Positions 1-64,000 of a DNA stretch of 64,000 nt are shown here, one piece after another. Source of the stretch: Streptomyces soli (GTDB lineage Bacteria > Actinomycetota > Actinomycetes > Streptomycetales > Streptomycetaceae); NCBI RefSeq assembly GCF_003999195.1, contig NZ_RJVR01000346.1, positions 1 to 64,000 of the forward strand, written 5' to 3'. Under the pieces are notes generated by a model. The model was not told the DNA's origin. It was given only the letters and a program-made list of their open reading frames with translations, and made no database searches. A program made the position numbers and the translations under genes. The number at the start of each line of letters is the position of its first letter. The first letter of the stretch is position 1.

Positions 1-79
1 CGGCAAGCTTCCGGCCGGCCTCGTCCTGGATCTCGACATCGTGATGGTCCTCCGCCCAGTCATCGCCGATCAGCAGCAA
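1..79 (-). mobile_element. IS110-family transposase, N-terminal fragment cut by the window edge
   Basis: The minus-strand reading gives LLLLIGDDWAEDHHDVEIQD, which matches the start of IS110-type (DEDD) transposases, where the first catalytic Asp lies in a G-D-D-W-A-E-D-H-H-D block. A TTG at position 79 follows a GGGAGG stretch, so I took it as the start. Only the first ~26 codons are inside the window, so it cannot be judged whether the element is intact. Confidence 0.6.
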
Positions 80-419
80 CAGACCCTCCCGGTCACGTAG
101 TTCACTTCTTTCAGCAGCCTGCGGAAGGCGCGGCACGCGGCCTAATGGATCCAGTGCTCACGCCCTACGGGGCGGGCACGCCACCCCATCAGCGGTCTGG
201 CCTCCCGGCCGACCAGCAGGGGCACGGTCTGACCCCAGAAGTCGAACGCTTCCGGCGGCGTGAGTGCTCACCTGCTGGCGGCTACGGCACCGAGTCTGAC
301 CGACCCGGTAGCTCCCATTAGGCGGCTCCGCTCCGCCCGCTGCCCGAACCGATGCCAACGACCTGAGCCAGGCGCTCGCACACGTGTAACCTCCCGGCAT
401 GGTATGCACCAGCAGTCCG
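80..419. other. No intact gene; unidentified minus-strand fragment
   Basis: A minus-strand stretch around 140-260 reads FDFWGQTVPLLVGREARPLM, followed by RARPVGREHWIH and a stop. It looks like the tail of a real protein but I do not recognise the family, and no start or full frame is present. The rest of the interval holds nothing I can support. Confidence 0.3.
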
Positions 420-665
420 CACCCACGCCGTGCTGTCAGCCGAAACCGGACTCGCGGTGTAGAGGCCGGGCAGGTAGACGGGGTTTCGGTCCGCGTCGAC
501 CGGGCCCTTGGTGCCCAGACCATGTACTCGCACGACTGCTTCAGGCGGCCCCGCCGCGGTCGGGAGACCGGCTTGTGCCGGGAGGCGATGCCACGCCAGG
601 TCCATCCGGCGGCCTGCAGCGCGTCCGTCACCCCGACACCAGGTGCTTCCTCATCGCCGTAGACA
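420..665 (-). pseudogene. Decayed DNA methylase (DPPY type), internal fragment
   Basis: In one minus-strand frame TDALQAAGWTWRG is followed by KPVSRPRRGRLKQS. After a frame change GTKGPVDADRNPVYLPGLY appears. Both blocks align with the middle of the intact methylase at 37565-38311, which has SDALQMAGWTWSG, KPASRPRKGGFKQS and AKDRDLYLPGHF. The DPPY and FTGSGSTG motifs are missing and the frame is broken, so this is a degraded paralogue. It lies next to the IS110 fragment. Ends are approximate. From about 666 to 1018 no gene is seen. Confidence 0.6.
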
Positions 666-1018
666 CAGGCACCTCCCCACACCGACACCGAACTCGCACC
701 CGCCACGGTCCGCGCCAGCGGGGCAGCCCGTGCACACTCCCTGCACAGACGGGCTCACCTGGGGCTCCCCTTGAGGCCAGCGCAACCTTTCGGGACCCAG
801 CAGGCAACCGTCCGAGCGCCCCGCGATCACAAATGCGCAGGTCACAGGCTTTACGGTTGCAGATCGACCGCTCCGGGCACCGGATCCACAAACCTGCGAC
901 CCACGAACAAAATCCGTTGCCCCCCGCATGGCCCAGCGAGACACCCGAAGAGGCATTTCCTCAGGTCAGAGCGTTTCTGACTGGCCATCAAAGTGGGGCG
1001 GGTGGAAACTGGACGGTC

Positions 1019-1447
1019 ATGAGAATGGAACCCCTCACGGAGCATCGCCCAGTGCAAGGCCCCATCGTCTACGGCTATCTGCACCTGCCGACGGCCTCCA
1101 CCAGCCGCCGCATCGCACTCACCGAGTCGCTCACCGAGTACTGCCGCCAGCACGAACTGCTGCTGTCCGGGGTCTTCACCGAACGCAGCCGGATAACAAC
1201 CGGCCGACCGCCGGCCTTCACCGGCCTGCTCGACGTGCTTGCCATGCCCGGCACGTACGGCGCGGTTCTGCCGGCCGCCGCTCACCTGGGCCCGACCGCG
1301 GTCGCTGGCGAGCGAGAGCAACAGATCACCGCGACCGGCACACGCCTTCTTCTGGTACGCGCGACCACGCGGCAGCGAGGTGCCGGCCGGACCCCGCTGC
1401 CGCGCCACCGCGTGGCTCCCGCCCCCGTGCCGGACGCCGGAACGTGA
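1019..1447 (+). CDS. Resolvase-like small protein of unknown role
   Basis: A 142-aa protein starting at ATG 1019 (a second in-frame ATG lies at 1025). The motifs YGYLHLP and LTEYCRQHELLLSGVFTERS resemble the N-terminal nucleotide-like fold of serine recombinases. The usual catalytic Ser context and a DNA-binding tail are absent, so recombinase activity is unlikely. Streptomyces genomes carry such stand-alone proteins beside anti-sigma-type ATPases, as here, where the next gene starts 9 bp downstream. The open frame extends far upstream of 1019 but that part has shadow-like composition, so I did not use it. Function unknown. Confidence 0.55.
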   Translation: MRMEPLTEHRPVQGPIVYGYLHLPTASTSRRIALTESLTEYCRQHELLLSGVFTERSRITTGRPPAFTGLLDVLAMPGTYGAVLPAAAHLGPTAVAGEREQQITATGTRLLLVRATTRQRGAGRTPLPRHRVAPAPVPDAGT

Positions 1448-1455
1448 GGCTCCCC

Positions 1456-1868
1456 ATGCCCGACCCCATGCAGAAGTTCTTCGATGCCACGCCCGAATCC
1501 GTCGGCCACGCCCGCGCCTTTGCCGCCACAACGCTGGCCTCCTGGGCTTGGCCGAGCACATCGACGACGTCCGGGTGTGTGTCTCAGAACTGACCTCCAA
1601 CGCCCTGGTTCACGGCAGCCTCACTGGAGACGGCTTCTTGCTGAAGCTGACCACCGACGAAGACTTCCTGCACATCGAAGTTCACGACCGCAGCGCACTC
1701 CGACCGCATCTCCGCAAGCCGACCGACAACCAGGTCTCCGACCGAGGACTTCTCATCGTCGAAGAGTTCTCCGACGGCTGGGGCGTGGAAGAGCGTGGGC
1801 CGCTGGAGAAGGTTGCGTGGTCGCGCTTCAAGGCCACGCCTCTGGCCGACGAGGAGCCCTCGTGCTGA
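1456..1868 (+). pseudogene. Anti-sigma-factor-type ATP-binding protein (HATPase), single-base frameshift
   Basis: The N-terminus (MPDPMQKFFDATPESVGHAR, ATG 1456) is in one frame and the rest in another. The second part has the HATPase N-box VCVSELTSNALVHG and the G-box-like SDRGLLIVEEFSDGWGV, typical of RsbW/SpoIIAB-type kinases that control sigma factors in actinomycetes. The frames meet at about 1540-1548, where GCCTCCTGGGCTTGGCC lacks one G relative to a continuous L-A-S-W-G-L-A-E reading. It is either a recent frameshift or a sequence error. Total would be about 137 aa. It overlaps the next gene by 7 bp, which suggests co-translation. Confidence 0.75.
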
Positions 1869-2404
1869 CCGGCCGCTACCTCCCCGGCTCCGGCCCGGCA
1901 CCTGGTCTACTGGCCGCACTGGGCGCCTGGACCTGGGCCGGCGCGGACCCGAGCGGCCAGGACATCGCACACATCCTCATCGCTCATCCGCCCGGCAGGA
2001 CGGCGTACGACATCGCCGAGACCTCCGAGCAGCGCATGCGGCACATCGCCGCTTTCCTCGGCGGTATGGGCGGCACGTACGACCGAGTGCCGGACCTTGG
2101 GGTGTGTCTGTCATTGGTCTCCGGATCCAGCGTGCTGCTTCGGTTCCAGGGCGCTCGCTTCGGACTCCGGCTGCCCTCCTACGAGGCCTGGACCGGCCTG
2201 CTCCGCGCCCGGGGCAAGGCCGTCGTACTTCTCGGCCTGAACCCACTGCCGCGCACGGCGAACGCAGCCCAGGTGGACACCTACCTGGAGCAGACACTCA
2301 TCACCAACCGCCTGCCGTTCGGACTCACCCGCATCCCCGTCCCGCAAGGGCATGATCGTGGCCTCCCGGTAGACGGCCGGGCACAAGGAGGCACGCAGGC
2401 ATGA
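1862..2404 (+). CDS. Conserved hypothetical protein
   Basis: A 180-aa protein with GTG start at 1862 inside the end of the preceding gene, ending in an ATGA overlap with the CYTH gene. No catalytic motif is visible. It carries a hydrophobic stretch SVLLRFQGARFGLRLPSYEA and an end reading YLEQTLITNRLPFGLTRIPV. I do not recognise the family. Its coupling to the anti-sigma-like and CYTH genes suggests a shared operon, but no function can be assigned. Confidence 0.6.
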   Translation: MLTGRYLPGSGPAPGLLAALGAWTWAGADPSGQDIAHILIAHPPGRTAYDIAETSEQRMRHIAAFLGGMGGTYDRVPDLGVCLSLVSGSSVLLRFQGARFGLRLPSYEAWTGLLRARGKAVVLLGLNPLPRTANAAQVDTYLEQTLITNRLPFGLTRIPVPQGHDRGLPVDGRAQGGTQA

Positions 2405-2943
2405 CGGCGCAAACAGAGTTCGAAGTGAAGGCGCTGGAGATCAACCCGGCGGATACAGCAACGCTCATCGCGGAAGCCGGAGGAGTACACGTGGCGGACC
2501 GGACGATGCGCCGCTACGTCTACGACATCGCTCCCGGCGAGCCGGGCCGTTGGATCCGGCTGCGCGACACCGGCAGCGAGGTGACCTTGTGCGTCAAGGA
2601 GATCACGTCCACCGCGGTCGACGGCACCCGTGAAACCGAAGTCGTGGTCAGCGACTTCGACACCACCCACGCCCTGCTCGGGCACCTCGGCTTCACAGCC
2701 AAGGCCTACCAGGAGAACCTGCGCTCCTCGTGGCTGCTGGACGGGGTACGGCTGGAGATCGACTCCTGGCCGCTGATCCCGCCCTATCTGGAGATCGAAG
2801 GCGACGACGCCGAGCAAGTCTGGCAAGCGGCCAAGCGTCTCGGGCTGACCCGGGCCGAATTGACCAGCGAGAACACCACAGCGGTCTACGCCCGATACGG
2901 AATCGACCTGGAGACGATCCCGGACCTGCGTTTTCTGACCTGA
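2401..2943 (+). CDS. CYTH-domain protein (class IV adenylate cyclase / triphosphatase fold)
   Basis: A 180-aa single-domain protein. Near the N-terminus is the ExExK-type signature EFEVKALEI (residues 6-14), followed by basic and acidic strand motifs RWIRLRDTGSEVTLCVKE and LEIDSWPLIPPYLEIEG, the usual layout of the triphosphate tunnel fold. Family members hydrolyse inorganic or nucleoside triphosphates or make cAMP from ATP; the substrate cannot be read from the sequence. The start ATG overlaps the previous stop (ATGA). The gene ends the operon. Confidence 0.85.
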   Translation: MTAQTEFEVKALEINPADTATLIAEAGGVHVADRTMRRYVYDIAPGEPGRWIRLRDTGSEVTLCVKEITSTAVDGTRETEVVVSDFDTTHALLGHLGFTAKAYQENLRSSWLLDGVRLEIDSWPLIPPYLEIEGDDAEQVWQAAKRLGLTRAELTSENTTAVYARYGIDLETIPDLRFLT

Positions 2944-3070
2944 CCGGGCCCCCAACGACGCCAAGGGAAGGCTGCACCATGCACGGCGAAGCGAACCTGT
3001 CCGTAGAGATCCGGCCGGACTGCACAGTCCAATCGGATCCAATATCGAATCGCCGTCACGACAGAGCGAT

Positions 3071-3289
3071 CCGCGCCCACTGAACCTCCGTACTCACCCC
3101 GGGCCGGGCGCCGCCGTTGACCTGGTCCTGCCGCACCTACTTGTGCAGCGTCTCGGTCGAGCCGATGCCGAGCTTCGAAGCCACAGCTTTCATCGCGGCC
3201 CACTCGGTGGCATGATCGGGTCGCACCTCGGCGACCATGCGCACCGCACGTCAGCGCAGCTCAGCGGGGTAATTCGAAGGTCGTGCCAT
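3071..3289 (-). mobile_element. IS3-family transposase orfA remnant with two nonsense codons
   Basis: Starting at ATG 3289, the minus strand reads MARPSNYPAELR, stop, RAVRMVAEVRPDHATEW, then KAVASKLGIGSTETLHK, stop, VRQDQVNGGARPGVSTE. This is the HTH-containing OrfA of IS3-type elements. Two conserved positions have become stop codons (one is TGG to TAG at 3137-3139). Homology fades beyond about 3071 and no orfB is present, so only a fragment remains. Confidence 0.8.
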
Positions 3290-3331
3290 GACTCAATCCT
3301 CTCAGAGAATCGAGCCTCCATTCGACCCGGA

Positions 3332-3360
3332 GCAGTTCAAACTGCGACTACACTCGTTCT
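3332..3360 (+). promoter_or_regulatory. Inverted repeat and candidate -10 upstream of a leaderless GTG
   Basis: GCAGTT-CA-AACTGC (3332-3345) is a perfect 6-bp inverted repeat. It is followed by TACACT (3349-3354), a good actinobacterial -10, placed 6 bp before the GTG at 3361. No Shine-Dalgarno sequence precedes that GTG, so transcription probably begins at or next to the start codon (leaderless). The inverted repeat would then cover the promoter spacer and could be an operator. No clear -35 is visible. Confidence 0.45.
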
Positions 3361-6300
3361 GTGGATCTCGATTCTGTGAAGCGGTGGTACCCGCTGGGCT
3401 CTGAACTGGTCGTCTATCTGTTCGGTGGACGCCAAGTCACAGGCTCCCTCCAAGAGGTCGAAGCCGACAGCCTGGTGCTGACGACTGACCGGGGACCGGT
3501 ACTGCTCCATGCCTCCGGCATCGAGCAGGTCGAGCAGGTCGCCGAGAACGCCCGCTGGACTCCCGTTGAGAACATGGCTCCCGCAGCGGCAGCATCTCAG
3601 CCTTCTGTCAACCGCTCACCGGAATGGAGCACATTACTCTCGGAGTTCGCCCCCCAACCGAAGCAACCCATGTTCACGGCACCGTCATTCCGGCGAGACA
3701 TGTCCATCCCGCTCAGTGATACAGATGCGTTGGCATTGGACAAGGAACTCGAAAGGTTAAGCAACCAATACTTGTACGCACGGAAAGTGCGCGAGCCGCA
3801 TCGGATCCACGCGGCGGTTAAGGCCCTTCTCGGCTTAGCGGAGCGATACCACTACCCACCCGCTTACCATCTAGCGGCCCTCCTATTGCTCGACATAATC
3901 GAGTCACCTGGCCAACCCACCCTGCAACAGGCAGAGGAATGGCTCAGCCTATCGGCACACCTCGGCGGACAGTACAGTTGGGATCTGGCCACACTGTGGC
4001 TGCGCTTGGGCCGCGACAGAGACGCCATGCAAGAACTGGGACGTACGCTCACACGATCACCGGCCGAAGACATCACCGATCCAGTCTTGACCACCTGGGT
4101 CAGTATTTGCGCCGGGCTGGGCGAAACGAGTTCAGCTACAGAGGTTCTGACACCTGCCGTTCACTGCGCTCCTGGACAGCGGATGGCTGCGGTGCGTGCC
4201 AGTCTTTACTTGCTATACCACACGCGCGAGGAGGAAGCGCTAAAGTTCCAGAATCTTCTGGCCCTCCCGGTAGCCCAATACGCGGCGGACCACGTCCGTG
4301 CAGTGCTGAGCGCATTGCGCTCCGACAATTCTACCGCCGACGCTACCGCGCCTCCCCTCACTGCGGCACCGACCCCGCACACTGGATTAACTACAATCCG
4401 GGAACAGACGACCGGCACTCCGGGTGAGATTGCAACGCCCCCCCTTGGGCCGCACATCTACTCGGCAGCGGAGAATCATTACCGCCACGGACGATTTGAG
4501 ATGGCGCTCCAGATCGCCGAGAAGGGTCTGCTGAGCCATCCGGACAACCCAAAACTGCTCGCTGTCGCGCGGGACGCACGGCTCCAGGTAGCGGCCAAGG
4601 GCCGCCCCTCTACCTCACCAGCCCCACCCCGTTCCAGAGCAGGGAGTCCCGCAAGCCCCCGACGCAAGGCACCGCCCGCACCACAAGGTGACTCTCTGTA
4701 TGCGCAGGCCAAACGTGCCGAACACGCCAAGAGATTCGCCCGGGCGGAAGAGCTGTACGAACGTGCTATCCAGAACGGAGACAGCACCGAGCGATCAGTG
4801 CGCAGCCTGGCCTGGATGTTGCACGGTCGAAAGCGCAGCGAGGAAGCGCTGCAACTCCTCGCGGATCCCAGTTATCCTCTGCTGGAACGTCTACCGCATC
4901 ACAACATGGTCATCTCGATCCTAGGTGACCTCGGCCGCTGGGCCGACTCTGCAGTACGCCTGGAAGAGCTCATCGCGGAAAGACATCCGATTGCCACACA
5001 AGTCGGGCTGCTAAAACGGCTGATCTACGCGCATCAGCAAGACCGTGACTGGCCGAAGGCAAACGAGGCCGCACGTCGTCTCCTGGCTCTCGACCCGGAC
5101 GAGAGTGAATTCAAAGACATTGCTGCCGAGCTGGAACGGGTCAAGAGCACCGGTATTTTCACCAAACTCGACGCACTTCTGGCGGACGCCAACTGGACAC
5201 CCGAACAATCCCGGATGCTGAGCCCGTTGCTGTCGATGCACCTCGATGAGTGTGAGTATGCCGGTGTACCGCCAACTAGGGTGCAGGGGCAGCGTCTCGG
5301 GGAGCGGGATCTGAAGGAACTCGAGTCACTCATCGGCAAGCTCGGCGTCACTCGACCGGGTGACCGGGCTGCCTTCAACCTGTCCACTGCCAGGATCCTT
5401 TACGACCTGTCCCTCACCGATGATCCCCGTTTCCGTAAAGCCTTGCGTTCCTTTGCGGCGGCGATGGGTGACCTCTGCAGCGCAGAAGGCCGACCCGGCG
5501 ATGTAACTCGTACCTACTACGCGGAGTCCGTCTCTCTCGGTCATTGGGATGATACGGGTCGGGTCAAGGTCCGCCAGTTCATCGTCTCCTACCACGCTGC
5601 CGATGGCACCATTTCCGGCGACCCTCCCAACTTCGAAGGCTGTCTGACGTCAGTCCTGGCGGTTCGTGTACTGCGCCAGCCGGTTCTACTCGGTCTTCTT
5701 TCACTCGCCACTTTCTCCGATATCGTCGGCAAGGAGATTATCAACAAGACGTATACGCATAAGAAGCTCCGCAAGGACTTCACCGAAGAGCTGTGCGGAT
5801 TCCTCAGCTCCCCGGCACCCGCACTTCTCACGGAAGCGTCCTATCTTGCCCTTTGGCAGGAAGCACTGCGCCGGTTCCGCCTCGAGATCAGCACCCAGCG
5901 CCAATCGCTGCAGGTGCTGCATCAACGCGGGGACGTGCTGTCCGCCCTGACGGAGGAGCAGGAGGAGTTGGAGCGCGTGCGTCAACTCTCAGTGACAACA
6001 CGTTTGGACAGCGAGCGGCTCCGCGCCACCAGCGAGATCCTCGGTGAGCTACGTCACTATATGGATCAGTCTTCCTACTTGGAACAAGAGCGGCTTGAAT
6101 CTCTGATCCGATCGTCCTTGCAAGAACGGATATCAGAGATCCGGACGAGTCCGACCCGGTTCAGTCTGGAACATCTCGCGCCTTACCTCGAACGGCTGGG
6201 AACGGCCCTGGGGGACCATTTCGCCGAGGCTCAGAAAGCCGCGGAACCGGCCACGCTCTCAGTGAGTTCAGTTCTCTCAAGCTACGTACCAGACGCGACC

Positions 6301-7815
6301 TCCACCATCCAAGTTCAACTCACAGTGGAGAACGACCACCGCCGCAGCCCGGCCGGCGACGTGAAACTGCGTGTGCTGGACAACCCCGACGACTACAGGC
6401 TGGTGGAGACCGTCTTCCCAGTCGCCCACAGCCTCCGCGACGGCCAGAAGGAAACCTGCGTCCTGCCACTTGTGGTCACATCTCGGGCTGCCACCGACAA
6501 AGTTCTTACGCTGCGCTACAGCTTGGAGTTCACGGTACGCGCCGGATCATTCGGCCGGAGCGTGGCCACGGAGCCCGAATCTCTGTCAGTGCGCCTCGAT
6601 GACCCCCGCGCCTGGAGAGCCATTACGAATCCTTATGCGGAGGGTGCACCAGTCGAAGACAGAGACATGTTCTACGGGCGTGATCCGCTGATCCGTATCC
6701 TTGCCGACTCGCTGGCACGTAGCGAGGCAAAGAGCGTGGTGATCTACGGCCAGAAACGGGCCGGAAAATCTTCCGTCCTCTTTCATCTCCAGCGAGCTCT
6801 CGATCCACCGCTAGTGACTGGCTTGAACCGGGCGGCGGTGGGCCCTCAGTTGCTGGCAGCCCGCTTCAGCCTGCTCGAATTGGCCAGCAACCTGGACCAT
6901 CCGTTCCTCCTCTACAAGATCGCACGCGCTTTCTATTCACGCTTCGAAGATCTCAGCGACGACGGATATCCGGTGCTTGATGTGTCGGAACCCCGACTCG
7001 ACGACTTCACCACCAGTAGCGCTCCGCAGATTCAGTTTGAGGAGTACATGGCCAGGATGCGACGAAAGATGCGACAGACAGATCCCTACCGGGACTGGCG
7101 GCTCGTACTATTGCTCGATGAATTCACCATGCTGTACAGCGCCATTGAGCGCAATGATCTACCACGCGGCTTCATGAAGACATGGAAGGCCATGCTCGAG
7201 AGCAAGTTGTTCTCAAGTGTCGTCGTGGGCAACGATCTGATGCCAGCCTTTCTCAGGGCGTATCCTAATGAGTTCCAAGTCGCCCGGCAGGAGCGGGTCT
7301 CGTATCTCGACGACGACGATGCCCGTGACCTCATCACTAAGCCAGTGGTAGACGACACCGGGGTAAGCCGCTACAAAGGAAATTCGGTCGATCGAATTCT
7401 GGAACTCACAGCTCGGAGTCCGTACTACATCCAACTTTTCTGCAACCGATTGATCGAACACATGAATGCCGAACGCCAGTCCCTCATCGGTCCTGCGGAT
7501 GTAGACGCGGTAGCAGCGATCCTGGTCCACAGCGACAAGGCGTTGCTGCAGGAACAGTTCGACAACCTGCTCACCCCCGGAGACGCGGACGTGAGCGCGC
7601 TGTCAGAACAGACCGTGCTCGAAGTGCTGCATGGCTGCCTCACTGGCCATCGAAGGGACCTGTATCTGGATGGCCGAAAGGCGAGTTCGATACCGGAAGG
7701 GCGGCGAGTTTTGGAGGACCTAGTACAGCGGGACGTCATCGCACGCGAAACGGAAGAACGCTTCCGAATCAAGGTGGGTTTGTTCGCCGAATGGCTCTGG
7801 GACCGGCGGGTATGA
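3361..7815 (+). CDS. Large STAND ATPase with LSm-like start, TPR-like repeats and coiled coil
   Basis: A 1484-aa protein. Residues ~1-60 (LGSELVVYLFGGRQVTGSLQ) resemble a small LSm/SH3-like barrel. Residues ~110-660 are helical TPR-like repeats (for example YAQAKRAEHAKRFARAEELY), with proline-rich linkers near 325-350 and 415-445. Helical/coiled-coil segments lie near 845-925 and a beta-rich domain near 960-1075. The C-terminal part is a STAND-type P-loop ATPase: entry motif MFYGRDPLIRIL, Walker A VIYGQKRAGKSS (~1130), Walker B RLVLLLDEFTML (~1250), then a winged-helix-like tail. STAND proteins with TPR sensors typically detect phage or stress signals by oligomerising. It overlaps the HEPN-carrying gene by an ATGA, so the two are co-translated. 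GC is visibly lower than in neighbours. The GTG start appears leaderless. Confidence 0.75.
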   Translation: MDLDSVKRWYPLGSELVVYLFGGRQVTGSLQEVEADSLVLTTDRGPVLLHASGIEQVEQVAENARWTPVENMAPAAAASQPSVNRSPEWSTLLSEFAPQPKQPMFTAPSFRRDMSIPLSDTDALALDKELERLSNQYLYARKVREPHRIHAAVKALLGLAERYHYPPAYHLAALLLLDIIESPGQPTLQQAEEWLSLSAHLGGQYSWDLATLWLRLGRDRDAMQELGRTLTRSPAEDITDPVLTTWVSICAGLGETSSATEVLTPAVHCAPGQRMAAVRASLYLLYHTREEEALKFQNLLALPVAQYAADHVRAVLSALRSDNSTADATAPPLTAAPTPHTGLTTIREQTTGTPGEIATPPLGPHIYSAAENHYRHGRFEMALQIAEKGLLSHPDNPKLLAVARDARLQVAAKGRPSTSPAPPRSRAGSPASPRRKAPPAPQGDSLYAQAKRAEHAKRFARAEELYERAIQNGDSTERSVRSLAWMLHGRKRSEEALQLLADPSYPLLERLPHHNMVISILGDLGRWADSAVRLEELIAERHPIATQVGLLKRLIYAHQQDRDWPKANEAARRLLALDPDESEFKDIAAELERVKSTGIFTKLDALLADANWTPEQSRMLSPLLSMHLDECEYAGVPPTRVQGQRLGERDLKELESLIGKLGVTRPGDRAAFNLSTARILYDLSLTDDPRFRKALRSFAAAMGDLCSAEGRPGDVTRTYYAESVSLGHWDDTGRVKVRQFIVSYHAADGTISGDPPNFEGCLTSVLAVRVLRQPVLLGLLSLATFSDIVGKEIINKTYTHKKLRKDFTEELCGFLSSPAPALLTEASYLALWQEALRRFRLEISTQRQSLQVLHQRGDVLSALTEEQEELERVRQLSVTTRLDSERLRATSEILGELRHYMDQSSYLEQERLESLIRSSLQERISEIRTSPTRFSLEHLAPYLERLGTALGDHFAEAQKAAEPATLSVSSVLSSYVPDATSTIQVQLTVENDHRRSPAGDVKLRVLDNPDDYRLVETVFPVAHSLRDGQKETCVLPLVVTSRAATDKVLTLRYSLEFTVRAGSFGRSVATEPESLSVRLDDPRAWRAITNPYAEGAPVEDRDMFYGRDPLIRILADSLARSEAKSVVIYGQKRAGKSSVLFHLQRALDPPLVTGLNRAAVGPQLLAARFSLLELASNLDHPFLLYKIARAFYSRFEDLSDDGYPVLDVSEPRLDDFTTSSAPQIQFEEYMARMRRKMRQTDPYRDWRLVLLLDEFTMLYSAIERNDLPRGFMKTWKAMLESKLFSSVVVGNDLMPAFLRAYPNEFQVARQERVSYLDDDDARDLITKPVVDDTGVSRYKGNSVDRILELTARSPYYIQLFCNRLIEHMNAERQSLIGPADVDAVAAILVHSDKALLQEQFDNLLTPGDADVSALSEQTVLEVLHGCLTGHRRDLYLDGRKASSIPEGRRVLEDLVQRDVIARETEERFRIKVGLFAEWLWDRRV

Positions 7816-9353
7816 AAAAAGAAACCGGATATCCGGGTACCGATGGTTGGGAGAACCCTTTCGCAGCGGTGGGCCACCCCGTCTACGGGAAGAATCACGT
7901 CGGACGATTGGGTGACACCGAGGTGCTTCGGCAGAGGATCCTGCAACCCTCAGCAGTGGCCGGGGCGACCGCGATCGTAGGCCCACCTCGAATAGGCAAG
8001 TCCAGCCTTGCCTATCATATGTTGATGCGCCCCGAAGTACGCGAGCAGTATCCCCAGCTGCTGCCCGTCTGGATCAATGTCAGGACTCAGGAGAGTAGCG
8101 AACGATTGCTTCGCAAGCTCGTGGACGAACTATGGACAATGATCGAGGAATCAGGGGCTGATATCGTCGATGCGCCGCTATCGCGGCGCAGGGAGCGAGT
8201 CCTGGACTCTACCCGAGACTGGGCTGAACTACAGGACGATACTCAGCAGTTCCTGAAGCTGATCCGCCGCAGAGGTTGGAAGGCCGTTCTCATCCTCGAC
8301 GAGTTTGATTCCGCAAGAGAAGTATTCAAAGCACGACCTGGCACCTTCCAAGCCCTAAGGGAAATTGCATCCAATCCCGAGTGGAGCATCGGATTGGTGA
8401 CAACATCCCGTCGTGAGCTCCGCGAAATCGTTGATCGTGCGGATCCTGTCGAGTCCACCTTTCCTGGCATCTTCCGGGAAATTTATGTACGGTGCTTCGA
8501 CTCCCGCGAGATAGCCGAGTTGGTGGACCGAGCACCGGGCGCATCCACCAGTCCATGGCTTGCTCCCTTCCTTGCGAAACTCAACCGAATCACCGGCGGC
8601 CATCCCTATTTGGCAAGTATGCTCCTTGATCGATTGTGCACATTGGCACCTGTCGACCCACTAGTGCCGGAAAGCATCGATGTTGCGATATCCGATATGC
8701 GACCAGCCCTGCAGCACTATTATAATGACCTAGAGGCATTGTTGCGGGCCGATGGGCGCTTTTTGTCCTTGCTGGAAGTTCTTATGGGGCCACAAATAAC
8801 GGCTACCCAAGAAGATGCCGAACGCCTTCTGTATCAAGGCCTCATTCGGGCGGACGGTACCCGCTACCGCGCATTCTCAGATGATTTCGAGGATTATCTG
8901 GCTCTTGTCGGCCGCCAATCCGATTACTGGAGTAGTTGGGTGGCAGTGGAAACTTTGTTGCGGTCATTTGTCAGCGGCACCCTCACTGACGAACTTGGAG
9001 CGGATTGGCTCAATAAAGTGCGAAAGCAGCGGCCAAAATTGGTTTCTCTACTGGACTCCTGGGAGATGACGAGAGATCGAGAAATCTCCTCCTTCGGTGA
9101 TCGCGCCTCCAGGGAAATCCTCGATTACACTTATCCTCACGATCTATATGCTTTAATTGCCTCTTATTGGGAATATTTCGGCAAATTACTTGGCCGGGAT
9201 AAGAAATATTGGAATGATAGATTTGAAATATTGTCCAAAGTTCGCAATCCGATGGCGCACAACCGGATGTCTGTGATCACTTCAGCTGAGCGCGGCCTCT
9301 TCCACGCCTACTGCGACGAGATCCAGGAACTTCTCACCCCAATCCACCGCTGA
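7812..9353 (+). CDS. STAND ATPase with C-terminal HEPN (Swt1-like) RNase motif
   Basis: A 513-aa protein starting at the ATG that overlaps the upstream stop (MKKETGYPG). Residues ~15-300 form a STAND P-loop module: NPFAAVGHPVYG entry, Walker A IVGPPRIGKSSL (~56-65), Walker B KAVLILDEFDSA (~158), and helical follow-up GGHPYLASMLLDRL. The C-terminal ~90 residues are helical and contain RNPMAHNR at ~478, which fits the Rx4H active site of HEPN ribonucleases and resembles Swt1-type HEPN domains. HEPN domains usually cut RNA and act as toxic effectors. With the upstream STAND protein as likely sensor, this looks like an abortive-infection effector. Local GC is low, especially at 9120-9260, consistent with acquisition. 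Biochemical activity is inferred. Confidence 0.75.
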   Translation: MKKETGYPGTDGWENPFAAVGHPVYGKNHVGRLGDTEVLRQRILQPSAVAGATAIVGPPRIGKSSLAYHMLMRPEVREQYPQLLPVWINVRTQESSERLLRKLVDELWTMIEESGADIVDAPLSRRRERVLDSTRDWAELQDDTQQFLKLIRRRGWKAVLILDEFDSAREVFKARPGTFQALREIASNPEWSIGLVTTSRRELREIVDRADPVESTFPGIFREIYVRCFDSREIAELVDRAPGASTSPWLAPFLAKLNRITGGHPYLASMLLDRLCTLAPVDPLVPESIDVAISDMRPALQHYYNDLEALLRADGRFLSLLEVLMGPQITATQEDAERLLYQGLIRADGTRYRAFSDDFEDYLALVGRQSDYWSSWVAVETLLRSFVSGTLTDELGADWLNKVRKQRPKLVSLLDSWEMTRDREISSFGDRASREILDYTYPHDLYALIASYWEYFGKLLGRDKKYWNDRFEILSKVRNPMAHNRMSVITSAERGLFHAYCDEIQELLTPIHR

Positions 9354-9471
9354 GGTCGACACCGCACCCTGGGACCTGACGACTAACAATCTGCCTTCTT
9401 GATCTTCTGCTAAGAAGCCAGCTCTTCTACAGCCTCTGAGGGCACTTCCAGGGCACATGAGGGCCGAAGAC

Positions 9472-9520
9472 GCCGGTGACCAGCGTCAACTACTGAAGGT
9501 AGTTTTGGCTGGTCACCGGC
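9472..9520. repeat. Long imperfect hairpin downstream of the STAND pair
   Basis: A 13-bp perfect outer stem (GCCGGTGACCAGC with GCTGGTCACCGGC), a 3x3 internal loop and a 6-bp inner stem (AACTAC with GTAGTT) close on TGAAG. There is no T-run. It could end transcription of the STAND operon or be part of an old recombination site. Confidence 0.5.
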
Positions 9521-9563
9521 AGGATCGCCGCAAATCCGCAGGTGAACAACCAAGGAGGTCCAC

Positions 9564-9641
9564 TTGCTCCACGAATGGCAGGACTTCGCCCAGCGCTGCC
9601 ACGAGTCAGGGCACCAGCTCTACTGCCTGGTTTGGCCGTGA
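9564..9641 (+). CDS. Very short ORF with strong ribosome-binding site, probably a gene fragment
   Basis: AAGGAGG lies 6 bp before a TTG that opens 25 codons reading LLHEWQDFAQRCHESG then HQLYCLVWP before a stop. The composition is protein-like, and the binding site is the best in this interval. It is most likely the preserved start of a truncated gene. No family is recognised. Confidence 0.3.
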   Translation: MLHEWQDFAQRCHESGHQLYCLVWP

Positions 9642-9707
9642 CCTGCGGGTTCGCGGGTTGAGCTGATCGTTCAGAGGCCGTTCAAGCGGCCGTCCGGGAG
9701 GACCGGT

Positions 9708-9890
9708 TCAGGTCGCCAGGGCACATTGAGAGCACATGGCCTTGGAAGTGCCCTCCGCACCCGTCAGGGCAAGGGCTTGATCGATGACCCGCCGGGTCCG
9801 GGCGGCGCTTGCCGGCATGAGGTGCGTGTACGTCCGCAGCGTGAAGCCGGGGTAGGAGTGCCCGAGGCTCAGCGAGTACGGCGTGCCGGC
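9708..9890 (-). pseudogene. Tyrosine recombinase/integrase, C-terminal remnant
   Basis: The minus strand reads LGHSYPGFTLRTYTHLMPAS, the C-terminal catalytic block of phage/ICE integrases: the LGHS histidine and the RTYTHLM nucleophilic tyrosine. The reading ends at the stop at 9708. The upstream catalytic domain and N-terminal DNA-binding domains are missing, so the gene is dead. It is adjacent to the STAND pair and suggests that an integrative element once ended here. The 5' limit is approximate. Confidence 0.65.
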
Positions 9891-10042
9891 CTCGCGTCTC
9901 CGGCCAATCCGAGACGGCGGCCGCGAACTGCTTCGCGCGGCCCGCAAGCCGCACCGGAACTCGCCCCTGTAAGTACCGCTGGCGCTGACAATTCGGCGCC
10001 GATGCGTTGGTTTGTGGCATGCGGCTTGGACCTGGCACGCCC

Positions 10043-11023
10043 CTACCACGTGGCCGTGGTGACCGCATGATGTTCCTTGATCACGTCACGATCCACCACG
10101 GCATCTACCGGAATTTGCAGGGTTGTGCCCTCCAACTCGCTGTACGAGACGTGACCCAGGAGGCTTGGGGCGACGCACACGACGAGCTCGCGGCTGATGG
10201 CCAACAACCCACCGTCGAAGAGTCGATGGATGTCCGCTCGCAGCAGCAGTCCTTCCTCGACCCGGTGCCGCTCCGTGGCGGCGAACGGACGAAGGTGAGC
10301 CGCCTCAAGTACCTCCGCTGGGGCTGGGCCTGTTATGGCACAGATCAATCCGTACCGACGAACGAGGGCCCTGCGGAAGGCATCCTGCCCCCGTCGAACT
10401 GCCGCTGTCATCCGCCGCCGGCCCCCCGGCAGTTCCAAGGGGTACTGTCGTGCTGCACCCGATGCTTGCCCTTGGCGCGGAAGGCAGACACCGCGCGCAG
10501 CCACTGCCGCGAGGGTCCGCGCCCGGTCGATTGCCTTGATCGACTGCTGGTCGGACTTGCTCAAGCTGAGCTCAGCCAGTTGAGCCTTGTCCATGCAGCC
10601 TTCGAAGGGTTGCCAGGTCCCTCCATAGTGAGCGCGGTACGCGGTCACCTGTATCGTCTCCACCTTCGGCCGGTCGAAAGCATTGCCGCAGGGACTGCAC
10701 CGGTAGCGGGGTTGTTCCGTCGTCCGCTCCTTGAACCCAGTGCTTCCGCAATGAGGGCATCGGCTTCGAAGCTTTTGTTGGTCCGGCAGGACCTCCAACT
10801 CCTCCACATAGCCAATGCCCAAAGCTTCGCGGCCGTTCCGTACAACCACCAGGTCGCCCACCGCAACCCGACGATGGTTACCCACGGTCGAGTCGTAGCT
10901 GTAGGACTCCTCCACCATGTCCTCGTAGCCGGCGTTCCCCTGGAACTGCCGTTCCTCGCCAGCGATCAAAAAAGACCAAGCTCCGCCATTTACGGCTGCT
11001 GCTGCAATGTCCACCCCGTCCAT
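10043..11023 (-). CDS. HNH endonuclease with N-terminal sensor-like domain and zinc ribbon
   Basis: A 326-aa protein from ATG 11023 (MDGVDIAAAAV). A TTG 51 bp upstream with a GGAGAGG site is an alternative start. Residues ~10-90 are beta-rich (VAVGDLVVVRNGREALGIGY) and look like a PUA/EVE-type or other nucleic-acid sensor module. A four-Cys zinc ribbon (CPHCG ... CSPC) follows. The C-terminus is an HNH nuclease: CAITG, VLEAAHLRPFA and LLLRADIHRLFDGGLLAI. Such proteins act in modified-DNA or other restriction. It is the last gene of the DISARM-like minus-strand series, separated from drmB by a gap of about 160 bp, so its link to that system is inferred. Confidence 0.75.
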   Translation of the reverse strand: MDGVDIAAAAVNGGAWSFLIAGEERQFQGNAGYEDMVEESYSYDSTVGNHRRVAVGDLVVVRNGREALGIGYVEELEVLPDQQKLRSRCPHCGSTGFKERTTEQPRYRCSPCGNAFDRPKVETIQVTAYRAHYGGTWQPFEGCMDKAQLAELSLSKSDQQSIKAIDRARTLAAVAARGVCLPRQGQASGAARQYPLELPGGRRRMTAAVRRGQDAFRRALVRRYGLICAITGPAPAEVLEAAHLRPFAATERHRVEEGLLLRADIHRLFDGGLLAISRELVVCVAPSLLGHVSYSELEGTTLQIPVDAVVDRDVIKEHHAVTTATW

Positions 11024-11186
11024 GGCGGGAGCATACGTGAAGTTCCCCCCTGATCTGACCTCGGAACAGCACAACAGGCAGCCTCTCCTGGTGTCCTGAC
11101 ACGGCGCGGCCAGCCCATCCCTGGCCCCGGCAGGGAATGAACCGCCCGCTGCCCGCTCACGGAGGCCAGGGTGAGGGCCAGGTCGG

Positions 11187-13037
11187 TCAGGGCGAGAAGA
11201 ATCCGACCGCGCTGCCGTCCGGGGCGCCGATCAGGGCCGCGCGGTCGAGGAGGGTGTTGTTGGTCTCGCAGCTGGTCTCCGGGAGCAGCACGCAGGCGTG
11301 GCACGCAGCGAGGTTGAGGCTGTCCGTTCCGCTGGCCTCGGACTCCATGCAGAGCGGGTCGTTGGAGCACCACTCGGCGCGCTGCAGCGCAGAGCGCAGG
11401 GCGATCTCGAGGCGACCGGGTTCCCCCTGGGCGACGATGCCGCCGAGGCTGCCAGCGGAGTCGCTGGTGGCGGTGTAGATGAGGATGCCCGCCATGTCGT
11501 CGGCCACGTAGAGCCGCTCACACAGCGATGCGGCCGGGTAGCCGCCGTCCAGGCTCCACTCGTTGATCAGGACATGGGCGAGCGTGTGCAGCAGGAGGTA
11601 CCGAGGGGAGGCCGGGGAGACAGGAACCGGCTTGTCCGAGTCGCCGGCCCGCTCGCGCAGCAGCGTCGTGTGACTTTCGTGAATGCGCTGCGCCCGGGCG
11701 AGGGGACCGGGCTGCTGCTCCCATTCCTTGAGCCGGCTGTCGTCCAGGCGCAGGAAGACTCCCTCGCCGCTGACTTCGATGGCTGGGAGCCAGTCGAGCT
11801 TTGGCTTTGCTGCCGACAGTGGGGCGCGACGGCGGACGTCGTCCGCTGCGCTGGGCTCCTCGACGCGGGTGAAGGTCTGCAGGGCCCGAACCTCGCGCAG
11901 TCGCTTGACGAGCATGACCTGGTCCAGTCCGTACTGTTCCTGCAGCGCCGAGTTGCCGGCGGCGGGCGGCTCGCAGACGAAGTCCTGGCTGCCGGCCTCC
12001 TCCCGCTCGGGGTGGTCCGTCTGCAGGCTGAGGTACTCCTCCCTGTAGATCGTTTCGCGGGCGGAGCTCTCCACGACGGGCTCGTCCGCGAGCTCGGCGT
12101 CCTCGCGTTTGAGTTTCTCCACCAGGGCGACGACCTCGGCGGGGGTGTACTCGGGGTGGTGGTCGAGGATCTTCTCGATCCGAAGGTACGCCAGGATGTC
12201 CGCCGGGCTCTCGTCCTTCAACTTGTCGTAGATCGGGGCGACGACCTTGGTGAGCCCGTCGCTCCACGGCGGGATGGACAGGGCCGAGTGGACGACGGGG
12301 AACCACACCGACGACGAACCTCGCTGGAGGGTGCGCGGCGGCTCCTCGCAGCCCCCTGCAGGAGCGCCCTTGATCCACGGACGCCTGCCCGAGCACCGGA
12401 CGCCGAGGTTCTTCAGTGCCTGCCGCCGGAAAGCGCCCTCCATGGAGACCTCCTTCGCGCCGCAGCTGCAGCTGATCAGGACGGCACGCAGCGAGGCCGT
12501 GGAGCCGTCTGCGCGGAACCTCAGCTCGCCGCCGCACAGGCCTCCGCCGGCGTGTTCGGTGTCCCTGTGGACCCACTTCCAGTACGGGAAGTCGTCGAGG
12601 TGCCCGTGGGCGCAGGCCATGACGAAGCGGGAGGGGACGAGGTCCTCCTGGCAGGTTGAACACTCGGCTTTGCCTGCCGGGGAGTTGAACTTGCGGAACG
12701 GCTGCAGCGCCCGGCACTCGGGACAGGAGTACATGAGGGGGAACCGAGCGGCGCGCACGCCGTCGGTTGCCAGGTCCGGGTCGGGCGCCGGAGGGAGGCG
12801 GAAGCCTTTGACACCGAGCGGCCGGGCGAGGCGCGGCTCCCAAATCCAAGGTGCCTCGGAGACGTTCCAGGAGTCGAGTCCGGAGATGATGAAGGACTCG
12901 TTCTCCACGGCGATCATGGCGCCCACGCCATAAGTGGTGATCAGCTGGGCACGGCGGATCTCGCCGAGCCTGCGCGCGTTGCGGACGGGGGCGGCGCCCA
13001 TGCCGCGGCGACGGGTGCGGGGCGGGAACGGGCTCAT
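11187..13037 (-). CDS. drmB: DrmB-like DISARM protein (DUF1998-containing)
   Basis: A 616-aa protein with ATG at 13037, 2 bp after the drmA stop. The N-terminus RLGEIRRAQLITTYGVGAMI is typical of DrmB. Four-Cys clusters follow (CPECRALQPF ... CSTCQEDLVPS, then FVMACAHGHLDDFPYWKWVH and ISCSCGAKEV). The C-terminal DUF1998 region has LLLHTLAHVLINEWSLDGGY and a final Cys-rich stretch CMESEASGTDSLNLAACHAC. DrmA and DrmB together are the core of DISARM, which blocks incoming phage DNA. Here no DrmC phospholipase-D gene follows. Confidence 0.85.
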   Translation of the reverse strand: MSPFPPRTRRRGMGAAPVRNARRLGEIRRAQLITTYGVGAMIAVENESFIISGLDSWNVSEAPWIWEPRLARPLGVKGFRLPPAPDPDLATDGVRAARFPLMYSCPECRALQPFRKFNSPAGKAECSTCQEDLVPSRFVMACAHGHLDDFPYWKWVHRDTEHAGGGLCGGELRFRADGSTASLRAVLISCSCGAKEVSMEGAFRRQALKNLGVRCSGRRPWIKGAPAGGCEEPPRTLQRGSSSVWFPVVHSALSIPPWSDGLTKVVAPIYDKLKDESPADILAYLRIEKILDHHPEYTPAEVVALVEKLKREDAELADEPVVESSARETIYREEYLSLQTDHPEREEAGSQDFVCEPPAAGNSALQEQYGLDQVMLVKRLREVRALQTFTRVEEPSAADDVRRRAPLSAAKPKLDWLPAIEVSGEGVFLRLDDSRLKEWEQQPGPLARAQRIHESHTTLLRERAGDSDKPVPVSPASPRYLLLHTLAHVLINEWSLDGGYPAASLCERLYVADDMAGILIYTATSDSAGSLGGIVAQGEPGRLEIALRSALQRAEWCSNDPLCMESEASGTDSLNLAACHACVLLPETSCETNNTLLDRAALIGAPDGSAVGFFSP

Positions 13038-13039
13038 GG

Positions 13040-16000
13040 TCACGACTCCAGGAAGAAGGTGGACGAGGCGTCGACGTCTCGAAGGCTCCACAGGGTGGGC
13101 CAACCGGCCGTGTCGTGCGGGTCGTCGTCGAATCCGCTGAGCAGGGCGGGGATGCGGCTGCTGCGTCGGGCCTCGTAGACCAGATTCGGCTGTGCCACTG
13201 CCTCGGTCTGCCACCAGGAGACGAAGGCGTCGAAGGCGCGGGCCGTGGGTGTTACCTCGGTCCCGGTGTTGTCGACCGTGGCCACGCGGGCGAGGACGAT
13301 GGGGCGGACGAGGGCGTTCAGGTCATCGACGAAGGCGTCGATGTCCCGCGCGGCCTCGTTGCGGCGGGCGTCCGGCAGCAGGATTCTGGCGAGGGCCACG
13401 ATCACTGCGTGCAGCCCGCGGTCGCGGGCTCGGGCGGAGAACGGGGTGACGCTGGTGGACTCCACTTCCCGGTAGAGCGCGGAGTGGAAGTGCTGAAAGC
13501 TCTCGTAGTGCGAGCGGTCGCGTGAGCGGGTGGAGTTGAGCATCACCGCTACCAGGCCGGGGTGGCGCCGTCCGACGCGGCTCGTCGCCTGGATGTATTC
13601 GGCGGTGGTCTGCGGCTGGCCCATGACGGCCATGAGGCCGAGTCGGTCCACGTCCACGCCGACGGAGATCATGTTGGTGGCGAGCAGCACGTCCAGGACG
13701 TCCGACATCGGCAGGTGCCGTTCGACCTCCTTGAGTCGCTTGGGGATGTCGCTGGCGTTCGCCCGACTGCTGAGCTCGGTGAGGCCGTCGATCCGGCGGG
13801 GCTTGACCCCGTCGCGGGTGGCCAGGTACTCAAGGCGGTCCTGAACGTCATCGAGCACCTGGAGCTCCGCCGCGGACAGCAGACGCAGGCTATTGAAGTA
13901 GCCGACCAGGGTCCAGTAGGCGTCCTTCACCTCGTCCGGCGCCTCGCAGGTGAGCGCCCGGTGGAGCAGGGCGGCGTAGACCCGGATCAGCAGGGTCGAC
14001 TGGCTGGTGGTGGACGTGAACAGACCGATGTAGCGGCGGGCGGCCTTGCGGTCCCGAGTCGTCTCCACGGCGAACCAGGAGTCCCGGGAGTCCAATCCCC
14101 CGGGCGGGAACTGGCTGACCTTGCGACCGAACAGGTGATTGCCCTGCTCGTCGGCACGGCGAATGGTGGCGGTCGAAGCGATGACCTTCGGCTGGTCGGC
14201 GAGGGCGTCGACAACGGTCTCGTACAGGCCCGTGAGCGTGCCCAACGGGCCGGAGATCAGGTGAAGCTCGTCCTGGACGATCAATTCGGGCGGCTTGGTG
14301 CCGTCCTCGCGGTCACGGTTGAACAGGGCTGCTGTCGCGGGCCGCCAGGGCATGGCGGCGAACTTGTCGACGGTGGCAATGATGAGGGTCGGACGGGCGT
14401 GGTAGACCGCCTCGTCGATGAGGTGCACCGGAAGGCCGGGGTGGAAGTCGCAGGCTGAGTTCGGGCAGCGGATCGCCATCCTCAGCAGGTGTTCCTCCAC
14501 CTCGTAGTTGTTGGCGTCCAGGGCGGTGCCGCACCACGGGCAGGCCTCCAACTGGACCGGGTTCTCCTTCTCCAGGCGCTTGCCGGGACTGACCCGAAGC
14601 TCGGTGAGCTTTCTGGCCGCGTTCTCCAGCGTGTTGGGAGTGGCGGACTTCCCGACCCACATACCGATGGAGACCGGCTCACTCCCCAATGTCTTCGGAT
14701 CCATGGCGCGTCTGCGCTCCATCGCGCAGATCAGCGCGGCGGCGCGCTCGAACTGCTGGAGCGTCAGCAGACGGAGTGTGTAACGCATGAGCACCGTGAC
14801 GCCGGCGCCTGCCGCACCGTCGCGAATGCGGCGAAGGAAGGTGGTGAAGGCGATCAGCCCGAGGTAGGCCTCGGTCTTGCCGCCGCCGGTGGGGAACCAG
14901 AGCAAATCGGCGATGCCGCGATCGGCGTGGTTGGCGTCGACGATGCCTTCCAGGCACAGCAGCAGGAAAGAGATCTGGAAGGGGCGCCACTTCCCCTTCT
15001 CGACGGCGGGGACTCCCGGTTTGCCGTCCTTGATCCATGAGGTGCGGGCGCGCTGCTCCGCCATGGCGAGGTTAGCGAGCCGGAATGCTTTCATGATCTC
15101 GGGCCGGCGAGGGTCGGCCAGCAGGTCCACACCGCGGTGCATCCGCTCCAGGGTCCGCCGGCACAGCGCGAGCTGTTCTCGGGCGGCCTCCTCGTGCTCG
15201 CCACCGCGGAGGCGTTCCGCTTCGGCCGCCTGGGCGCCGATCCATGCCTCGTAGCCGACCAGCAGACCGCGCAGCGCGGCGATGATCTCGACGTCGGGCG
15301 CGGTGCCCAGTCCCTGCATGGTCAGCGCGCGGTCGTCGATCTCAGGGTTGGAGTCGGTGAGCAGCACCTCGTGGGAGGGGACGAACTCGGTGCGCACGGC
15401 GGCCACGGCAGCTCGTTCGCGGCCGCTCGCGCCGATCGGCGGCGGGGTCCAGTCCCAGCGGGCCGCACAGCCGTGGCCGGTCGCAAAACTGGGGGCGTGA
15501 CGGTGGAGCAGGCGGCTGAGCGCCTGCTCCTTGTCTACAGCGCCGAGGGCAGCCGGGCGCTCCACGAACGGGGCGGGGCAGCCGTCCGGGGCGGTGACCT
15601 CCAGGACGGGCTGGTAAAAGCAGTGGGCGTCGCGCAGGTCGAACCTGCCCACTCGCAGGCTGTTGACCACCGTGGCGGTCACCGTCACCGTCCCGTGCGG
15701 TCCGGTCGCCGGGCGTGCCACAACGCGCAGCTCCAAGCCCGGGTGGAGGGTTACGGGCTCGTGAGCGTGGGGGACGGTGACGTCCACGGTGACAGGGTCC
15801 AGATGCAACGCGACACGACGCCAGTGCTCCCGCTGTTCCTCGGTGCTGCGGACCTCGGTGCGGCGGGCAGAGATCGGGTTGCCCTCGGCGTCCTCGGGCG
15901 CATACGTGGCCGCGCGGACGGTCAACACGATGCTGCCGCTGGTCGCGGGATCCACAGCAAAGGTCAGGCCCATGGAGGAGGGCCTGCGGGTGTTGGCCAG

Positions 16001-16279
16001 GGCGACACCCAGGTCCGGGGACGGCTCCTCGCTGTCCCGGCGGGCGGTGAAAGGGGTCTCGTCCTGGCCGTCGGCTTCGGATGCCGCGTCGGAGATCTCC
16101 GCCCGGGCCTCGTCGTCCTCGGACTGGGGGAAGAGTACGCCGACCGGGTAGACGGTGATCGGAGCGTCATCCTTGAGGATCTCGTGTTCGCCGCCGACCG
16201 GTCCGAGCAGGTCGGTGCGAAGCGCCTCCAGAAGCTGGTCGCGCAACGTGTAGTGGGCCATGTAGTCCGGTGCGCTCAC
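13040..16279 (-). CDS. drmA: DrmA-like DISARM SF2 helicase
   Basis: A 1079-aa protein starting with GTG at 16279 in a GTGA overlap with the UvrD-like gene. Residues ~1-450 are a non-catalytic N-terminal region. The helicase core has Walker A WFPTGGGKTEAYL (~460), the DExH box VQDELHLIS (~665), motif III ASTATIRRAD and motif VI QATSRVGRRHPG (~895). A Cys4 insertion lies between motifs I and II (CPWCGTALD ... CPNSACDFHPG, ~575-605). This matches DrmA, which with DrmB surveys and blocks invading DNA. The length is usual for the family. Confidence 0.85.
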   Translation of the reverse strand: MSAPDYMAHYTLRDQLLEALRTDLLGPVGGEHEILKDDAPITVYPVGVLFPQSEDDEARAEISDAASEADGQDETPFTARRDSEEPSPDLGVALANTRRPSSMGLTFAVDPATSGSIVLTVRAATYAPEDAEGNPISARRTEVRSTEEQREHWRRVALHLDPVTVDVTVPHAHEPVTLHPGLELRVVARPATGPHGTVTVTATVVNSLRVGRFDLRDAHCFYQPVLEVTAPDGCPAPFVERPAALGAVDKEQALSRLLHRHAPSFATGHGCAARWDWTPPPIGASGRERAAVAAVRTEFVPSHEVLLTDSNPEIDDRALTMQGLGTAPDVEIIAALRGLLVGYEAWIGAQAAEAERLRGGEHEEAAREQLALCRRTLERMHRGVDLLADPRRPEIMKAFRLANLAMAEQRARTSWIKDGKPGVPAVEKGKWRPFQISFLLLCLEGIVDANHADRGIADLLWFPTGGGKTEAYLGLIAFTTFLRRIRDGAAGAGVTVLMRYTLRLLTLQQFERAAALICAMERRRAMDPKTLGSEPVSIGMWVGKSATPNTLENAARKLTELRVSPGKRLEKENPVQLEACPWCGTALDANNYEVEEHLLRMAIRCPNSACDFHPGLPVHLIDEAVYHARPTLIIATVDKFAAMPWRPATAALFNRDREDGTKPPELIVQDELHLISGPLGTLTGLYETVVDALADQPKVIASTATIRRADEQGNHLFGRKVSQFPPGGLDSRDSWFAVETTRDRKAARRYIGLFTSTTSQSTLLIRVYAALLHRALTCEAPDEVKDAYWTLVGYFNSLRLLSAAELQVLDDVQDRLEYLATRDGVKPRRIDGLTELSSRANASDIPKRLKEVERHLPMSDVLDVLLATNMISVGVDVDRLGLMAVMGQPQTTAEYIQATSRVGRRHPGLVAVMLNSTRSRDRSHYESFQHFHSALYREVESTSVTPFSARARDRGLHAVIVALARILLPDARRNEAARDIDAFVDDLNALVRPIVLARVATVDNTGTEVTPTARAFDAFVSWWQTEAVAQPNLVYEARRSSRIPALLSGFDDDPHDTAGWPTLWSLRDVDASSTFFLES

Positions 16280-18249
16280 AAGTCGCTCTCTTCCGGGAAT
16301 CCGTGGTCAATGACGTCTGTGGCGGCGTCCGTGTTCCAGTCGAAGCGCCCCATGCCGCAGAGGCGGACGGCCAGCCAAACACCGTGGTCGCCGAGGCCGG
16401 CGCGCTCCGTGGCGGCGGCGGAGCCGGCCACGCTCTCGACGCCGTCCACTCGCAGACCCGTGATCAAGGCGGGCCAGGGGCGGTCCAGCGCGGCGCCACC
16501 GCGCCGTAGGAGTCGGCACAGGTCACGGCGGAACTGCTCCGAGACCTGTCCGACCTGCCGTTCCTCGTGCAGCATGGCGTAGGGCGGGGACTGTTCCTCG
16601 CCGGCTGGCAGCTGGTGCAGGAGTCGCAGTTCCACGGCCTCGCCCGCCCGGATCGAGGTGCGTAGGTACTTTTGCACCTCGACCGCGTCGTGATGCATGC
16701 CGCGGGCTCCGTGCGGGGCCTCGTGGCAGACGTCCGTGCCCAAGGCCTCCAGACCGTTACGGGCCCACTTGCTGCGACCGCCGAGGTACCAGCGATCCAG
16801 CCGCCGGTCCTTGCGGTAGAGCCACGTCGACGGAGCCTCCAACCGGTAGAGGTCGTCGCGGGGGCGCGTCATCGCCACGTAGAGCAGTCGCGCCTCTGCG
16901 GCAGGGTCGTAGTCGTACTTCTTCTTGGGCACCTGGCGCGGAGCCATGAGCGTGCGCGGCTCGATCACCAGCACGCGATCGAACTCCAGGCCTTTGGCCC
17001 GGTGCACGCTGGAGATCACCAGCGGCGAGGGCTCCGGCGCAGTGATCTCGTCGGGCAGTCTGCCCTCGGCCAGCGCGCGGTACAGGGCACGCATATCCAG
17101 GGTGGCCCGCGGGCCTCGGGCCACCCGGCGTGCGGACTGCCACAGCTCATCGAGCGTGGCACCCTCGGGCAGCACCAGCTCGTCGTTCTTATTCGTATCG
17201 AGGAGTCCGGCGAATCGTTCATACGTGATCTGCGAGGCCTCGGTACCGGTCAGCAGCGCCGCCATCCAGGAAGGGGCCGGGCGGTCGCGGGTGGAGCGCT
17301 GGAGCCGGTGGGCCACGCCCCCGTCCGCCAGCAGACCGGATACGTGCAGCACCTGGCCGTTGTCCCGGCACAGGACCGCGGTCGTCCCCGGAAACCAGCG
17401 CAGCGAATCCAAGGTGAACTCGTCCGTGAACTTCCCGAATTCCGGCGCCTCCAGCAGTGAGGCACGCAGCTCGGCGTGGATGCGCTCTGCGGCCTCGGCC
17501 GCCCTGTCGGGGTCGCGGGGCAACTGCTGGAGGCGGGGGCCCAGGGGCAGTGCGACCCGCGACTGGACGGTGCGGGCTCGGAAATTGTCCGAGAGATGCA
17601 GTTCGGTCAGGTCCTCGGAGAAGGTCCCGCGCAGCCAGTCGAAGAAGTAGTTGGTCTCGGCGGCACGCTGTTCCGGGTCGGAGACCTGGAAGCCGTAGAT
17701 GGACTGGGCCGCATCGCCGACAACGGTGAAGCCGCAGTTGTCCGCGAACCGGTCGAGCAGGGCCTGGACCATCTCACGGCGGACGCCGACCAGGTCTTGG
17801 ACCTCGTCGATCACCACGTGTCCGGGTGCACCCTGCTCGCCTGCCTCCAGGACGCCGCGATCGATGGCCTCGCTCGCGGCAACGATCCGGTCGTCGAATG
17901 ACACGCCCGTCCAGTCGGTGTCCGGGTAGGCCTGCTTGAGCAGGCTGGTCGCCCAGGAGTCGAAGGTCTGTGCTCGGACCCGACGTGCCGCGGTGGCGTG
18001 GCGGTCGATCCGTTCCCGCAGGTCTCGGACGGCGGCGCGGGAGAAGGTGAGGACGAGGATCTCTGCAGCCTCCAGCTCCTCGCGCTCCACCAGAACGTCG
18101 AGGCGTCGCACCAGGGTGTAGGTCTTGCCCGCGCCCGCCCCGGCGGTGACCAGTACCCGGGCGTCCCAGGGCTGGTCGACCACCGTCTGCTGATGCAATG
18201 TCAGCACATGCTCCTCGAAGTCTTCGAGGGTCACTTGTCTTCGCTCCAC
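16276..18249 (-). CDS. UvrD/Rep-type SF1 DNA helicase
   Basis: A 657-aa protein. Walker A VTAGAGAGKTYTLVRRL (~33-48), motif Ia LTFSRAAVRDLRERI, motif II VVIDEVQDLVG (~143), motif III VVGDAAQSIYGF, motif V SSVHRAKGLEFDRVLVI and motif VI LLYVAMTRPRDDLYRL are all intact, so an active 3'-5' helicase or translocase is expected. It overlaps the GHKL-helicase gene by 19 bp and drmA by 4 bp, so the three are translationally coupled. UvrD helicases accompany GHKL ATPases in several defence operons but are not part of the classical DISARM core. Confidence 0.85.
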   Translation of the reverse strand: MERRQVTLEDFEEHVLTLHQQTVVDQPWDARVLVTAGAGAGKTYTLVRRLDVLVEREELEAAEILVLTFSRAAVRDLRERIDRHATAARRVRAQTFDSWATSLLKQAYPDTDWTGVSFDDRIVAASEAIDRGVLEAGEQGAPGHVVIDEVQDLVGVRREMVQALLDRFADNCGFTVVGDAAQSIYGFQVSDPEQRAAETNYFFDWLRGTFSEDLTELHLSDNFRARTVQSRVALPLGPRLQQLPRDPDRAAEAAERIHAELRASLLEAPEFGKFTDEFTLDSLRWFPGTTAVLCRDNGQVLHVSGLLADGGVAHRLQRSTRDRPAPSWMAALLTGTEASQITYERFAGLLDTNKNDELVLPEGATLDELWQSARRVARGPRATLDMRALYRALAEGRLPDEITAPEPSPLVISSVHRAKGLEFDRVLVIEPRTLMAPRQVPKKKYDYDPAAEARLLYVAMTRPRDDLYRLEAPSTWLYRKDRRLDRWYLGGRSKWARNGLEALGTDVCHEAPHGARGMHHDAVEVQKYLRTSIRAGEAVELRLLHQLPAGEEQSPPYAMLHEERQVGQVSEQFRRDLCRLLRRGGAALDRPWPALITGLRVDGVESVAGSAAATERAGLGDHGVWLAVRLCGMGRFDWNTDAATDVIDHGFPEESDL

Positions 18250-21200
18250 AGGTAGTCGAACTCGGTGAAGGCCAACTTTTCCTTGTAGTTCTTGATGTTG
18301 TCGGCCAGATTGAGGATCAGACAGGTGGGCTCACCACCATTGCGGGGACCGCGCAGGCCACGGCCGATCATCTGCTGGTAGACGTTCGGGCTGTAGGTGG
18401 GACGGGTGACCACCACGGCGCGGGTCGCCGGGGCGTCGAAGCCCTGGGTAAGCACACCGTAGTTGGTGAGGACCTTGATCTTGCCCCCGCGGAAGTCCTC
18501 GATGGCCTTGCGGCGCTCGGCCATGGGAGTCGCAGAGTCGATGGCGGCAGCCCGGATGTTGCGGTCGCCGAGCTTCGCCGCGAGGAACTTGGCGTGCGCT
18601 ACTGAGGTGGCGAACACCAGGACCGGCCACTCGGGGTCCATCTCGGCGATACGGTCCACGATGCGCTTATTGCGGTTGTGGTCGTCGGCCAGTCGCTGCT
18701 CTGCGCCTTTGGGGAGCATGCCACCGAACTGCTTGGAGCGGCTCAGCTCGTCTGCGCTCAGAGTGATCTCACCGCCGACCAACTCCTCGTGCTCGACCTG
18801 CGCCAGCACGCCGATCTCCTGCAGGTGCTTAATCGCCTTGGTCTGGTCCCCGTTGAAGATCGGCGTCTCGATGAGCGCACCAAAGCGCTGAACCAGCCGC
18901 CTGGTCAGCTCCACATTGCTGCGGAACGGGGTGGCGGTGAGTCCGATAAGGTGGCGACTCGTCCTGTTCCGTACCAAGCTGAGTCCCAGGAGTTCCAGAA
19001 GCTCCGTGTAGCGCGCCGAGATGGCGACATGGGCCTCGTCCACGATCACCAGTGCGGAGCGGCGGAGCCAGGCATAGTCGTCCGTACCGAGGCACACCTG
19101 CAACTTGGCGTCGGTGGCCACGACGAGGTGCGGATGGCCCTGCACGGGGGAGGCCTCGTTGCTCGACCAGAGCCGACTGATGACCAGCGGCATCTCGGCC
19201 CCGACCTTCGACCAGACGAAGCGCCAGCTCTGGACAGCCTGCTCGCACAATTCCTCCGTCTGCGCGATCCAAAGGATCGGCCCGGGCAGGCTTCCCTGCT
19301 GGCGAACCCAGCGGATCACTCCCTCGGAGGTGACGCGGGTCTTGCCGGCCCCGGTCGGCATGGTGAGCATGGCACGCTGCGGCGTGGGGTTGTCGAGCAT
19401 GGTGTGCAGGGCGCGAGCCAGCTCCTCCTGGTAGTCGTGCAGCGCGGGGAACTCCGACGGTCCCTCGATTTCGATACGCGGTGACAGCGACGGGACACGG
19501 GCACCGGCGAACGAATCGGGGAAGCCAAGGTCCGTGACGAACTTCAGAGCCTTGGTGTCGCCGGTGAACGTATTAGGAGCGATGCCCGGGTAGTCCACGG
19601 CCAAGTCCTTGCGGTGGACGCGCAGGATCGACTCGCCGTGGGCGTTGAACGCCATCTCCGCGACGCGGCGCGCATCGGGTTCCCGCCCGTGCTCGTTGAC
19701 CTCACTTTCCAGAAGGCCCGGCGGCAGCTCGCTGCGCAGCTGCTCCTCCCCGAGCAGGAGAGCGATCTTGTCGATGATGCTCTCCGCCTCCAGGACCTGG
19801 CGGAGCTTCGAGCGGACTTCCAGGTTCTGCTCCTGACGCTTCTGGTGGTCGATCAGTTGGCGGCAGCCCTGCGCTTCGAGGCCCCAACCGAACTCGGCGT
19901 CCGCCGCCTCGAGAACGTCGAGCGGGGAGAGTCCGTCGAGGACCAGCAGGGTGCTGCCCTCGCGTGCAACGGTCATCGGGATCAGCCGGCTGCCGTTGGG
20001 CGTGCGCAGCGTCTGCTCCAGCTCGGTGCAGCGACGCACCTTACGGTTCAGCGCCGGGGCTCCGACGCGCTGCCGCAGCGGCGGGAACTCGTCCACCAGG
20101 AGGGTCGCACTACCCACCGGAACCTTGCGGATCGTCTTGGTGATGACGTCGGCGACTTTGCGCATCCCCCAGGTGTCGTACATCTGACGGGCGGCAGCAG
20201 CGTCGGACTTGTCCGCGACGAGAAGGGCCGGATACTGCTCAAGCACCAACTCCCGGAAGTCCGCTTCGCTCGTCGCGACCGCGATCTCGGTGTCCGGACG
20301 GGTCCCCCATCCGGCACCGATCCGGCAGCGGGTCCGCACATCCTCGGGAAACTCGAAGCCGACGCGCAACAAGAGAGCATAGGCGCGGCCGATGTAGACG
20401 TCGTCCGTGCTGATCAACACGCTGTCGAGAAGCTTGCGCCAACGAGCGGGCGGCACCTCCTCGGGCGTAGTGGGCAGCTTCAACCGCTTGGCCTTCTCAG
20501 CGCTGATCTCCGCCACGGGAAGCACCCGAGCAAACTCCTTGAGCTGGGGGCCGACGGCCTGGTTGAGGGGAACCAGACCGGCGCTCGTGCGGACGCGCCC
20601 GTACTTGGAAAGCATCCACCGAAGCGGGGAAGCGACGGTCTTGTCTCCCGTCGACCCGTAGCGGCGGATCCAGCTCTCGACAACCCCGGCTTCCGGGATG
20701 GCTTCGACAAACGCTGCACGCCCTTCGTCGGACAGCAGGGTCAGCAGATGGAGCGGACCGGCAGGAGCGCTGCCCTCGACCGTCAGGCGCCCCAGGCCGG
20801 GGCGCGCGGCGTCGGCAGGCAGCCTGCGGATGTAGGCATCGTGCACGGCTTGGCGGTAGTCCTGGAACCAACCCTCCTTCTCAGGGCTGTGATTCAGGCT
20901 CGGGATCTCGGCAAGGCCGAGCTCGCGGAAGACGTCCTGGTCATCGGCGTGGAAGTCCATGTCGACCGCGATCGAGGCATCTCTGCTTCCGTCGCTGGGT
21001 ACGACCGGGCCCGGCAGCAGGCAGTCACGCATGACACGGAAGGAGCCGCCCACGGTGCGCACCCTGAGAGTGGCCAGAGGGTTGGCTACCTTCGCCTGAA
21101 TCCGTCCGACCTGGGTACCGCTGCCCGCGCTGCGCAGCAGCACCCAGAACTGGGTCCAGGCGTCAGAGGCGTAGCGGTCGAAACCCTGGTCGAGCAGGCC

Positions 21201-23027
21201 CTCGAAGCGTCCCTGGGCGTCGGATATACGGATGCCAATGGCGTGCAGATGACGAGCCATTTCCGGACGCTCGGAGATGTGCGGGTGGACATATACGACG
21301 TCGTCGCGACTCTGCTCCGCACCGGTGCGGTGATAAACCTTGCCGGAGACGGGCGCGACGAGGCCGTGGGACTCGGTCAGCACGATGCGAGCCTTACGGG
21401 CCTCTGCGGTCAACACGGAGTCAGCGCTCCGGCGCTCGGCACGGTCCTTCTCGACCATTGCGGACAGAATCCGGATGGCGTGAGCCGAAGCCTCCGGCGT
21501 GCCGTCGGCCACCAGAGCCTCAAGCCAGGTCACCACGCTCTCGCGCGACTGCTTCTTCACCGCGAGGATGTGGGTCATCTTGCCGGAGCGCATGTCGCCC
21601 CCCTCCTCAACGGAGGGGTGCACCCAACCTTTCGGGCGACGGGGGTACTCCGCCCAGATGCGCAGCCAGCGAGCCTCCACCTCCTTCGGATGGATGTACA
21701 GCTCGTGAGGCACCCGGAGCACGCCGTCCTGATCAGGCAGCGACGGCTTGCGGGCGGCAACCTGCCACACCTGGCGCAGCAGGTAATCGTCCGCCCAGTT
21801 GATGAACTCCTTCTCACGGCCCGGGAGCAGCGGCAGATAGGCGCCGGGGTCCTCGGCCGGGGCCAGACGAGGCAGGGAGTCGATGACCAGGTTGGCCGCG
21901 ACCTCCATCAGCTCCTGGTTGAACTCGCTGCCGTCAAGGAGGTTCTGACGGTCCTCATTGGTTTTCCACGCCGCATTGAGGTAGCCCGAGAGGGACATGG
22001 GGTACTTGGTCGGGAAGAACGACCAGAACTCCCCGGTGCCGCGCGGGACCGTCAAAAGACCGTCCTTGTTCCGGGTGTACTCGGGCACCGCCCAGGAGAC
22101 ATCGATGACCCCACGGTCGTGCAGCTCCCCGGCGCTCTGGCGCGCGTGGGCGGTCGGGGAATGCTCAACCGAGTACACCTTCCAGTCGTGCATCTCCTGC
22201 TTCGCGCCGGTCCGCACCTCGGTGACGGTCCGATGGGCACCCTCGGTGACCACCTTGAGCTCACGGCGGAAAAGCGGACTGCGCCGCCGATCCTCCAGCG
22301 TCACCTCACCAACGTGGGAGGAGAAGATCTGGAAGCCGATCGGGAACGGCTCGACGAGGTGCCGCCCCTCGGCGTCCCTGTGACCTGCGATGTCGTACCC
22401 CAGGCGCTCCGCGCTGCCGGGCAATAGCGGGAGACGGACGACGGTCGTCGCCCAGCGCAGCAGCGACCGCAGCACAGAGTCGCCGTCGCATTCCTCCTCC
22501 ATGTCCAGGGGACGCGCCATGCGAAGCACCGGGGTGTCCATGTCGTCGACACGGGGCCGGCCGAGCACAGTGGCGATCTCGTGTGCCGACCATCCGCGGT
22601 CGAAGCCGAAGCAGCCGGTCCTGCTGAAGAACTGAGGCGCGTCACTCACCGAAAGCACGGACTTCACGCCCACGCCGAACCGGCCGATCTGCCCGCCACG
22701 CTTACGGGAGACACTCATGCGTAGGATCGTTTCCGCGCCCTCCGGAGTCACCGGCGTGCCCTGGTTCGCGCAGTAGAGGTAGTCGTCCGTCAGCACGACA
22801 TGAAGCTTCCCGCCCGGGGCATCGGCGATCTCATCGGCGCCGTTCTGGACGAGTTCGAACAGCTGTCGGTCGCCGTAACCACCTTGGGTGATGCGACGCT
22901 CGTTGTTCGCGTGCTCCTGCACCAGCCCAGGATCAACTCGATAGGTCTCCAGAACCCGAGCGGACTGCTCAAGTACCTTCGCGATGACAGGGGAAATGGA
23001 GGTGACGGTGGACTGCCGGTCGCTCAT
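18231..23027 (-). CDS. GHKL (HSP90-like) ATPase fused to an SF2 helicase
   Basis: A 1598-aa protein; I chose ATG 23027 (MSDRQSTVTSIS) over upstream codons because the added 45 residues look non-coding. The N-terminal GHKL ATPase has N-box RQLFELVQNGADEIAD (~54-69) and G2 box GRFGVGVKSVLSV (~114), of the sacsin/HSP90-like type. A ~900-residue middle region has no motif I recognise. The C-terminal SF2 helicase has LTMPTGAGKTRVT (~1220), VIVDEAHVAIS (~1326), GLTATPFRS and YQQMIGRGLRGPR (~1550). A GHKL clamp joined to a helicase suggests an ATP-gated DNA sensor that moves on duplex DNA. It opens the minus-strand operon with UvrD, DrmA and DrmB. Confidence 0.8.
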   Translation of the reverse strand: MSDRQSTVTSISPVIAKVLEQSARVLETYRVDPGLVQEHANNERRITQGGYGDRQLFELVQNGADEIADAPGGKLHVVLTDDYLYCANQGTPVTPEGAETILRMSVSRKRGGQIGRFGVGVKSVLSVSDAPQFFSRTGCFGFDRGWSAHEIATVLGRPRVDDMDTPVLRMARPLDMEEECDGDSVLRSLLRWATTVVRLPLLPGSAERLGYDIAGHRDAEGRHLVEPFPIGFQIFSSHVGEVTLEDRRRSPLFRRELKVVTEGAHRTVTEVRTGAKQEMHDWKVYSVEHSPTAHARQSAGELHDRGVIDVSWAVPEYTRNKDGLLTVPRGTGEFWSFFPTKYPMSLSGYLNAAWKTNEDRQNLLDGSEFNQELMEVAANLVIDSLPRLAPAEDPGAYLPLLPGREKEFINWADDYLLRQVWQVAARKPSLPDQDGVLRVPHELYIHPKEVEARWLRIWAEYPRRPKGWVHPSVEEGGDMRSGKMTHILAVKKQSRESVVTWLEALVADGTPEASAHAIRILSAMVEKDRAERRSADSVLTAEARKARIVLTESHGLVAPVSGKVYHRTGAEQSRDDVVYVHPHISERPEMARHLHAIGIRISDAQGRFEGLLDQGFDRYASDAWTQFWVLLRSAGSGTQVGRIQAKVANPLATLRVRTVGGSFRVMRDCLLPGPVVPSDGSRDASIAVDMDFHADDQDVFRELGLAEIPSLNHSPEKEGWFQDYRQAVHDAYIRRLPADAARPGLGRLTVEGSAPAGPLHLLTLLSDEGRAAFVEAIPEAGVVESWIRRYGSTGDKTVASPLRWMLSKYGRVRTSAGLVPLNQAVGPQLKEFARVLPVAEISAEKAKRLKLPTTPEEVPPARWRKLLDSVLISTDDVYIGRAYALLLRVGFEFPEDVRTRCRIGAGWGTRPDTEIAVATSEADFRELVLEQYPALLVADKSDAAAARQMYDTWGMRKVADVITKTIRKVPVGSATLLVDEFPPLRQRVGAPALNRKVRRCTELEQTLRTPNGSRLIPMTVAREGSTLLVLDGLSPLDVLEAADAEFGWGLEAQGCRQLIDHQKRQEQNLEVRSKLRQVLEAESIIDKIALLLGEEQLRSELPPGLLESEVNEHGREPDARRVAEMAFNAHGESILRVHRKDLAVDYPGIAPNTFTGDTKALKFVTDLGFPDSFAGARVPSLSPRIEIEGPSEFPALHDYQEELARALHTMLDNPTPQRAMLTMPTGAGKTRVTSEGVIRWVRQQGSLPGPILWIAQTEELCEQAVQSWRFVWSKVGAEMPLVISRLWSSNEASPVQGHPHLVVATDAKLQVCLGTDDYAWLRRSALVIVDEAHVAISARYTELLELLGLSLVRNRTSRHLIGLTATPFRSNVELTRRLVQRFGALIETPIFNGDQTKAIKHLQEIGVLAQVEHEELVGGEITLSADELSRSKQFGGMLPKGAEQRLADDHNRNKRIVDRIAEMDPEWPVLVFATSVAHAKFLAAKLGDRNIRAAAIDSATPMAERRKAIEDFRGGKIKVLTNYGVLTQGFDAPATRAVVVTRPTYSPNVYQQMIGRGLRGPRNGGEPTCLILNLADNIKNYKEKLAFTEFDYLWSEDK

Positions 23028-23515
23028 GAATACCTGCTTCAGCGATTGGTCGGTGGGACGAGGTGGGGGTCGGCGGAGCCGGTACAAGTCCGGCCGCTGA
23101 CCAACGCGGGAAAGCTCTCGACTACTTTTCGAACCTGGAGAGATGAGGAAGCGGATCATCACGCGCGCACCTCACAAGAACCCGTGCTCCTGCGGGTGCC
23201 CGCGCTGGGGCGGACTACGGGCCGCCCGAGCGGGAGATCGCGACATCGGCGAACTCTCGTGCGGCCAAGGGTTGCAGGCACACTCCCCTCGCCACCTCAG
23301 ACTCCTGCCAGGTAGGCCATCGCCGAATCTGCTCTATGGCAATACCTAGCGGGCCAAGAAAGAACTCGACGCGCCGCTAGGCATCCTCGATACTGTTGTA
23401 CGGCCTGAGGGTCCAGGTAATTCTAATACTCCTGAAGTCCATCAAGAAATTGCCCCCACCCGACTCCGATATGGAAAAACCCTGACCCAGCTACACAGTT
23501 TCCTCGCCGGGCCCA

Positions 23516-23546
23516 CCACGCCGCGTACAGACTATCCACGCCGCGT
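23516..23546. repeat. Two 11-bp direct repeats with 20-bp period
   Basis: CCACGCCGCGT occurs at 23516-23526 and 23536-23546, start-to-start 20 bp, about two helical turns. This geometry suits cooperative binding of a regulator such as the adjacent HTH protein. The function is a guess. Confidence 0.4.
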
Positions 23547-23937
23547 TAAATCTTGCTCCCGCACAGGTTCCACGTCCGATTGAAGACAGACGCCTGCCCA
23601 CACAGAGTGAAATACTAAGCCTGTTTTCCCCGAAGAATATGACTCTCCCCTAGCGCCAGAAACTACACCCGCTACTCGGTCGGTGCCACCCTTTTGCATT
23701 TCTTGCGGATAACAAATAGATCTCAAGTCGGATACGGAACCCAGCACGATTCGGGGTGCTCTGCACATCAATCACCCTGCCTCCCCGGATCCTTCACATC
23801 CAGACGCCTTAGCCGCAGGCCTCGACTGCACACGTTCACAACCTAGACCCCGCCACTGACAGTGCGTCCCCAATAGATCATCCGTTCTGCCAGGCGGGGT
23901 GCTGGCGCCCTCCGGTAATCACTGCGTCAAGAGTTGT

Positions 23938-23959
23938 TTGACACTGGAAAACTTGTCAA
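23938..23959. promoter_or_regulatory. Inverted repeat upstream of the HTH-GHKL gene
   Basis: TTGACA (23938-23943) and TGTCAA (23954-23959) are perfect inverted arms with a 10-bp spacer, about 80 bp before the ATG at 24042. TTGACA also equals a consensus -35, though no -10 lies at 17 bp. It is a candidate operator for self-control by the XRE-type HTH encoded just downstream. Confidence 0.45.
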
Positions 23960-24041
23960 TTGCCCCTGCTAGCATGGCGTGCACTAGGCATACTCAGCCT
24001 CCCCAAGGCGAGTTGAGGCCGCAGTTGGAGGAGTTGCGCCC

Positions 24042-26126
24042 ATGCAGGACGGCCAAGAGTTCGGGCCCTGGCTCGGCAGACAGCTACGCCGACAGAACAT
24101 GAGTCAGGCCGAGCTCGCCGAGCGACTGGGGCTGACGCGCGCGGCAGTTTCGGCCTGGATCACCGGCAGGGCACAACCACGCGCCGAGATGGTGCGTGAC
24201 ATCGCATCGGTCCTCGGAACCGACATCGCCACCGTGCACAACAGGACCACCGACGCGGTCACGGCACGTCCGGTCCGGTGGTATCACCGCCCGGCGCACG
24301 CAGACGGAGGCCGCGAGTTCGGCAACGCAGCGGCCTTCGCATTCGATGCGGATCTCGCCGTCCTCGCCCGCGAGGCGACCCAGAACAGTCTGGACGAGCG
24401 CCTCGACACGACTCAGCCAGTGCGTGTGCGCTTTACGCTCCACGAGCTGTCGGGCGAACACCTCTCCTCCTTCCTCTCGGCTCTGAAGTGGGAGCAACTG
24501 GAGGCGCACTACGAGGCCGCCTCCGAATCACGCCAAAAAGTCGGCCGGGTCCTGGCCGAAGGGCTTCGGGAGATGCAGGAGACCAACTCGCTGCTCCTCC
24601 TTCGCGTGGACGATTACAACGCCTCCGGACTGACCGGCCCGGAGTACGAGGACGGCCGCTTCGCCGCAGTCGTCCGTCGCCAACTCGACAGTCACAAGAG
24701 CAGTGACCGGGCCGGTGGATCCTACGGTCTCGGCAAAGCCACTCTTTGGGCCACCAGCCGGCTCGGCCTGGTACTGATCAACAGCACACTGTCCGAGAGC
24801 CACGAAGGACGCACCACGCGTCGTCTCGTCGGACGCCTCGACCTCCCCTGGCGCGAGGTGAACGGTTCCCCGTACGCCGGTCCGGCCTGGCTGGGTGAAG
24901 CGGACACGGAGAAGGACTTCGAGGGTGTCTCCCGCTCCTGGTGGGCCGATGAAAAGACAGCTTCGGAACTCTGGCTGGAGCGCGAAAGTGCCGCTCCCGG
25001 CACATCCTTTCTCATCGTGGGTGCTCACGACGCGGCAGGCGACGCCGACAGCCTCCAGGAGATGCACGACAAGCTCAGCGCCGCGCTCGCAGACAACTTC
25101 TGGGCGGCAATGACCGCCGGAAGCTCCGCCAACGCGATGCTGGAGGCATCCGTCTGCACGATGCGCAACGGTTCCTTGGTGATCCCCGAGCGGCGCGTCG
25201 ATCCACGAGAGCGTCACTCCGCGCTCGTGCGTGCACTCAGGGCCTACCTCGATCACGAGACCGTACCCGAACTCACCGCCTCCGAAGAGGTTGCTTACGC
25301 GAGGGTGCCCCTGGTTGTTCCGCCGCTTCGCAACACCGGCCGGCAGGCCAAGGGCGTCGAGCACCAGGCTGTCCTCCTGGTCACTTCGGCCGACGACGAG
25401 GACCAGCAACACAGTCGACTGGTCTGCATGCGAGGAAGCCGTATGACCGTGATGACCCGACGCCCCCGCGACCTGGGCATCGGTGTGGACCCGTTCCAGG
25501 CGGTGCTTCTCGCGGGCTACGCAACCGGTGAGGGCACCGAGGACGTGCACGCCGCCGAGGCATTCCTCCGCGCCTCCGAGCCTCCCGAGCACGACCGTTG
25601 GGGCACCACCGACGAGTTGACCGCGACGTACCCCGGCGCATCGAGACGACTCACCGAGTTCCGCGCCGCAATGGACTCCGCTCTGCGTGAAATCGTCGGA
25701 CGCCGCCCCACTCGGGACGTGCGCGGCCCCGAGGTGCTGAGGACCCTGCTGCGGCTGGACATCCCGGCTTCGGGCGGTGGCCGCCGGGCGGACGGCCACC
25801 CGGTCGTGCGCAGCGTCGAAGGTGAGGTAGACGCCGCGGGTGCCTGGTCGCTCAGGGTGTTCCTCAAGATTCCGCCGCGAGAGGATCCGTGGCTGCTCAC
25901 CCCGGTGGCCAAGTTCGACGTACGCTCCGGCGGGCGGCCGACGCTCTCGTGGTCCGAGCTCACGGCCGTGGAGAACTGCCGAATCGTCGACGGGGTCGTC
26001 GTGATCGATCCCGAGGTTCGCAGCGCGGCGTTCGGCGGCGTGACAGCTGTCGGCAGTCACCCGGTGTCCGCGACCATGGCCGGCGTGACGGTCGACATAC
26101 AGAAGGCACGGGGGGCTTCGGCGTGA
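24042..26126 (+). CDS. XRE-type HTH fused to a GHKL ATPase-like protein
   Basis: A 694-aa protein with GGAGGAG 8 bp before ATG 24042. Residues ~16-60 are a Cro/C1-type HTH (MSQAELAERLGLTRAAVSAW). The following region has GHKL signatures: N-box LAREATQNSLDERLD (~107-121) and GGSYGLGKATLWATSR (~225-240, G-x-x-G-x-G-K). The C-terminal ~350 residues are not recognised. It is the first of three genes joined by GTGA/TTGA-type overlaps and is divergent from the DISARM-like operon. The HTH could repress the island, while the ATPase domain could sense phage DNA or proteins. The pairing with its two unknown partners is conserved-looking but not a system I can name. Confidence 0.7.
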   Translation: MQDGQEFGPWLGRQLRRQNMSQAELAERLGLTRAAVSAWITGRAQPRAEMVRDIASVLGTDIATVHNRTTDAVTARPVRWYHRPAHADGGREFGNAAAFAFDADLAVLAREATQNSLDERLDTTQPVRVRFTLHELSGEHLSSFLSALKWEQLEAHYEAASESRQKVGRVLAEGLREMQETNSLLLLRVDDYNASGLTGPEYEDGRFAAVVRRQLDSHKSSDRAGGSYGLGKATLWATSRLGLVLINSTLSESHEGRTTRRLVGRLDLPWREVNGSPYAGPAWLGEADTEKDFEGVSRSWWADEKTASELWLERESAAPGTSFLIVGAHDAAGDADSLQEMHDKLSAALADNFWAAMTAGSSANAMLEASVCTMRNGSLVIPERRVDPRERHSALVRALRAYLDHETVPELTASEEVAYARVPLVVPPLRNTGRQAKGVEHQAVLLVTSADDEDQQHSRLVCMRGSRMTVMTRRPRDLGIGVDPFQAVLLAGYATGEGTEDVHAAEAFLRASEPPEHDRWGTTDELTATYPGASRRLTEFRAAMDSALREIVGRRPTRDVRGPEVLRTLLRLDIPASGGGRRADGHPVVRSVEGEVDAAGAWSLRVFLKIPPREDPWLLTPVAKFDVRSGGRPTLSWSELTAVENCRIVDGVVVIDPEVRSAAFGGVTAVGSHPVSATMAGVTVDIQKARGASA

Positions 26127-27100
26127 ACACTCTCTTCCCTTACCCAACGCTGGTCGGGGAGATCGAAGTCAGAGTCAAGCAGGTCCGTATAGACGGCAAG
26201 CCGCTTTCCCTCTCCGTGGTCTCCAGGCCACAGCGGGCGGTAGCCCTGCATCAGGTCGAGCGTCCCAACTGGGAGGACGGGTCCATCGATCTCGAGGTCA
26301 CCCTGCCGGAGCTCGAGTTGGCCGACGGCCCGTGGTCCGAGGTTGCATGCGTCGCGATCCTCACAGAGGGATCCACGAACACACGTGTCGTGCGCCGCCT
26401 GCAGCGTGACCGGCTCTCCAGCACGTGGTCGGGCTCCGTCCCCGTGCTGCGGGCCATGCACCGTGATCGCGCCACGCTGAACGTCAGTGCTGTCGCCACT
26501 GTGGGCGGCGTTGCCGGACGAACGATCGGCACGGCTGACGAGGCCTGGATCATCGACCTCCTGGCGCGCACCCCGGTCCGGCAACGTGAGATCGAGATCG
26601 CGGAAGCCGATTTCCGCGACGGCCCCCAGGAGTGGCTGCGCCCGTTCAAGGACGCACCATGGCTGGTGGAGACCGCCGGTGAGATGCCCACGATCCTTCT
26701 CAACAGTTCTTTCGAGGGGATCACCCAGCTACTCAAGGGGTCCGGCAATCCATTGGAAAAGGCTGCTTCCGGCCTGGTGGCCGCTCAGATCGCCGGCGAG
26801 GCGTGGACAGCGATGTTCCACTCGGCTGTCGCCGACCTCGAACTGGACGACGACGGGGCCCCGCTGATCCCCAGCGGGTGGCGCGAGTCGGTGTTGCGGA
26901 CAATGTTGCCCGACGTCCTCCCCGGGCTCGCCCTCGCCGATGCTCTGATCGAGGTGCACAACCGTCACGCCGCGGGCTACGGGTGGGCTGAACTGCAGTC
27001 CCAGATCCACTTCGCAGCGTCCCGTCGAGCCCAGGTTCCGAAGAACCTGACCACAGCCGTCCGTGCCATCACCCGATCCCAGGAAGGCGCGACACGTTGA
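26123..27100 (+). CDS. Unknown protein, middle gene of the HTH-GHKL trio
   Basis: A 325-aa protein starting with GTG at 26123 in a GTGA overlap. The first ~130 residues are beta-rich (EIEVRVKQVRIDGKPLSLSV), and the C-terminal part is helical (GNPLEKAASGLVAAQIAGEA; VLPGLALADALIEVHNRHAA). No catalytic motif is visible. Strict coupling to its neighbours suggests it forms a complex with the HTH-GHKL ATPase. Function unknown. Confidence 0.6.
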   Translation: MNTLFPYPTLVGEIEVRVKQVRIDGKPLSLSVVSRPQRAVALHQVERPNWEDGSIDLEVTLPELELADGPWSEVACVAILTEGSTNTRVVRRLQRDRLSSTWSGSVPVLRAMHRDRATLNVSAVATVGGVAGRTIGTADEAWIIDLLARTPVRQREIEIAEADFRDGPQEWLRPFKDAPWLVETAGEMPTILLNSSFEGITQLLKGSGNPLEKAASGLVAAQIAGEAWTAMFHSAVADLELDDDGAPLIPSGWRESVLRTMLPDVLPGLALADALIEVHNRHAAGYGWAELQSQIHFAASRRAQVPKNLTTAVRAITRSQEGATR

Positions 27101-28038
27101 ACGGATCCGGAGTCGACATCCCAGACCGTCTGGCACACCTCCCCGGCGCCGCTGCGTCCAAGCACCTGACCCGCGGCGTGCTAACCGGCCAGGAGCAACC
27201 TCCTCGCGTCGCGCTGCTGCGCGCGAGCGCCCCGATCGCGGACCAGTCCGCGCGCTGGGAATGCGCACCGCTGCGTGAGCTCCTCGAGGAAGCGATGCGC
27301 CGATTCGCGGACTCTCGCTCCCGTGCCGACGCCTGGCTCGCGCCCCGTCTGCATGCCACTCTGCGCATGTCCCGCAACGAGGCGGCTGACCCCGCGATCT
27401 GGAACTTCCTCGCGCTTGTCGCAGCCCCGGACTACGTGATCTGGCGCCACCGTTCCCCAGCGGAGGCGCGGAACGGTGAGCCCGGATCGGTGTCCCCCGT
27501 CCGGTTCACCGGCCCGCACTACAACCAGGCGTTTGCCCGACTGTGGTGGGCCGCCGAACTGTTCCGGAACGGGGAGAACTACCGGCCCGCCGAAATCGCC
27601 TGTGGAAATCAGGACGTCCTCAACACGGCATTGCGCCTCGACGCCATCGACCACCGGCCCACCGCTCTGGCGATGGTGCGCGTGCTGGAAGGGCTCAGCG
27701 CGTCGGGAGCGTCCCGCCTCGGCGACCGTGTGAATGCCCTGTGCTCGGCCGTGAACGCTGCAGGCAGCACCCTCATGTACGACGTCATCGCCGCTGACGA
27801 ACTGCCGGATCAGGACGGCCTGCGCGACTGGATCGAGGGCGCCGACTCCGCACCAGCCGTCCCGTGGGACAGGCTCCCGGACGGCCCGGACGACGGAACC
27901 GCGCCCCGCGATTCGGTGGAGACCTTGACCCGTCTGTTCGATAAATTCCAGGCGGAAGCTCCACTGCGTATTCGGAAATGGCAGCCTGCTGATGAGCCTT
28001 CGGCGCAGGGGGTCAGTCTGCACAAGGACTACGTGTGA
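27097..28038 (+). CDS. DUF6339-like protein, last gene of the HTH-GHKL trio
   Basis: A 313-aa protein overlapping the previous gene by 4 bp (TTG start at 27097). The motifs WNFLALVAAPDYVIWRH and YNQAFARLWWAAELFRNGENY resemble actinobacterial proteins annotated as DUF6339; this is from memory and not checked. No known active site is seen. It ends 82 bp before the convergent C5-methyltransferase gene, with no obvious terminator between. It is likely part of a three-protein complex. Function unknown. Confidence 0.55.
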   Translation: MNGSGVDIPDRLAHLPGAAASKHLTRGVLTGQEQPPRVALLRASAPIADQSARWECAPLRELLEEAMRRFADSRSRADAWLAPRLHATLRMSRNEAADPAIWNFLALVAAPDYVIWRHRSPAEARNGEPGSVSPVRFTGPHYNQAFARLWWAAELFRNGENYRPAEIACGNQDVLNTALRLDAIDHRPTALAMVRVLEGLSASGASRLGDRVNALCSAVNAAGSTLMYDVIAADELPDQDGLRDWIEGADSAPAVPWDRLPDGPDDGTAPRDSVETLTRLFDKFQAEAPLRIRKWQPADEPSAQGVSLHKDYV

Positions 28039-28079
28039 ACCGAAAGGTCTCTCGTGGACGCACACCGGAGGAAACCACT

Positions 28080-28145
28080 GTGGATTCACAGGTGTTGAAG
28101 CGATTCCGCATGGAGCTCCCTCAAGCCTGGCGTCCGCTGAGATAA
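28080..28145 (+). CDS. Tiny ORF after a good ribosome-binding site, perhaps a gene remnant
   Basis: GGAGG lies 8 bp before GTG 28080, which opens 21 codons (VDSQVLKRFRMELPQAWRPL) to a TAA inside the end of the convergent methylase gene. It may be the start of a fourth gene in the trio cut off by the methylase operon. Evidence is weak. Confidence 0.25.
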   Translation: MDSQVLKRFRMELPQAWRPLR

Positions 28146-29344
28146 TTGTGGATGGCTTCGGCAAGTGCCTTGCCGAGGCCGATTGGGACGGCGTTGCCGA
28201 TCTGTCGTGCGATCTCGACCTTGCTGCCGTACCAGAGGAAGTCCTCCGGGAAACCCTGGATCAGGGCGGCTTCGTAGTGGGTGATCGGCCGGTCGGCCTT
28301 GGGGTGCAGGTAACGGCCCTTTTCGGGCTTGTAGAACTCGGTGCGAATCGTCACGGAGGGTCGATCCTCATGCATCCGGCCCATGACGTCACCGGAGCCA
28401 CTGTTGTGGCGATCCCAACTCGACGTCGACAGCGGGACCTCTTTGCCGTCGATCTCCGCTGTCTCGCCGCGGAGGTCGTGTCGGTTGCCGCCCGGCTTGA
28501 TGACCGCGTAGCGCGCGAGCGACAGGGCGGTGGGGCGCCGGCCGATGTGGAGGTCTGCAGTCTTGAACGGACCAGGGAGCTTCACACCGAGGGGTGCGCC
28601 GGTACGCTCCGGAAGGTCCTTGTCGGGAGCGTCAATCGGAGTCTTCGAGAACACCTCCGGTCCCACACCGACCCATGGCTCGAGTCGCTTCCCTGAATCG
28701 AGCCTCTCCTGGCTCGGGTTGCTGTTCTGCTCGTGCGTGGGCTCAGGGTGCGTCAGGGGTTCGCCCAGCTCCTTGCGCGTCGCGATGACAATGGCCCGGC
28801 GACGCGCCTGCGGAACACCGTAGTCGGCAGCGTTGAGGACCTTGGGAACGAGTGTGTAATCCTGCAGGTCGCCCGTCTCGGTCGCGGCTTTGAGATCAGC
28901 AAATTGCTGCGACTTCAAAAAGCGGTCGACGTTCTCGAGTACGAAGATCTTGGGCCGAATCGTCGTGACCACGCGCATGTACTCACGCCACAGCAAATTG
29001 CGAGGGTCGTCCGGGTCTTCTTTACCCAGTCCGGAAAATCCCTGACAGGGCGGCCCTCCCATGATCACATCGACATTGCCCACGAGATCGGGACCTGGTT
29101 CCCAATCGGCGATGTCGACATTCTCCACATGCGACGAACCGAAATTGGCGGAATACGTCGCTGCGGCGGCGGGATCGAATTCAACAGCCGCCAGGCTCTC
29201 GAATGGTGAAGTCTCGCGACCTTGCGGCCTGTATTCCCGGAATCCCGCAGAAATTCCCCCGGCCCCGGAAAATAGGTCAACCACCTTGATCACAGGGTCG
29301 GTCGAGGGTCGGCCGGCGGCGGGATCAGAGGTAGAGGCGGTCAT
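28121..29344 (-). CDS. dcm: DNA (cytosine-5-)-methyltransferase
   Basis: A 407-aa enzyme with motif I VVDLFSGAGGISAGF (~21), catalytic motif IV GGPPCQGFSG with Cys at ~100, motif VI FVLENVD (~135), motif VIII GVPQARRRAIVIA and motif X RQIGNAVPIGLGKALA. All catalytic elements are intact, so it should make 5-methylcytosine. It is the last gene of the MORC/Z1-type operon and would protect host DNA. The recognition sequence cannot be read. A Vsr-type nuclease encoded upstream fits repair of deaminated 5mC. Confidence 0.9.
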   Translation of the reverse strand: MTASTSDPAAGRPSTDPVIKVVDLFSGAGGISAGFREYRPQGRETSPFESLAAVEFDPAAAATYSANFGSSHVENVDIADWEPGPDLVGNVDVIMGGPPCQGFSGLGKEDPDDPRNLLWREYMRVVTTIRPKIFVLENVDRFLKSQQFADLKAATETGDLQDYTLVPKVLNAADYGVPQARRRAIVIATRKELGEPLTHPEPTHEQNSNPSQERLDSGKRLEPWVGVGPEVFSKTPIDAPDKDLPERTGAPLGVKLPGPFKTADLHIGRRPTALSLARYAVIKPGGNRHDLRGETAEIDGKEVPLSTSSWDRHNSGSGDVMGRMHEDRPSVTIRTEFYKPEKGRYLHPKADRPITHYEAALIQGFPEDFLWYGSKVEIARQIGNAVPIGLGKALAEAIHNYLSGRQA

Positions 29345-29425
29345 GGGTGGGAGTTTAATGGATCACGAGGCCCACCGGTCCCTCTTGCACCCATCGTTGT
29401 CACGTCGATGCCCGCTGCCCGAGAC

Positions 29426-30409
29426 TCACCCACCACACCCCAGTGCTGCGACGATTGCCCGGCCGACCGCCTCGGCGACCGGCGGCGGCGAAGCGTGCCC
29501 GATCTGGCGGTAGACAGAGGTCTTGCGCCCGTAGAACAGCCAGTCATCGGGGATCGACTGGATCATCGCCGCCTGGCGAAGGTTCAGCTTGGGCATACCG
29601 TCGACGGGGAAGTCCGCGCCCGGGACGTCGTCGCCGATGCTGTTGCCGTTCACGCCGAGTGCTGCCCATGCCTTCTTGCTTCCAGTGGGCCCCAGGTCCG
29701 CGCCACCGCGATTTGCAGAACCGCCGACGAGCGCGGGGGCAGGCCTCGAGGCCCGCCGCCGCCAGGCGGCTGCCCCTGGCCAACCACGACCCGCCATCGA
29801 CATCCCCAACACCTCGCCCACGGTAGGTGTCGGCAGACCTGTCGGAACGGGCCATCGGAACGAATCGAGGTGAGGATCGCGTAGAGCAACAAGCAAGCCC
29901 TGTTTCCGAAACTGCGGTACACCGAAGTCCGCCGAGTTGAGCACAGCCCAGGTCGCCCGGTAGCCCTCGTGCTCCAGCTGCTCCTCAATCCAGGTCCGGT
30001 CGCCGGCGAATGCATCGGAGGACACCAGGTCAGGGACGTTTTCCAGCAACAGTGCGCGGGGCCGTACCGATGTCAGCAACCACACCGCGGCACGCAACAG
30101 CTTGCGCTCGGCATCGGTGTCCGGGCGCTGGACGGTGGCCATGGACTTGACCCGGGGCAATCCGCCGCTGAGCAGGTCGACATTGTAGACCTGCCGGTGT
30201 TCCTCGGGATCGAAATCGATTACGTCCACGCAGCGGACGTCCCAGTGCGGGCGGTTCAGGCGTACCGTTCTGCACGAGTTCTCGTCGTTGTCGATCAGCA
30301 TGACCGGGTCGAATCCCGCTCGTTCCAGTCCAACGGCCTGGGCACCGGCGCCGGAGCAGATCTCCAGCGAGGTCAGTCGCGGGGTAGCCAAGGCCCTGGT
30401 CCTCCACAT
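29426..30409 (-). CDS. C5-methyltransferase homologue lacking the catalytic cysteine
   Basis: A 327-aa protein. Motif I LTSLEICSGAGAQAVGL (SAM binding) and motif VI LLLENVPD are present, and the motif X-like end IGHASPPPVAEAVGRAI is kept. Motif IV reads DLLSGGLPRVKSMATV, where the Pro-Cys nucleophile should be; the codon after CCC is CGG, giving Arg at ~86. Motif VIII is also altered (VPQFRKQG). It therefore probably cannot methylate by the usual mechanism and may bind SAM or DNA as a partner of the active enzyme. ATG 30409 is the listed start, but a TTG at 30391 with GGAGG 9 bp upstream is also plausible. Confidence 0.8.
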   Translation of the reverse strand: MWRTRALATPRLTSLEICSGAGAQAVGLERAGFDPVMLIDNDENSCRTVRLNRPHWDVRCVDVIDFDPEEHRQVYNVDLLSGGLPRVKSMATVQRPDTDAERKLLRAAVWLLTSVRPRALLLENVPDLVSSDAFAGDRTWIEEQLEHEGYRATWAVLNSADFGVPQFRKQGLLVALRDPHLDSFRWPVPTGLPTPTVGEVLGMSMAGRGWPGAAAWRRRASRPAPALVGGSANRGGADLGPTGSKKAWAALGVNGNSIGDDVPGADFPVDGMPKLNLRQAAMIQSIPDDWLFYGRKTSVYRQIGHASPPPVAEAVGRAIVAALGCGG

Positions 30410-30453
30410 GCTCGGTCAGCGGGGGTCTGCGCGCCAGGGCCCCCCGGATCAGG

Positions 30454-33396
30454 CTAATCGTTGGTGATGATGGCGTCTCCTTCGCGTGAGGAATCGATGG
30501 TCGTGAAGCGCACCATCTTGTTGTCACGTCCGCGCGCAGTGGCGGGTGCGACGAACGCGAAGGCCGTTACGATCTTGCCGGGGTCCAGGGTCCCCGACTG
30601 CTCGATGAGGGAGGCGTGGCTGCTCTCGACAAGTGGGAAGACGCTGATCACTCCGCGCTTGGCGGCGACATAGCGGTCTGTCGTGGCGTCTCCGCTGGAG
30701 GGGAGCGCACCGGCAATGCGGTAGGCGGCCGGACGGTGCTTGGGCTCGCTGATCGCACCGAAGAGTGGACCACGCCGTCGGTCGCGACCGAACCAGGAGA
30801 AGCTTCGTCGCGATTCGCCAAGGGCGATCGTCTTGGCACCGGTGGCATGCTGCGGAGCGAGTACGAGCCAGTCCTGCACCTGGCCCGAGGCTGTGATCTC
30901 CTCCAGGTAGGCCAGGTGGGGAGCGAACTGCTGCTCGGCGCCCCACTTGAGCGAGCGCAGGACGGACAGCAGTTCCTGACCCGGGAGCAGACCCGTGAAG
31001 GCTCGGAATCGGAAGTGGGTTTCCTTGCCCTCGTTCTCGATGCGATGAGTAAAGGTCTCGGCAGTCGTGGAGAGCCTCTCCAGGATCGGCGTCCAGCGCC
31101 CGGTGTTGTGGCGGAGGGCCGGCGCGGTCGTCGGGTACGCGGTCGGCTCCTCCCACTGGCCGGGCGAGCAGACCTCCACCAGTCGGGCGTTGAACATTTT
31201 GTCCGCGCTGGTGGGCTTGAGCCAGGGCAGGTGTTGGGACACCAGCGGCGGGACTCGGTTCGGGGTGACCTGGGCTTCGCCGTCGACGGGCTGGGAGTAC
31301 TGCTCGAGCTGTAGTCGGAAGCTCTCCTCGTCCCGGCAGATGGCCTCGAAAGCCTCGTAGAGGTCGATGTCCTTCTTGCCCATCGCTTCTTCGCGTCCGA
31401 CGTAGAGCCGGATGAGGTCGCGGTAGCCGGGGCGGAAGCCGAACCATCGGCCCATCTGCATGAGGGTGGATGCGTTGTTGGTCCGTCGCCGGTAGTAGGT
31501 GACGGTCAGGCCCTCGACGGTGAAGCCGCGGGCGAGCTTCTGTCCGCCGATGAGAATCTTCCAGATCGACCGCTTGTCGAAGTCGGCCTCGCCGGTCTCG
31601 ATGTCCTTGTCGCCATTGACGACGATGATCGGCCGGTCGTCGCCGCCGATCCGAACGCAGGCCGCGCCGATGTACGGGGCAAGTTCCTCGAATGTGGTCG
31701 GCACTGCCGCCCCGTCCGCCCGGACCCGGGACACCGGGGCAAGATCGGTCTCGAAGAGCTGGCGCAGCCGAGCGTGCCCGGACGGGCCGCTGTAGCCCGC
31801 CGCGTACCACAGCCGCGTCACCGAGCTCAGCAGCTCCCGGTGGTCGGCGGTGCGGACTGATTCGTGGATCAGCATGGTGTGGTGCTGGAAGTACCGGTCG
31901 CCCAGGCCATTGGCCTCCCGGTAGAGCTTCATGGCCGCGGTGAGCACATACATGTCCAGGGCCTGCTGCAGGCAGCTCTCGTCGCGCTCGTCGGCCAGGA
32001 CGATGTCACGGACATGCGCCTTCTCATTCGAATTCGCGAACGTTCGCTCCTCAACGGGAACGTCGGAGTCCAGGTCGTGGAAGTCCTGTACGCCCATGTA
32101 TCCGGCAGGGCGTGGCAGGGAGACGATGAAGTCCTTGGGGAAGATGTCCTCGGTGTCGCTGGGGTCGATGAAGACGTTGGCGAAGGGGGTTGCGGTGTAG
32201 CCGACGTACTGGGCGCGAGGCAGCATCCGCAGCAGTTCGGAGATCTTCCGGTTGATAGCGGTGCGCTCAGCGTCCGGTTTGTTGGGGTTGCTGGTGTTGA
32301 CGGAGGCCTCGTCGGACTCGTCATCGATGATCAGTACCGGGATCTCACCCAATGGGGTCTTGATCTTGCTGAGGTCCTTGACCAGCTTGGCGAGGACGGT
32401 TGAGTTCTTCTTCACCACCATCAGCCGTGCGGAGCTGCGGTGCAGGTTGCGAGAGTCGTGGAGCGGAAGGGCAGGCTCCCGCTTCTCGAATTCGAGGGCG
32501 ACAATGCCCTGAAGGAGGCTCTTGTAGTCGTTGTCACGGGTGGTCATCCGGACGATGTCGATGCCGCCCAGAGTGGAGGGCAGGCCGCCGTGGGTCAGAA
32601 ACTTGCCCTGCGCCCACGCCGGGTCGTCCGCGTAGTCGGACTCGTAGTCCGGTGCTCCACGCAGGATGTTCTCCCTCCCGGCGAGCTCCATGTCCAGACG
32701 GCGCTGCGTCTGCGCGCGCAACAGGTTGAGGGTGCCGCCGAGCACTATGACCAGGCGGTAGCCGGCGTCAACCGCCTTCGCGATGACCCCGGTGAAGTTG
32801 GCGGTCTTGCCGGACTGCACGTAGCCGACCACCAACCCCTTGGACTGGTAGGCGGTCTCGGAGGTGGGGTCGGCGAGGCGTTCGACAACCCGGTCCGTGG
32901 CGCTGTCCAGCCCGGCGATGGCGTCCTCGGGCCAGTCCTTCTTGGCGAGTAGGCGGCGGTAAGCGGGCCAGTACCAGGAACGACCGGACTGCGACTGCGG
33001 GGTGTACCAGGGCGTGAAGGTATCGCTGATCACCACCGGGCCCGCCGCTTTGGCGACCGGGATGAGCTCGCCCAGAATCTTTCGGGTGTCCGGCTCCAGC
33101 CCCAGCCGATCCAACACGGCAGCCCGCCGCTCGTCGGTGCGGGCCTCGGTGTCCGTCCAGGCAGGCTGCTCCAGGTAGTCCCACTGCGTGAGCTGCCGAC
33201 GCCACAGTTCCAGCAGACGGTCCCCCGCTCGGGCTCCGAGTAGCGCGGTGCAATACTCGGCCTCCGAGGTGTCCACGTCGGCAACCAGATCCTCGGCGTA
33301 GAAGTCGAGGGCGCGCCGCAGAGCCTTGGGGCCGGAGTTGGCCATCCCCGCGAGCGCGGAGGTATGGAGTGTCAGGCGTGTGTTCTCGTCGGTCAT
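30454..33396 (-). CDS. Z1-domain SF2 helicase of MORC-type restriction systems
   Basis: A 980-aa protein. P-loop VGYVQSGKTANFTG (~190), acidic box LIIDDESDEASVN (~352), YVGYTATPFANV, and the characteristic Z1 block GGQKLARGFTVEGLTVTYY plus LMQMGRWFGFRPGYRDLIR (~600-660). Z1 proteins are ATP-dependent helicase-like translocases found with C5 methylases, MutL/MORC-like ATPases, REase-fold proteins and Vsr nucleases; exactly those neighbours are present here. It probably drives DNA translocation or remodelling ahead of cleavage. Confidence 0.9.
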   Translation of the reverse strand: MTDENTRLTLHTSALAGMANSGPKALRRALDFYAEDLVADVDTSEAEYCTALLGARAGDRLLELWRRQLTQWDYLEQPAWTDTEARTDERRAAVLDRLGLEPDTRKILGELIPVAKAAGPVVISDTFTPWYTPQSQSGRSWYWPAYRRLLAKKDWPEDAIAGLDSATDRVVERLADPTSETAYQSKGLVVGYVQSGKTANFTGVIAKAVDAGYRLVIVLGGTLNLLRAQTQRRLDMELAGRENILRGAPDYESDYADDPAWAQGKFLTHGGLPSTLGGIDIVRMTTRDNDYKSLLQGIVALEFEKREPALPLHDSRNLHRSSARLMVVKKNSTVLAKLVKDLSKIKTPLGEIPVLIIDDESDEASVNTSNPNKPDAERTAINRKISELLRMLPRAQYVGYTATPFANVFIDPSDTEDIFPKDFIVSLPRPAGYMGVQDFHDLDSDVPVEERTFANSNEKAHVRDIVLADERDESCLQQALDMYVLTAAMKLYREANGLGDRYFQHHTMLIHESVRTADHRELLSSVTRLWYAAGYSGPSGHARLRQLFETDLAPVSRVRADGAAVPTTFEELAPYIGAACVRIGGDDRPIIVVNGDKDIETGEADFDKRSIWKILIGGQKLARGFTVEGLTVTYYRRRTNNASTLMQMGRWFGFRPGYRDLIRLYVGREEAMGKKDIDLYEAFEAICRDEESFRLQLEQYSQPVDGEAQVTPNRVPPLVSQHLPWLKPTSADKMFNARLVEVCSPGQWEEPTAYPTTAPALRHNTGRWTPILERLSTTAETFTHRIENEGKETHFRFRAFTGLLPGQELLSVLRSLKWGAEQQFAPHLAYLEEITASGQVQDWLVLAPQHATGAKTIALGESRRSFSWFGRDRRRGPLFGAISEPKHRPAAYRIAGALPSSGDATTDRYVAAKRGVISVFPLVESSHASLIEQSGTLDPGKIVTAFAFVAPATARGRDNKMVRFTTIDSSREGDAIITND

Positions 33397-33427
33397 CGTC
33401 AGTCCTTGGGCATGCGGCAGTCGTGGT

Positions 33428-34423
33428 TCAGGGAAGCTGGATGTCGCTCAGTGCGATGGGGGCGGTGTCCGCAGCGGGGAGGCCGGTGACGTCGATGCGA
33501 TAGCGGACGTCGGCCAGGCGGGCACGGAGCTCGCCCGGGAGAGCGGACAGCATGGTCTCGTCCAGGCGCGGCAGCGACCCGTCAACAGCCAGAACGAGTG
33601 GCTCCGACCGCAGCGACCAGCGTTCGTCGTCCGGAAGTTCAGCGCGCCACCCGGCCCGGGCCACTCGCGCCAAAAATCGGGCAACGTGCGCAGGCGCATG
33701 CTCGGCAAGTTGCTCGCGAACCGCTGCGACGCACTGGGAGAGAGTGCGCCCGGCTGACCCTCCCCGGGTGAGCTGGAGAGACACCAACCAGAGCGGGCGG
33801 CCTGTTGTGGGACTGAGCTGCCCGGTGCCGTGGATGGTGTGCCGGCGTTGCTCGGAGGCCGTCGTTTTGACCTCCAGGTCGAACAGAGGGAGCGCAAAGT
33901 CGTGTTCCTCACCCTCCGGGCCGACCCAGGCTTCCAACGCGGTGGACCAGTCGTAGTCGGGCTGCGCGGCTACGGACCGCAGGACAGCCAACTCGCCGAT
34001 CAAGCCGAGACGTATTTCCAACTGCAGGCTCCGGGGGCCGTCGAGCAAGGCGCTCCAGGCCCTCACCGTCTCCATGAAGGCCTGCTCCAAGGATCGGTGG
34101 TTAACCACCATACGTTCGGTGATCGCGCACAGCAGGTCGTGGAAGTCACGTAGTAGGGCTGGCTCGGTGGTCCGCAGCCGCGTCATGCGGCGACCACCCT
34201 CGTGGATCTGGTCGATGCCGATCGCCGGAATGGTGGTCCGTAGTGTGCGCTGATGCGGTCCTGTCTCGACGTGCAGGGCGATGTCCTCGTGCGCCACGAC
34301 GTAGTCGATCCGCAGCTGGCCCACGCTGCCGAGCGGAATCGTTGCGTCCTGCCCCGAGTGGAGGTAGTACTCGACGTCCGACCAGGCCAGGTGGGTTTTT
34401 TGGGCTTCTGCTCCCTCAGTCAT
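33428..34423 (-). CDS. PD-(D/E)XK-family putative nuclease of the Z1/MORC system
   Basis: A 331-aa protein from ATG 34423 (MTEGAEAQKTH), overlapping the MORC-like gene end by 8 bp. A C-terminal region shows EEHDFALPLFDLEVKTTA, where Asp and the E-V-K triad fit the PD-(D/E)XK nuclease core (~170-182). An upstream segment LQLEIRLGLIGELAVL contains the conserved helix with Glu seen in this family. It is the expected restriction nuclease subunit next to Z1 and MORC-like proteins. The family identity is inferred from motif and context. Confidence 0.75.
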   Translation of the reverse strand: MTEGAEAQKTHLAWSDVEYYLHSGQDATIPLGSVGQLRIDYVVAHEDIALHVETGPHQRTLRTTIPAIGIDQIHEGGRRMTRLRTTEPALLRDFHDLLCAITERMVVNHRSLEQAFMETVRAWSALLDGPRSLQLEIRLGLIGELAVLRSVAAQPDYDWSTALEAWVGPEGEEHDFALPLFDLEVKTTASEQRRHTIHGTGQLSPTTGRPLWLVSLQLTRGGSAGRTLSQCVAAVREQLAEHAPAHVARFLARVARAGWRAELPDDERWSLRSEPLVLAVDGSLPRLDETMLSALPGELRARLADVRYRIDVTGLPAADTAPIALSDIQLP

Positions 34424-35945
34424 GATCTGCCGCCCCGTCCAGCCCGGAGCGTGCGGCAGCAACCAGCACGCTCTGCCACAGTTGAAGGGTGTCCTTCTCT
34501 CGAGGGCCGCTGTACGACTTCTCGAAGACCTGGCGCAGCATCAGGTACAGCAGGGACTTGACGAGCGGAGCGTCGTTGAGTCCGCCATGTCGGCCGGCAA
34601 CGACGGCAGGACGGTAGTACTGGTTCAACCAGATGGTGCGGGTGTCGCGGTCGACGTCGAAGAACAGTGCGTGGTCCAGCCTCTGCCATCGGATCGCGAT
34701 GCGTTCCTCGTATTCCAGGACGGGTAGTTCTTCTTCGATCGTCTGTCGCACCTCGGGGGCTACGCCCTCGCCCGGGCCGATCACTGGGTCGCGCGTGAGT
34801 CCGGTTCGCTTACGGGCCTCGCGGTAGGTGTTCTGGGCTGCGATCAAGAAGTCCGCGAACGGTCGACCTTGATCATCGACAGCGTTTTCCAGAGCGGATG
34901 CGAACGCCGGCGAGGTCTCCACGCCGGACTTCTTTACCGTCAGTCGGAAGGCATCGCCGACTTCGCTCGGAAGGTCCACGGCGATCCGGGCCAGGGAGAG
35001 GTGCTGCTCGGCCTGGCGATACTTGTTCCAGCCCCCCGCCTGTACGAGCCGATCGTTTCGATAGAAGTAGAAGCCCTGTCGGTCGATGACCGAGCCCAGT
35101 GCCTTGTACTCGTCCAGGTTGGACTTGGGCGTCCAGATGTGGGCGTCCAGCACAACGTCCCCAACGCCGGCGACGGGTGCGACGAAACGCCTCGGAAAAG
35201 TCGGGTCGCCGCTGACCGGGTAGCCGAACGGGTCCACCGGCTGGACCCCGAAATCCAGGTAGACCGTCCCGGTGCGCACGTCCTCCACCGCAATGGTGAT
35301 GTTGAAGTCCTCTCGGGCCAGGAAACGGTGCAGATACAGGCCCAGGTGGAGTCCCAGCTTCACGATGATCCGGTGGAGATATCGGTCGGTCTGGCCCCCG
35401 CCGCCATGCTTGGGGAAGTCTTTCACGCCGTCCCAGCGCACGACGGTGCCCTGCCAGGTGATGGGCCGGTCGTAGTAACGGTCGAGCAGGTTCTGGGCGT
35501 ACTCCGCGTCCACGATGTCGCAGCGGTGGTCGCTCTTCGCGTGTGCCATCACCCAGCGCCGCCCCGCCGCTCGCGTGCGCCGCGTCTTGCTGATCACCGT
35601 CACGCTGTCCGCCTGCGAGAGCGACGCAGACTTCAGGCCGGTACCGAACATCCCCAGCGCCCGCGCGGTGTACTTCTGCCGACCTCCGACCGTCATGGCG
35701 ACATCCAGGTCGTCCTCGTCCATGCCGTACCCATCGTCCACAACCAGGAGGCTGACCAACTGCTCGCCGTCCCTCAGAAAATGGATAACCACGTCCTTGG
35801 CACCCGCGTCGATCGAGTTGTCGACCAGATCGGCGACCGCGACCTCGAAGTCGTACCCCTGGCTGCTCAGCGCCTCCCAGGAACGGGCATCCGGCGGCAG
35901 CACCTTGCTGCCGTTTGTGGGTACAACGAACTGCCAGTCGGTCAT
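34416..35945 (-). CDS. MORC/MutL-like GHKL ATPase
   Basis: A 509-aa protein. The GHKL motifs are clear: N-box EVAVADLVDNSIDAGAKD (~34-51), G1 DDGYGMDEDDL (~70), G2 ALGMFGTGLKSASLSQAD (~96-113). This is the prokaryotic MORC/MutL-like group known to sit with Z1 helicases, C5 methylases and Vsr nucleases. ATP-driven dimer closure around DNA is the expected role. The gene follows the Vsr gene by a 123-bp gap and overlaps the PD-(D/E)XK gene. Confidence 0.9.
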   Translation of the reverse strand: MTDWQFVVPTNGSKVLPPDARSWEALSSQGYDFEVAVADLVDNSIDAGAKDVVIHFLRDGEQLVSLLVVDDGYGMDEDDLDVAMTVGGRQKYTARALGMFGTGLKSASLSQADSVTVISKTRRTRAAGRRWVMAHAKSDHRCDIVDAEYAQNLLDRYYDRPITWQGTVVRWDGVKDFPKHGGGGQTDRYLHRIIVKLGLHLGLYLHRFLAREDFNITIAVEDVRTGTVYLDFGVQPVDPFGYPVSGDPTFPRRFVAPVAGVGDVVLDAHIWTPKSNLDEYKALGSVIDRQGFYFYRNDRLVQAGGWNKYRQAEQHLSLARIAVDLPSEVGDAFRLTVKKSGVETSPAFASALENAVDDQGRPFADFLIAAQNTYREARKRTGLTRDPVIGPGEGVAPEVRQTIEEELPVLEYEERIAIRWQRLDHALFFDVDRDTRTIWLNQYYRPAVVAGRHGGLNDAPLVKSLLYLMLRQVFEKSYSGPREKDTLQLWQSVLVAAARSGLDGAADHD

Positions 35946-36068
35946 GGCCTGCCTTGCCCCATCCGGACGAGTCCGGGGCGGGCCCCGGCTGATCGCTGAT
36001 CGATGCTTCCACCATGAAGGTAGCGGTGCCTACCGACAACGAGACCCCCTGTCCCGCATGCCGGCTGG

Positions 36069-36476
36069 TCAACGACGCACCGGCGGACGAGCCTGCCTTG
36101 CCGAGCGGGCGGCGACCACCGCCTCGGCCACCCGCTCCGCCACGGCACCGGGTGCCTCGTGCTCCCAGAACCGCAGCACTGTCCAGCCTGTGGCGGTCAT
36201 GTGCTCGGTTGTCTCGCGATCCCTTGCCACGTTCCGTTCCAGCTTCGTACGCCACCACTCTGCGTTGGCCTTCGGGTGCGTGGCGTGCTCGGGACAGCCG
36301 TGCCAGAAGCATCCGTCAAGGAACACCGCGACCTTCGGGCCGCCGAAGACGATGTCGACCGTACGACGCGGCAGCCCAGGGACGGGCACGTTGACGCGAT
36401 AGCGCAGGCCACGGGCATGCAGGAGCTTGCGCACAGCCAATTCCTGGCCCGTGTCGCGGGATGTCTGGCGACTCAT
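36069..36476 (-). CDS. vsr: Very-short-patch repair endonuclease (Vsr-like)
   Basis: A 135-aa protein starting at ATG 36476 (MSRQTSRDTGQELAVRKLLH); an earlier ATG at 36524 adds 16 residues unlike the family. The core RRTVDIVFGGPKVAVFLDG followed by CFWHGCPEH is the Vsr active-site and zinc block, with a later WTVLRFWEHE. Vsr nicks at T:G mismatches arising from 5-methylcytosine deamination, which fits the C5 methylases of this operon. In Z1/MORC systems it may serve as nuclease instead of repair. It is the first gene of the operon. Confidence 0.9.
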   Translation of the reverse strand: MSRQTSRDTGQELAVRKLLHARGLRYRVNVPVPGLPRRTVDIVFGGPKVAVFLDGCFWHGCPEHATHPKANAEWWRTKLERNVARDRETTEHMTATGWTVLRFWEHEAPGAVAERVAEAVVAARSARQARPPVRR

Positions 36477-36529
36477 CCGCGCGGAGACCGCGGGCGAGGA
36501 CGGTACAAGGGCCATAGCGCTCATTCTCC

Positions 36530-37157
36530 CCCCGCCGAAATCGTGCTGCTGTCTGAACAGAGAATGGGAGTTGAGAGCGGCAGCCGGCCCGCACGCAGGC
36601 GTCGAACGGGCCGCAACCTGGTGTCGGCTCGTAGCCAGTCATCCCGAGGTCTGTCGGCCCCACCCGGGGCCCGGGAAATTGGGGTGGGGTGCCCATCCGG
36701 AGGACGTCGTTTTTGAAGGATCTCGGGGCGCGACGCCGCAGTCGGTGCGGTGTGTGGCGGACCTGCCCCAGGCACCGTGGGCGACGGCCCTGTCGGCAGG
36801 CAGGCTGGCTGCGGCGCGAAGGGGGCACGATCCGGAGACCGTCGTCCGGGACGAAGGTGATCCGGCGCAGGCGTTGCTGTGACTGGATTCCCCGGGCGGC
36901 GGCCTGCCAGGCAGCGGTTGCGGATACGTCCGACAACGAGACTGTCAGTTACGGGGTCGCTTTGCTGGGGCCTTCCGGCCATACCGGGAGGTGGCGTCTC
37001 GCTGCGGGAGGATTCTGCCGCCGAGGGCGGGCCCATGCCACGCGCGGCCGTTCTGCATTCGCGAGCGCCACGACGGCACGCAGGTCAGCGACCGGAACCT
37101 CCCAGCAGCTGGGGCCGCGATGGTCGTGGTGCTGCCACGACGTGGCACACTGCACGC
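36530..37157. other. Region without a recognisable gene
   Basis: Several overlapping open frames exist on both strands but have shadow-type composition (runs of Arg, Pro, Ser) and no family signature. The promoter of the Vsr-MORC-Z1 operon should lie near 36480-36560. I see no tRNA, strong repeat or terminator. Confidence 0.4.
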
Positions 37158-37346
37158 GTGACGCGCACACCAGCCGAACTGACCATCGACGCGGACGGGC
37201 GCATCGCCCTCCCGCTCGGGCTGCTCGCCGAGGCAGGCCTCGATCCCGGAAGCCGCGTCCTCGCCTACAGCAACGGGGACGGTCGACTGGTACTTCGCCG
37301 GGAAGAGGACGCCCTGCGCGACCTGCTCGAACGCGGAACCCTGTAG
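37158..37346 (+). CDS. AbrB/MazE/SpoVT-type small DNA-binding protein
   Basis: A 62-aa protein from GTG 37158. LTIDADGRIALPLGLLAEAG is the swapped-hairpin AbrB motif, followed by PGSRVLAYSNGDGRLVLRRE. Such proteins are transition-state regulators or antitoxins. No toxin gene follows; downstream is a strong hairpin and then a convergent methylase. It may regulate the ICE or be an orphan antitoxin. Confidence 0.7.
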   Translation: MTRTPAELTIDADGRIALPLGLLAEAGLDPGSRVLAYSNGDGRLVLRREEDALRDLLERGTL

Positions 37347-37476
37347 CGCAGCAGCCGCAGCCGGCTTGGCGGACATCCAGCGAGCCAAAGCGCGACGGGG
37401 ATCGTCGAGCGGGTGGACGCTGTCTGCATCTCGGAGGAAGCCGGAGCACGCAAACCTGAACCGGCTCTGTTCCAGG

Positions 37477-37522
37477 AAGGGGCGGCTGGTGCATCGGTGT
37501 CTCGATGCACCAGCCGCCCCTT
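37477..37522. terminator. Perfect 20-bp stem-loop between convergent genes
   Basis: AAGGGGCGGCTGGTGCATCG (37477-37496) pairs without mismatch with 37503-37522 around a 6-nt loop (GTGTCT). It stands between the AbrB-like gene and the end of the convergent methylase gene, so it probably works as a bidirectional terminator. The A-start and T-end of the stem supply short U tracts in both directions. Confidence 0.75.
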
Positions 37523-37564
37523 GTCGTATGCGGTCCGCCGACTCTGGCGGCGACGTTCTCATGG

Positions 37565-38311
37565 TCACTCTTCCGGTCCGACCAGGACGAAGTCGTCCTG
37601 GGTCAGCTCCGCTCGGAGCCTTCGTTCGGCGACGCCGGCATAGTGCGCGGACAGCTCGACTCCGACGAACTGCCGGCCCTCGCGCAGGGCGGCGACGCCC
37701 GTGGAGCCGCTGCCGGTGAAGGGGTCGAGGACGGTGCCGCCTTCGGGGCAGATCTGCACGAGCTGCTGCATGATCTCGACCGGCTTCTGGGTGATGTGGA
37801 CGCGGTCCTTGCGTGGCTGGGAGGCGATGAAGTGGCCGGGCAGGTACAGGTCGCGGTCCTTTGCCAGGCTGCCCTTGACGCCCCAGGTGATGAACTCGGC
37901 CGACTGCTTGAAGCCGCCCTTGCGGGGCCGGCTGGCGGGTTTGATCCAGGGGATCGTGCCGCTCCAGGTCCATCCCGCCATCTGCAGGGCGTCAGAAGTG
38001 GTCGGCTCCTGTCGCCAGTCGGAGAAGACCATGGCGACGGAGTGCTCGGTGGAGGCCCGGTACGCCTCGGTGAGCAGGGCGGTCAGCCAGCTTCGGTAGC
38101 TTCGCTGGTCGCGGTTCTCGCCGGGGAAGTTCTGCAGGTCGTGCGCGGATCCACTGGTGACGTACTTGGCGCGGGCGGTGCGGCAGGTGCGGTCCGAGCT
38201 GGTGCGTCCGCCGGAGTTGTACGGGGGGTCGGTGATGACGGCGTTGACGCTTTCGTCGGGGAGGGTCTTCAGCACGGTGAGGGCGTCGCCTCGGTGCAGC
38301 GTGTAGCTCAT
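37565..38311 (-). CDS. DPPY-type DNA methyltransferase (N6-adenine or N4-cytosine)
   Basis: A 248-aa protein from ATG 38311 (MSYTLHRGDALTVL); a GAAAGAGG site lies just upstream. Motif IV VITDPPYNSGG (~25-35) precedes motif I GGTVLDPFTGSGSTGVAAL (~190-208), the beta-class order. A target-recognition middle carries GWTWSGTIPWIKPASRPRKG. No restriction enzyme is encoded beside it, so it is probably an orphan methylase carried by the element to evade host restriction or regulate itself. A decayed relative lies at 420-665. Confidence 0.9.
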   Translation of the reverse strand: MSYTLHRGDALTVLKTLPDESVNAVITDPPYNSGGRTSSDRTCRTARAKYVTSGSAHDLQNFPGENRDQRSYRSWLTALLTEAYRASTEHSVAMVFSDWRQEPTTSDALQMAGWTWSGTIPWIKPASRPRKGGFKQSAEFITWGVKGSLAKDRDLYLPGHFIASQPRKDRVHITQKPVEIMQQLVQICPEGGTVLDPFTGSGSTGVAALREGRQFVGVELSAHYAGVAERRLRAELTQDDFVLVGPEE

Positions 38312-38467
38312 GTTCGGGGCCTCTTTCAGGGCACGACGTGACTGGGCCCGCTCCGGACAGCGCCCAACAGCGTTCGTCCAGAGCGGGGCTGCGCCGGAGG
38401 TTAGCCGCGTTTTCCGGCCTCGCCTAACGAACCTGTGCCCTGCTCTGGGCCGGGGTCCGGCGGTCGT

Positions 38468-38496
38468 TTGGTGCGGCCGCAATCCCGGTCTACTGT
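38468..38496 (+). promoter_or_regulatory. Candidate sigma-70-type promoter for the transfer operon
   Basis: TTGGTG (38468-38473), a 17-bp spacer and TACTGT (38491-38496) match -35 and -10 elements with ideal spacing. It lies in the divergent region between the methylase gene and the NlpC/P60 gene. An ATG follows 6 bp after the -10, but the frame it opens is not convincing as protein. Confidence 0.4.
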
Positions 38497-38736
38497 CTCG
38501 CCATGTCACCGAGGCGGAGCGCGGATCCACCCCTGCTGACCTGTGCTGATCGGTGTTGCCGCGTCCAAAAACGTGGCCCGGAAGGCACGTTGACCGCCCA
38601 TTCTCGAAGCCGTGAGGAGACCCGTGCACCGCCTGAGATTACGAACGCGGCCGGCTGCCGCGCACGACCTGAGACCGGCGTCCGGGAGCTACCAACTCCA
38701 CTGACACGGGCCCGCCCTGAGAGGCGGATTCACATC

Positions 38737-38779
38737 GGCGCGGTGCCGACGGCTTTGCACGAGAAGTCGGCACCGCGCC
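38737..38779. terminator. 14-bp perfect stem-loop upstream of the transfer operon
   Basis: GGCGCGGTGCCGAC (38737-38750) pairs exactly with GTCGGCACCGCGCC (38766-38779) around a 15-nt loop. It precedes the leader ORF at 38807 and lacks a T-run, so it could be an attenuator or an mRNA-protecting structure. Confidence 0.5.
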
Positions 38780-38806
38780 CCCTACGAACCGCGAGGAGCC
38801 ACTGCG

Positions 38807-38893
38807 ATGCAGCACGCCCTGATACGCCCACGCCCTGACCCAACCCCGTTGCCCGGCCGGGCCGTCCGCCCCGGAGAACGGCGGCGGCGATGA
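38807..38893 (+). CDS. 28-codon leader ORF coupled to the NlpC/P60 gene
   Basis: ATG 38807 follows GAGGAG at 8-9 bp and opens MQHALIRPRPDPTPLPGRAV..., rich in Arg and Pro. Its stop overlaps the next start as ATGA (38890-38893). The hydrolase ATG has no good binding site of its own, so translation is likely coupled. The peptide itself may have no function. Confidence 0.4.
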   Translation: MQHALIRPRPDPTPLPGRAVRPGERRRR

Positions 38894-40041
38894 AGAAGAC
38901 CACCGGCGCCGTCGTCGTACTCTTCGCCACCGGGCCGCTGCTGCTGGCCGTTCCGATCCTCGGCATCGCGGCCGGCAGTGCCTCGGCCGCGTGCTCGACC
39001 GGCGGTACACAGGGTGTGGATTCCGCAGCCGTTGCCGCCCAGGTGAAGGCGATCCTGGACGGCGGCGGCAAGGAGACGGTCTCCATGCCGGGCCTGGACG
39101 ACCCCGCCGAGCAGGTGCCCAACGCCAAGACCATCCAGGCCACCGGCATCGCGATGGACATCCCGGCCCGGGGCCAGATCGTGGCCCTGGCAACAGCCCT
39201 CCAGGAGAGCGGCCTGCGGAACCTGACCTACGGCGACCGCGACTCGCTGGGCCTGTTCCAACAGCGTCCGTCGCAGGGCTGGGGCACCGCGAACGAGATC
39301 CTCGACCCGGTCTACGCCTCGACGAAGTTCTACGAGGCGCTGGAGAAGGTCTCGGGCTGGCAGTCCCTGTCCGTCACCCAGGCCGCCCAGGCGGTGCAGA
39401 AATCCGGCTTCCCCGAGGCTTACGCGAAGTGGGAACCCCTGGCGACGGCCTTGCAGAAGGCCATCGAACCGCTCTTGACGAAGACCGGCGATCCGTCACC
39501 CAGCCCCTCCCCCTCCGGTTCCGGCGGCGGTAGTCCCACACCAGGTACTGCGGGCGGCTGCTCGACCGGCGGTGACGGGTCCGACTTCGGAACGATCCCG
39601 CCCGGTGCCGTTCCGGCCGGGTACACAATCCCGACCGACGCCCCACCGCAGGCGCAGACCGCGATCCGCTGGGCGATGGGCCAGCTCGACACCCCGTACC
39701 AGTGGGGTGGCAGCTGTACCTACTCCCACGGGGCGGACCCGATGGGCCGCTGCGACTGCTCCTCGCTGATGCAGCAGTCGTACAAGGCGGCCGGGGTCAC
39801 CCTGACCCGGACGACCTACACGCAGGTCAAGGAGGGCCGGCCGGTCTCGGTTGACGCCCTCCAGCCCGGTGACCTGGTCTTCACCGCGGGGTCCGACGGC
39901 ACCGCCACCGCACCCGGTCATGTCGGGATGTACATGGGCTCCGGACTGATCATCAACGCGCCGCACACCGGGGCCGTGGTCTCGATCGACACGCTCGCGT
40001 CCTGGAAATCGCAGATCGTCGCGGCCCGCCGCATCCTCTGA
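38890..40041 (+). CDS. Secreted cell-wall hydrolase: lytic transglycosylase-like plus NlpC/P60 peptidase
   Basis: A 383-aa protein. The N-terminus KKTTGAVVVLFATGPLLLAV is a signal peptide or anchor. Residues ~85-175 contain ALQESGLRNLTYGDRDSLGLF, with the Glu seen in transglycosylase-like domains of actinobacterial transfer proteins. After a Ser/Pro/Gly linker, the NlpC/P60 peptidase has the catalytic Cys in RCDCSSLMQQSYKAAG and the His in APGHVGMYMG. It should open peptidoglycan locally for the conjugation channel. It is the first structural gene of the plus-strand transfer operon. Confidence 0.9.
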   Translation: MKKTTGAVVVLFATGPLLLAVPILGIAAGSASAACSTGGTQGVDSAAVAAQVKAILDGGGKETVSMPGLDDPAEQVPNAKTIQATGIAMDIPARGQIVALATALQESGLRNLTYGDRDSLGLFQQRPSQGWGTANEILDPVYASTKFYEALEKVSGWQSLSVTQAAQAVQKSGFPEAYAKWEPLATALQKAIEPLLTKTGDPSPSPSPSGSGGGSPTPGTAGGCSTGGDGSDFGTIPPGAVPAGYTIPTDAPPQAQTAIRWAMGQLDTPYQWGGSCTYSHGADPMGRCDCSSLMQQSYKAAGVTLTRTTYTQVKEGRPVSVDALQPGDLVFTAGSDGTATAPGHVGMYMGSGLIINAPHTGAVVSIDTLASWKSQIVAARRIL

Positions 40042-40127
40042 CCGGCGCTTCTCCCTCCCCCCTTCCTTTGCACCGCCGCTTCGCCCCCTCGGGTTTCGGC
40101 ATGCATTAAACCGAACTGGAGTTTGTT

Positions 40128-40430
40128 ATGTTCGTCAAGGTCGTCCAACTCGCCTACGACCCCGGGATCCAGCCCAACGCAGGCGGCCTCCCCGGCCTGG
40201 CGGTCCTCAAGCAGGTGATCGGCTCCATCAACCTCTTCGGCATCATCGCCGTGGTCGGTTCCCTCGCCGTCAGCGCGGGCGTGTGGGCCTGGGGCCACCA
40301 CTCCGGCGGTCACCAGGCCGAGGCCAACGGCAAGAAGGGCGTGCTGGTCAGCGCCGGCGCGGCCCTGCTGTTGGGTGCCGCGAACGGTGTGGTGGCCTTC
40401 TTCAGCACGCTCGGGACGCAGGTCCACTGA
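40128..40430 (+). CDS. Small membrane protein (DUF6112-like) of the transfer operon
   Basis: A 100-aa protein with GGAG 7-8 bp before ATG 40128. It has two hydrophobic segments, INLFGIIAVVGSLAVSAGVW (~34-54) and VLVSAGAALLLGAANGVVAF (~72-91), joined by a His/Gly-rich loop. It resembles small VirB2/TrbC-like membrane proteins found at this place in Streptomyces ICE operons, often labelled DUF6112. It may be a pilin-like or channel subunit. Its stop overlaps the next start (TGATG). Confidence 0.7.
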   Translation: MFVKVVQLAYDPGIQPNAGGLPGLAVLKQVIGSINLFGIIAVVGSLAVSAGVWAWGHHSGGHQAEANGKKGVLVSAGAALLLGAANGVVAFFSTLGTQVH

Positions 40431-41104
40431 TGTCTCCCCGCTCCACGAACCCCGGCGGCGCATCTCGCGTGCGCCGCCGGGCGCTGCTCGGCACCGCTGT
40501 TCTGGTGGTGCTCGTCGCCCTCGCCGGCTTGGCCGCCTACCTCACCCGAGACGGCAGGACCTCCTCCACGGCTCCCGCACCGCAGATGAGTTCGGCCTCC
40601 TCCTCCCCCACCGCCTCGCCACCACCGAGCGGGCACCACAGCGACCTTCCGGTCCCCCCGACAACGCACGACCCGATCGCCTTCGGGAAGGCGGCAGCCG
40701 CAGCGCTGTGGTCCTACGACACCCGGGCCTACTCCCAGCCTGAGCTGCTGGCCGCCCTGCACGGGTGGCTGACCAGCCAGACCAAGTACGCCGACGCCGC
40801 TTCGGTCGACGCGCTCGTCCCCTCGCCCGTGCTGTGGAAGGAGATGGCCGCCAACGGCCAGTTCGCCACCGCCACTGTGAACGAAGCCCACTTCCCCGAC
40901 TCGTTCACCCAGGCCCTCCAGGCAGATCCCGGAGCGATCACCACCGCGTACGTCTACGCCGTGACGGTCTCCGGCAAGCAGTCGATCGGGTGGAGCGGCT
41001 CGCCCGCAGGAGGCGCCGAAAGCCGCATCACCACCCTCGCGGTGCAGTGCCGCCCCTCCCAGCCCTGCGCTCTGGCCGGTGTCCTGCCGGCCGTCGCGCC
41101 CTGA
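40430..41104 (+). CDS. Single-pass membrane protein of the transfer operon
   Basis: A 224-aa protein. A basic start (RVRRR) is followed by one membrane helix ALLGTAVLVVLVALAGLAAYL (~19-38), then a Ser/Pro/Thr-rich linker and an outer domain of about 140 residues (PIAFGKAAAAALWSYDTRAY; TTAYVYAVTVSGKQSIGW). The layout is like VirB8/TcpC-type bitopic assembly factors, but identity is not proven by motif. Adjacent membrane genes support a role in the conjugation channel. Confidence 0.6.
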   Translation: MSPRSTNPGGASRVRRRALLGTAVLVVLVALAGLAAYLTRDGRTSSTAPAPQMSSASSSPTASPPPSGHHSDLPVPPTTHDPIAFGKAAAAALWSYDTRAYSQPELLAALHGWLTSQTKYADAASVDALVPSPVLWKEMAANGQFATATVNEAHFPDSFTQALQADPGAITTAYVYAVTVSGKQSIGWSGSPAGGAESRITTLAVQCRPSQPCALAGVLPAVAP

Positions 41105-41132
41105 CCCCCACCCCAGATAAGGAGGTACCGCC

Positions 41133-42527
41133 ATGGGAGTCTGCGACCTGCCGCTGATGAGCACTGTCTGCGACGCCGTCGACTTCGCCACCAACCCCGC
41201 CGGGACCGTCACCGACGGCATCGGGGCCTGGATCGCGAAGTCAGCGGGTGAACTGGCCGCCAGCGCAGCCGATCTCGCCGCCAAGGCCGTCAACGAGACC
41301 ACCGCCATCGATCTCAACGCCGGTTGGTTCCGGGACAACTACGAGCTGCTGCTACCCATCGGGCTCGCCCTGACCGTCGGTACGTTCTGCATCCAGTTGA
41401 TGTTCGCGGCCTGGCGACGGGACGAACGCGACCTCGCTCAAGCCGCGATCGGCACCATGACCGGTGTCCTGTTCTCCTTCTGCGCCGTCGCCTTCACCTC
41501 TGTCGCCATCACGGTGGTCGACGCCCTGTCCGACGGCCTGTTCCAAGCAGCCGACAGCTCAGTGGACGACGCGATCCGCCACGTCATCGAGGTCGACGAA
41601 CTGGGGGCGATGTACGGCCTCGGTTGGGGCGTCCCAGCCCTGGTCGCCCTCGGCTGCGCGATCGGCGCGTTCATGTACTGGGGAGTCATGGTCGCCCGCA
41701 AAGTCGGCGTCCTGATCATGGTCGCCCTCGCGGTCTTCGCCGGATCCGGCGGCGGCTGGGAAGTCGCCAAGCGCTGGCGGCGCGGCTGGATCGAGGCCAC
41801 CGCCACCCTGGTCGTCAGCAAACTGCTGATGACCGTGGTCTTCCTGATCGGCGTCTCAGCCATGGGCAAGTCGGATGCCACCGACGGCATGGCCGCCCTG
41901 TCCGATGCCATGTCCGGCCTCGTCGTGATGGTCCTGGTCCTTCTGTGCCCCTACGCGACCTACAAGTTCGTCCACTGGGCGACCGACAGTGGCGGCCACG
42001 ACGATCTGCACCGTACCGGCGTCGCCGGCGTGGCGGTCGCCGCAGGGGCCGCGAAGACCGCGGGCAGCCTCGCGATGCAGGTCGGCACCGGCACTCCCGC
42101 TCCGCAGGGGCCGAGCCAGGTCCCCGGCGCGGGCAGCGACGGCGTCGCCTCCGGTATCAACCCCTCCGGCGGGAACCTGAGCAAGGAGGGCATCGACGCT
42201 GGACCGCCGAAGCCCCAGACCAGCTTCCGGTACGGCGAGGACCCGACAGCCTCCGGCGACAAGGGCCGCGCCCTGATCCAGCGCCCTGGCATCCCCGCGC
42301 TGATCACACGGCCCGCCGACACCGAAGCAGGAGGCTCTGAGGGAGGCGCTCTCTCCGCCGCCCAGCCCGCTGGTGCGTCGGTTCCGGGCAGCAGCTTGAC
42401 CCGCGTGGGTGCCGTGCCGCCCAGCGGTCCCTCCACACCGCCGCCGCCCTCCACCGGTCCGTCGGCGACCGGCACCCCGACTCCGACGAGCTGGGTCTAC
42501 CCCAACCAGCCGCCGCCCGGGTCCTGA
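41133..42527 (+). CDS. Polytopic membrane protein, VirB6/TrbL-like (SCO6881-type)
   Basis: A 464-aa protein with an excellent TAAGGAGG 7 bp before ATG 41133. After an amphipathic N-terminus it has about six hydrophobic segments, including LLLPIGLALTVGTFCIQLMF, GVPALVALGCAIGAFMYWGV, KVGVLIMVALAVFAGSG and LLMTVVFLIGVSAMG. The C-terminal ~180 residues are Pro/Ser/Gly-rich and disordered. This is the usual shape of actinobacterial channel proteins in ICE transfer operons. It is probably the inner-membrane pore component. Confidence 0.7.
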   Translation: MGVCDLPLMSTVCDAVDFATNPAGTVTDGIGAWIAKSAGELAASAADLAAKAVNETTAIDLNAGWFRDNYELLLPIGLALTVGTFCIQLMFAAWRRDERDLAQAAIGTMTGVLFSFCAVAFTSVAITVVDALSDGLFQAADSSVDDAIRHVIEVDELGAMYGLGWGVPALVALGCAIGAFMYWGVMVARKVGVLIMVALAVFAGSGGGWEVAKRWRRGWIEATATLVVSKLLMTVVFLIGVSAMGKSDATDGMAALSDAMSGLVVMVLVLLCPYATYKFVHWATDSGGHDDLHRTGVAGVAVAAGAAKTAGSLAMQVGTGTPAPQGPSQVPGAGSDGVASGINPSGGNLSKEGIDAGPPKPQTSFRYGEDPTASGDKGRALIQRPGIPALITRPADTEAGGSEGGALSAAQPAGASVPGSSLTRVGAVPPSGPSTPPPPSTGPSATGTPTPTSWVYPNQPPPGS

Positions 42528-42541
42528 TCCACCACCACCCA

Positions 42542-42573
42542 GGGGGCGGGCTACATCCCTCCAGCCCGCCCCC
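42542..42573. terminator. 11-bp perfect stem-loop inside the transfer operon
   Basis: GGGGGCGGGCT (42542-42552) pairs with AGCCCGCCCCC (42563-42573) around a 10-nt loop. It lies between the VirB6-like gene and the leader ORF of the SCO6880-like gene. It could attenuate downstream expression. A similar arrangement is found at 49911-49934. Confidence 0.55.
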
Positions 42574-42604
42574 TTCCCCCGACCACCCGAAACGGAGTCA
42601 TGCC

Positions 42605-42712
42605 ATGACCTCCAGAAGAGCACCGCACCTTCCGCCCCTTCCCGCCCGCTCCCACTGTCTGGAACCGCCATGTCTGACAACCCCCAAACCGAAGCCACCA
42701 CGGCCCCCGTGA
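42605..42712 (+). CDS. MTSRRAP leader ORF before the SCO6880-like gene
   Basis: A 35-codon frame starting MTSRRAPHLPPLPARSHCLE overlaps the beginning of the following gene in another frame. The same opening, MTSRRAP, starts the leader at 50033 in front of the coupling-protein gene. GGAG lies 7 bp upstream of an ATG at 42600 and about 10 bp upstream of this one. A regulatory or translation-coupling role is inferred from the repetition. Confidence 0.4.
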   Translation: MTSRRAPHLPPLPARSHCLEPPCLTTPKPKPPRPP

Positions 42713-44142
42713 AGTTCCCGCACCGCAGCAGGCGCGGCATCCTGCTCGGCCTCACAGCCCCGCAACTGATCGTCGTGGGCATCACCGGCCTGCTCCTGCT
42801 CGCCGTGATCCTCACCCGTGGCGTGGTCGGCGCTCTCGAACTCATCCCGCTGTGGGCCGCCATCGCCCTGCTCGTCTTCGTCCGCTACCGAGGCCGAGCC
42901 CTGGCCGACTGGGCTCCGATCGTTACCCGGTACGTGCTCCGCCGGATGCGGGGCCAGTTGATCTGGCTCGCCCAGCCCTCCCGCCGCCCGGTCCGCGAAG
43001 GACTCCTCCGCCTGCCCGGTACCGCCGCCAGCTTGCGCGTGGTCACCGCCCCCGACCGTCGGTACGGCGCGGTCCACAACCCCCACACCGGCACACTGAC
43101 CGCCGTCGTCAAGGTGTCCTCCCGCGCCTACGCCCTGCTCGACCCCAGCACCCAGAACGCCAACGTCAACGGCTGGGGGCGTGCCCTCGCCGCACTGGCC
43201 CGCACCGGTCAGGTCGCCCGCATCCAGGTGATCGAGCGCACCGTGCCGGACTCCGGCGACGCCCTTCGCCGGTACTGGCAGGAGCACGGCCAGCCCGACG
43301 CCCCTGTGGCCGGCGCGATCTACAGCGAGCTGATCGAGAGCGCGGGCCCGGCTGCGGCTCCGCATGAGGCGTACGTCGCGGTGTCGCTGGACGCCAAGGC
43401 CGCACGACGGCTGATCAACCAAGCCGGCGGCGGCCTGACCGGTTCCTTCAGTGTCCTGGCGCAGTTGACCTCGACCTTCGACCAGGCCGCCCGCACCGCA
43501 GGGCTCAACCCCACCGGCTGGCTCACCGCCCACGAGATCGCGGCGGTCGTGCGAACGGCGTACGACCCCAAGGCCCTTTCCTCACTGGACCGCTGGTCCT
43601 CCTCCGGCCGCCCCGAGGCGGACCCCGCCGCTGCCGGTCCGGTCGTGGTCGTCGAGAAGGCGGACCACATCGCCACCGACTCCGCCGTCCACGCCACGTA
43701 CTGGGTGGAGAACTGGCCCCGCACCGAGACCTCGGCGGGCTTCCTGCACCAACTTCTGTTCACCGCCGGGGTGCGGCGGACCCTGTCGCTGTCCTACGAG
43801 CCGAAGGGGCTGGACGCCGCACTGCGCGATGTCCAGCGCAAGAAGGCCAGCGTGATCGCCGACGCCGCAGAACGTGCCCGGCGAGGCCAGGTCGACTCCG
43901 AAGCGGACTCGATCGAGTACCAGGACATCAAATCCCGTGAACGCCAGCTCATCGCGGGCCACTCGGATGTCGCCCTGACCGGCCTGCTGACCGTCTCGGC
44001 CGACTCCGAAGAGGAGCTGCGCTCCGCGTGCGCGGTCGTGGAGACCGCCGCGGTCGGCGCCCAACTCGACCTCCGGCCGCTCACCTGGCAGCAGGCCGAA
44101 GCATTCACCGTCGCCGCCATGCCGCTCGCCCTCGCCGCCTGA
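42670..44142 (+). CDS. SCO6880-family conjugation-associated membrane protein
   Basis: A 490-aa protein from ATG 42670 (MSDNPQTEATTAP). Two hydrophobic segments near the N-terminus (IVVGITGLLLLAVILTRGVV and LIPLWAAIALLVFVRY) resemble a PrgI-like anchor. They are followed by a large soluble domain with RRGQVDSEADSIEYQDIKSR and QLIAGHSDVALTGLLTVSA. This is the SCO6880-type protein that accompanies the VirB4-like ATPase in Streptomyces elements; it may represent the N-terminal half of a split VirB4 system. No Walker motif is visible in it. Confidence 0.75.
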   Translation: MSDNPQTEATTAPVKFPHRSRRGILLGLTAPQLIVVGITGLLLLAVILTRGVVGALELIPLWAAIALLVFVRYRGRALADWAPIVTRYVLRRMRGQLIWLAQPSRRPVREGLLRLPGTAASLRVVTAPDRRYGAVHNPHTGTLTAVVKVSSRAYALLDPSTQNANVNGWGRALAALARTGQVARIQVIERTVPDSGDALRRYWQEHGQPDAPVAGAIYSELIESAGPAAAPHEAYVAVSLDAKAARRLINQAGGGLTGSFSVLAQLTSTFDQAARTAGLNPTGWLTAHEIAAVVRTAYDPKALSSLDRWSSSGRPEADPAAAGPVVVVEKADHIATDSAVHATYWVENWPRTETSAGFLHQLLFTAGVRRTLSLSYEPKGLDAALRDVQRKKASVIADAAERARRGQVDSEADSIEYQDIKSRERQLIAGHSDVALTGLLTVSADSEEELRSACAVVETAAVGAQLDLRPLTWQQAEAFTVAAMPLALAA

Positions 44143-44176
44143 TGCCGGCCCTCCTCCCTTCCGAAAGAGCACCCCC

Positions 44177-44629
44177 ATGTCCCGCACCGCCACCCCGACC
44201 ATGCAGGACTTCGTGCCCTTCGCCACCGCCGCGCTCGACTTCCACCGCGCGCTCAACATTCCAGGCGGTCCGCTGATCACCACCCGCGCCGAACTGGACG
44301 CCCTGCACGCCCACCTCGTCTCGCTGCACAGCCTGCTCGACGCCCACGCCGCCCGCACCGGCTCGCTTGTGCCCATCGAGGGCGACCAGCTCCGCGCCGC
44401 CCGCACCCGGATATGGCAGGCCGCCGACCACGTCCACGCTGCCTACCACGCGGCCCCCCGGCCCGACTCCGGCGAGATCCCCGACCACGAAGCGTTCCAG
44501 GCCGGCCTGCCCGAAGGCGCTCCGGAGCTGGCCATCTGCCAGCGCCACCAGCGCACCGCGCACCTGGTCCGGCGCCGCACCACCCCGGCGGACCTGCACA
44601 CGCCGTTCACCGGCCTCGTCCGCCACTGA
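44177..44629 (+). CDS. Conserved hypothetical (DUF6238-like)
   Basis: A 150-aa protein with GAAAGAG 8 bp before ATG. It is mostly helical and His-rich (ALDFHRALNIPGGPLITTRA; LPEGAPELAICQRHQRTAHL). Similar small proteins lie between the SCO6880-like and VirB4-like genes of Streptomyces elements. No function is known. Confidence 0.6.
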   Translation: MSRTATPTMQDFVPFATAALDFHRALNIPGGPLITTRAELDALHAHLVSLHSLLDAHAARTGSLVPIEGDQLRAARTRIWQAADHVHAAYHAAPRPDSGEIPDHEAFQAGLPEGAPELAICQRHQRTAHLVRRRTTPADLHTPFTGLVRH

Positions 44630-44658
44630 CCCCACCACCGCCGACTGGAGATTCCGCC

Positions 44659-46188
44659 ATGCCCAGGACCCGCGCCAGCGCCTCCCACCTGTTCGTCCCC
44701 CGGAAAGCATCGCGTGCCGAACAGCGTGCCGCCCGCGCCGGTTTCGCTGAGGCCCGCCGTCAGGCCCGCCTCGCCGGAGCCCCGCCCAAACGCAGCGGCA
44801 AGGAGGCACTCGACCCGGAGCTGCGGCCGACCTACCCGCCCTCCGGACGCCCCGGCCCCTCCTCGGCGCGCGGCGGCAAGCTCAGCCTGCCCGCACACCG
44901 GATGACCACCGCGACGGTGTCCGGGGCCTATCCGTTCCTCGCCGAGGGCGGCCTGGGCGCGGAGGGAATCTTCATCGGCCGCGATGTCCACGCGGAGGCC
45001 GCTTTCTGCTACGACCCGTTCTCGCTGTACAGCAGCGGACGTATCGAAGGCTTCACCAACCCCAACGCCGTCCTGGCCGGAATCATCGGCATGGGCAAGT
45101 CCGCACTGGCCAAGTCCATCGCCACCAGGGCGATTGCCCACGGCTACCGGGTCTACGTGCCCTGCGACCCCAAGGGAGAATGGACGGCCGTCGCGCAGGC
45201 ACTCGGCGGCTACAGCATCGCCCTGGGACCAGGGCTCCCGGGCAGGCTGAACCCCCTGGATGCTCCGGCCCGGCCCGCCTCGGTGAGCGAGGACGACTGG
45301 TCGACCGAGATCCGCAAGCGCCGTCTCCTGCTCCTGGCCGGCCTCGCTCGCACCGTGCTGAAGCGCGATCTCCTGCCGATGGAGCACACAGCCCTGGACC
45401 TCGCACTGGACCTGGTCGTCGCCGAAGCCGAGGCCGAGGGCACAGTGCCGCTGCTCGGCGAGATCGCGCACACCCTGGGCTCGCCCGAACGCCTCGACCG
45501 GGCCCTCGACGACCAGGCCGGGCACATGGGGCCCGCCGCACAAGACCTCGCGCACGCCCTGCGCCGTCTGGTGCACGGCGACTTGAGCGGCATGTTCGAC
45601 GCGCCCTCGACCGTAGCCTTCGACCCGACCACCCCGATGCTGTCCATCGACCTCTCCCGCCTCGGCGGCTCCGGCGACGACACCGCCCTGGTTCTCGCGA
45701 TGACCTGCGCGAGCGCCTGGATGGAATCGGCGCTCGCCGACCCAGACAGCGGCCGACGCTGGGTGATCTACGACGAGGCATGGCGCGTGATGAGGCACGT
45801 CGGCCTCCTGGAGCGCATGCAGAGCCAGTGGAAGCTCAGCCGAGGTCTCGGCATCGCCAACCTGATGGTCATCCACCGCCTCAGCGACCTGCTCAGCGCT
45901 GGCGACGCCGGCTCGCGCGGCCGGGTGCTGGCCGAGGGTCTCCTCGCCGACTGCTCCACCCGCATCATCTACCGCCAGGAGCCCGACCAGCTCGCCGCCG
46001 CCGCATCATTGCTCGGCCTGACCGGCGTCGAGACCCAGGCCCTGTCCGCCCTCACCAAGGGCAGGGGCCTGTGGAAAGTCGCAGGCCGGAGCTTCATCAC
46101 CCAGCACATCCTCCACCCGGCCGAGCGGCAGTTGTTCGACACCGACGACCGCATGTCCGCCATGACCCAACCAGCCAGCAAAACATAG
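44659..46188 (+). CDS. VirB4-like transfer ATPase
   Basis: A 509-aa protein from ATG 44659 after GGAG. A basic N-terminal tail is followed by the ATPase core: Walker A GIIGMGKSALAKSIA (~145), DPKGEW, Walker B RRWVIYDEAWRVM (~370) and a later VIHRLSDLLSAGDAGS motif. It belongs to the VirB4/TraC-type ATPases that power channel assembly and DNA transfer, here on the cytoplasmic face with the upstream membrane proteins. The N-terminal domain of classical VirB4 is missing and may be supplied by the SCO6880-like protein. Confidence 0.8.
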   Translation: MPRTRASASHLFVPRKASRAEQRAARAGFAEARRQARLAGAPPKRSGKEALDPELRPTYPPSGRPGPSSARGGKLSLPAHRMTTATVSGAYPFLAEGGLGAEGIFIGRDVHAEAAFCYDPFSLYSSGRIEGFTNPNAVLAGIIGMGKSALAKSIATRAIAHGYRVYVPCDPKGEWTAVAQALGGYSIALGPGLPGRLNPLDAPARPASVSEDDWSTEIRKRRLLLLAGLARTVLKRDLLPMEHTALDLALDLVVAEAEAEGTVPLLGEIAHTLGSPERLDRALDDQAGHMGPAAQDLAHALRRLVHGDLSGMFDAPSTVAFDPTTPMLSIDLSRLGGSGDDTALVLAMTCASAWMESALADPDSGRRWVIYDEAWRVMRHVGLLERMQSQWKLSRGLGIANLMVIHRLSDLLSAGDAGSRGRVLAEGLLADCSTRIIYRQEPDQLAAAASLLGLTGVETQALSALTKGRGLWKVAGRSFITQHILHPAERQLFDTDDRMSAMTQPASKT

Positions 46189-46191
46189 GAG

Positions 46192-46746
46192 TTGATCCGT
46201 GTTCTTGCCCGTACTGGAACCAACTACTGGGTGTACGAGGGAAGCCGCCGATTTCCCGCAAGCCTCGCGACGAACCCTGCCCTGCTGCCCGAGAACGTCG
46301 CCCCACCCCAGCGCCACCCGACGACCGGCCCGCCCGCACGTCCGGACAACAGCGCACCGGCCACTGGCTGGAACGACCGCCTCGCCGCAGCCCGGACGGA
46401 GGAGTTCACCGGCCGGTTCCACGAGGCCGTTACGGAGGATTTCGGCGCGGTGGCCCGCCTGCACCAGATGCTCGAAACCGTCTCCGAGTGGTGCCGCACC
46501 CACGGTGCCCAAAGCAGCGCATCCGAACTGGACGCCATCGCCACTCGGCTGACCGACCTCGGCGAGGAGCTGCATCTCGTCGGGGAGAACGTCGACCACG
46601 AGATCCGCTCCCGGTCGCACCAAGCGGCAGCAGCGGCCCGCCCCTCCGCAGCAGCGTCCACCCGGGGACCTTCCCCGGGCGAGCAGAACGGCGCTCCTAC
46701 TCCCCCCTTGCCATCCACCGCGCGCTCGCTGCCGCGCTCGCGGTGA
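46192..46746 (+). CDS. Hypothetical transfer-operon protein with uncertain start
   Basis: The frame runs from TTG 46192. That TTG lies too close to the GGAG at 46188 for normal initiation, and an in-frame GTG at 46231 is an alternative. The protein-like part is HEAVTEDFGAVARLHQMLET followed by LDAIATRLTDLGEELHLVGE, predicted helical, with an Ala/Pro/Ser-rich tail. No family is recognised. Confidence 0.5.
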   Translation: MIRVLARTGTNYWVYEGSRRFPASLATNPALLPENVAPPQRHPTTGPPARPDNSAPATGWNDRLAAARTEEFTGRFHEAVTEDFGAVARLHQMLETVSEWCRTHGAQSSASELDAIATRLTDLGEELHLVGENVDHEIRSRSHQAAAAARPSAAASTRGPSPGEQNGAPTPPLPSTARSLPRSR

Positions 46747-46773
46747 GGCACCGTACAGAAACGAGGAACGACC

Positions 46774-47232
46774 ATGCCCACATCCCCCGACTCCCCCGCC
46801 ACCCCTGACGGCCAGCCACAAGATGCCGGCGAGCGGGCGGCATGGCGGGTGCGCGTCCAGGCCCTGGCCTCCGCCGCCGACGGCATCAGGCAGGCTTCGG
46901 ACCAGTGGGACGCGGTCTCGGACTCATACTGCGACGAGGACGGCTGGCCCGTCGATGAAACCGGGTACGCCGACGGCAAGGTGGCCCGGGACGCCGCCGC
47001 TTGGGAGCACGTCGAGACCTTCCTGGCCCACGGCCCCGAGGTCCTCGCGGGTGTCCGGGCTCCGGCGCAACCGGCCGACTACCTTGACGGCCCGATCAGC
47101 GCCGACCTGCTGCGCCTGCGAGGGATCGACTCCGTACTGGCGCGGGCAGGCGAGATCCGCCGCGAGTGGGTGCCCGCTTCACCGCCCGCCTCGGCAGCGT
47201 CGGATTCCCCTGCCGCGCGCCACTCGCGCTGA
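46774..47232 (+). CDS. Hypothetical transfer-operon protein
   Basis: A 152-aa protein with GAGGAACGACC before ATG 46774. The middle reads VQALASAADGIRQASDQWD and GWPVDETGYADGKVARDAAA, helical and acidic. No known motif. Its position suggests an accessory role in the element. Function unknown. Confidence 0.55.
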   Translation: MPTSPDSPATPDGQPQDAGERAAWRVRVQALASAADGIRQASDQWDAVSDSYCDEDGWPVDETGYADGKVARDAAAWEHVETFLAHGPEVLAGVRAPAQPADYLDGPISADLLRLRGIDSVLARAGEIRREWVPASPPASAASDSPAARHSR

Positions 47233-47373
47233 CGCCTCCAGCACCGATCTCCGGCTAGGCCAAACCGCCCGATCGGCGCATCCTCGACGAACGCCACCAC
47301 CCCTACCAGCCCCTGCCCGGCCGCGGCTTGCCGCCGTCGACTAACCGGAGCAACCGGCCACGGAGAAGCCCAC

Positions 47374-48513
47374 ATGCGCCCCATTCAGACCCTGGTCACG
47401 TTCCAACGCGAGGGCACACGCATCACTGCTCGCACCAGCGGACCTTTCATCCAGGCCGCTGGCACCTCGGAGCCTGAGCATCGGTACAGCCACCTCACCG
47501 CGCCACTACGGCAGCGCGGCCTGGCCTGCACCGTCGAGTACGGCCTCAGCGACTACATCGTCCACGCCGAACTTCCCGACGGCAGCGCCCTGATCATCTC
47601 TCCGCCCCAGGAACCGGCCACCGACCACCCGCCCGGGTATCCGGAGAGCTGGTTGGTGACCCGCGGGCATCCCAATGACTCCACGCTCCACGAAGTGATC
47701 TACGACTCGGAGCCCGACGGCCCTCACGCCCGGCACGGTGGCAGCGTCCCACGCCTGCTCGCCGCCATCGACGCGCGCCTGGATCAGCTCGGTCTGCCGC
47801 CCCGACCGGAATCCCGGCGCCTCGCTCAGGAGAGCGCTGCCGACGCGGTGCTCCACCGTGCGGGCTTCGTCCCCGTCGTGCTGTTCCGCGAGCGCTTCCA
47901 CCGACTGCCCTCGGCCATGACCGACCTGGTCGAGCAGCGCCAGATGGTGACCCGGGCCTTCGACATTCTGCAGGCCGAGGGCTTCGACGTCTCGTGCGAT
48001 CCCGACCTGCTCGACCCCAGCCTGCCGTACCCCGGCGACCACGGGCTCAGCCTTGGCGACCAGCTCGGCCACCTGACCCAATCCATCCAGGCGGCAGCCC
48101 ACACGAGCGAGGCCGTCGCCGCGCTGAGCGAGCTGACCGCTCCCGGTGACGGCGTTCTCCAGCGCGTCGTCGAGTCCCTCAACACGACGGCCGACTGGTG
48201 GGAGGGCCTGGGCGAACCCGCCGATCCCCACTACGCGAACCGCCTGCGCTACATCACCAAGAAGCTCGACTCCTACACGCTCGAGATCCGGTCCATGCGC
48301 GGCGAGCTGGCCGACCGGCACACCCTCCACCCCGCCAAGGTCCAGGTCCCGGTGGACCGAGTCGCCCTGGAGGAACCTGCCGCGCCCCGAGTCGCCGCCG
48401 CTCTCGCGGTCTCCCCGACCGCACGGCGCACGGCCCCAGCCGCACTGCCGGCAGCTTCAGCCGTACGCCCCGCCCTTCCTCCCGCCCGACCCTCGTCCGC
48501 ACCCGGTCACTGA
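47374..48513 (+). CDS. Conserved-looking hypothetical protein, 379 aa
   Basis: ATG 47374 has GGAG 8 bp upstream. The N-terminal ~110 residues are beta-rich (SDYIVHAELPDGSALIISPP and ESWLVTRGHPND). The central part (DLVEQRQMVTRAFDILQAEG and GDQLGHLTQSIQAAAHTSEA) is helical, and the tail is Ala/Pro-rich. No catalytic motif was found. It is common for such proteins to occur in Streptomyces ICEs, but the role is unknown. Confidence 0.55.
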   Translation: MRPIQTLVTFQREGTRITARTSGPFIQAAGTSEPEHRYSHLTAPLRQRGLACTVEYGLSDYIVHAELPDGSALIISPPQEPATDHPPGYPESWLVTRGHPNDSTLHEVIYDSEPDGPHARHGGSVPRLLAAIDARLDQLGLPPRPESRRLAQESAADAVLHRAGFVPVVLFRERFHRLPSAMTDLVEQRQMVTRAFDILQAEGFDVSCDPDLLDPSLPYPGDHGLSLGDQLGHLTQSIQAAAHTSEAVAALSELTAPGDGVLQRVVESLNTTADWWEGLGEPADPHYANRLRYITKKLDSYTLEIRSMRGELADRHTLHPAKVQVPVDRVALEEPAAPRVAAALAVSPTARRTAPAALPAASAVRPALPPARPSSAPGH

Positions 48514-48585
48514 CCGCTGCCCACCTCGGAGACCGCCATTACCCGCACCAGCAGAACAATCCCACCATCGACCGCCCCTCTCCCC

Positions 48586-49380
48586 ATGTCCGCACCGGAT
48601 GGATCCGCCATGCCCACCCCAGAGCACGACCCGCTTCCCGACGTCGCAGTCGGCCGCCACCCCGACTTCGGCATCGTCGCCGCCAACCCCAAACAACTGG
48701 CCGCAAACACATGGATGTTGAAGGGATTCGGCTTTCACGCCGTCCCCGGCCACCCCGCCCTGTACACGCTGGCCGACCAGCAGCGTGACGGGCAGGACCG
48801 CGCCACACGGGCCGTCGCGCTGCTGCGCAAGGCCGGCTACCGGGTGGATGTGGACGCCGCGTTCGACCCCTCTCCGGCCTCCGGACCAGCGCCCGCTCGC
48901 GACCGGCCCCCGCGCGTTGAGCCGGACGTCGCGTTCGCCGAGCATCCGCAGCTCGGCGTTGTCGCCGCCACCGCCGACGGTTCCTCTCTCGGCGGCCGAC
49001 TCATCCTGGAAGAGCACGGCTGGCGGCATAACCCGAGCCTGGACATCTACACGCTGCCCATCACCACCGACCGCGGCAAAGCGCTCGGGAAAGTCGCCAA
49101 CGCCACGCTGGCGATGCACCGGGCCGACCTCCAGGTGGCCCTGCAGCCCCTCCTCGCCCAGGAGGTAGCCGCGCGCCGCCCACCCGCACCCACCACGGCA
49201 GCGCGCCCCGAGCACAGCCAGGGCTTCACCACCCACAAGTTCCCCATCAGCGCCGCCGCGCTCGCCGCCAGCCCCGCCCGCGCCGGCCTGCCCGGTAAGG
49301 CGCCGGTTCCCGCGCCCGCCGCCTCCACCTCCGCGGCCCGCCCGGTGGACCCGCGCATCGCGTTCTCCCGCAACCGCTGA
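48586..49380 (+). CDS. Hypothetical protein with an internal tandem duplication
   Basis: A 264-aa frame from ATG 48586; a second ATG lies at 48610. An in-frame ATT at 48538 sits 6 bp after GGAG and could be a mutated or rare start. Two similar blocks follow each other: DVAVGRHPDFGIVAANPKQL ... GFHAVPGHPALYTL (first) and DVAFAEHPQLGVVAATADGS ... GWRHNPSLDIYTLP (second). The C-terminal part is Ala/Pro-rich. The fold is unknown; the duplicated unit suggests a binding module. Confidence 0.55.
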   Translation: MSAPDGSAMPTPEHDPLPDVAVGRHPDFGIVAANPKQLAANTWMLKGFGFHAVPGHPALYTLADQQRDGQDRATRAVALLRKAGYRVDVDAAFDPSPASGPAPARDRPPRVEPDVAFAEHPQLGVVAATADGSSLGGRLILEEHGWRHNPSLDIYTLPITTDRGKALGKVANATLAMHRADLQVALQPLLAQEVAARRPPAPTTAARPEHSQGFTTHKFPISAAALAASPARAGLPGKAPVPAPAASTSAARPVDPRIAFSRNR

Positions 49381-49406
49381 CCCAACTCCGGTAAGGAGCA
49401 GTTCCC

Positions 49407-49904
49407 ATGGCCGTCAAGACCATTTGGCAGATCACCCATTCCTGTAGGCACGAGTCCGAGCGCGACCTGTCCGACCGGGCGGCCGACCGTCGCGCGGGCT
49501 TCGCCGAGTGGCTCGCCAAGCAGGAGTGCACCGACTGCTGGCGGGCCGCCAAGGAGGACGACGAACAGGACAAGGCCGCCTGGCTGGAGGCCAAGCGCGC
49601 CGAAGAGCAGGCCGAGTCCAAAGCCTGGTCGGAGCAGTATCGGATGCCGCCCCTGGAAGTGACCGAGCGCGCCGTCGCCTGGGGTGTGCGCTGCCGCCAC
49701 CAGGTCCTGGCCGCCGCCCACACCGCCCTGGTCCTCGAAGGCGAGACCAGCGAGGCGGAGTGGGAGGAGATCGAGGAGTCGGCTCGCGCGATCACTCGCG
49801 CCGGATGGTGGATCGACCAGCGCTCCTCCGAGCCCGGCGACCTGACCGAACTGCTCCAGGCGGCCACCGAAGCCGACCGGCCCACCGAGAACCCCCACTT
49901 CTGA
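49407..49904 (+). CDS. Small Cys/His-containing protein of actinobacterial elements
   Basis: A 165-aa protein with TAAGGAGC before ATG 49407. The N-terminal SCRHESERDLSDRAADRRAG and KQECTDCWRAA place a Cys-His and a CxxC pair as for a small zinc site. An acidic coiled region follows (EDDEQDKAAWLEAKRAEEQA). Similar proteins are common in Streptomyces plasmids and ICEs; function unknown. Confidence 0.6.
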   Translation: MAVKTIWQITHSCRHESERDLSDRAADRRAGFAEWLAKQECTDCWRAAKEDDEQDKAAWLEAKRAEEQAESKAWSEQYRMPPLEVTERAVAWGVRCRHQVLAAAHTALVLEGETSEAEWEEIEESARAITRAGWWIDQRSSEPGDLTELLQAATEADRPTENPHF

Positions 49905-49910
49905 CCGCCC

Positions 49911-49934
49911 GGTGCCCCGCCCCGGCGGGGCACC
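49911..49934. terminator. 11-bp perfect stem-loop before the coupling-protein gene
   Basis: GGTGCCCCGCC (49911-49921) pairs with GGCGGGGCACC (49924-49934) with a 2-nt gap, so a few inner pairs must open. It lies just after the stop of the preceding gene, like the hairpin at 42542. It may terminate or attenuate transcription. Confidence 0.55.
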
Positions 49935-50032
49935 TGCTCCCCCTTGCTCGCCGGGCAGCGCCCCGCCGCCCCGGTCGCCGCGCACCCGATGACCTCGACC
50001 ACCGAGTTCCTTCCAGGACAGGAGCTGCCCCG

Positions 50033-50215
50033 ATGACCAGCAGAAGAGCGCCCCGCGCCCCGCCCCCACCACTCGCCTGCGCTCACCACCTGGACCAGAC
50101 ATGCCCGCACCGCGTACCAGCGCGCCCTCGACCACCACCGGGTCGGACGCGCTCCTCTACCTCCTCTTCGGCGTCCTTGGCGCCGCCCTCGGCTTCGGCT
50201 CCCTCGCCTGGGTGA
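50033..50215 (+). CDS. MTSRRAP leader ORF before the coupling-protein gene
   Basis: A 60-codon frame opening MTSRRAPRAPPPPLACAHHL, with GGAG about 9 bp upstream. It runs across the start of the coupling-protein gene in another frame. It shares its first seven residues and much of its DNA (ATGACC..CAGAAGAGC.CC) with the leader at 42605. The main ATG at 50101 has no ribosome-binding site, so coupling through this frame is plausible. Confidence 0.4.
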   Translation: MTSRRAPRAPPPPLACAHHLDQTCPHRVPARPRPPPGRTRSSTSSSASLAPPSASAPSPG

Positions 50216-51888
50216 CCGGCAATCTCACCAACGCCCTCGTCGGTGCCGGTCCTTGGGTTCCATTCAAGGCCACCGACGCGCTGCTTCACCCCGACGTGCT
50301 GTGGCCGCACCTGAGCCACACCGCACTACTGGTCGGCGCGCGGATCGTCCCCGGCCTGATCTCCGTCTGCCTCACCATCGCCGGCCTGGTCCTGTGGCTG
50401 CGGCTGCGCGGCGGCGCGAAGAACGGCCTCGGCCGCAAGGCGGATCTCGCCCCGCTGCTGGACAAGGAGATCACTGCCAAGGCCAGGAGCCTGCGGCCGA
50501 GCCTGTCCGATCTCAAGCCGCGCCAGGTCGCCCCGGCCGACCGCGGGATCCTCGTCGGCACACTCTCCCCCGGCCGGGCCGAGGTCCGCGCCTCCTGGGA
50601 GGACGTGATCGTCGCGATCATGGCCCCGCGCTCCGGCAAGACCTCCGGACTGGCCATCCCCGCGATCCTCGCCGCCCCTGGCCCCGTTCTGCTCACCAGC
50701 AACAAGGCGGCGAACGACGCCTTCACCGCGACGGTGGACGCCCGCGCGGAGGTCGGCACGATCTGGACCCTCGACCCACAGCAGATCGCCCACCACCCGC
50801 GCGAGATGTGGTGGGACATCCTGGCCGACGCCCGCGACCTTGCCGGGGCGAAACGCCTTGCCGGGCACTTCGTCGCCGCCTCGGTGGACGACTCGAACGG
50901 CTCCGACTTCTGGTCCACCGCGGCCTCCAACACCCTGGCGGCGCTGTTCCTGGCTGCCGCCAGCCACCGACGCCCGATCACCGACGTCCTGGCCTGGCTC
51001 GCCTCCCCGGCGGGCCGCACTCCCGTAGACCTGCTCACCGACGCCAGCCACGAAGCGGTCGCCGCCCAGCTCCAGGGCACCGTCAGCGGGGCCACGGAAA
51101 CGCGGGACGGCATCTATGAGACCGCGCGGCAGTACGCAAGCTGCCTGCTCGACCCGGACGTCGCCGCCTGGGTCACCCCCAGCAAGGACCTCCCCGAGTT
51201 CAAGCCGTCCGCGTTCGCCACCTCCCGCGACACGTTGTACCTGCTCAGCAAGGACGGCGGTGGCTCAGCGTCGGCGATCATTGCGGCAGCGGCCGATGCG
51301 GTGATGCGCGCGGCCGTGGTCGTCGCTGAACGCTCCGGCGGGCGGCTCGACCCGCCCGCCCTGTGCGTCCTCGACGAGGCCGCCAACGTCTGCAAAATCT
51401 CGGATCTCCCCGACCTGTACAGCCACCTGGGCTCGCGAGGCGTCATCCCGATGACGATCCTGCAGTCCTACCGGCAGGGCCAGCGGTGCTGGGGCGAGGC
51501 AGGCATGGACGCCCTCTGGTCCGCCGCCACCATCAAGATCATCGGAAGCGGCATCGACGACGCCGACTTCGCCGACCGCCTGAGCAGGCAGGTCGGCGAC
51601 CACGACGTGCAGACCACGTCCGTGTCGACCAGCGATGGCGGCAAGTCCACCTCGGTGAGCATGCGCACCGAACGGATCCTGCCCCCGGACGCGATCCGCG
51701 CGCTCCCCAAGGGCAAGGCCCTGCTTCTCGCCACCGGCATCCGGGTGGCCATGCTCGACCTCCGGCCCTGGTACAAGGAGCCCTCCGCCAAGGTGGTCGG
51801 CCCGGCCTCGGCCCGCGCGACGAAGGCCATCACCGAGCGGGCCATCGCCAAGTCCCTTGGCCGCGACGACTTCGGGCCGTCGGCATGA
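50101..51888 (+). CDS. Type IV coupling protein, TraD/TraG-like
   Basis: A 595-aa protein. Two N-terminal membrane helices (LYLLFGVLGAALGFGSLAWV and IVPGLISVCLTIAGLVLWL) anchor a cytoplasmic ATPase: Walker A APRSGKTSGLAIPAIL (~177), Walker B ALCVLDEAANVC (~420), and the following ILQSYRQGQRCWGEAGMDAL typical of the TraM-recognition region. It should recruit the transferring DNA to the channel. The stop overlaps the next start (ATGA). Confidence 0.85.
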   Translation: MPAPRTSAPSTTTGSDALLYLLFGVLGAALGFGSLAWVTGNLTNALVGAGPWVPFKATDALLHPDVLWPHLSHTALLVGARIVPGLISVCLTIAGLVLWLRLRGGAKNGLGRKADLAPLLDKEITAKARSLRPSLSDLKPRQVAPADRGILVGTLSPGRAEVRASWEDVIVAIMAPRSGKTSGLAIPAILAAPGPVLLTSNKAANDAFTATVDARAEVGTIWTLDPQQIAHHPREMWWDILADARDLAGAKRLAGHFVAASVDDSNGSDFWSTAASNTLAALFLAAASHRRPITDVLAWLASPAGRTPVDLLTDASHEAVAAQLQGTVSGATETRDGIYETARQYASCLLDPDVAAWVTPSKDLPEFKPSAFATSRDTLYLLSKDGGGSASAIIAAAADAVMRAAVVVAERSGGRLDPPALCVLDEAANVCKISDLPDLYSHLGSRGVIPMTILQSYRQGQRCWGEAGMDALWSAATIKIIGSGIDDADFADRLSRQVGDHDVQTTSVSTSDGGKSTSVSMRTERILPPDAIRALPKGKALLLATGIRVAMLDLRPWYKEPSAKVVGPASARATKAITERAIAKSLGRDDFGPSA

Positions 51889-52115
51889 GCGCGCCCACGC
51901 CGCGATCCGGGCGTCTCCTCCGCTCACCAGTCGTTCGGCACGACGGGCAGTGGTGGCTGGTCAGCGGTGCCGGCTCGATTCTCGCCACCGACCCCACGTT
52001 CACCGGCGAAATGGACGGCTTCGCGGCAGCGGTGGCCGCCGCCGACCAGGCCGTCGCCGACCTCCGTGTCCGGCAGGACGAGCCCCCGGCTCCCGGCTGC
52101 GGAGGGCAGCGATGA
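51885..52115 (+). CDS. Small hypothetical protein, coupled
   Basis: A 76-aa protein starting in the coupling-protein stop and ending in the next gene's start (ATGA overlaps at both ends). The core reads SPVVRHDGQWWLVSGAGSIL, beta-like. Its tight coupling suggests a partner of the coupling protein or of the DnaB-N protein. Function unknown. Confidence 0.6.
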   Translation: MSAPTPRSGRLLRSPVVRHDGQWWLVSGAGSILATDPTFTGEMDGFAAAVAAADQAVADLRVRQDEPPAPGCGGQR

Positions 52116-53284
52116 ACCCGCTTCTGGGCGCCGAGCAGGCGGTGCTCGGCTCGGTGCTGCTCGACCCCGGCCAGCTCGCGCACCTCGACTGGCTCGCGCC
52201 GGATCACTTCTACCGCCCGGTCCACCAAGCGCTGTTCGCCGCGCTGCGCAAGCTCCGGACCGATGGCCATCCCGCGTTGACAGCCGAAAATTCCGTGCCA
52301 CTGTCGTGGGTGACCGACGCGGTCGGCGAGGCCAGCCTCCACGTCCGGGGGCTGACCGCGGTCTACGCGCACACCCTGATCTCGGCCTGCCCGCGCCCCG
52401 GGCATGCTCCGGTCTACGGGCGCATGGTGTTGGAAGGCGCGATCCATCGCAGCGTGACCGAGCACGCGATCCGCCTTCATCAGGCCGCCCGTGCCCACGC
52501 CCTGCAGGGCGAGGTCGAAGGAGCGCTGCACTACGCGGACGTCCTGACGGGTGTGCTCGCCGATCTCGCACGGCGGTGGGGGTCCGAACCGCGTCCGCTC
52601 GCGCCTGCCTCGCCACCGGCTACCGCCCCGGTCGCGCCGCCGCCGGTCCGGGCAGACCAGGTCGCCGAGGACGAGCGGTTCCTGCTGGCTGTTCTGGTCG
52701 AGCGGCCGAAGGCAATGGACGAGGTGGTCGGCTGGCTGCGGCCGGGCGACTTCGCCGACCCGGCCCACGGCCAGCTCTACCGCTGCCTCGGCGCGCTGCA
52801 TCACCGGAGCGAGCCCATCGACCGGATCACCGTGCTGTGGGAGGCCCAGCGGCGCGGTCTGCTGGCCGAAGGCACGCTGTCCACCGAACAGCTCACCGCG
52901 ATCTGCGACGGCGTCGGCCCCGGAAGCGCCGAGTGGCTCGGCGAACAGGTCATGCGTTCCTCCGTCACCCGCACGGCCGCTGTCTCCGCCCGCGCCATCC
53001 GCGCGCTCGCCGAGAACGAGACCTTGGCCCCCGGGCGGCTCATCAGCCACGCGCTGCACGCGCTCGGCCCGGTCGACGACGTGCGTACGCGCTGGCAAGC
53101 CGCCAACGGCCGCCCCGCTCCGACGCCGCCGACCACCGCGCCGCCGACCGAGGAGCCCCCGACGGCGCGGGTCCATGCCGCCCTCGCCCGCAGCACCGCG
53201 CGACCGGCCGCACGGCCACCGGAACGCCCAGCCCCCGCCACCAAGTCGTCAGCCGCACGACCGCCCTCGCACACCCACGGCTGA
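52112..53284 (+). CDS. Protein with two DnaB N-terminal-like domains and no helicase domain
   Basis: A 390-aa protein. Residues ~1-60 (LLGAEQAVLGSVLLDPGQLA; DHFYRPVHQALFAALRKL) and ~190-260 (DERFLLAVLVERPKAMDEVV; FADPAHGQLYRCLGALH) both match the helical N-terminal domain of replicative helicase DnaB. The RecA-like ATPase domain is absent. The DnaB N-terminal domain normally binds primase, so this protein may steer host replication proteins to the element's DNA. The tail is Ala/Pro-rich. Confidence 0.7.
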   Translation: MNPLLGAEQAVLGSVLLDPGQLAHLDWLAPDHFYRPVHQALFAALRKLRTDGHPALTAENSVPLSWVTDAVGEASLHVRGLTAVYAHTLISACPRPGHAPVYGRMVLEGAIHRSVTEHAIRLHQAARAHALQGEVEGALHYADVLTGVLADLARRWGSEPRPLAPASPPATAPVAPPPVRADQVAEDERFLLAVLVERPKAMDEVVGWLRPGDFADPAHGQLYRCLGALHHRSEPIDRITVLWEAQRRGLLAEGTLSTEQLTAICDGVGPGSAEWLGEQVMRSSVTRTAAVSARAIRALAENETLAPGRLISHALHALGPVDDVRTRWQAANGRPAPTPPTTAPPTEEPPTARVHAALARSTARPAARPPERPAPATKSSAARPPSHTHG

Positions 53285-53337
53285 CTCGCCCTCCTCCAAC
53301 CCATGCCATCCGACCGACCTCACCTCTGGAGCGCACC

Positions 53338-53580
53338 GTGGACAAAACTCCTCTCTCCGGTGCCTTGGCCCTGCGCGCTACGGCCTCCGCCTTCGACGCC
53401 CAGCGCGGCAAACTGCCGGTGCCCGAAGACCCCCGCCGCTCACCCGATGCCGTCGCGCACCAGATCTCCGAACTCGGAAAGCTCATCACCGACCTGGGCG
53501 ACGAGGTCCTCTTTCGCGTCGCCGACCATGACCAGGCACCGCACACCGCTCTGCCGCTGCGACGGAGCGCGCAAGACCAT
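53338..53580 (+). pseudogene. Hypothetical transfer-operon gene truncated by an insertion
   Basis: GTG 53338 opens a good coding stretch (ALRATASAFDAQRGKLPVPE; AHQISELGKLITDLGDEVLF). It loses protein character at about 53560-53580, where a palindromic repeat and a transposase fragment begin. The original 3' part is missing. Unknown function. Confidence 0.5.
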
Positions 53581-53583
53581 CCT

Positions 53584-53619
53584 CCCCCAGCCTTCGGCCG
53601 GGGGTACCCCCAGGCTGGC
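53584..53619. repeat. Palindromic intergenic-type repeat
   Basis: CCAGCCT (53588-53594) and AGGCTGG (53613-53619) flank a C-rich/G-rich core with a GGGGGTACCCCC palindrome. Very similar palindromes are common between genes in Streptomyces. Here it sits exactly at the junction of the truncated gene and the transposase fragment. Confidence 0.55.
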
Positions 53620-54035
53620 CGTACTCCTTCGCCGCCGGCCTGGAGTGGGGCGCCACGTCGTGGACGACACTGCTGGACGCGGCCCGGATCGGGCCTGATG
53701 ACGACACCACCATCGTGACGGCCCGGCAGGCACGGCGGGTGGTCGAGCGTCTGGATGCCGCCGGTGTGCTCGCCGGACGCCCAGCCCCGGTGTTCGTCTT
53801 CGACGCCGGCTACGACCTGACCCGAACCACCTATCTGACCAGCCAGGACGGCCTGGAAGTTCGCACCCCCGCCAGAAGACCGAAACCCGCAACCTCGGGC
53901 CCCGGCCGCCCGAAAGGCACCACCCGACCACCCCGTACCCGCTACCCAGTCGGGAAGAGGAAGACCACCCCCACCAGCAAAAACAACCAGCGCCAACCAA
54001 CACCAGAGGTCGAGAGCACCACAGCGGCTAAATGA
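53620..54035 (+). mobile_element. DDE transposase fragment (IS701-like or similar)
   Basis: The plus-strand frame reads SFAAGLEWGATSWTTLLDAA, then VTARQARRVVERLDAAGVLA, then PAPVFVFDAGYDLTRTTYL. The FVFDAGYD motif is a catalytic-Asp block of a DDE transposase common in Streptomyces. The downstream region turns into low-complexity Pro/Lys/Thr sequence and the rest is missing. Family assignment to IS701-like is tentative. Confidence 0.55.
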
Positions 54036-54068
54036 TCTTCACAGGTTTAATCTCAAGCTGAGAGGCGG

Positions 54069-55391
54069 TTACTCAAGCAGGATTTCCTCCGGCCGCCGGT
54101 TGGTTACCGCGGTCTCCCTGCCGCTCAGTATGTGCTCGATGCAGGCCTTCAGATCGCCGCCGTGGTCATCCCGAGCCATGCTCCGGAGCTCCTGGGTGAG
54201 GTCCAGGCCGTTGATCAGGACGATCGGGTACTGGTCTTCCACCATCTCGGTCTGGGCAGGCACCGAGTAGGCCCCCGTTGTCACGTAGACGCCGATCCAG
54301 CCGCGCCGAAGTCGGGCCACCACGCGGGCAATCTGCTCGGCGGATACAAGGTGATCCGGCCTGACGCACTTCGCCTGTCCCAGCACAACGAGACTCGTGC
54401 CAGCCAGCCCGCTGCCCAGATCGAGCCGCCCCACGAAGTCAGCTCCGCCGTCACCGGACCTGCGGGTCAGCCATCCTTCAACGTAGCTGTTTCCGGCCCC
54501 GCGCAGCACACGCGCGGCGACGGTTGAAGCAATGGCCTCGAAGTCGTGCTTGCGCCCGTCGAAGTATTTGTAGATCAGCTCAAGGTCCTCGGCCTCCCTA
54601 CTGCCAGCCTTCGGTCGCTGCTCGGGCACCTTGGTGACCTTGGCCCGGGCAACGCGCCGGCGGAGTCGAGGTAGGGCAGAGTTGCCATGCTTGACCCACT
54701 CGCGCCATGCCTTCGGGGCCTGCTCGAGCGCCTCTAGGTCGGTCACGGACTCATCCCGCCGGGAGTGGATCCACTCCCAAGGAACCTCGTCGTGCTCGGC
54801 TGTGAGGTCAATGAGCGCGATGTCGTATACGTAGTTGATGAATGTGGTGTGCTCGCTGCCGCCCCACTGCACCAGCCGCTCTGCCCTCTCGATGACGCCC
54901 AGCCCACAGAACTCGACGTGCCCCTTGGGCTTGCCGTTGCGGGAGACCGCGCGAAACAGCAGCAGTGGTGTGGCGGTCGCTCGCTCCTCCGGCGTGTGCC
55001 CCTGGTGACTGGTGAAGGCCTCAAGTAGGGCTGCGTTCCCGTTTGTGGTTCCGGGCACGAGAGTCGTGCTGGCTTTGTGGTCGCCGAAGTAGCGGACGTG
55101 CCCGTTGTCCATGTCGAACACGTCGTGCCACGGCGTCTGCTCAGTGCCAGCCTTCCAAGGACTCGACCGAATGAGGATCACAGGACGCCTCGGTCCCGCT
55201 GGCGCTCCAACTTTGGCCATCCCATTGATCCCAGACTCCAACAAGGCCCTCTTCAGGCCCGGCGAGTGCGTCACATGATGGAAGTTTGGGTATCCGTCCA
55301 GCTCGGCTTGCTTCGGATCCTTACCTGTGGCGTAGCGGTACACCTGGCCTACGCGGAGCGACCTCCCCAACACCCTCTCCCCTCCTGTCAC
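54069..55391 (-). CDS. AspBHI-like modification-dependent restriction endonuclease
   Basis: A 440-aa protein. The N-terminal ~190 residues (HDVFDMDNGHVRYFGDHKAS; TPLLLFRAVSRNGKPKGHVE) look like the SRA-like binding domain of AspBHI-type enzymes. The C-terminal part is an Mrr-type PD-(D/E)XK nuclease: HDFEAIASTVAARVLRG, then SGDGGADFVGRLD (catalytic Asp) and LVVLGQAKC (Q-x-K). Such enzymes cut DNA containing 5-methylcytosine or its derivatives. It is divergent from a GHKL ATPase gene with about 150 bp between. Start at 55391; the start codon is not strongly supported. Confidence 0.7.
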   Translation of the reverse strand: MTGGERVLGRSLRVGQVYRYATGKDPKQAELDGYPNFHHVTHSPGLKRALLESGINGMAKVGAPAGPRRPVILIRSSPWKAGTEQTPWHDVFDMDNGHVRYFGDHKASTTLVPGTTNGNAALLEAFTSHQGHTPEERATATPLLLFRAVSRNGKPKGHVEFCGLGVIERAERLVQWGGSEHTTFINYVYDIALIDLTAEHDEVPWEWIHSRRDESVTDLEALEQAPKAWREWVKHGNSALPRLRRRVARAKVTKVPEQRPKAGSREAEDLELIYKYFDGRKHDFEAIASTVAARVLRGAGNSYVEGWLTRRSGDGGADFVGRLDLGSGLAGTSLVVLGQAKCVRPDHLVSAEQIARVVARLRRGWIGVYVTTGAYSVPAQTEMVEDQYPIVLINGLDLTQELRSMARDDHGGDLKACIEHILSGRETAVTNRRPEEILLE

Positions 55392-55542
55392 TTCACGATA
55401 GTGTCATGCGCCAGAGGCATGTCCTGCACGCTGTCCCAGGCTCGAAGGTTGGTCGTCGTTCGCGTACCACCAACGCGCCTGATCACAGCAAACGCGTAAG
55501 TCATTGGATCGATCACCCTGACTACGAGGAAAGTTGGCGACT
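55392..55542. promoter_or_regulatory. Divergent intergenic region of the nuclease/ATPase pair
   Basis: This 151-bp region must hold both promoters. A TAGTGT-like -10 is visible near 55398, but spacing to a -35 is not clear. GAGGAAAG lies 8-9 bp before the GTG of the ATPase gene. Confidence 0.35.
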
Positions 55543-57525
55543 GTGGTACCTGCAGAGGCGAAGCTTTACATCGATTTCCACGGTCGTGTGATTGAGCACC
55601 TCGGGATCGACATGTACCAGTCCCCTATCGCAGCGATTGCGGAATTGGTCTCAAATTCTTGGGACGCAGACGCTAACAGCGTTCAGGTCAAATTGCCGAA
55701 AAACCTGGCACCATCTTCCGAGATCATCATCTCAGATGACGGCGAGGGCATGACTCTGCAGCAATGTCAAGATCGGTATCTCAGGGTCGGATATAACCGT
55801 CGCAAGGACCGCCAATCCGAACTCACTGCGGGTGGCCGTCCAGTAATGGGACGGAAGGGGATTGGAAAGTTTGCTGGCTTCGGTATCGCCGACCTGGTGA
55901 TAGTAGAGACGGTCAGCAAGGAAACCGGAGAGCGGACTGTATTTGAACTGGATGTCGCTCGCCTGACCGGCGAGTCGGAAGAGTACGCTAGCGAAACCCT
56001 TCTAGATGTGGAGGTTGTCGAATACTCCGGGCCGGACGATTCTGCGAGGTCTCAGCACGGAACAACGATCCGCCTACGAAATCTAACGCTCAAGAAGCGG
56101 CCCAATAAGGATCAGTTCCGGGTTAGCATGGCGCGCCGTTTCTTGCTTCTGGAGCGAGCGGATGAGTTTGAGGTTCTCGTAAACGGAGATCCGATTTCAA
56201 CGGAAGAAGACGTCGAGAGAATCCAGTTCACATTTCCTCCCGACTATGCAGAAAAGGAGATTCCGCCTGGCCTGCAAATTGAGGACGGTTGGGGAGTCGA
56301 GGCACTCTCCAACGGAGAGAAGATTCGCTGGCGGTTCCACTTCTATCATGACCCGATTCACGAGGATGAGCTCGCCGGCATTTCGATCTTTAGTCATCAT
56401 AAGCTCTCTCAGCGTCCGTTCCTGTTCAACCTGAGTGGCGGGTTCGGAGGCCAGCAGGGTACAAGCTACCTGTCGGGTAGGATTGAGGCCGATTTTATCG
56501 ATGACCAAGAGAAAGATCTGATCTCGACAGAGCGTCAGCGAATCAACTGGGAATCTGATGCGGCTCTACCTCTTGCTGCATGGGGTCAGGAAAGAGTCAA
56601 GTCGCTTCTGAGGATTTGGCAGGATCGTCGAGCCGCAACGAAGGTTAAGGCGATGAATGCCAGGATCGAGCCGTTCTCTCAGCGATTGGGCAAGTTGGAG
56701 AAGCATGAGCGACGGATTGTGGACCGGGCTTTTACTTCTCTCGCGAAAATTGCCGTCATTTCAGATGATCAGTTTGAAGATCTGGCTAACGCCATCTTGA
56801 ATGCCTGGGAGGGAGGGCGGCTTCGCGACTTGATTGACGATCTAGGCCGCACCAACGAGATGGATGCCGATGCGCTCGTGCGGATTCTCGTTGAGTCAAG
56901 GGCTATGAATGCTCTCCATGCTGCGGAACGGGTGAAGATTCAGCTAAATCTTATTGAGGGTCTGGAAGAACGCATCAAGAACCGCGAGCTCGAGAATGCG
57001 GTACGGGACTATATTGCCGAAAACCCCTGGATGATCTCTCCAGAGTGGGATACCTTCAAGGTGGAGAAAAGTCTCGAAAACATGATGAAGCTCGTGGGTG
57101 AAACCTCTCTCGATACCCTGAATGGATGGAAGGGGCGAGTGGACCTCGTCCTTTGTGCAGGGCATCAGCTATTGGTTATCGAGTTCATGCGACCCGGAGT
57201 CACGGCCGATTGGGATCATGTTGGCCGTTTTGAGCGATACATTTTTTCACTTCGGGAAGCCGTAAATGCCAACCGCGGCGGCGACTTCAACTCTGTAACC
57301 GGTCTCATGGTGGCCGATAAGCTGGAAAGGCCTGCCGGGTTTAATGAGAAACTCTCCGGGTTGCGCCGACAGGGCATGGATGCGACCGACTGGTCCGGAC
57401 TCCTAAGTAAGGCTAAGTCGCAGTGGCAGGATTATTTCGACATCCTTTTCCAGCGTGCCCCTGAAGATGGACGGATGCAATCGCTGGCCGGCGGCAATCC
57501 TGGCAGTTCAAGCGGATCGGAGTAG
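55543..57525 (+). CDS. GHKL ATPase with C-terminal PD-(D/E)XK-like domain
   Basis: A 660-aa protein. I chose GTG 55543 because it has GAGGAA at the right distance; TTG 55534 is too close. The GHKL motifs are PIAAIAELVSNSWDADANSV (N-box, ~25-44), SDDGEGMTLQQC (~68) and MGRKGIGKFAGFGIADLV (~104). After a long helical region, the C-terminus has NPWMISPEWDTFKVEKSLEN, then GRVDLVLCAG and LLVIEFMRPG, a nuclease-like fold in which the usual E-x-K lysine is Met. AT-rich codon use sets it apart from the ICE genes on both sides, which suggests recent transfer. With the divergent AspBHI-like enzyme it probably forms a small defence module. Confidence 0.75.
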   Translation: MVPAEAKLYIDFHGRVIEHLGIDMYQSPIAAIAELVSNSWDADANSVQVKLPKNLAPSSEIIISDDGEGMTLQQCQDRYLRVGYNRRKDRQSELTAGGRPVMGRKGIGKFAGFGIADLVIVETVSKETGERTVFELDVARLTGESEEYASETLLDVEVVEYSGPDDSARSQHGTTIRLRNLTLKKRPNKDQFRVSMARRFLLLERADEFEVLVNGDPISTEEDVERIQFTFPPDYAEKEIPPGLQIEDGWGVEALSNGEKIRWRFHFYHDPIHEDELAGISIFSHHKLSQRPFLFNLSGGFGGQQGTSYLSGRIEADFIDDQEKDLISTERQRINWESDAALPLAAWGQERVKSLLRIWQDRRAATKVKAMNARIEPFSQRLGKLEKHERRIVDRAFTSLAKIAVISDDQFEDLANAILNAWEGGRLRDLIDDLGRTNEMDADALVRILVESRAMNALHAAERVKIQLNLIEGLEERIKNRELENAVRDYIAENPWMISPEWDTFKVEKSLENMMKLVGETSLDTLNGWKGRVDLVLCAGHQLLVIEFMRPGVTADWDHVGRFERYIFSLREAVNANRGGDFNSVTGLMVADKLERPAGFNEKLSGLRRQGMDATDWSGLLSKAKSQWQDYFDILFQRAPEDGRMQSLAGGNPGSSSGSE

Positions 57526-57555
57526 AATCGCTCAGTTTCCACCTCGATGGAAGTT

Positions 57556-58055
57556 CGCGCGTGTCCATTCACGGGGTGGTAAGGCCGGGGTGGGTAGCCA
57601 GGGTGTTCCTGCGAGGGCGCGGTGGATGGGGTGGATGCCGTGGCCGCGTGCGCTGACGAGGTAGAAGCGGACGCGTAGGTAGGCACCCAGGGTGCTGGGG
57701 GTGTGCCAGTAGCCCGAGACGGCCTGGTGCCGTTTCGATCCTCGAAGTGCCTTCTCGGAGGCGTTGTTGGTCCAGGGAACGGCGAAGTTGCGGGTGAACA
57801 GCCAGACCTACTCGGCCTTGTCGGTCAGGCGTTTGGCGAGACGGTAGCCGGGATGGTTGCCGTCGTGCCAGTCCCCCAGCCGGTTGGTGAGGATGCCCCA
57901 GCCGGTGGCCTTGTCGAAGCGTTCCCGCAGGCCGGCCAGCAGGTGCGGGTCGAGCTGGTCGTCCCCGGCGTCACGGGCAGCGCTCAGCCTTGGCCCATAC
58001 CTGCCCGGCCGGGTCCTGGGCGGTGATTCCGTCCAGGTCGCGCAGCAGGTGGGCC
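57556..58055 (-). mobile_element. IS66-family transposase, C-terminal remnant
   Basis: The minus strand reads LAHLLRDLDGITAQDPAGQV, LDPHLLAGLRERFDKATGWG, NNASEKALRGSKRHQAVSGY and VRFYLVSARGHGIHPIHRAL, the end of an IS66 TnpC. A TAG interrupts at 57808-57810 and there is a frameshift near 57985. Its missing front part is found at 60158-60880 on the same strand, so the element was split by later insertions. Confidence 0.75.
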
Positions 58056-58271
58056 AACGCGATCGAGTCGCTCAACGCCCGCTACCGGCGCGCGGCCCAG
58101 GCTTGCGGGCACTTCCCCAACGAACAGGCCGCCCTCAAGCGCCTCTACCTCGCCACCCTCGCCCTCGACCCCACCGGCCGCGGCCGGCAGCGCTGGAACA
58201 ACCGCTGGAAGTCCGCCCTGAACGAGTTCGACGTCCTCTTCGACGGGCGCCTTACCGCCGGACGAGTGTAG
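58056..58271 (+). mobile_element. IS256-family transposase, C-terminal remnant
   Basis: The plus strand reads ANAIESLNARYRRAAQACGH, FPNEQAALKRLYLATLALDP and RQRWNNRWKSALNEFDVLFD, the conserved end of IS256-type (Mutator-like) transposases. It begins abruptly inside the IS66 remnant. From 58272 to 58437 nothing else is seen apart from a short TGAATCC tandem. Confidence 0.75.
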
Positions 58272-58437
58272 GCCAAACAGCCCACCGAAAAACCTGTACG
58301 CCAACCAGATGAATCACACCTGAATCCTGAATCCTGATAGACCCGCAACGATCGCCGCCATGTCGGCATAACCGGGGTATCGGCGTAATGTGCGTTGCAC
58401 AGGGCGTGTCGGCTGCCGTAGCGCTGGCCTGGATCGT

Positions 58438-60039
58438 TCACGGCAGTGACCGGTTGATCTTGTGCCCGTGATGTCGCTTTCGTTCTCGCTCGGGGCGGTT
58501 GCCGGGCGAGTGCGACCGTCGGCTGTCGTGCCGGATGACGCCGGGTTCCACGGCCCCGGTGGCGTGCTGCTTCCTCCTCTCGGCTGGTCGGGGCGGGTTC
58601 GCCCTGGTCAGGTGGGGCAGGGCGAGCAGGCGCCGGAACGCGGTGACGATCTCATCGGTCCAGGGCCAGGTTCGGGGGATCTTCAGCCGCCGGCGGCGCT
58701 GGCCGGCTACGAGGACGGCGGGGGCGTGCAGGAAGCGGTACCGCAGGGTCTTCGGGGTCGCCTTGGCCAGGGAGGTGCCGTGCAGGGCGAGGAGTTGGAG
58801 CCAGGCACGCAGGTCGCACGCCAGGGCGGTGACGGCGAGCCAGGCCTGGTTGATCTTCATGTGGCGGGAGGGGAACCGGTTCAGGCTCTCGGCCTTGCTG
58901 TCCCGGATCTTGGGCTCGGCCCGGGCGTGAGTCCTGTGACGCACGTCCAGCCATGAGGCCTGATGGCCTTGGGTGTTGGTGGCGAAGGCCTGCAGGCGCA
59001 CCTCGTGCTCGGTCTCGTACGCGCTCGCGTCCTTGGCGTAGCGCGAGTGCAGGGGTTCGCGGTGCACGAACACCCGGTGACCCTTCGGCCAGGTGGACAG
59101 GTCGCCGAGCAGGCCGGTGATCTCGGCGACGGCCGCGTTCTCGCGCGGCTCGCCGGTCTCGTCCAGGGCCGGCTCCCACAGCGTGCGGCCGGTCTCCTTC
59201 TCCAGCGCGTCCAGGGCGAGCACGGCGTCCATCTCGCGCTGAGTGAAGGTCCAGCCGGTGGAGTACTCCCAGGTGTAGGAGGGGTGGGTGCGTCCCCCCG
59301 CCGGGGCGATCCAGGCCAGCAGGCCGCAGGAGAACCCGGCCCCGTCGGTGCGGAACAGGATCTTCCTTCGGTAGGGGCCGGGAAGTTGGGCCACCGCCGC
59401 TTCGAAGATCGCGATGTTGTCGCCGGTGTCGTTGGCCCCCGCATCCCCGGGGCGCAGGTGCTGGGCGAGCATCTCGCCGGTGTTGTCGCAGAACGTCAGG
59501 ATCGGGCACAGGCCGTACACGCGCTTCTTGTACGTGCCCGCACAGCCCTCCTTCTCCGAGGCGCACCCCACCGGGGTGGCGTCGGAGTCCAGGACCGTCC
59601 AGCCCTCCAGCGCCCGCCCGTTGACGCTGATCCACGGGAAACCCTGGGGTCGGGCGGCGAGCAGGGCCCGTACCCGGCGGCGGACCTTCGCCCGCGCCAG
59701 CGCGATCCGTTTGAGCTGCTGTTCGCCCGTCTCCTCCAGGGTGCGCCACACCGTGGGCGCCGACGCGGTGTCCCTGAGTACGGGGCGCTGGTGTTCGAGG
59801 ACGGCGATGTCGGCGATGGCGACCGCGCCGAGCACGATCGCGCAGGCCAGATCCGTCAGCACCCGCCCGCGCTCGTGACGCGGGGCGAAGCCGGTCCGGC
59901 GCATCGCGTACGTGAGCTCCTCGCCGAGCCCGACCCGCTCGGCCAGCACCTGAAGGTGCACCCCGCCCGCGTGCCCGACCTGCCCCTTCCCCTCGGCCGG
60001 CATGGCCAGACCGGCGAGTCGTCCACTACTCTTGCGCAC
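58438..60039 (-). mobile_element. IS1380-family transposase, apparently intact
   Basis: A 533-aa transposase from GTG 60039. DDE elements are visible: WTVLDSDATPVGCASEKEG (first Asp), KILFRTDGAGFSCGLLAW (second Asp), and the C-terminal SRHMKINQAWLAVTALACDL block. The length is slightly long for the family because of an extended C-terminal tail. Terminal inverted repeats and a target duplication could not be fixed by eye. It is inserted within the split IS66 element. Confidence 0.8.
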
Positions 60040-60157
60040 GGATTCGGTGCCCCCGCCTTGCAGCGATGTGTTCTTCGACAGCTCGCATCATCGCAGGTAG
60101 AGGCACCGTCTCTGCTTTCGGGTGACACTCAGTCACCAACCGCCGAGCCGCAGTGAA

Positions 60158-60880
60158 TCACCGAGGCTGGTAGCAGGTGAAGGCATCGGCGACGAGGGTG
60201 CCGGTGAAGTGCTCCAGCACGCCGGCCTCGACCATCGCGACGTGCCCGCGCCTGGCGTGCGCGCGGTACCCGGTCAGCCTGTTGGTGCACGCGACGTGGA
60301 CCCAATGCAGGGACGCGGCGACCCGGATGCCGGACTCGAGAAGTGTGCGACGGTGACTTGCTGCAGCAGTGCCACGGCGTGGTCGCTGAACGGGGCGAGC
60401 TGCTCGCAGGCCCGTTGCGCAGCACGGCGTCGAGGGTCGCCGGCGGCGTCCGCGCGCGGACCGTGGGCAGTGCTGCTGCACCAGCAGGTACACGGCCATC
60501 GCGTGGACGCCGGGACCGTACTGGGTCGGCGCCGTGAGACTCTCGGGCCCGCGTCGCGCGGGTCAGGTGACCGCAGGTGCAACGCAGCTTCAGCATCCGG
60601 TGCTCGATCACCGTGAGACGCGGGTCGGGCAGGTCGAAGACCTGCCCAGGTAAAACCGACCGACCTGCGCACGCGGGCCGGTGCCAGACGATCTCCTCCG
60701 GGTCCGTCACCCCCGATTGCTGTCCGGATGCCCCGGCTGGGCCCCCGGCCTGCCGCCGCTCGCTTGTGCTGCGAACGCGGCGGCTGCTTGCGGAACGGAC
60801 TGCCCGAGGACGGCGACTTCGAGGAGTTCGAGCTCTGGGACTGGATCGGCACTCTGAAGACGATCTCGACGACCACGTCT
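60158..60880 (-). pseudogene. IS66-family transposase, N-terminal part with frameshifts
   Basis: Blocks in different minus-strand frames fit an IS66 transposase: DPEEIVWHRPAC, GQVFDLPDPRLTVIEHRMLK and RCTCGHLT (zinc-binding region), MAVYLLVQQHCP, then SGIRVAASLHWVHVACTNRL and TGYRAHARRGHVAMVEAGVL before a stop. Several frameshifts are present. The C-terminal remainder lies at 57556-58055. Confidence 0.7.
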
Positions 60881-60983
60881 CGGCGCTAAACGCCACGCGC
60901 TCGGCGGTAAGCCGGTCGACCGGCTTACCTGCCGGGCCAAACACAGTGCCGATCCCGGACTTCTACGCCTGCGGCGGGCTCGT

Positions 60984-61420
60984 CCGATCACCGCCGCTGA
61001 GTGGACATCCAGCGACAGCGCGTTGTGCCCGCATTCCACCCTGCTGCGGGAGGTCGAGGAAACCGGCATCGGCCACTTCTTCGAGCGCATCGACGGACCC
61101 ACCGGCCGTCGGGCGGCACCAAGGCAGCAGCCCTGGCGGCCCACCTCGACGCGCTCGGCATCAGCACCAAACCGCGGCGCCTGCTGCTGATCTGCGACCC
61201 CATCGACGACGCGGACGCCGCCCACGCCAACGAAGCCTTCGCGGTACTCCACACCGGCGGCCTGCACCATCCCGCCAAGTTCACCGCCGCTGGCCACCCG
61301 CTCGCCGACAACCTCGACCAGGCCGTGGCCCTCGGCCTCCGCCTGGCCGCCGAGCTTGCTCCGGCGTGGTGGGACCCGGCACCCGGCCGGTCCAACCGGC
61401 CTACGCCAGAGCGCTTCTAG
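60984..61420 (+). pseudogene. Hypothetical element protein, 5'-truncated and frameshifted
   Basis: One frame reads PITAAEWTSSDSALCPHSTL, LREVEETGIGHFFERIDGPT; after a lost base near 61105 the other frame continues with SGGTKAAALAAHLDALGIST, LLLICDPIDDADAAHANEAF and DNLDQAVALGLRLAAELAPA. The 5' end was probably removed by the IS66-side insertion. It marks the point where the conjugative-element gene series resumes. Function unknown. Confidence 0.55.
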
Positions 61421-61502
61421 CGCAGATTCCCGGCTCGGCCAAATCGCGGATTCTCCGGATTCTCTCCTTTGTGCCGCCCTCCCACAGATGGAGCACGTCC
61501 CC

Positions 61503-62093
61503 ATGTCCAAGCCCAGCAAGGCCACCCCCGAGCCGTTCCGCGTGCCCGACGGCGATCTCGACGATCTCGCCAGCACCCTCGCCAAGGCCATGGCGGAGGT
61601 ACGTCAGCACGGTGTCATTCTCGACCGCCTCGGCTCCGAGCCCACCTCCGCACTTCAGTCCACCGACGGCACCCCGGCCGCAGAGTCAGCCGACGCCGAC
61701 AAGGCCGACGGCCCGACCTCGGTGTTCATCCTCGCCTTGGGCGGCGAGGCATACGCCGTCGAACTGGCCGCACTCAGCAACTGGGTGAACTACCTTTTCC
61801 TGCCGGTCTACGGACGGGAGATCAGCACCACCCGGCCGTGGTGCGACCAGTGGCACGAGCATCCCGAGGCCGTCGCCCGGCTGCACGCGCTCTGGCTCGC
61901 GTGGCAGCAGCTCACGGACGCCGAGGCCGGCCTGTCCGGTCCTTCGACGTGGCACCGCGACCACCTCGACCAGGCCCTGATCCACCTCCGTGCCCCCGAC
62001 GGCCCCTTCGCCGCATGCACGACGAGCCCGACCCGGCCCAACCACCGCGTGCTGGCCACCCCCGCACCCGAGCGGACAGGAGCCGTCCAGTGA
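61503..62093 (+). CDS. DUF4913-family protein
   Basis: A 196-aa protein; ATG 61503 is chosen because GGAG lies 8-9 bp upstream (an ATG at 61488 is in frame). The C-terminal part is Trp-rich: ALSNWVNYLFLPVYGREIST, WCDQWHEHPEAVARLHALWL, WHRDHLDQALIHLRAPDGPF. This is the DUF4913 pattern common on actinobacterial plasmids and ICEs. Its role is unknown. The stop overlaps the next GTG. Confidence 0.7.
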   Translation: MSKPSKATPEPFRVPDGDLDDLASTLAKAMAEVRQHGVILDRLGSEPTSALQSTDGTPAAESADADKADGPTSVFILALGGEAYAVELAALSNWVNYLFLPVYGREISTTRPWCDQWHEHPEAVARLHALWLAWQQLTDAEAGLSGPSTWHRDHLDQALIHLRAPDGPFAACTTSPTRPNHRVLATPAPERTGAVQ

Positions 62094-62857
62094 CCGCCGA
62101 ACTCGACTTCCACCTCGATGACTTCGAGCCCGCCGACGCCGACTCCGAGTACGCGGAGCAACGGATGTGGGCCGGTGAACTGACGATCGTGGCCGAACAC
62201 CACACGACCCCGAACGGATCCCGCAGCTACGTCGTCGCCCATGACGGCTCGGTGAGCTGGGGTGTGCCCGGAGAACCGCAGGTAGTTGCGATAAAGGTCG
62301 CACGAGACCTGGGCCTGAACACGTTCACCTTCGAGACGGCCTATCACGCCAGCGTGTCCTTCGCCCAGAACTGGCTGATCGAACGCGGCTGCCCGCCCGA
62401 CCCCATAGCCCAGGTCCGCGCCGACTTCATGAAGCCCGCCGACGACCTCACCCTCCGGATCGAGCAGCAGATCCGCGCGTCGGGCAAGCAGTACGAAGTC
62501 CTCGACACCCAGTCCTCGGACTACGACCCGTGCGAAACGTGGACGTTGACCGGCGACTCCCTCGCTGCTCAGGCCCCGATACGCGTCTTCCTCGAAGAAG
62601 GGGACTTCGACGCCCACACCTACACGATGCGCCAGGGCGCTTTCGCCGACGAGGACGCCGCCCGGCACTGGCTGGACAACCGCAGCGACCCCCTGCCGGA
62701 GCCGCCGGAACACCGCGGCGACGCCGCCGCTCTGCGGGCCCGTGCTGCCCTCACCCGCTCCACCAGCGCCTCCGCGATCCCCAAGGCCGGCCTCGACACC
62801 AGCAACGCGCCGTCCGTGAACAAGGCCCAGCGACCGAACCCTCGGAGGTCGATGTGA
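62090..62857 (+). CDS. Hypothetical element protein, 255 aa
   Basis: GTG 62090 overlaps the previous stop (GTGA). The N-terminus is acidic (LDFHLDDFEPADADSEYAEQ). The middle reads WGVPGEPQVVAIKVARDLGL and FAQNWLIERGCPPDPIAQVR, and the end is Ala/Pro-rich. No known domain was recognised. It is co-translated with its neighbours. Confidence 0.55.
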   Translation: MTAELDFHLDDFEPADADSEYAEQRMWAGELTIVAEHHTTPNGSRSYVVAHDGSVSWGVPGEPQVVAIKVARDLGLNTFTFETAYHASVSFAQNWLIERGCPPDPIAQVRADFMKPADDLTLRIEQQIRASGKQYEVLDTQSSDYDPCETWTLTGDSLAAQAPIRVFLEEGDFDAHTYTMRQGAFADEDAARHWLDNRSDPLPEPPEHRGDAAALRARAALTRSTSASAIPKAGLDTSNAPSVNKAQRPNPRRSM

Positions 62858-63330
62858 GCCGCGCCCGCTTCGCCTTCGCCGCGCACCCGGACGCCATCGG
62901 GGACCTGCGCGAACTCCCCGACGAGATCCGCGACCTGGCGCTGCTGGAACTGCAGAACCTGGTCCACGGCAGCGACGACTGCCTGCCGCTGAAAGGCCGC
63001 CTCGCGGGCTTCCACAAGGTCTACGTCGACCCGGCCGTCTCCTACCGGATGGTCATCCAGTTCCGCCCGGCCCCGCCCACCTCGACCCACAAGCGCGAGA
63101 TCTACCTCGTCGCGGCCGGCGCCCGGGAGGACTACGCGGTCTACCTCGCGGCCCACCTTCGCACCGGCCTCAACCAGGCCACCGAGACGGATTCGGCGAC
63201 CGAGGCGCGCGTGCAGGCAGCCCGATCCCGCTCCCCCCACACGGTCGACCAGACAGCGTCCCTCCCGGCCGCCGCACCGGCGGCAACCCACCCCACCGCA
63301 TCCGTCTCCCGAAAGGCCCCCCTGCGATGA
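62854..63330 (+). CDS. RelE/ParE-like small protein
   Basis: A 158-aa protein from GTG 62854 (GTGA overlap). Residues ~10-105 fit the RelE/ParE plan: LRELPDEIRDLALLELQNLV, LPLKGRLAGFHKVYVDPAVS YRMVIQF-type strands, and REIYLVAAGAREDYAVYLAA. A disordered tail follows. RelE-like toxins cut mRNA or poison gyrase; here no antitoxin gene is recognisable next to it. It could be a stability factor of the element. Moderate confidence in the fold, low in toxicity. Confidence 0.5.
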   Translation: MSRARFAFAAHPDAIGDLRELPDEIRDLALLELQNLVHGSDDCLPLKGRLAGFHKVYVDPAVSYRMVIQFRPAPPTSTHKREIYLVAAGAREDYAVYLAAHLRTGLNQATETDSATEARVQAARSRSPHTVDQTASLPAAAPAATHPTASVSRKAPLR

Positions 63331-63995
63331 CCGCCGACCGCACCCCCTTGGCCCGCGCCGAACTGGCCGGACTGCTCACCGACGCCGCGCAGAGCGTCTC
63401 CGGCGTACTGACCACCGAATACCCCACCGCCGCCAGCCGCTCGTACCTGCATCCCCTTCTCGGTGCGCTGTCTGCCGGCCCCCGGGTGGTCTGCGAGCTG
63501 AACGACCGGCTCGAAGGGTTCGTCATCGACGAGCCGCTCCCCGCCACGCCCGCCGGTCTGTTCACCCTGGCGTCCTACGCCTCCGCACTCGGCTGGCTCA
63601 CCGAGTCCCTCGCGGAGCTGACCGCCTCCGTGGACCAGATCTGCACGCGGGTCGGCATCCCCGCCGAGGCGCCGGACCCAGACATCGCCGCACCCACGCC
63701 GACGGAGCAGGACAGCGAGTTCGACTTCGCGTTCAGCGCGCTCGAACTGGCCGCCATCCGCACCGCTGCCGAGGCCGCAAACCTCACGCCCGGCGACTAC
63801 GTCGAGGTGCTCTCCCAGTCCCTCCTCGCTGCCTCGCGGATCACCGACGCCTGCATGGAGATCTCCAGCGGCCTGCTCGAAGACGCCACCTATGTCCTCG
63901 GCGATGCGACCGACCACGTCTCGATCGGCGAAGGCCCCCACAGCCTGCCCACCCTGGTGCGCTCCCTGCTGGCCCGGATGGCGGCGGCCGAGTGA
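63327..63995 (+). CDS. Hypothetical element protein, 222 aa
   Basis: ATG 63327 overlaps the previous stop (ATGA). The protein is helical and acidic (LASYASALGWLTESLAELTA; DFAFSALELAAIRTAAEAAN; VEVLSQSLLAASRITDACME). No recognised domain. It ends just before the window edge and continues the coupled gene series. Confidence 0.55.
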   Translation: MTADRTPLARAELAGLLTDAAQSVSGVLTTEYPTAASRSYLHPLLGALSAGPRVVCELNDRLEGFVIDEPLPATPAGLFTLASYASALGWLTESLAELTASVDQICTRVGIPAEAPDPDIAAPTPTEQDSEFDFAFSALELAAIRTAAEAANLTPGDYVEVLSQSLLAASRITDACMEISSGLLEDATYVLGDATDHVSIGEGPHSLPTLVRSLLARMAAAE

Positions 63996-64000
63996 ATCCC

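Follow-up and report, generated by a model that had tools for sequence, protein, structure and literature searches.

The DNA analysed here, a 64,000-nt stretch of Streptomyces soli (GCF_003999195.1, contig NZ_RJVR01000346.1, positions 1-64,000 of the forward strand) that starts at base 1 of its contig and is hereafter called the window, carries on its minus strand four tightly packed genes in the order sacsin-RadD helicase, UvrD helicase, DrmA and DrmB. Core gene 1 (18231..23027, 1598 aa, ATG at 23027) encodes an N-terminal sacsin-type GHKL ATPase domain and a C-terminal RadD-like SF2 helicase; helicase motifs I and II and the GHKL glycine box are invariant in 14 aligned rows, and residues ~450-1190 gave no Pfam match above cut-off. 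Core gene 2 (16276..18249, 657 aa) encodes a UvrD-family SF1 helicase with a conserved C-terminal domain. Core gene 3 (13040..16279) encodes the short form of DrmA, a YprA-family SF2 helicase (995 bits against NCBIfam DISARM_DrmAS, cut-off 950; 569 bits against the solved DrmA 7s9v_A), and core gene 4 (11187..13037) encodes DrmB, a DUF1998/MZB protein (489 bits against NCBIfam DrmB_fam, cut-off 240; 274 bits against 7s9v_B; Pfam MZB 34.6 bits, cut-off 24.2). The successive junctions are a 19-base overlap, a 4-base overlap and a 2-base gap, in agreement with the sequence-only reading, which had described overlapping or nearly abutting genes for a GHKL-SF2 helicase fusion, a UvrD-like helicase, DrmA and DrmB. 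No nuclease domain was recognised in gene 2, nor any nuclease in the four core proteins. All 31 aligned DrmA rows, which include the window and exclude G013, retain motifs I, II and III, the lysine corresponding to K803 and, where class I DrmA has its trigger loop, a variable acidic segment; these sites were placed by counting on the alignment, and the parallel with the class I trigger loop, described like K803 in passages of PMC9142583, is one of position and acidity only.

In the main survey of 293 genomes of the order, S. soli included, this DrmA belongs to clade A, a single group (SH-aLRT 97) present in 32 genomes, each of which has all four core genes. Two comparison sets were used: 31 relatives, i.e. 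genomes with the same DrmA clade (stretch read mostly ~37 kb, shorter at contig ends), and 79 named loci, whose reads reach only ~10 kb upstream. The four-gene core was found in 31/31 relatives and in 76/79 named loci, of which two others run off the contig and one is an exception; in L200 a gene 1 homologue is followed by an unrelated ORF and then the contig end. Each of the 40 full-length gene 1 homologues scored across the 293 genomes has a DrmA no more than 15 kb away, and the 32 gene 2 homologues at E<=1e-40 come from exactly the 32 clade A genomes, so the association goes beyond chance. Pairwise protein distances, whose correlations are inflated by common ancestry, give r 0.95-0.97 among the four core proteins and only 0.64-0.74 for MT1, a methyltransferase homologue described below. 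The neighbours are therefore not random, and the earlier suggestion of a distinct DISARM subtype is upheld as a conserved DISARM-like cassette, in which the GHKL-helicase and UvrD proteins are constant partners of DrmA and DrmB. From these sequence comparisons the four-gene core and the anatomy of the cassette are well supported. No description of a sacsin-RadD/UvrD/DrmAB class was found in the open-access literature searched.

DrmA and DrmB had been called clear and DrmC, DrmD and DrmE unseen, and both sets of profile lists bear this out. PADLOC lists of 20 window proteins (best 25 families for four of them) contain no DrmC, DrmD, DrmE or DrmMI, and the complete NCBIfam lists of eight window proteins contain no DrmC, DrmD or DrmE. 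A drmC close by in the same operon, which would have spoken against a separate subtype, was not found either: two opposite-strand genes separate the cassette from the contig edge at base 1, and the best DrmC_I match in the S. soli genome reaches 20 bits, below the cut-off of 133, so that the operon has no recognisable drmC. With searches limited to the DrmC_I model and an HKD pattern of low sensitivity, DrmC lies beside 0/32 clade A and 0/41 clade B DrmA places in the 293 genomes, yet adjoins 32 of the 38 group C places, mostly of the long DrmA type; motif scanning of the called genes points the same way, although weakly, having found DrmC in only 2/11 group C loci. These counts bear on whether the locus is an ordinary DISARM class 2 system, in which gene 1 or gene 2 would be a DrmE and a hidden DrmC would exist, both diverged beyond recognition. 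Such divergence would accord with the DISARM_DrmAS cut-off being passed and with the C5-methyltransferase homologues nearby, one of which (MT2) matches DrmMII models at E 2e-49, with DruM and MTase_II models scoring higher in PADLOC; DrmC is, moreover, often missing from annotated DISARM according to passages of PMC9142583. We nevertheless regard it as improbable, given that gene 1 combines sacsin and RadD-like parts and gene 2 belongs to UvrD, that DrmE is missing from the complete NCBIfam lists of both genes, from the PADLOC list of gene 1 and from the best 25 of 49 PADLOC matches of gene 2, and that DrmC lies beside group C places but not beside those of clades A and B. The same passages report DrmC as non-essential and suggest that phage DNA is blocked or nucleases are recruited, so the loss of DrmC is less dramatic than the first reading implied.

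That reading had also taken the HNH gene downstream of the core as part of the cassette and its product as a possible replacement for the usual nuclease, DrmC. The ORF is real (10043..11074, minus strand; Pfam HNH_2, 43 bits), belongs to a nuclease family and starts 112 bases after the DrmB stop on the same strand. However, no match was found in any of the 31 relatives or the 79 named loci, and the gene was consequently judged a local neighbour, not a cassette member. It occurs in 22 other host genomes but never beside a DrmA (two lists compared by eye), and the gene after DrmB varies from locus to locus, making a substitute-nuclease role very hard to credit.

Divergent to the core operon, across an intergenic region (23028..24041) that spans 401-1373 bases in 30 loci according to the gene caller, lies a trio of plus-strand genes. 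Trio 1 (24042..26126) encodes an HTH protein (HTH_3, 50 bits) that is PDC-M33A-like in PADLOC; its putative GHKL-like motifs are a reading of invariant letters, which Pfam and PDB profile searches did not support. Trio 2 (26123..27100) encodes a 325 aa protein of no recognised family with a predicted beta-sandwich and helical domain (model pLDDT 90; no PDB match at E<=0.001), and trio 3 (27097..28038) a DUF6339 protein that is PDC-M33C-like (Pfam/PADLOC). Three further minus-strand genes accompany them: MT2 (28121..29344), a C5-cytosine methyltransferase in which the motifs GGPPCQ and ENV are present; MT1 (29426..30409), a C5-methyltransferase homologue with GLPRVKS-like letters at the position of the catalytic PC motif, which is present in 0/76 MT1 rows; and a Vsr-type endonuclease (36096..36512; Pfam Vsr 62 bits, cut-off 27). 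Each trio gene is found in 30/31 relatives (trio 1 by tblastn, beside the core), the trio being absent in G012; MT1 is found in 28/31 (absent in G071, G222 and G012) and a Vsr match in 27/31. The second methyltransferase is mostly a diverged type in the relatives and not one family across loci. Ten of the 79 named loci gave no trio 1 match, two of them ending short upstream. The accessory set is thus a frequent, not an obligatory, partner of the core. As for the extent of the cassette, the sequence-only reading had the four-gene core right and missed the frequent partners at 24042-30409 and 36096-36512, that is, the trio, the methyltransferase homologues and Vsr, which are present in most loci.

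The same accessory set is shared with a three-gene Z1 restriction module (30454..35945, minus strand), comprising a Z1 helicase (30454-33396), a DUF4420 PD-(D/E)XK protein (33428-34462) and an MzaB-like GHKL protein (34416-35945; HATPase_c_3, 87 bits). The window, like some relatives, carries both the Drm core and the Z1 module: Z1 and MzaB occur together in 4/31 relatives, and a Z1 match in at least 14 of the 79 named loci (11 at >=332 bits), many at the edge of the stretch read, so that Z1/Drm hybrids are not rare. It could be argued from this that the accessory set belongs only to the Z1 module, of the Mza/paraMORC type, and that the Drm core is a mere neighbour; all ten trio copies away from DrmA have Z1 alongside, and the distance correlation of trio with core (r 0.82-0.92) is below that within each. 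Yet in 26 of the 30 trio-bearing clade A loci neither Z1 nor MzaB is matched within the stretch read, several genera among the named loci repeat the divergent arrangement of trio and core, and a different type of DrmAB also has the trio beside it (L065, L069, L075, L076 and L078), which leaves exclusive ownership by the Z1 module unlikely.

RadD, UvrD, Vsr and the DrmA/MrfA family have roles in repair as well. The cassette could accordingly serve DNA repair, as a MutL/Vsr/UvrD-like pathway tending 5mC-bearing DNA, and its Vsr, C5-methyltransferase homologues, GHKL ATPase, UvrD and RadD-like helicases and YprA/MrfA-family DrmA fit such a role, as does the MMR/VSR parallel with MutL, Vsr and UvrD drawn in passages of PMC2292703. 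This is also an unlikely account, as the distribution is patchy (32/293 genomes), G071 and G222 hold complete cores with no MT1 or Vsr match around them, and the split into DrmA and DrmB is seen consistently in DISARM alone according to the YprA survey (PMC12458937). The surroundings, moreover, are those of a defence island, with the Mza-like module, an AspBHI-like enzyme and STAND proteins. Defence is the likely role of the cassette.

We therefore lean slightly towards a DISARM-related anti-phage system of Actinomycetota without recognisable DrmC, with DrmAB and two further motors acting on phage DNA and self marked by methylation. Also in its favour are the restriction operons of PMC2292703, where GHKL ATPases accompany helicases, cytosine methylases and Vsr, and the parallel to MutL, Vsr and UvrD made there. 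Under this anti-phage model, the active methyltransferase, perhaps with the help of MT1, would methylate host DNA, and Vsr may repair the T:G mismatches left by 5mC deamination or supply nicks. An acidic loop resembling the class I trigger loop would restrain DrmAB, which would load onto exposed 5'-overhang or single-stranded phage DNA, while the sacsin-RadD and UvrD proteins may load alongside it where the DNA is branched or nicked and unwind the DNA or strip it, thereby blocking phage replication. Degradation could fall to host nucleases, to Vsr or, in the window, to the PD-(D/E)XK enzyme of the Z1 module; with no nuclease recognised in the core and no family match for a long part of gene 1, this killing step is a guess. 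The trio may be a regulator or sensor, since it is found with two different motor modules. A broader and more doubtful proposal is a modular restriction platform, in which a common front end (Vsr, the trio and the C5-methyltransferase homologues, including the one that lacks the cysteine) would recognise foreign DNA and license swappable motors, namely Z1/PD-(D/E)XK, NERD-SF1/DrmAB or sacsin-RadD/UvrD/DrmAB, the last of which would have no nuclease of its own and would unwind and stall phage replication intermediates.

The cassette represents a recurring DISARM-like class in Actinomycetota that would be left unnamed by rules requiring DrmC together with DrmD or DrmE, as those for PADLOC types I and II do in passages of PMC9252829. 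It provides natural material for studying DrmAB defence without DrmC and the role of GHKL ATPases in restriction loci. With one methylation and sensor-like set beside different motor modules, a division between self-marking and attack becomes testable by module exchange, and a role in two-subunit methylation or in sensing could be probed cleanly through the cysteine-less methyltransferase homologue, conserved in 76/76 rows.

Compared with DISARM class 1 (DrmA, DrmB, DrmC, DrmD and DrmMI), the solved class I pair is matched by most of the length of DrmA and DrmB, and the helicase motifs, the lysine of the K803 site and an acidic loop where the trigger loop lies are shared, whereas the DrmA match begins at residue 136 of class I DrmA and sacsin-RadD and UvrD proteins were found here instead of DrmC and the SNF2 protein DrmD. 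Class 2 (DrmE, DrmA, DrmB, DrmC and DrmMII) is similar in its short DrmA and nearby C5-cytosine methyltransferase, but here neither DrmE nor DrmC was found and a cysteine-less methyltransferase homologue, Vsr and the trio are added. ARMADA type II (PMC12458937) also has an operon in which a YprA-family helicase is joined by a methyltransferase and a UvrD helicase resembling GajB; its defining set of BrxHII-like helicase, PglX-like methyltransferase and YprA helicase is, however, not assembled here, where DrmA and DrmB are encoded by separate genes. BrxHII, PglX, a YprA ending in a Vsr-type nuclease and a UvrD fused to RelE are all absent from the lists of scanned window genes. Gene 2 matches the GajB models of Gabija, and a fold search also finds GajB, but no GajA appears in the PADLOC lists of scanned window genes and gene 2 is strictly paired with DrmAB. 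The MORC/paraMORC restriction-modification operons described in passages of PMC2292703 place GHKL ATPases with SF2 helicases, cytosine methylases and Vsr, a gene set that recurs in the window as the MzaB-like GHKL protein, Z1 helicase, DUF4420 protein, MT1/MT2 and Vsr; DrmA/DrmB and a sacsin-RadD/UvrD pair, in contrast, go unmentioned in those passages. As for Mza, MzaA and MzaE were not among the scanned window proteins, and the Z1, DUF4420 and MzaB genes of the window match Mza models (MzaB, MzaC and MzaD).

The four-gene core on the minus strand (11187-23027) proved to be as the sequence-only reading had it, with a GHKL-SF2 helicase fusion, here identified as a sacsin/RadD-like protein, and a UvrD-family helicase, DrmA and DrmB encoded by overlapping or nearly abutting genes. 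The contig is 123,572 bases long, with the window as its first 64,000, and the genome measures 9.4 Mb. Gene 1 encodes a protein of 1598 aa whose N-terminal part is of the sacsin type (NCBIfam P_loop_sacsin, 65 bits against a cut-off of 50) and whose C-terminal part is a RadD-like helicase (profile comparison with RadD 6jde, 120 bits); it is followed on the same strand by gene 2, encoding the UvrD-family helicase, and the genes for DrmA and DrmB. Genes 1 and 2 overlap by 19 bases, gene 2 and drmA overlap by 4 bases, and a gap of 2 bases separates drmA from drmB. A survey of 31 loci of clade A, the DrmA group of the window (the window counted, G013 omitted), revealed overlaps or distances of at most 20 bases at these junctions in 31, 29 and 19 loci, respectively. 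The motor motifs are intact. DrmA kept the lysine of the K803 site in 31/31 rows and, likewise in 31/31, a variable segment of acidic character at the trigger-loop position, corresponding to the class I DrmA features described in PMC9142583. None of the core proteins showed a recognisable nuclease, including in a fold search with the whole gene 2 protein, which returned mainly UvrD/PcrA/Rep, AdnAB and GajB. No RNA family reached the gathering score in the window.

A DrmA search across 293 genomes of the order gave matches in 99 at E<=1e-30. Clade A comprises 32 of these, including the window's own genome; the other 31 display 55-72% identity at 1146 bits or more, followed by the next full-length DrmA at 581 bits and about 40% identity, with short pieces of others reaching 59%. 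Clades A and B (the ~40% group) and group C are labels of this analysis, with matches that fell into pieces of a single gene joined manually; loci were fetched for 23 of the 41 clade B and 11 of the 38 group C places. Only the best candidates per genome were scored (two for DrmA and the gene 1 protein P0001, three for P0008 of the trio described below, four for the gene 2 protein P0002 and seven for P0005), and extra copies may have been missed. In a DrmA tree of 66 rows, built by a quick method with long branches flagged, clade A formed one group (SH-aLRT 97), and L083, a locus first placed in the long DrmA group, fell with clade B.

All four core genes were matched in 31/31 other clade A genomes. 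Full-length homologues of gene 1 numbered 40 (32 clade A and 8 clade B), none of them farther than 15 kb from a DrmA. Seven further matches covered the helicase part only; two of these adjoin a group C DrmA, and five have no DrmA nearby. Gene 2 at E<=1e-40 was found in all 32 clade A genomes and in no other. The gene 1 alignment was also run against named genomes, and the best 79 loci out of 292 relatives were kept, a set that partly overlaps the 293 genomes (L148 is G222). They bear 16 genus names, including Streptomyces, Rhodococcus, Nocardia, Amycolatopsis, Actinomadura, Pseudonocardia, Herbidospora, Nonomuraea, Actinoplanes, Planotetraspora and Kineosporia, all 16 of which we take to be Actinomycetota. 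Gene 1 was matched in 79 of these loci, gene 2 in 78, DrmA in 77 and DrmB in 76; contig ends truncate L154 and L181, and L200, with another ORF after gene 1, is the real exception. The gene-neighbourhood survey proposed earlier for DrmAB beside UvrD and a GHKL-helicase thus returned a conserved unit. Gene calls came from a simple caller that was wrong in places (e.g. G013), and presence was counted by tblastn including weak matches. Pairwise distances of the core proteins over 62 loci correlated with r of 0.95-0.97, compared with 0.64-0.74 for the methyltransferase homologue MT1, values that are all raised by shared ancestry.

The HNH gene (10043-11074), which the sequence-only reading had put forward as a possible replacement for the usual nuclease, did not follow this pattern and is judged to be a neighbour outside the cassette. 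No homologue was found in the 31 clade A relatives or the 79 named loci, and coordinate comparison placed none of the homologues in 22 other genomes next to DrmA; HNH was rejected as the effector. The gene 3' of DrmB differs among loci.

The reported absence of DrmC holds in a family search. A DrmC_I profile search of the same 293 genomes, scoring up to nine best candidates per genome, served as its own positive control: at E<=1e-12 it gave 42 matches, and 35 of these passed the cut-off. DrmC_I adjoined a DrmA in 32 cases, always of group C (38 places), whose DrmA is mostly long with a match broken into pieces; three matches over the cut-off had no DrmA match nearby. None stood beside a clade A (0/32 places) or clade B (0/41 places) DrmA, and on this family search a DrmC concealed in the operon was rejected. 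A DrmC motif scan, covering the called genes of the loci scanned and six frames for the window, points the same way, yet detected DrmC in only 2/11 group C loci; its one chance match lay in a trio gene of G278.

Divergent from the core stands a trio of genes encoding an HTH protein with GHKL-like motifs (P0008, 24042-26126), a protein of unknown family (P0009, 26123-27100) and DUF6339 (27097-28038), separated from the core by 401-1373 bases in 30 loci. The GHKL-like assignment of P0008 was read from invariant letters; a GHKL domain was not confirmed by Pfam (E<=10, or 18 members at E<=1) or PDB profile search, which returned essentially HTH only. The fold search of P0009 gave no PDB match at E<=0.001 from which to read a function, only weak ones, many to antibody chains. 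The trio was present in 30/31 clade A relatives and, at E<=1e-5 with weak matches counted, its three members in 69, 69 and 68 of the 79 named loci, respectively. It is missing in G012, where no substitute was recognised among nine other neighbours scanned (kinase, oxidoreductase, sigma-factor, TPR and Imm5-like matches).

The trio runs towards two genes for C5-methyltransferase homologues on the opposite strand, MT2 (28121-29344) and MT1 (29426-30409), with a Vsr gene beyond (36096-36512). MT1 was found in 28/31 and Vsr in 27/31 clade A relatives, both missing in G071, G222 and G012 and Vsr also in L055; among the 79 named loci (E<=1e-5, weak matches counted) MT1 was matched in 70 (65 strong) and Vsr in 60. 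The catalytic PC motif is lacking from MT1 in 76/76 rows (E<=1e-40, 90 sequences searched). MT2 matched in 71 named loci, of which 15 carry the window type (268 bits or more) and the other 56 reached at most 86 bits and are partly cross-matches to MT1. Most clade A relatives have a second methyltransferase of another, diverged type; a second methyltransferase was called in 39/42 loci, with GGPPCQ in 36/39 (exceptions G217, G170 and a short G117 call). Because some loci of both sets lack them, the accessory genes are frequent but not obligatory. The cassette is real, conserved and wider than the sequence-only reading reported, which drew the four-gene core correctly and its limits too narrowly, leaving out the trio, methyltransferase homologues and Vsr as frequent partners.

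Further genes in the window stood out. A DNA methyltransferase-like ORF (37565-38629, minus strand; PADLOC MTase_II, about 199 bits) is possibly a member of the Z1 module, comprising a Z1 helicase, DUF4420 and an MzaB-like protein. An AspBHI/Mrr-like modification-dependent restriction enzyme (54069-55391, minus strand; PADLOC mREase_II, 740 bits) adjoins a GHKL-domain protein (55534-57525, plus strand) in a genome that also holds C5-methyltransferase homologues. Two adjoining STAND-type NTPase genes (3361-9353, plus strand; 1484 and 520 aa), one nSTAND1 and one nSTAND2 with a Swt1-like HEPN, lie where the G+C content is lower (57-64% per 2-kb block) and are perhaps a separate defence gene pair.

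The HTH-GHKL-like protein occurs in 47 genomes, 31 beside a clade A DrmA, six beside clade B and ten away from DrmA, and in each of these last ten a Z1 helicase gene accompanies the set (MzaB, DUF4420 and Z1 in the six complete reads; the other four end inside Z1). Of the six clade B loci, the five that were fetched all have the set, DrmA and DrmB, and according to the gene caller four hold a helicase of an SF1 cluster whose NERD domain is known from its tested members, and three a further SF1-like ATPase. Eight loci combine gene 1, a helicase of this cluster and DrmAB without gene 2. Z1 and MzaB accompany the Drm core in the window and 4/31 relatives, and Z1 was matched in at least 14/79 named loci, a lower bound since most of these loci were read to only about 10 kb upstream; the Z1/Mza genes are thus unsupported as a constant part of the cassette. 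Given sets with Z1 only and loci with both, the Drm core and the Z1 module are partly alternatives and partly companions. The PC-less MT1 homologue is present in both Z1 and Drm loci.

Other surroundings of DrmAB were also observed. A protein of 970-1300 aa precedes the operon in L066, L070, L071, L072 and L077 (sigma-70 regions 2-4 in L072, the sole one tested), and four of these loci have a divergent neighbour of ~2,100 residues next to it (with kinase, DEAD helicase and MZB domains in L070, the sole one tested); this is a different DrmAB arrangement, perhaps with its own sigma factor. L073 and L080 carry a sigma-factor-like gene upstream of DrmAB, and McrBC-like genes and a gene for a UvrD-like helicase diverge from these operons (domains tested in L080). 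In L090 and L093, a group C DrmA lies near a ~600-aa RadD-like helicase frame; since these frames match the C-terminal part of gene 1 only, gene 1 may be the product of a fusion.

It is likely that the cassette serves defence. We propose that methylation would mark self, that DrmAB would load onto exposed single-stranded phage DNA, and that the sacsin-RadD protein and UvrD could join at branched or nicked DNA; replication would then be blocked, with degradation falling to host enzymes, Vsr or a co-resident module. For GHKL ATPases encoded near methylases, helicases and Vsr, PMC2292703 proposes looping and unwinding roles, and it points to the MutL-Vsr-UvrD pathway as a parallel. No published description of this gene set was found in the open-access literature, most subscription papers lying outside the search, nor any open-access paper on 'PDC-M33', and the variant is new as far as the searched open-access literature shows. 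A term search of the main text of PMC12458937 found neither GHKL nor Streptomyces, and the cassette is none of ARMADA, BRIGADE and TALON as described there; it also falls outside the gene lists stated in PMC9252829 for DISARM types I and II (PADLOC). We call it a DrmC-less DISARM-like variant, which as regards DrmAB would act in the manner of DISARM.
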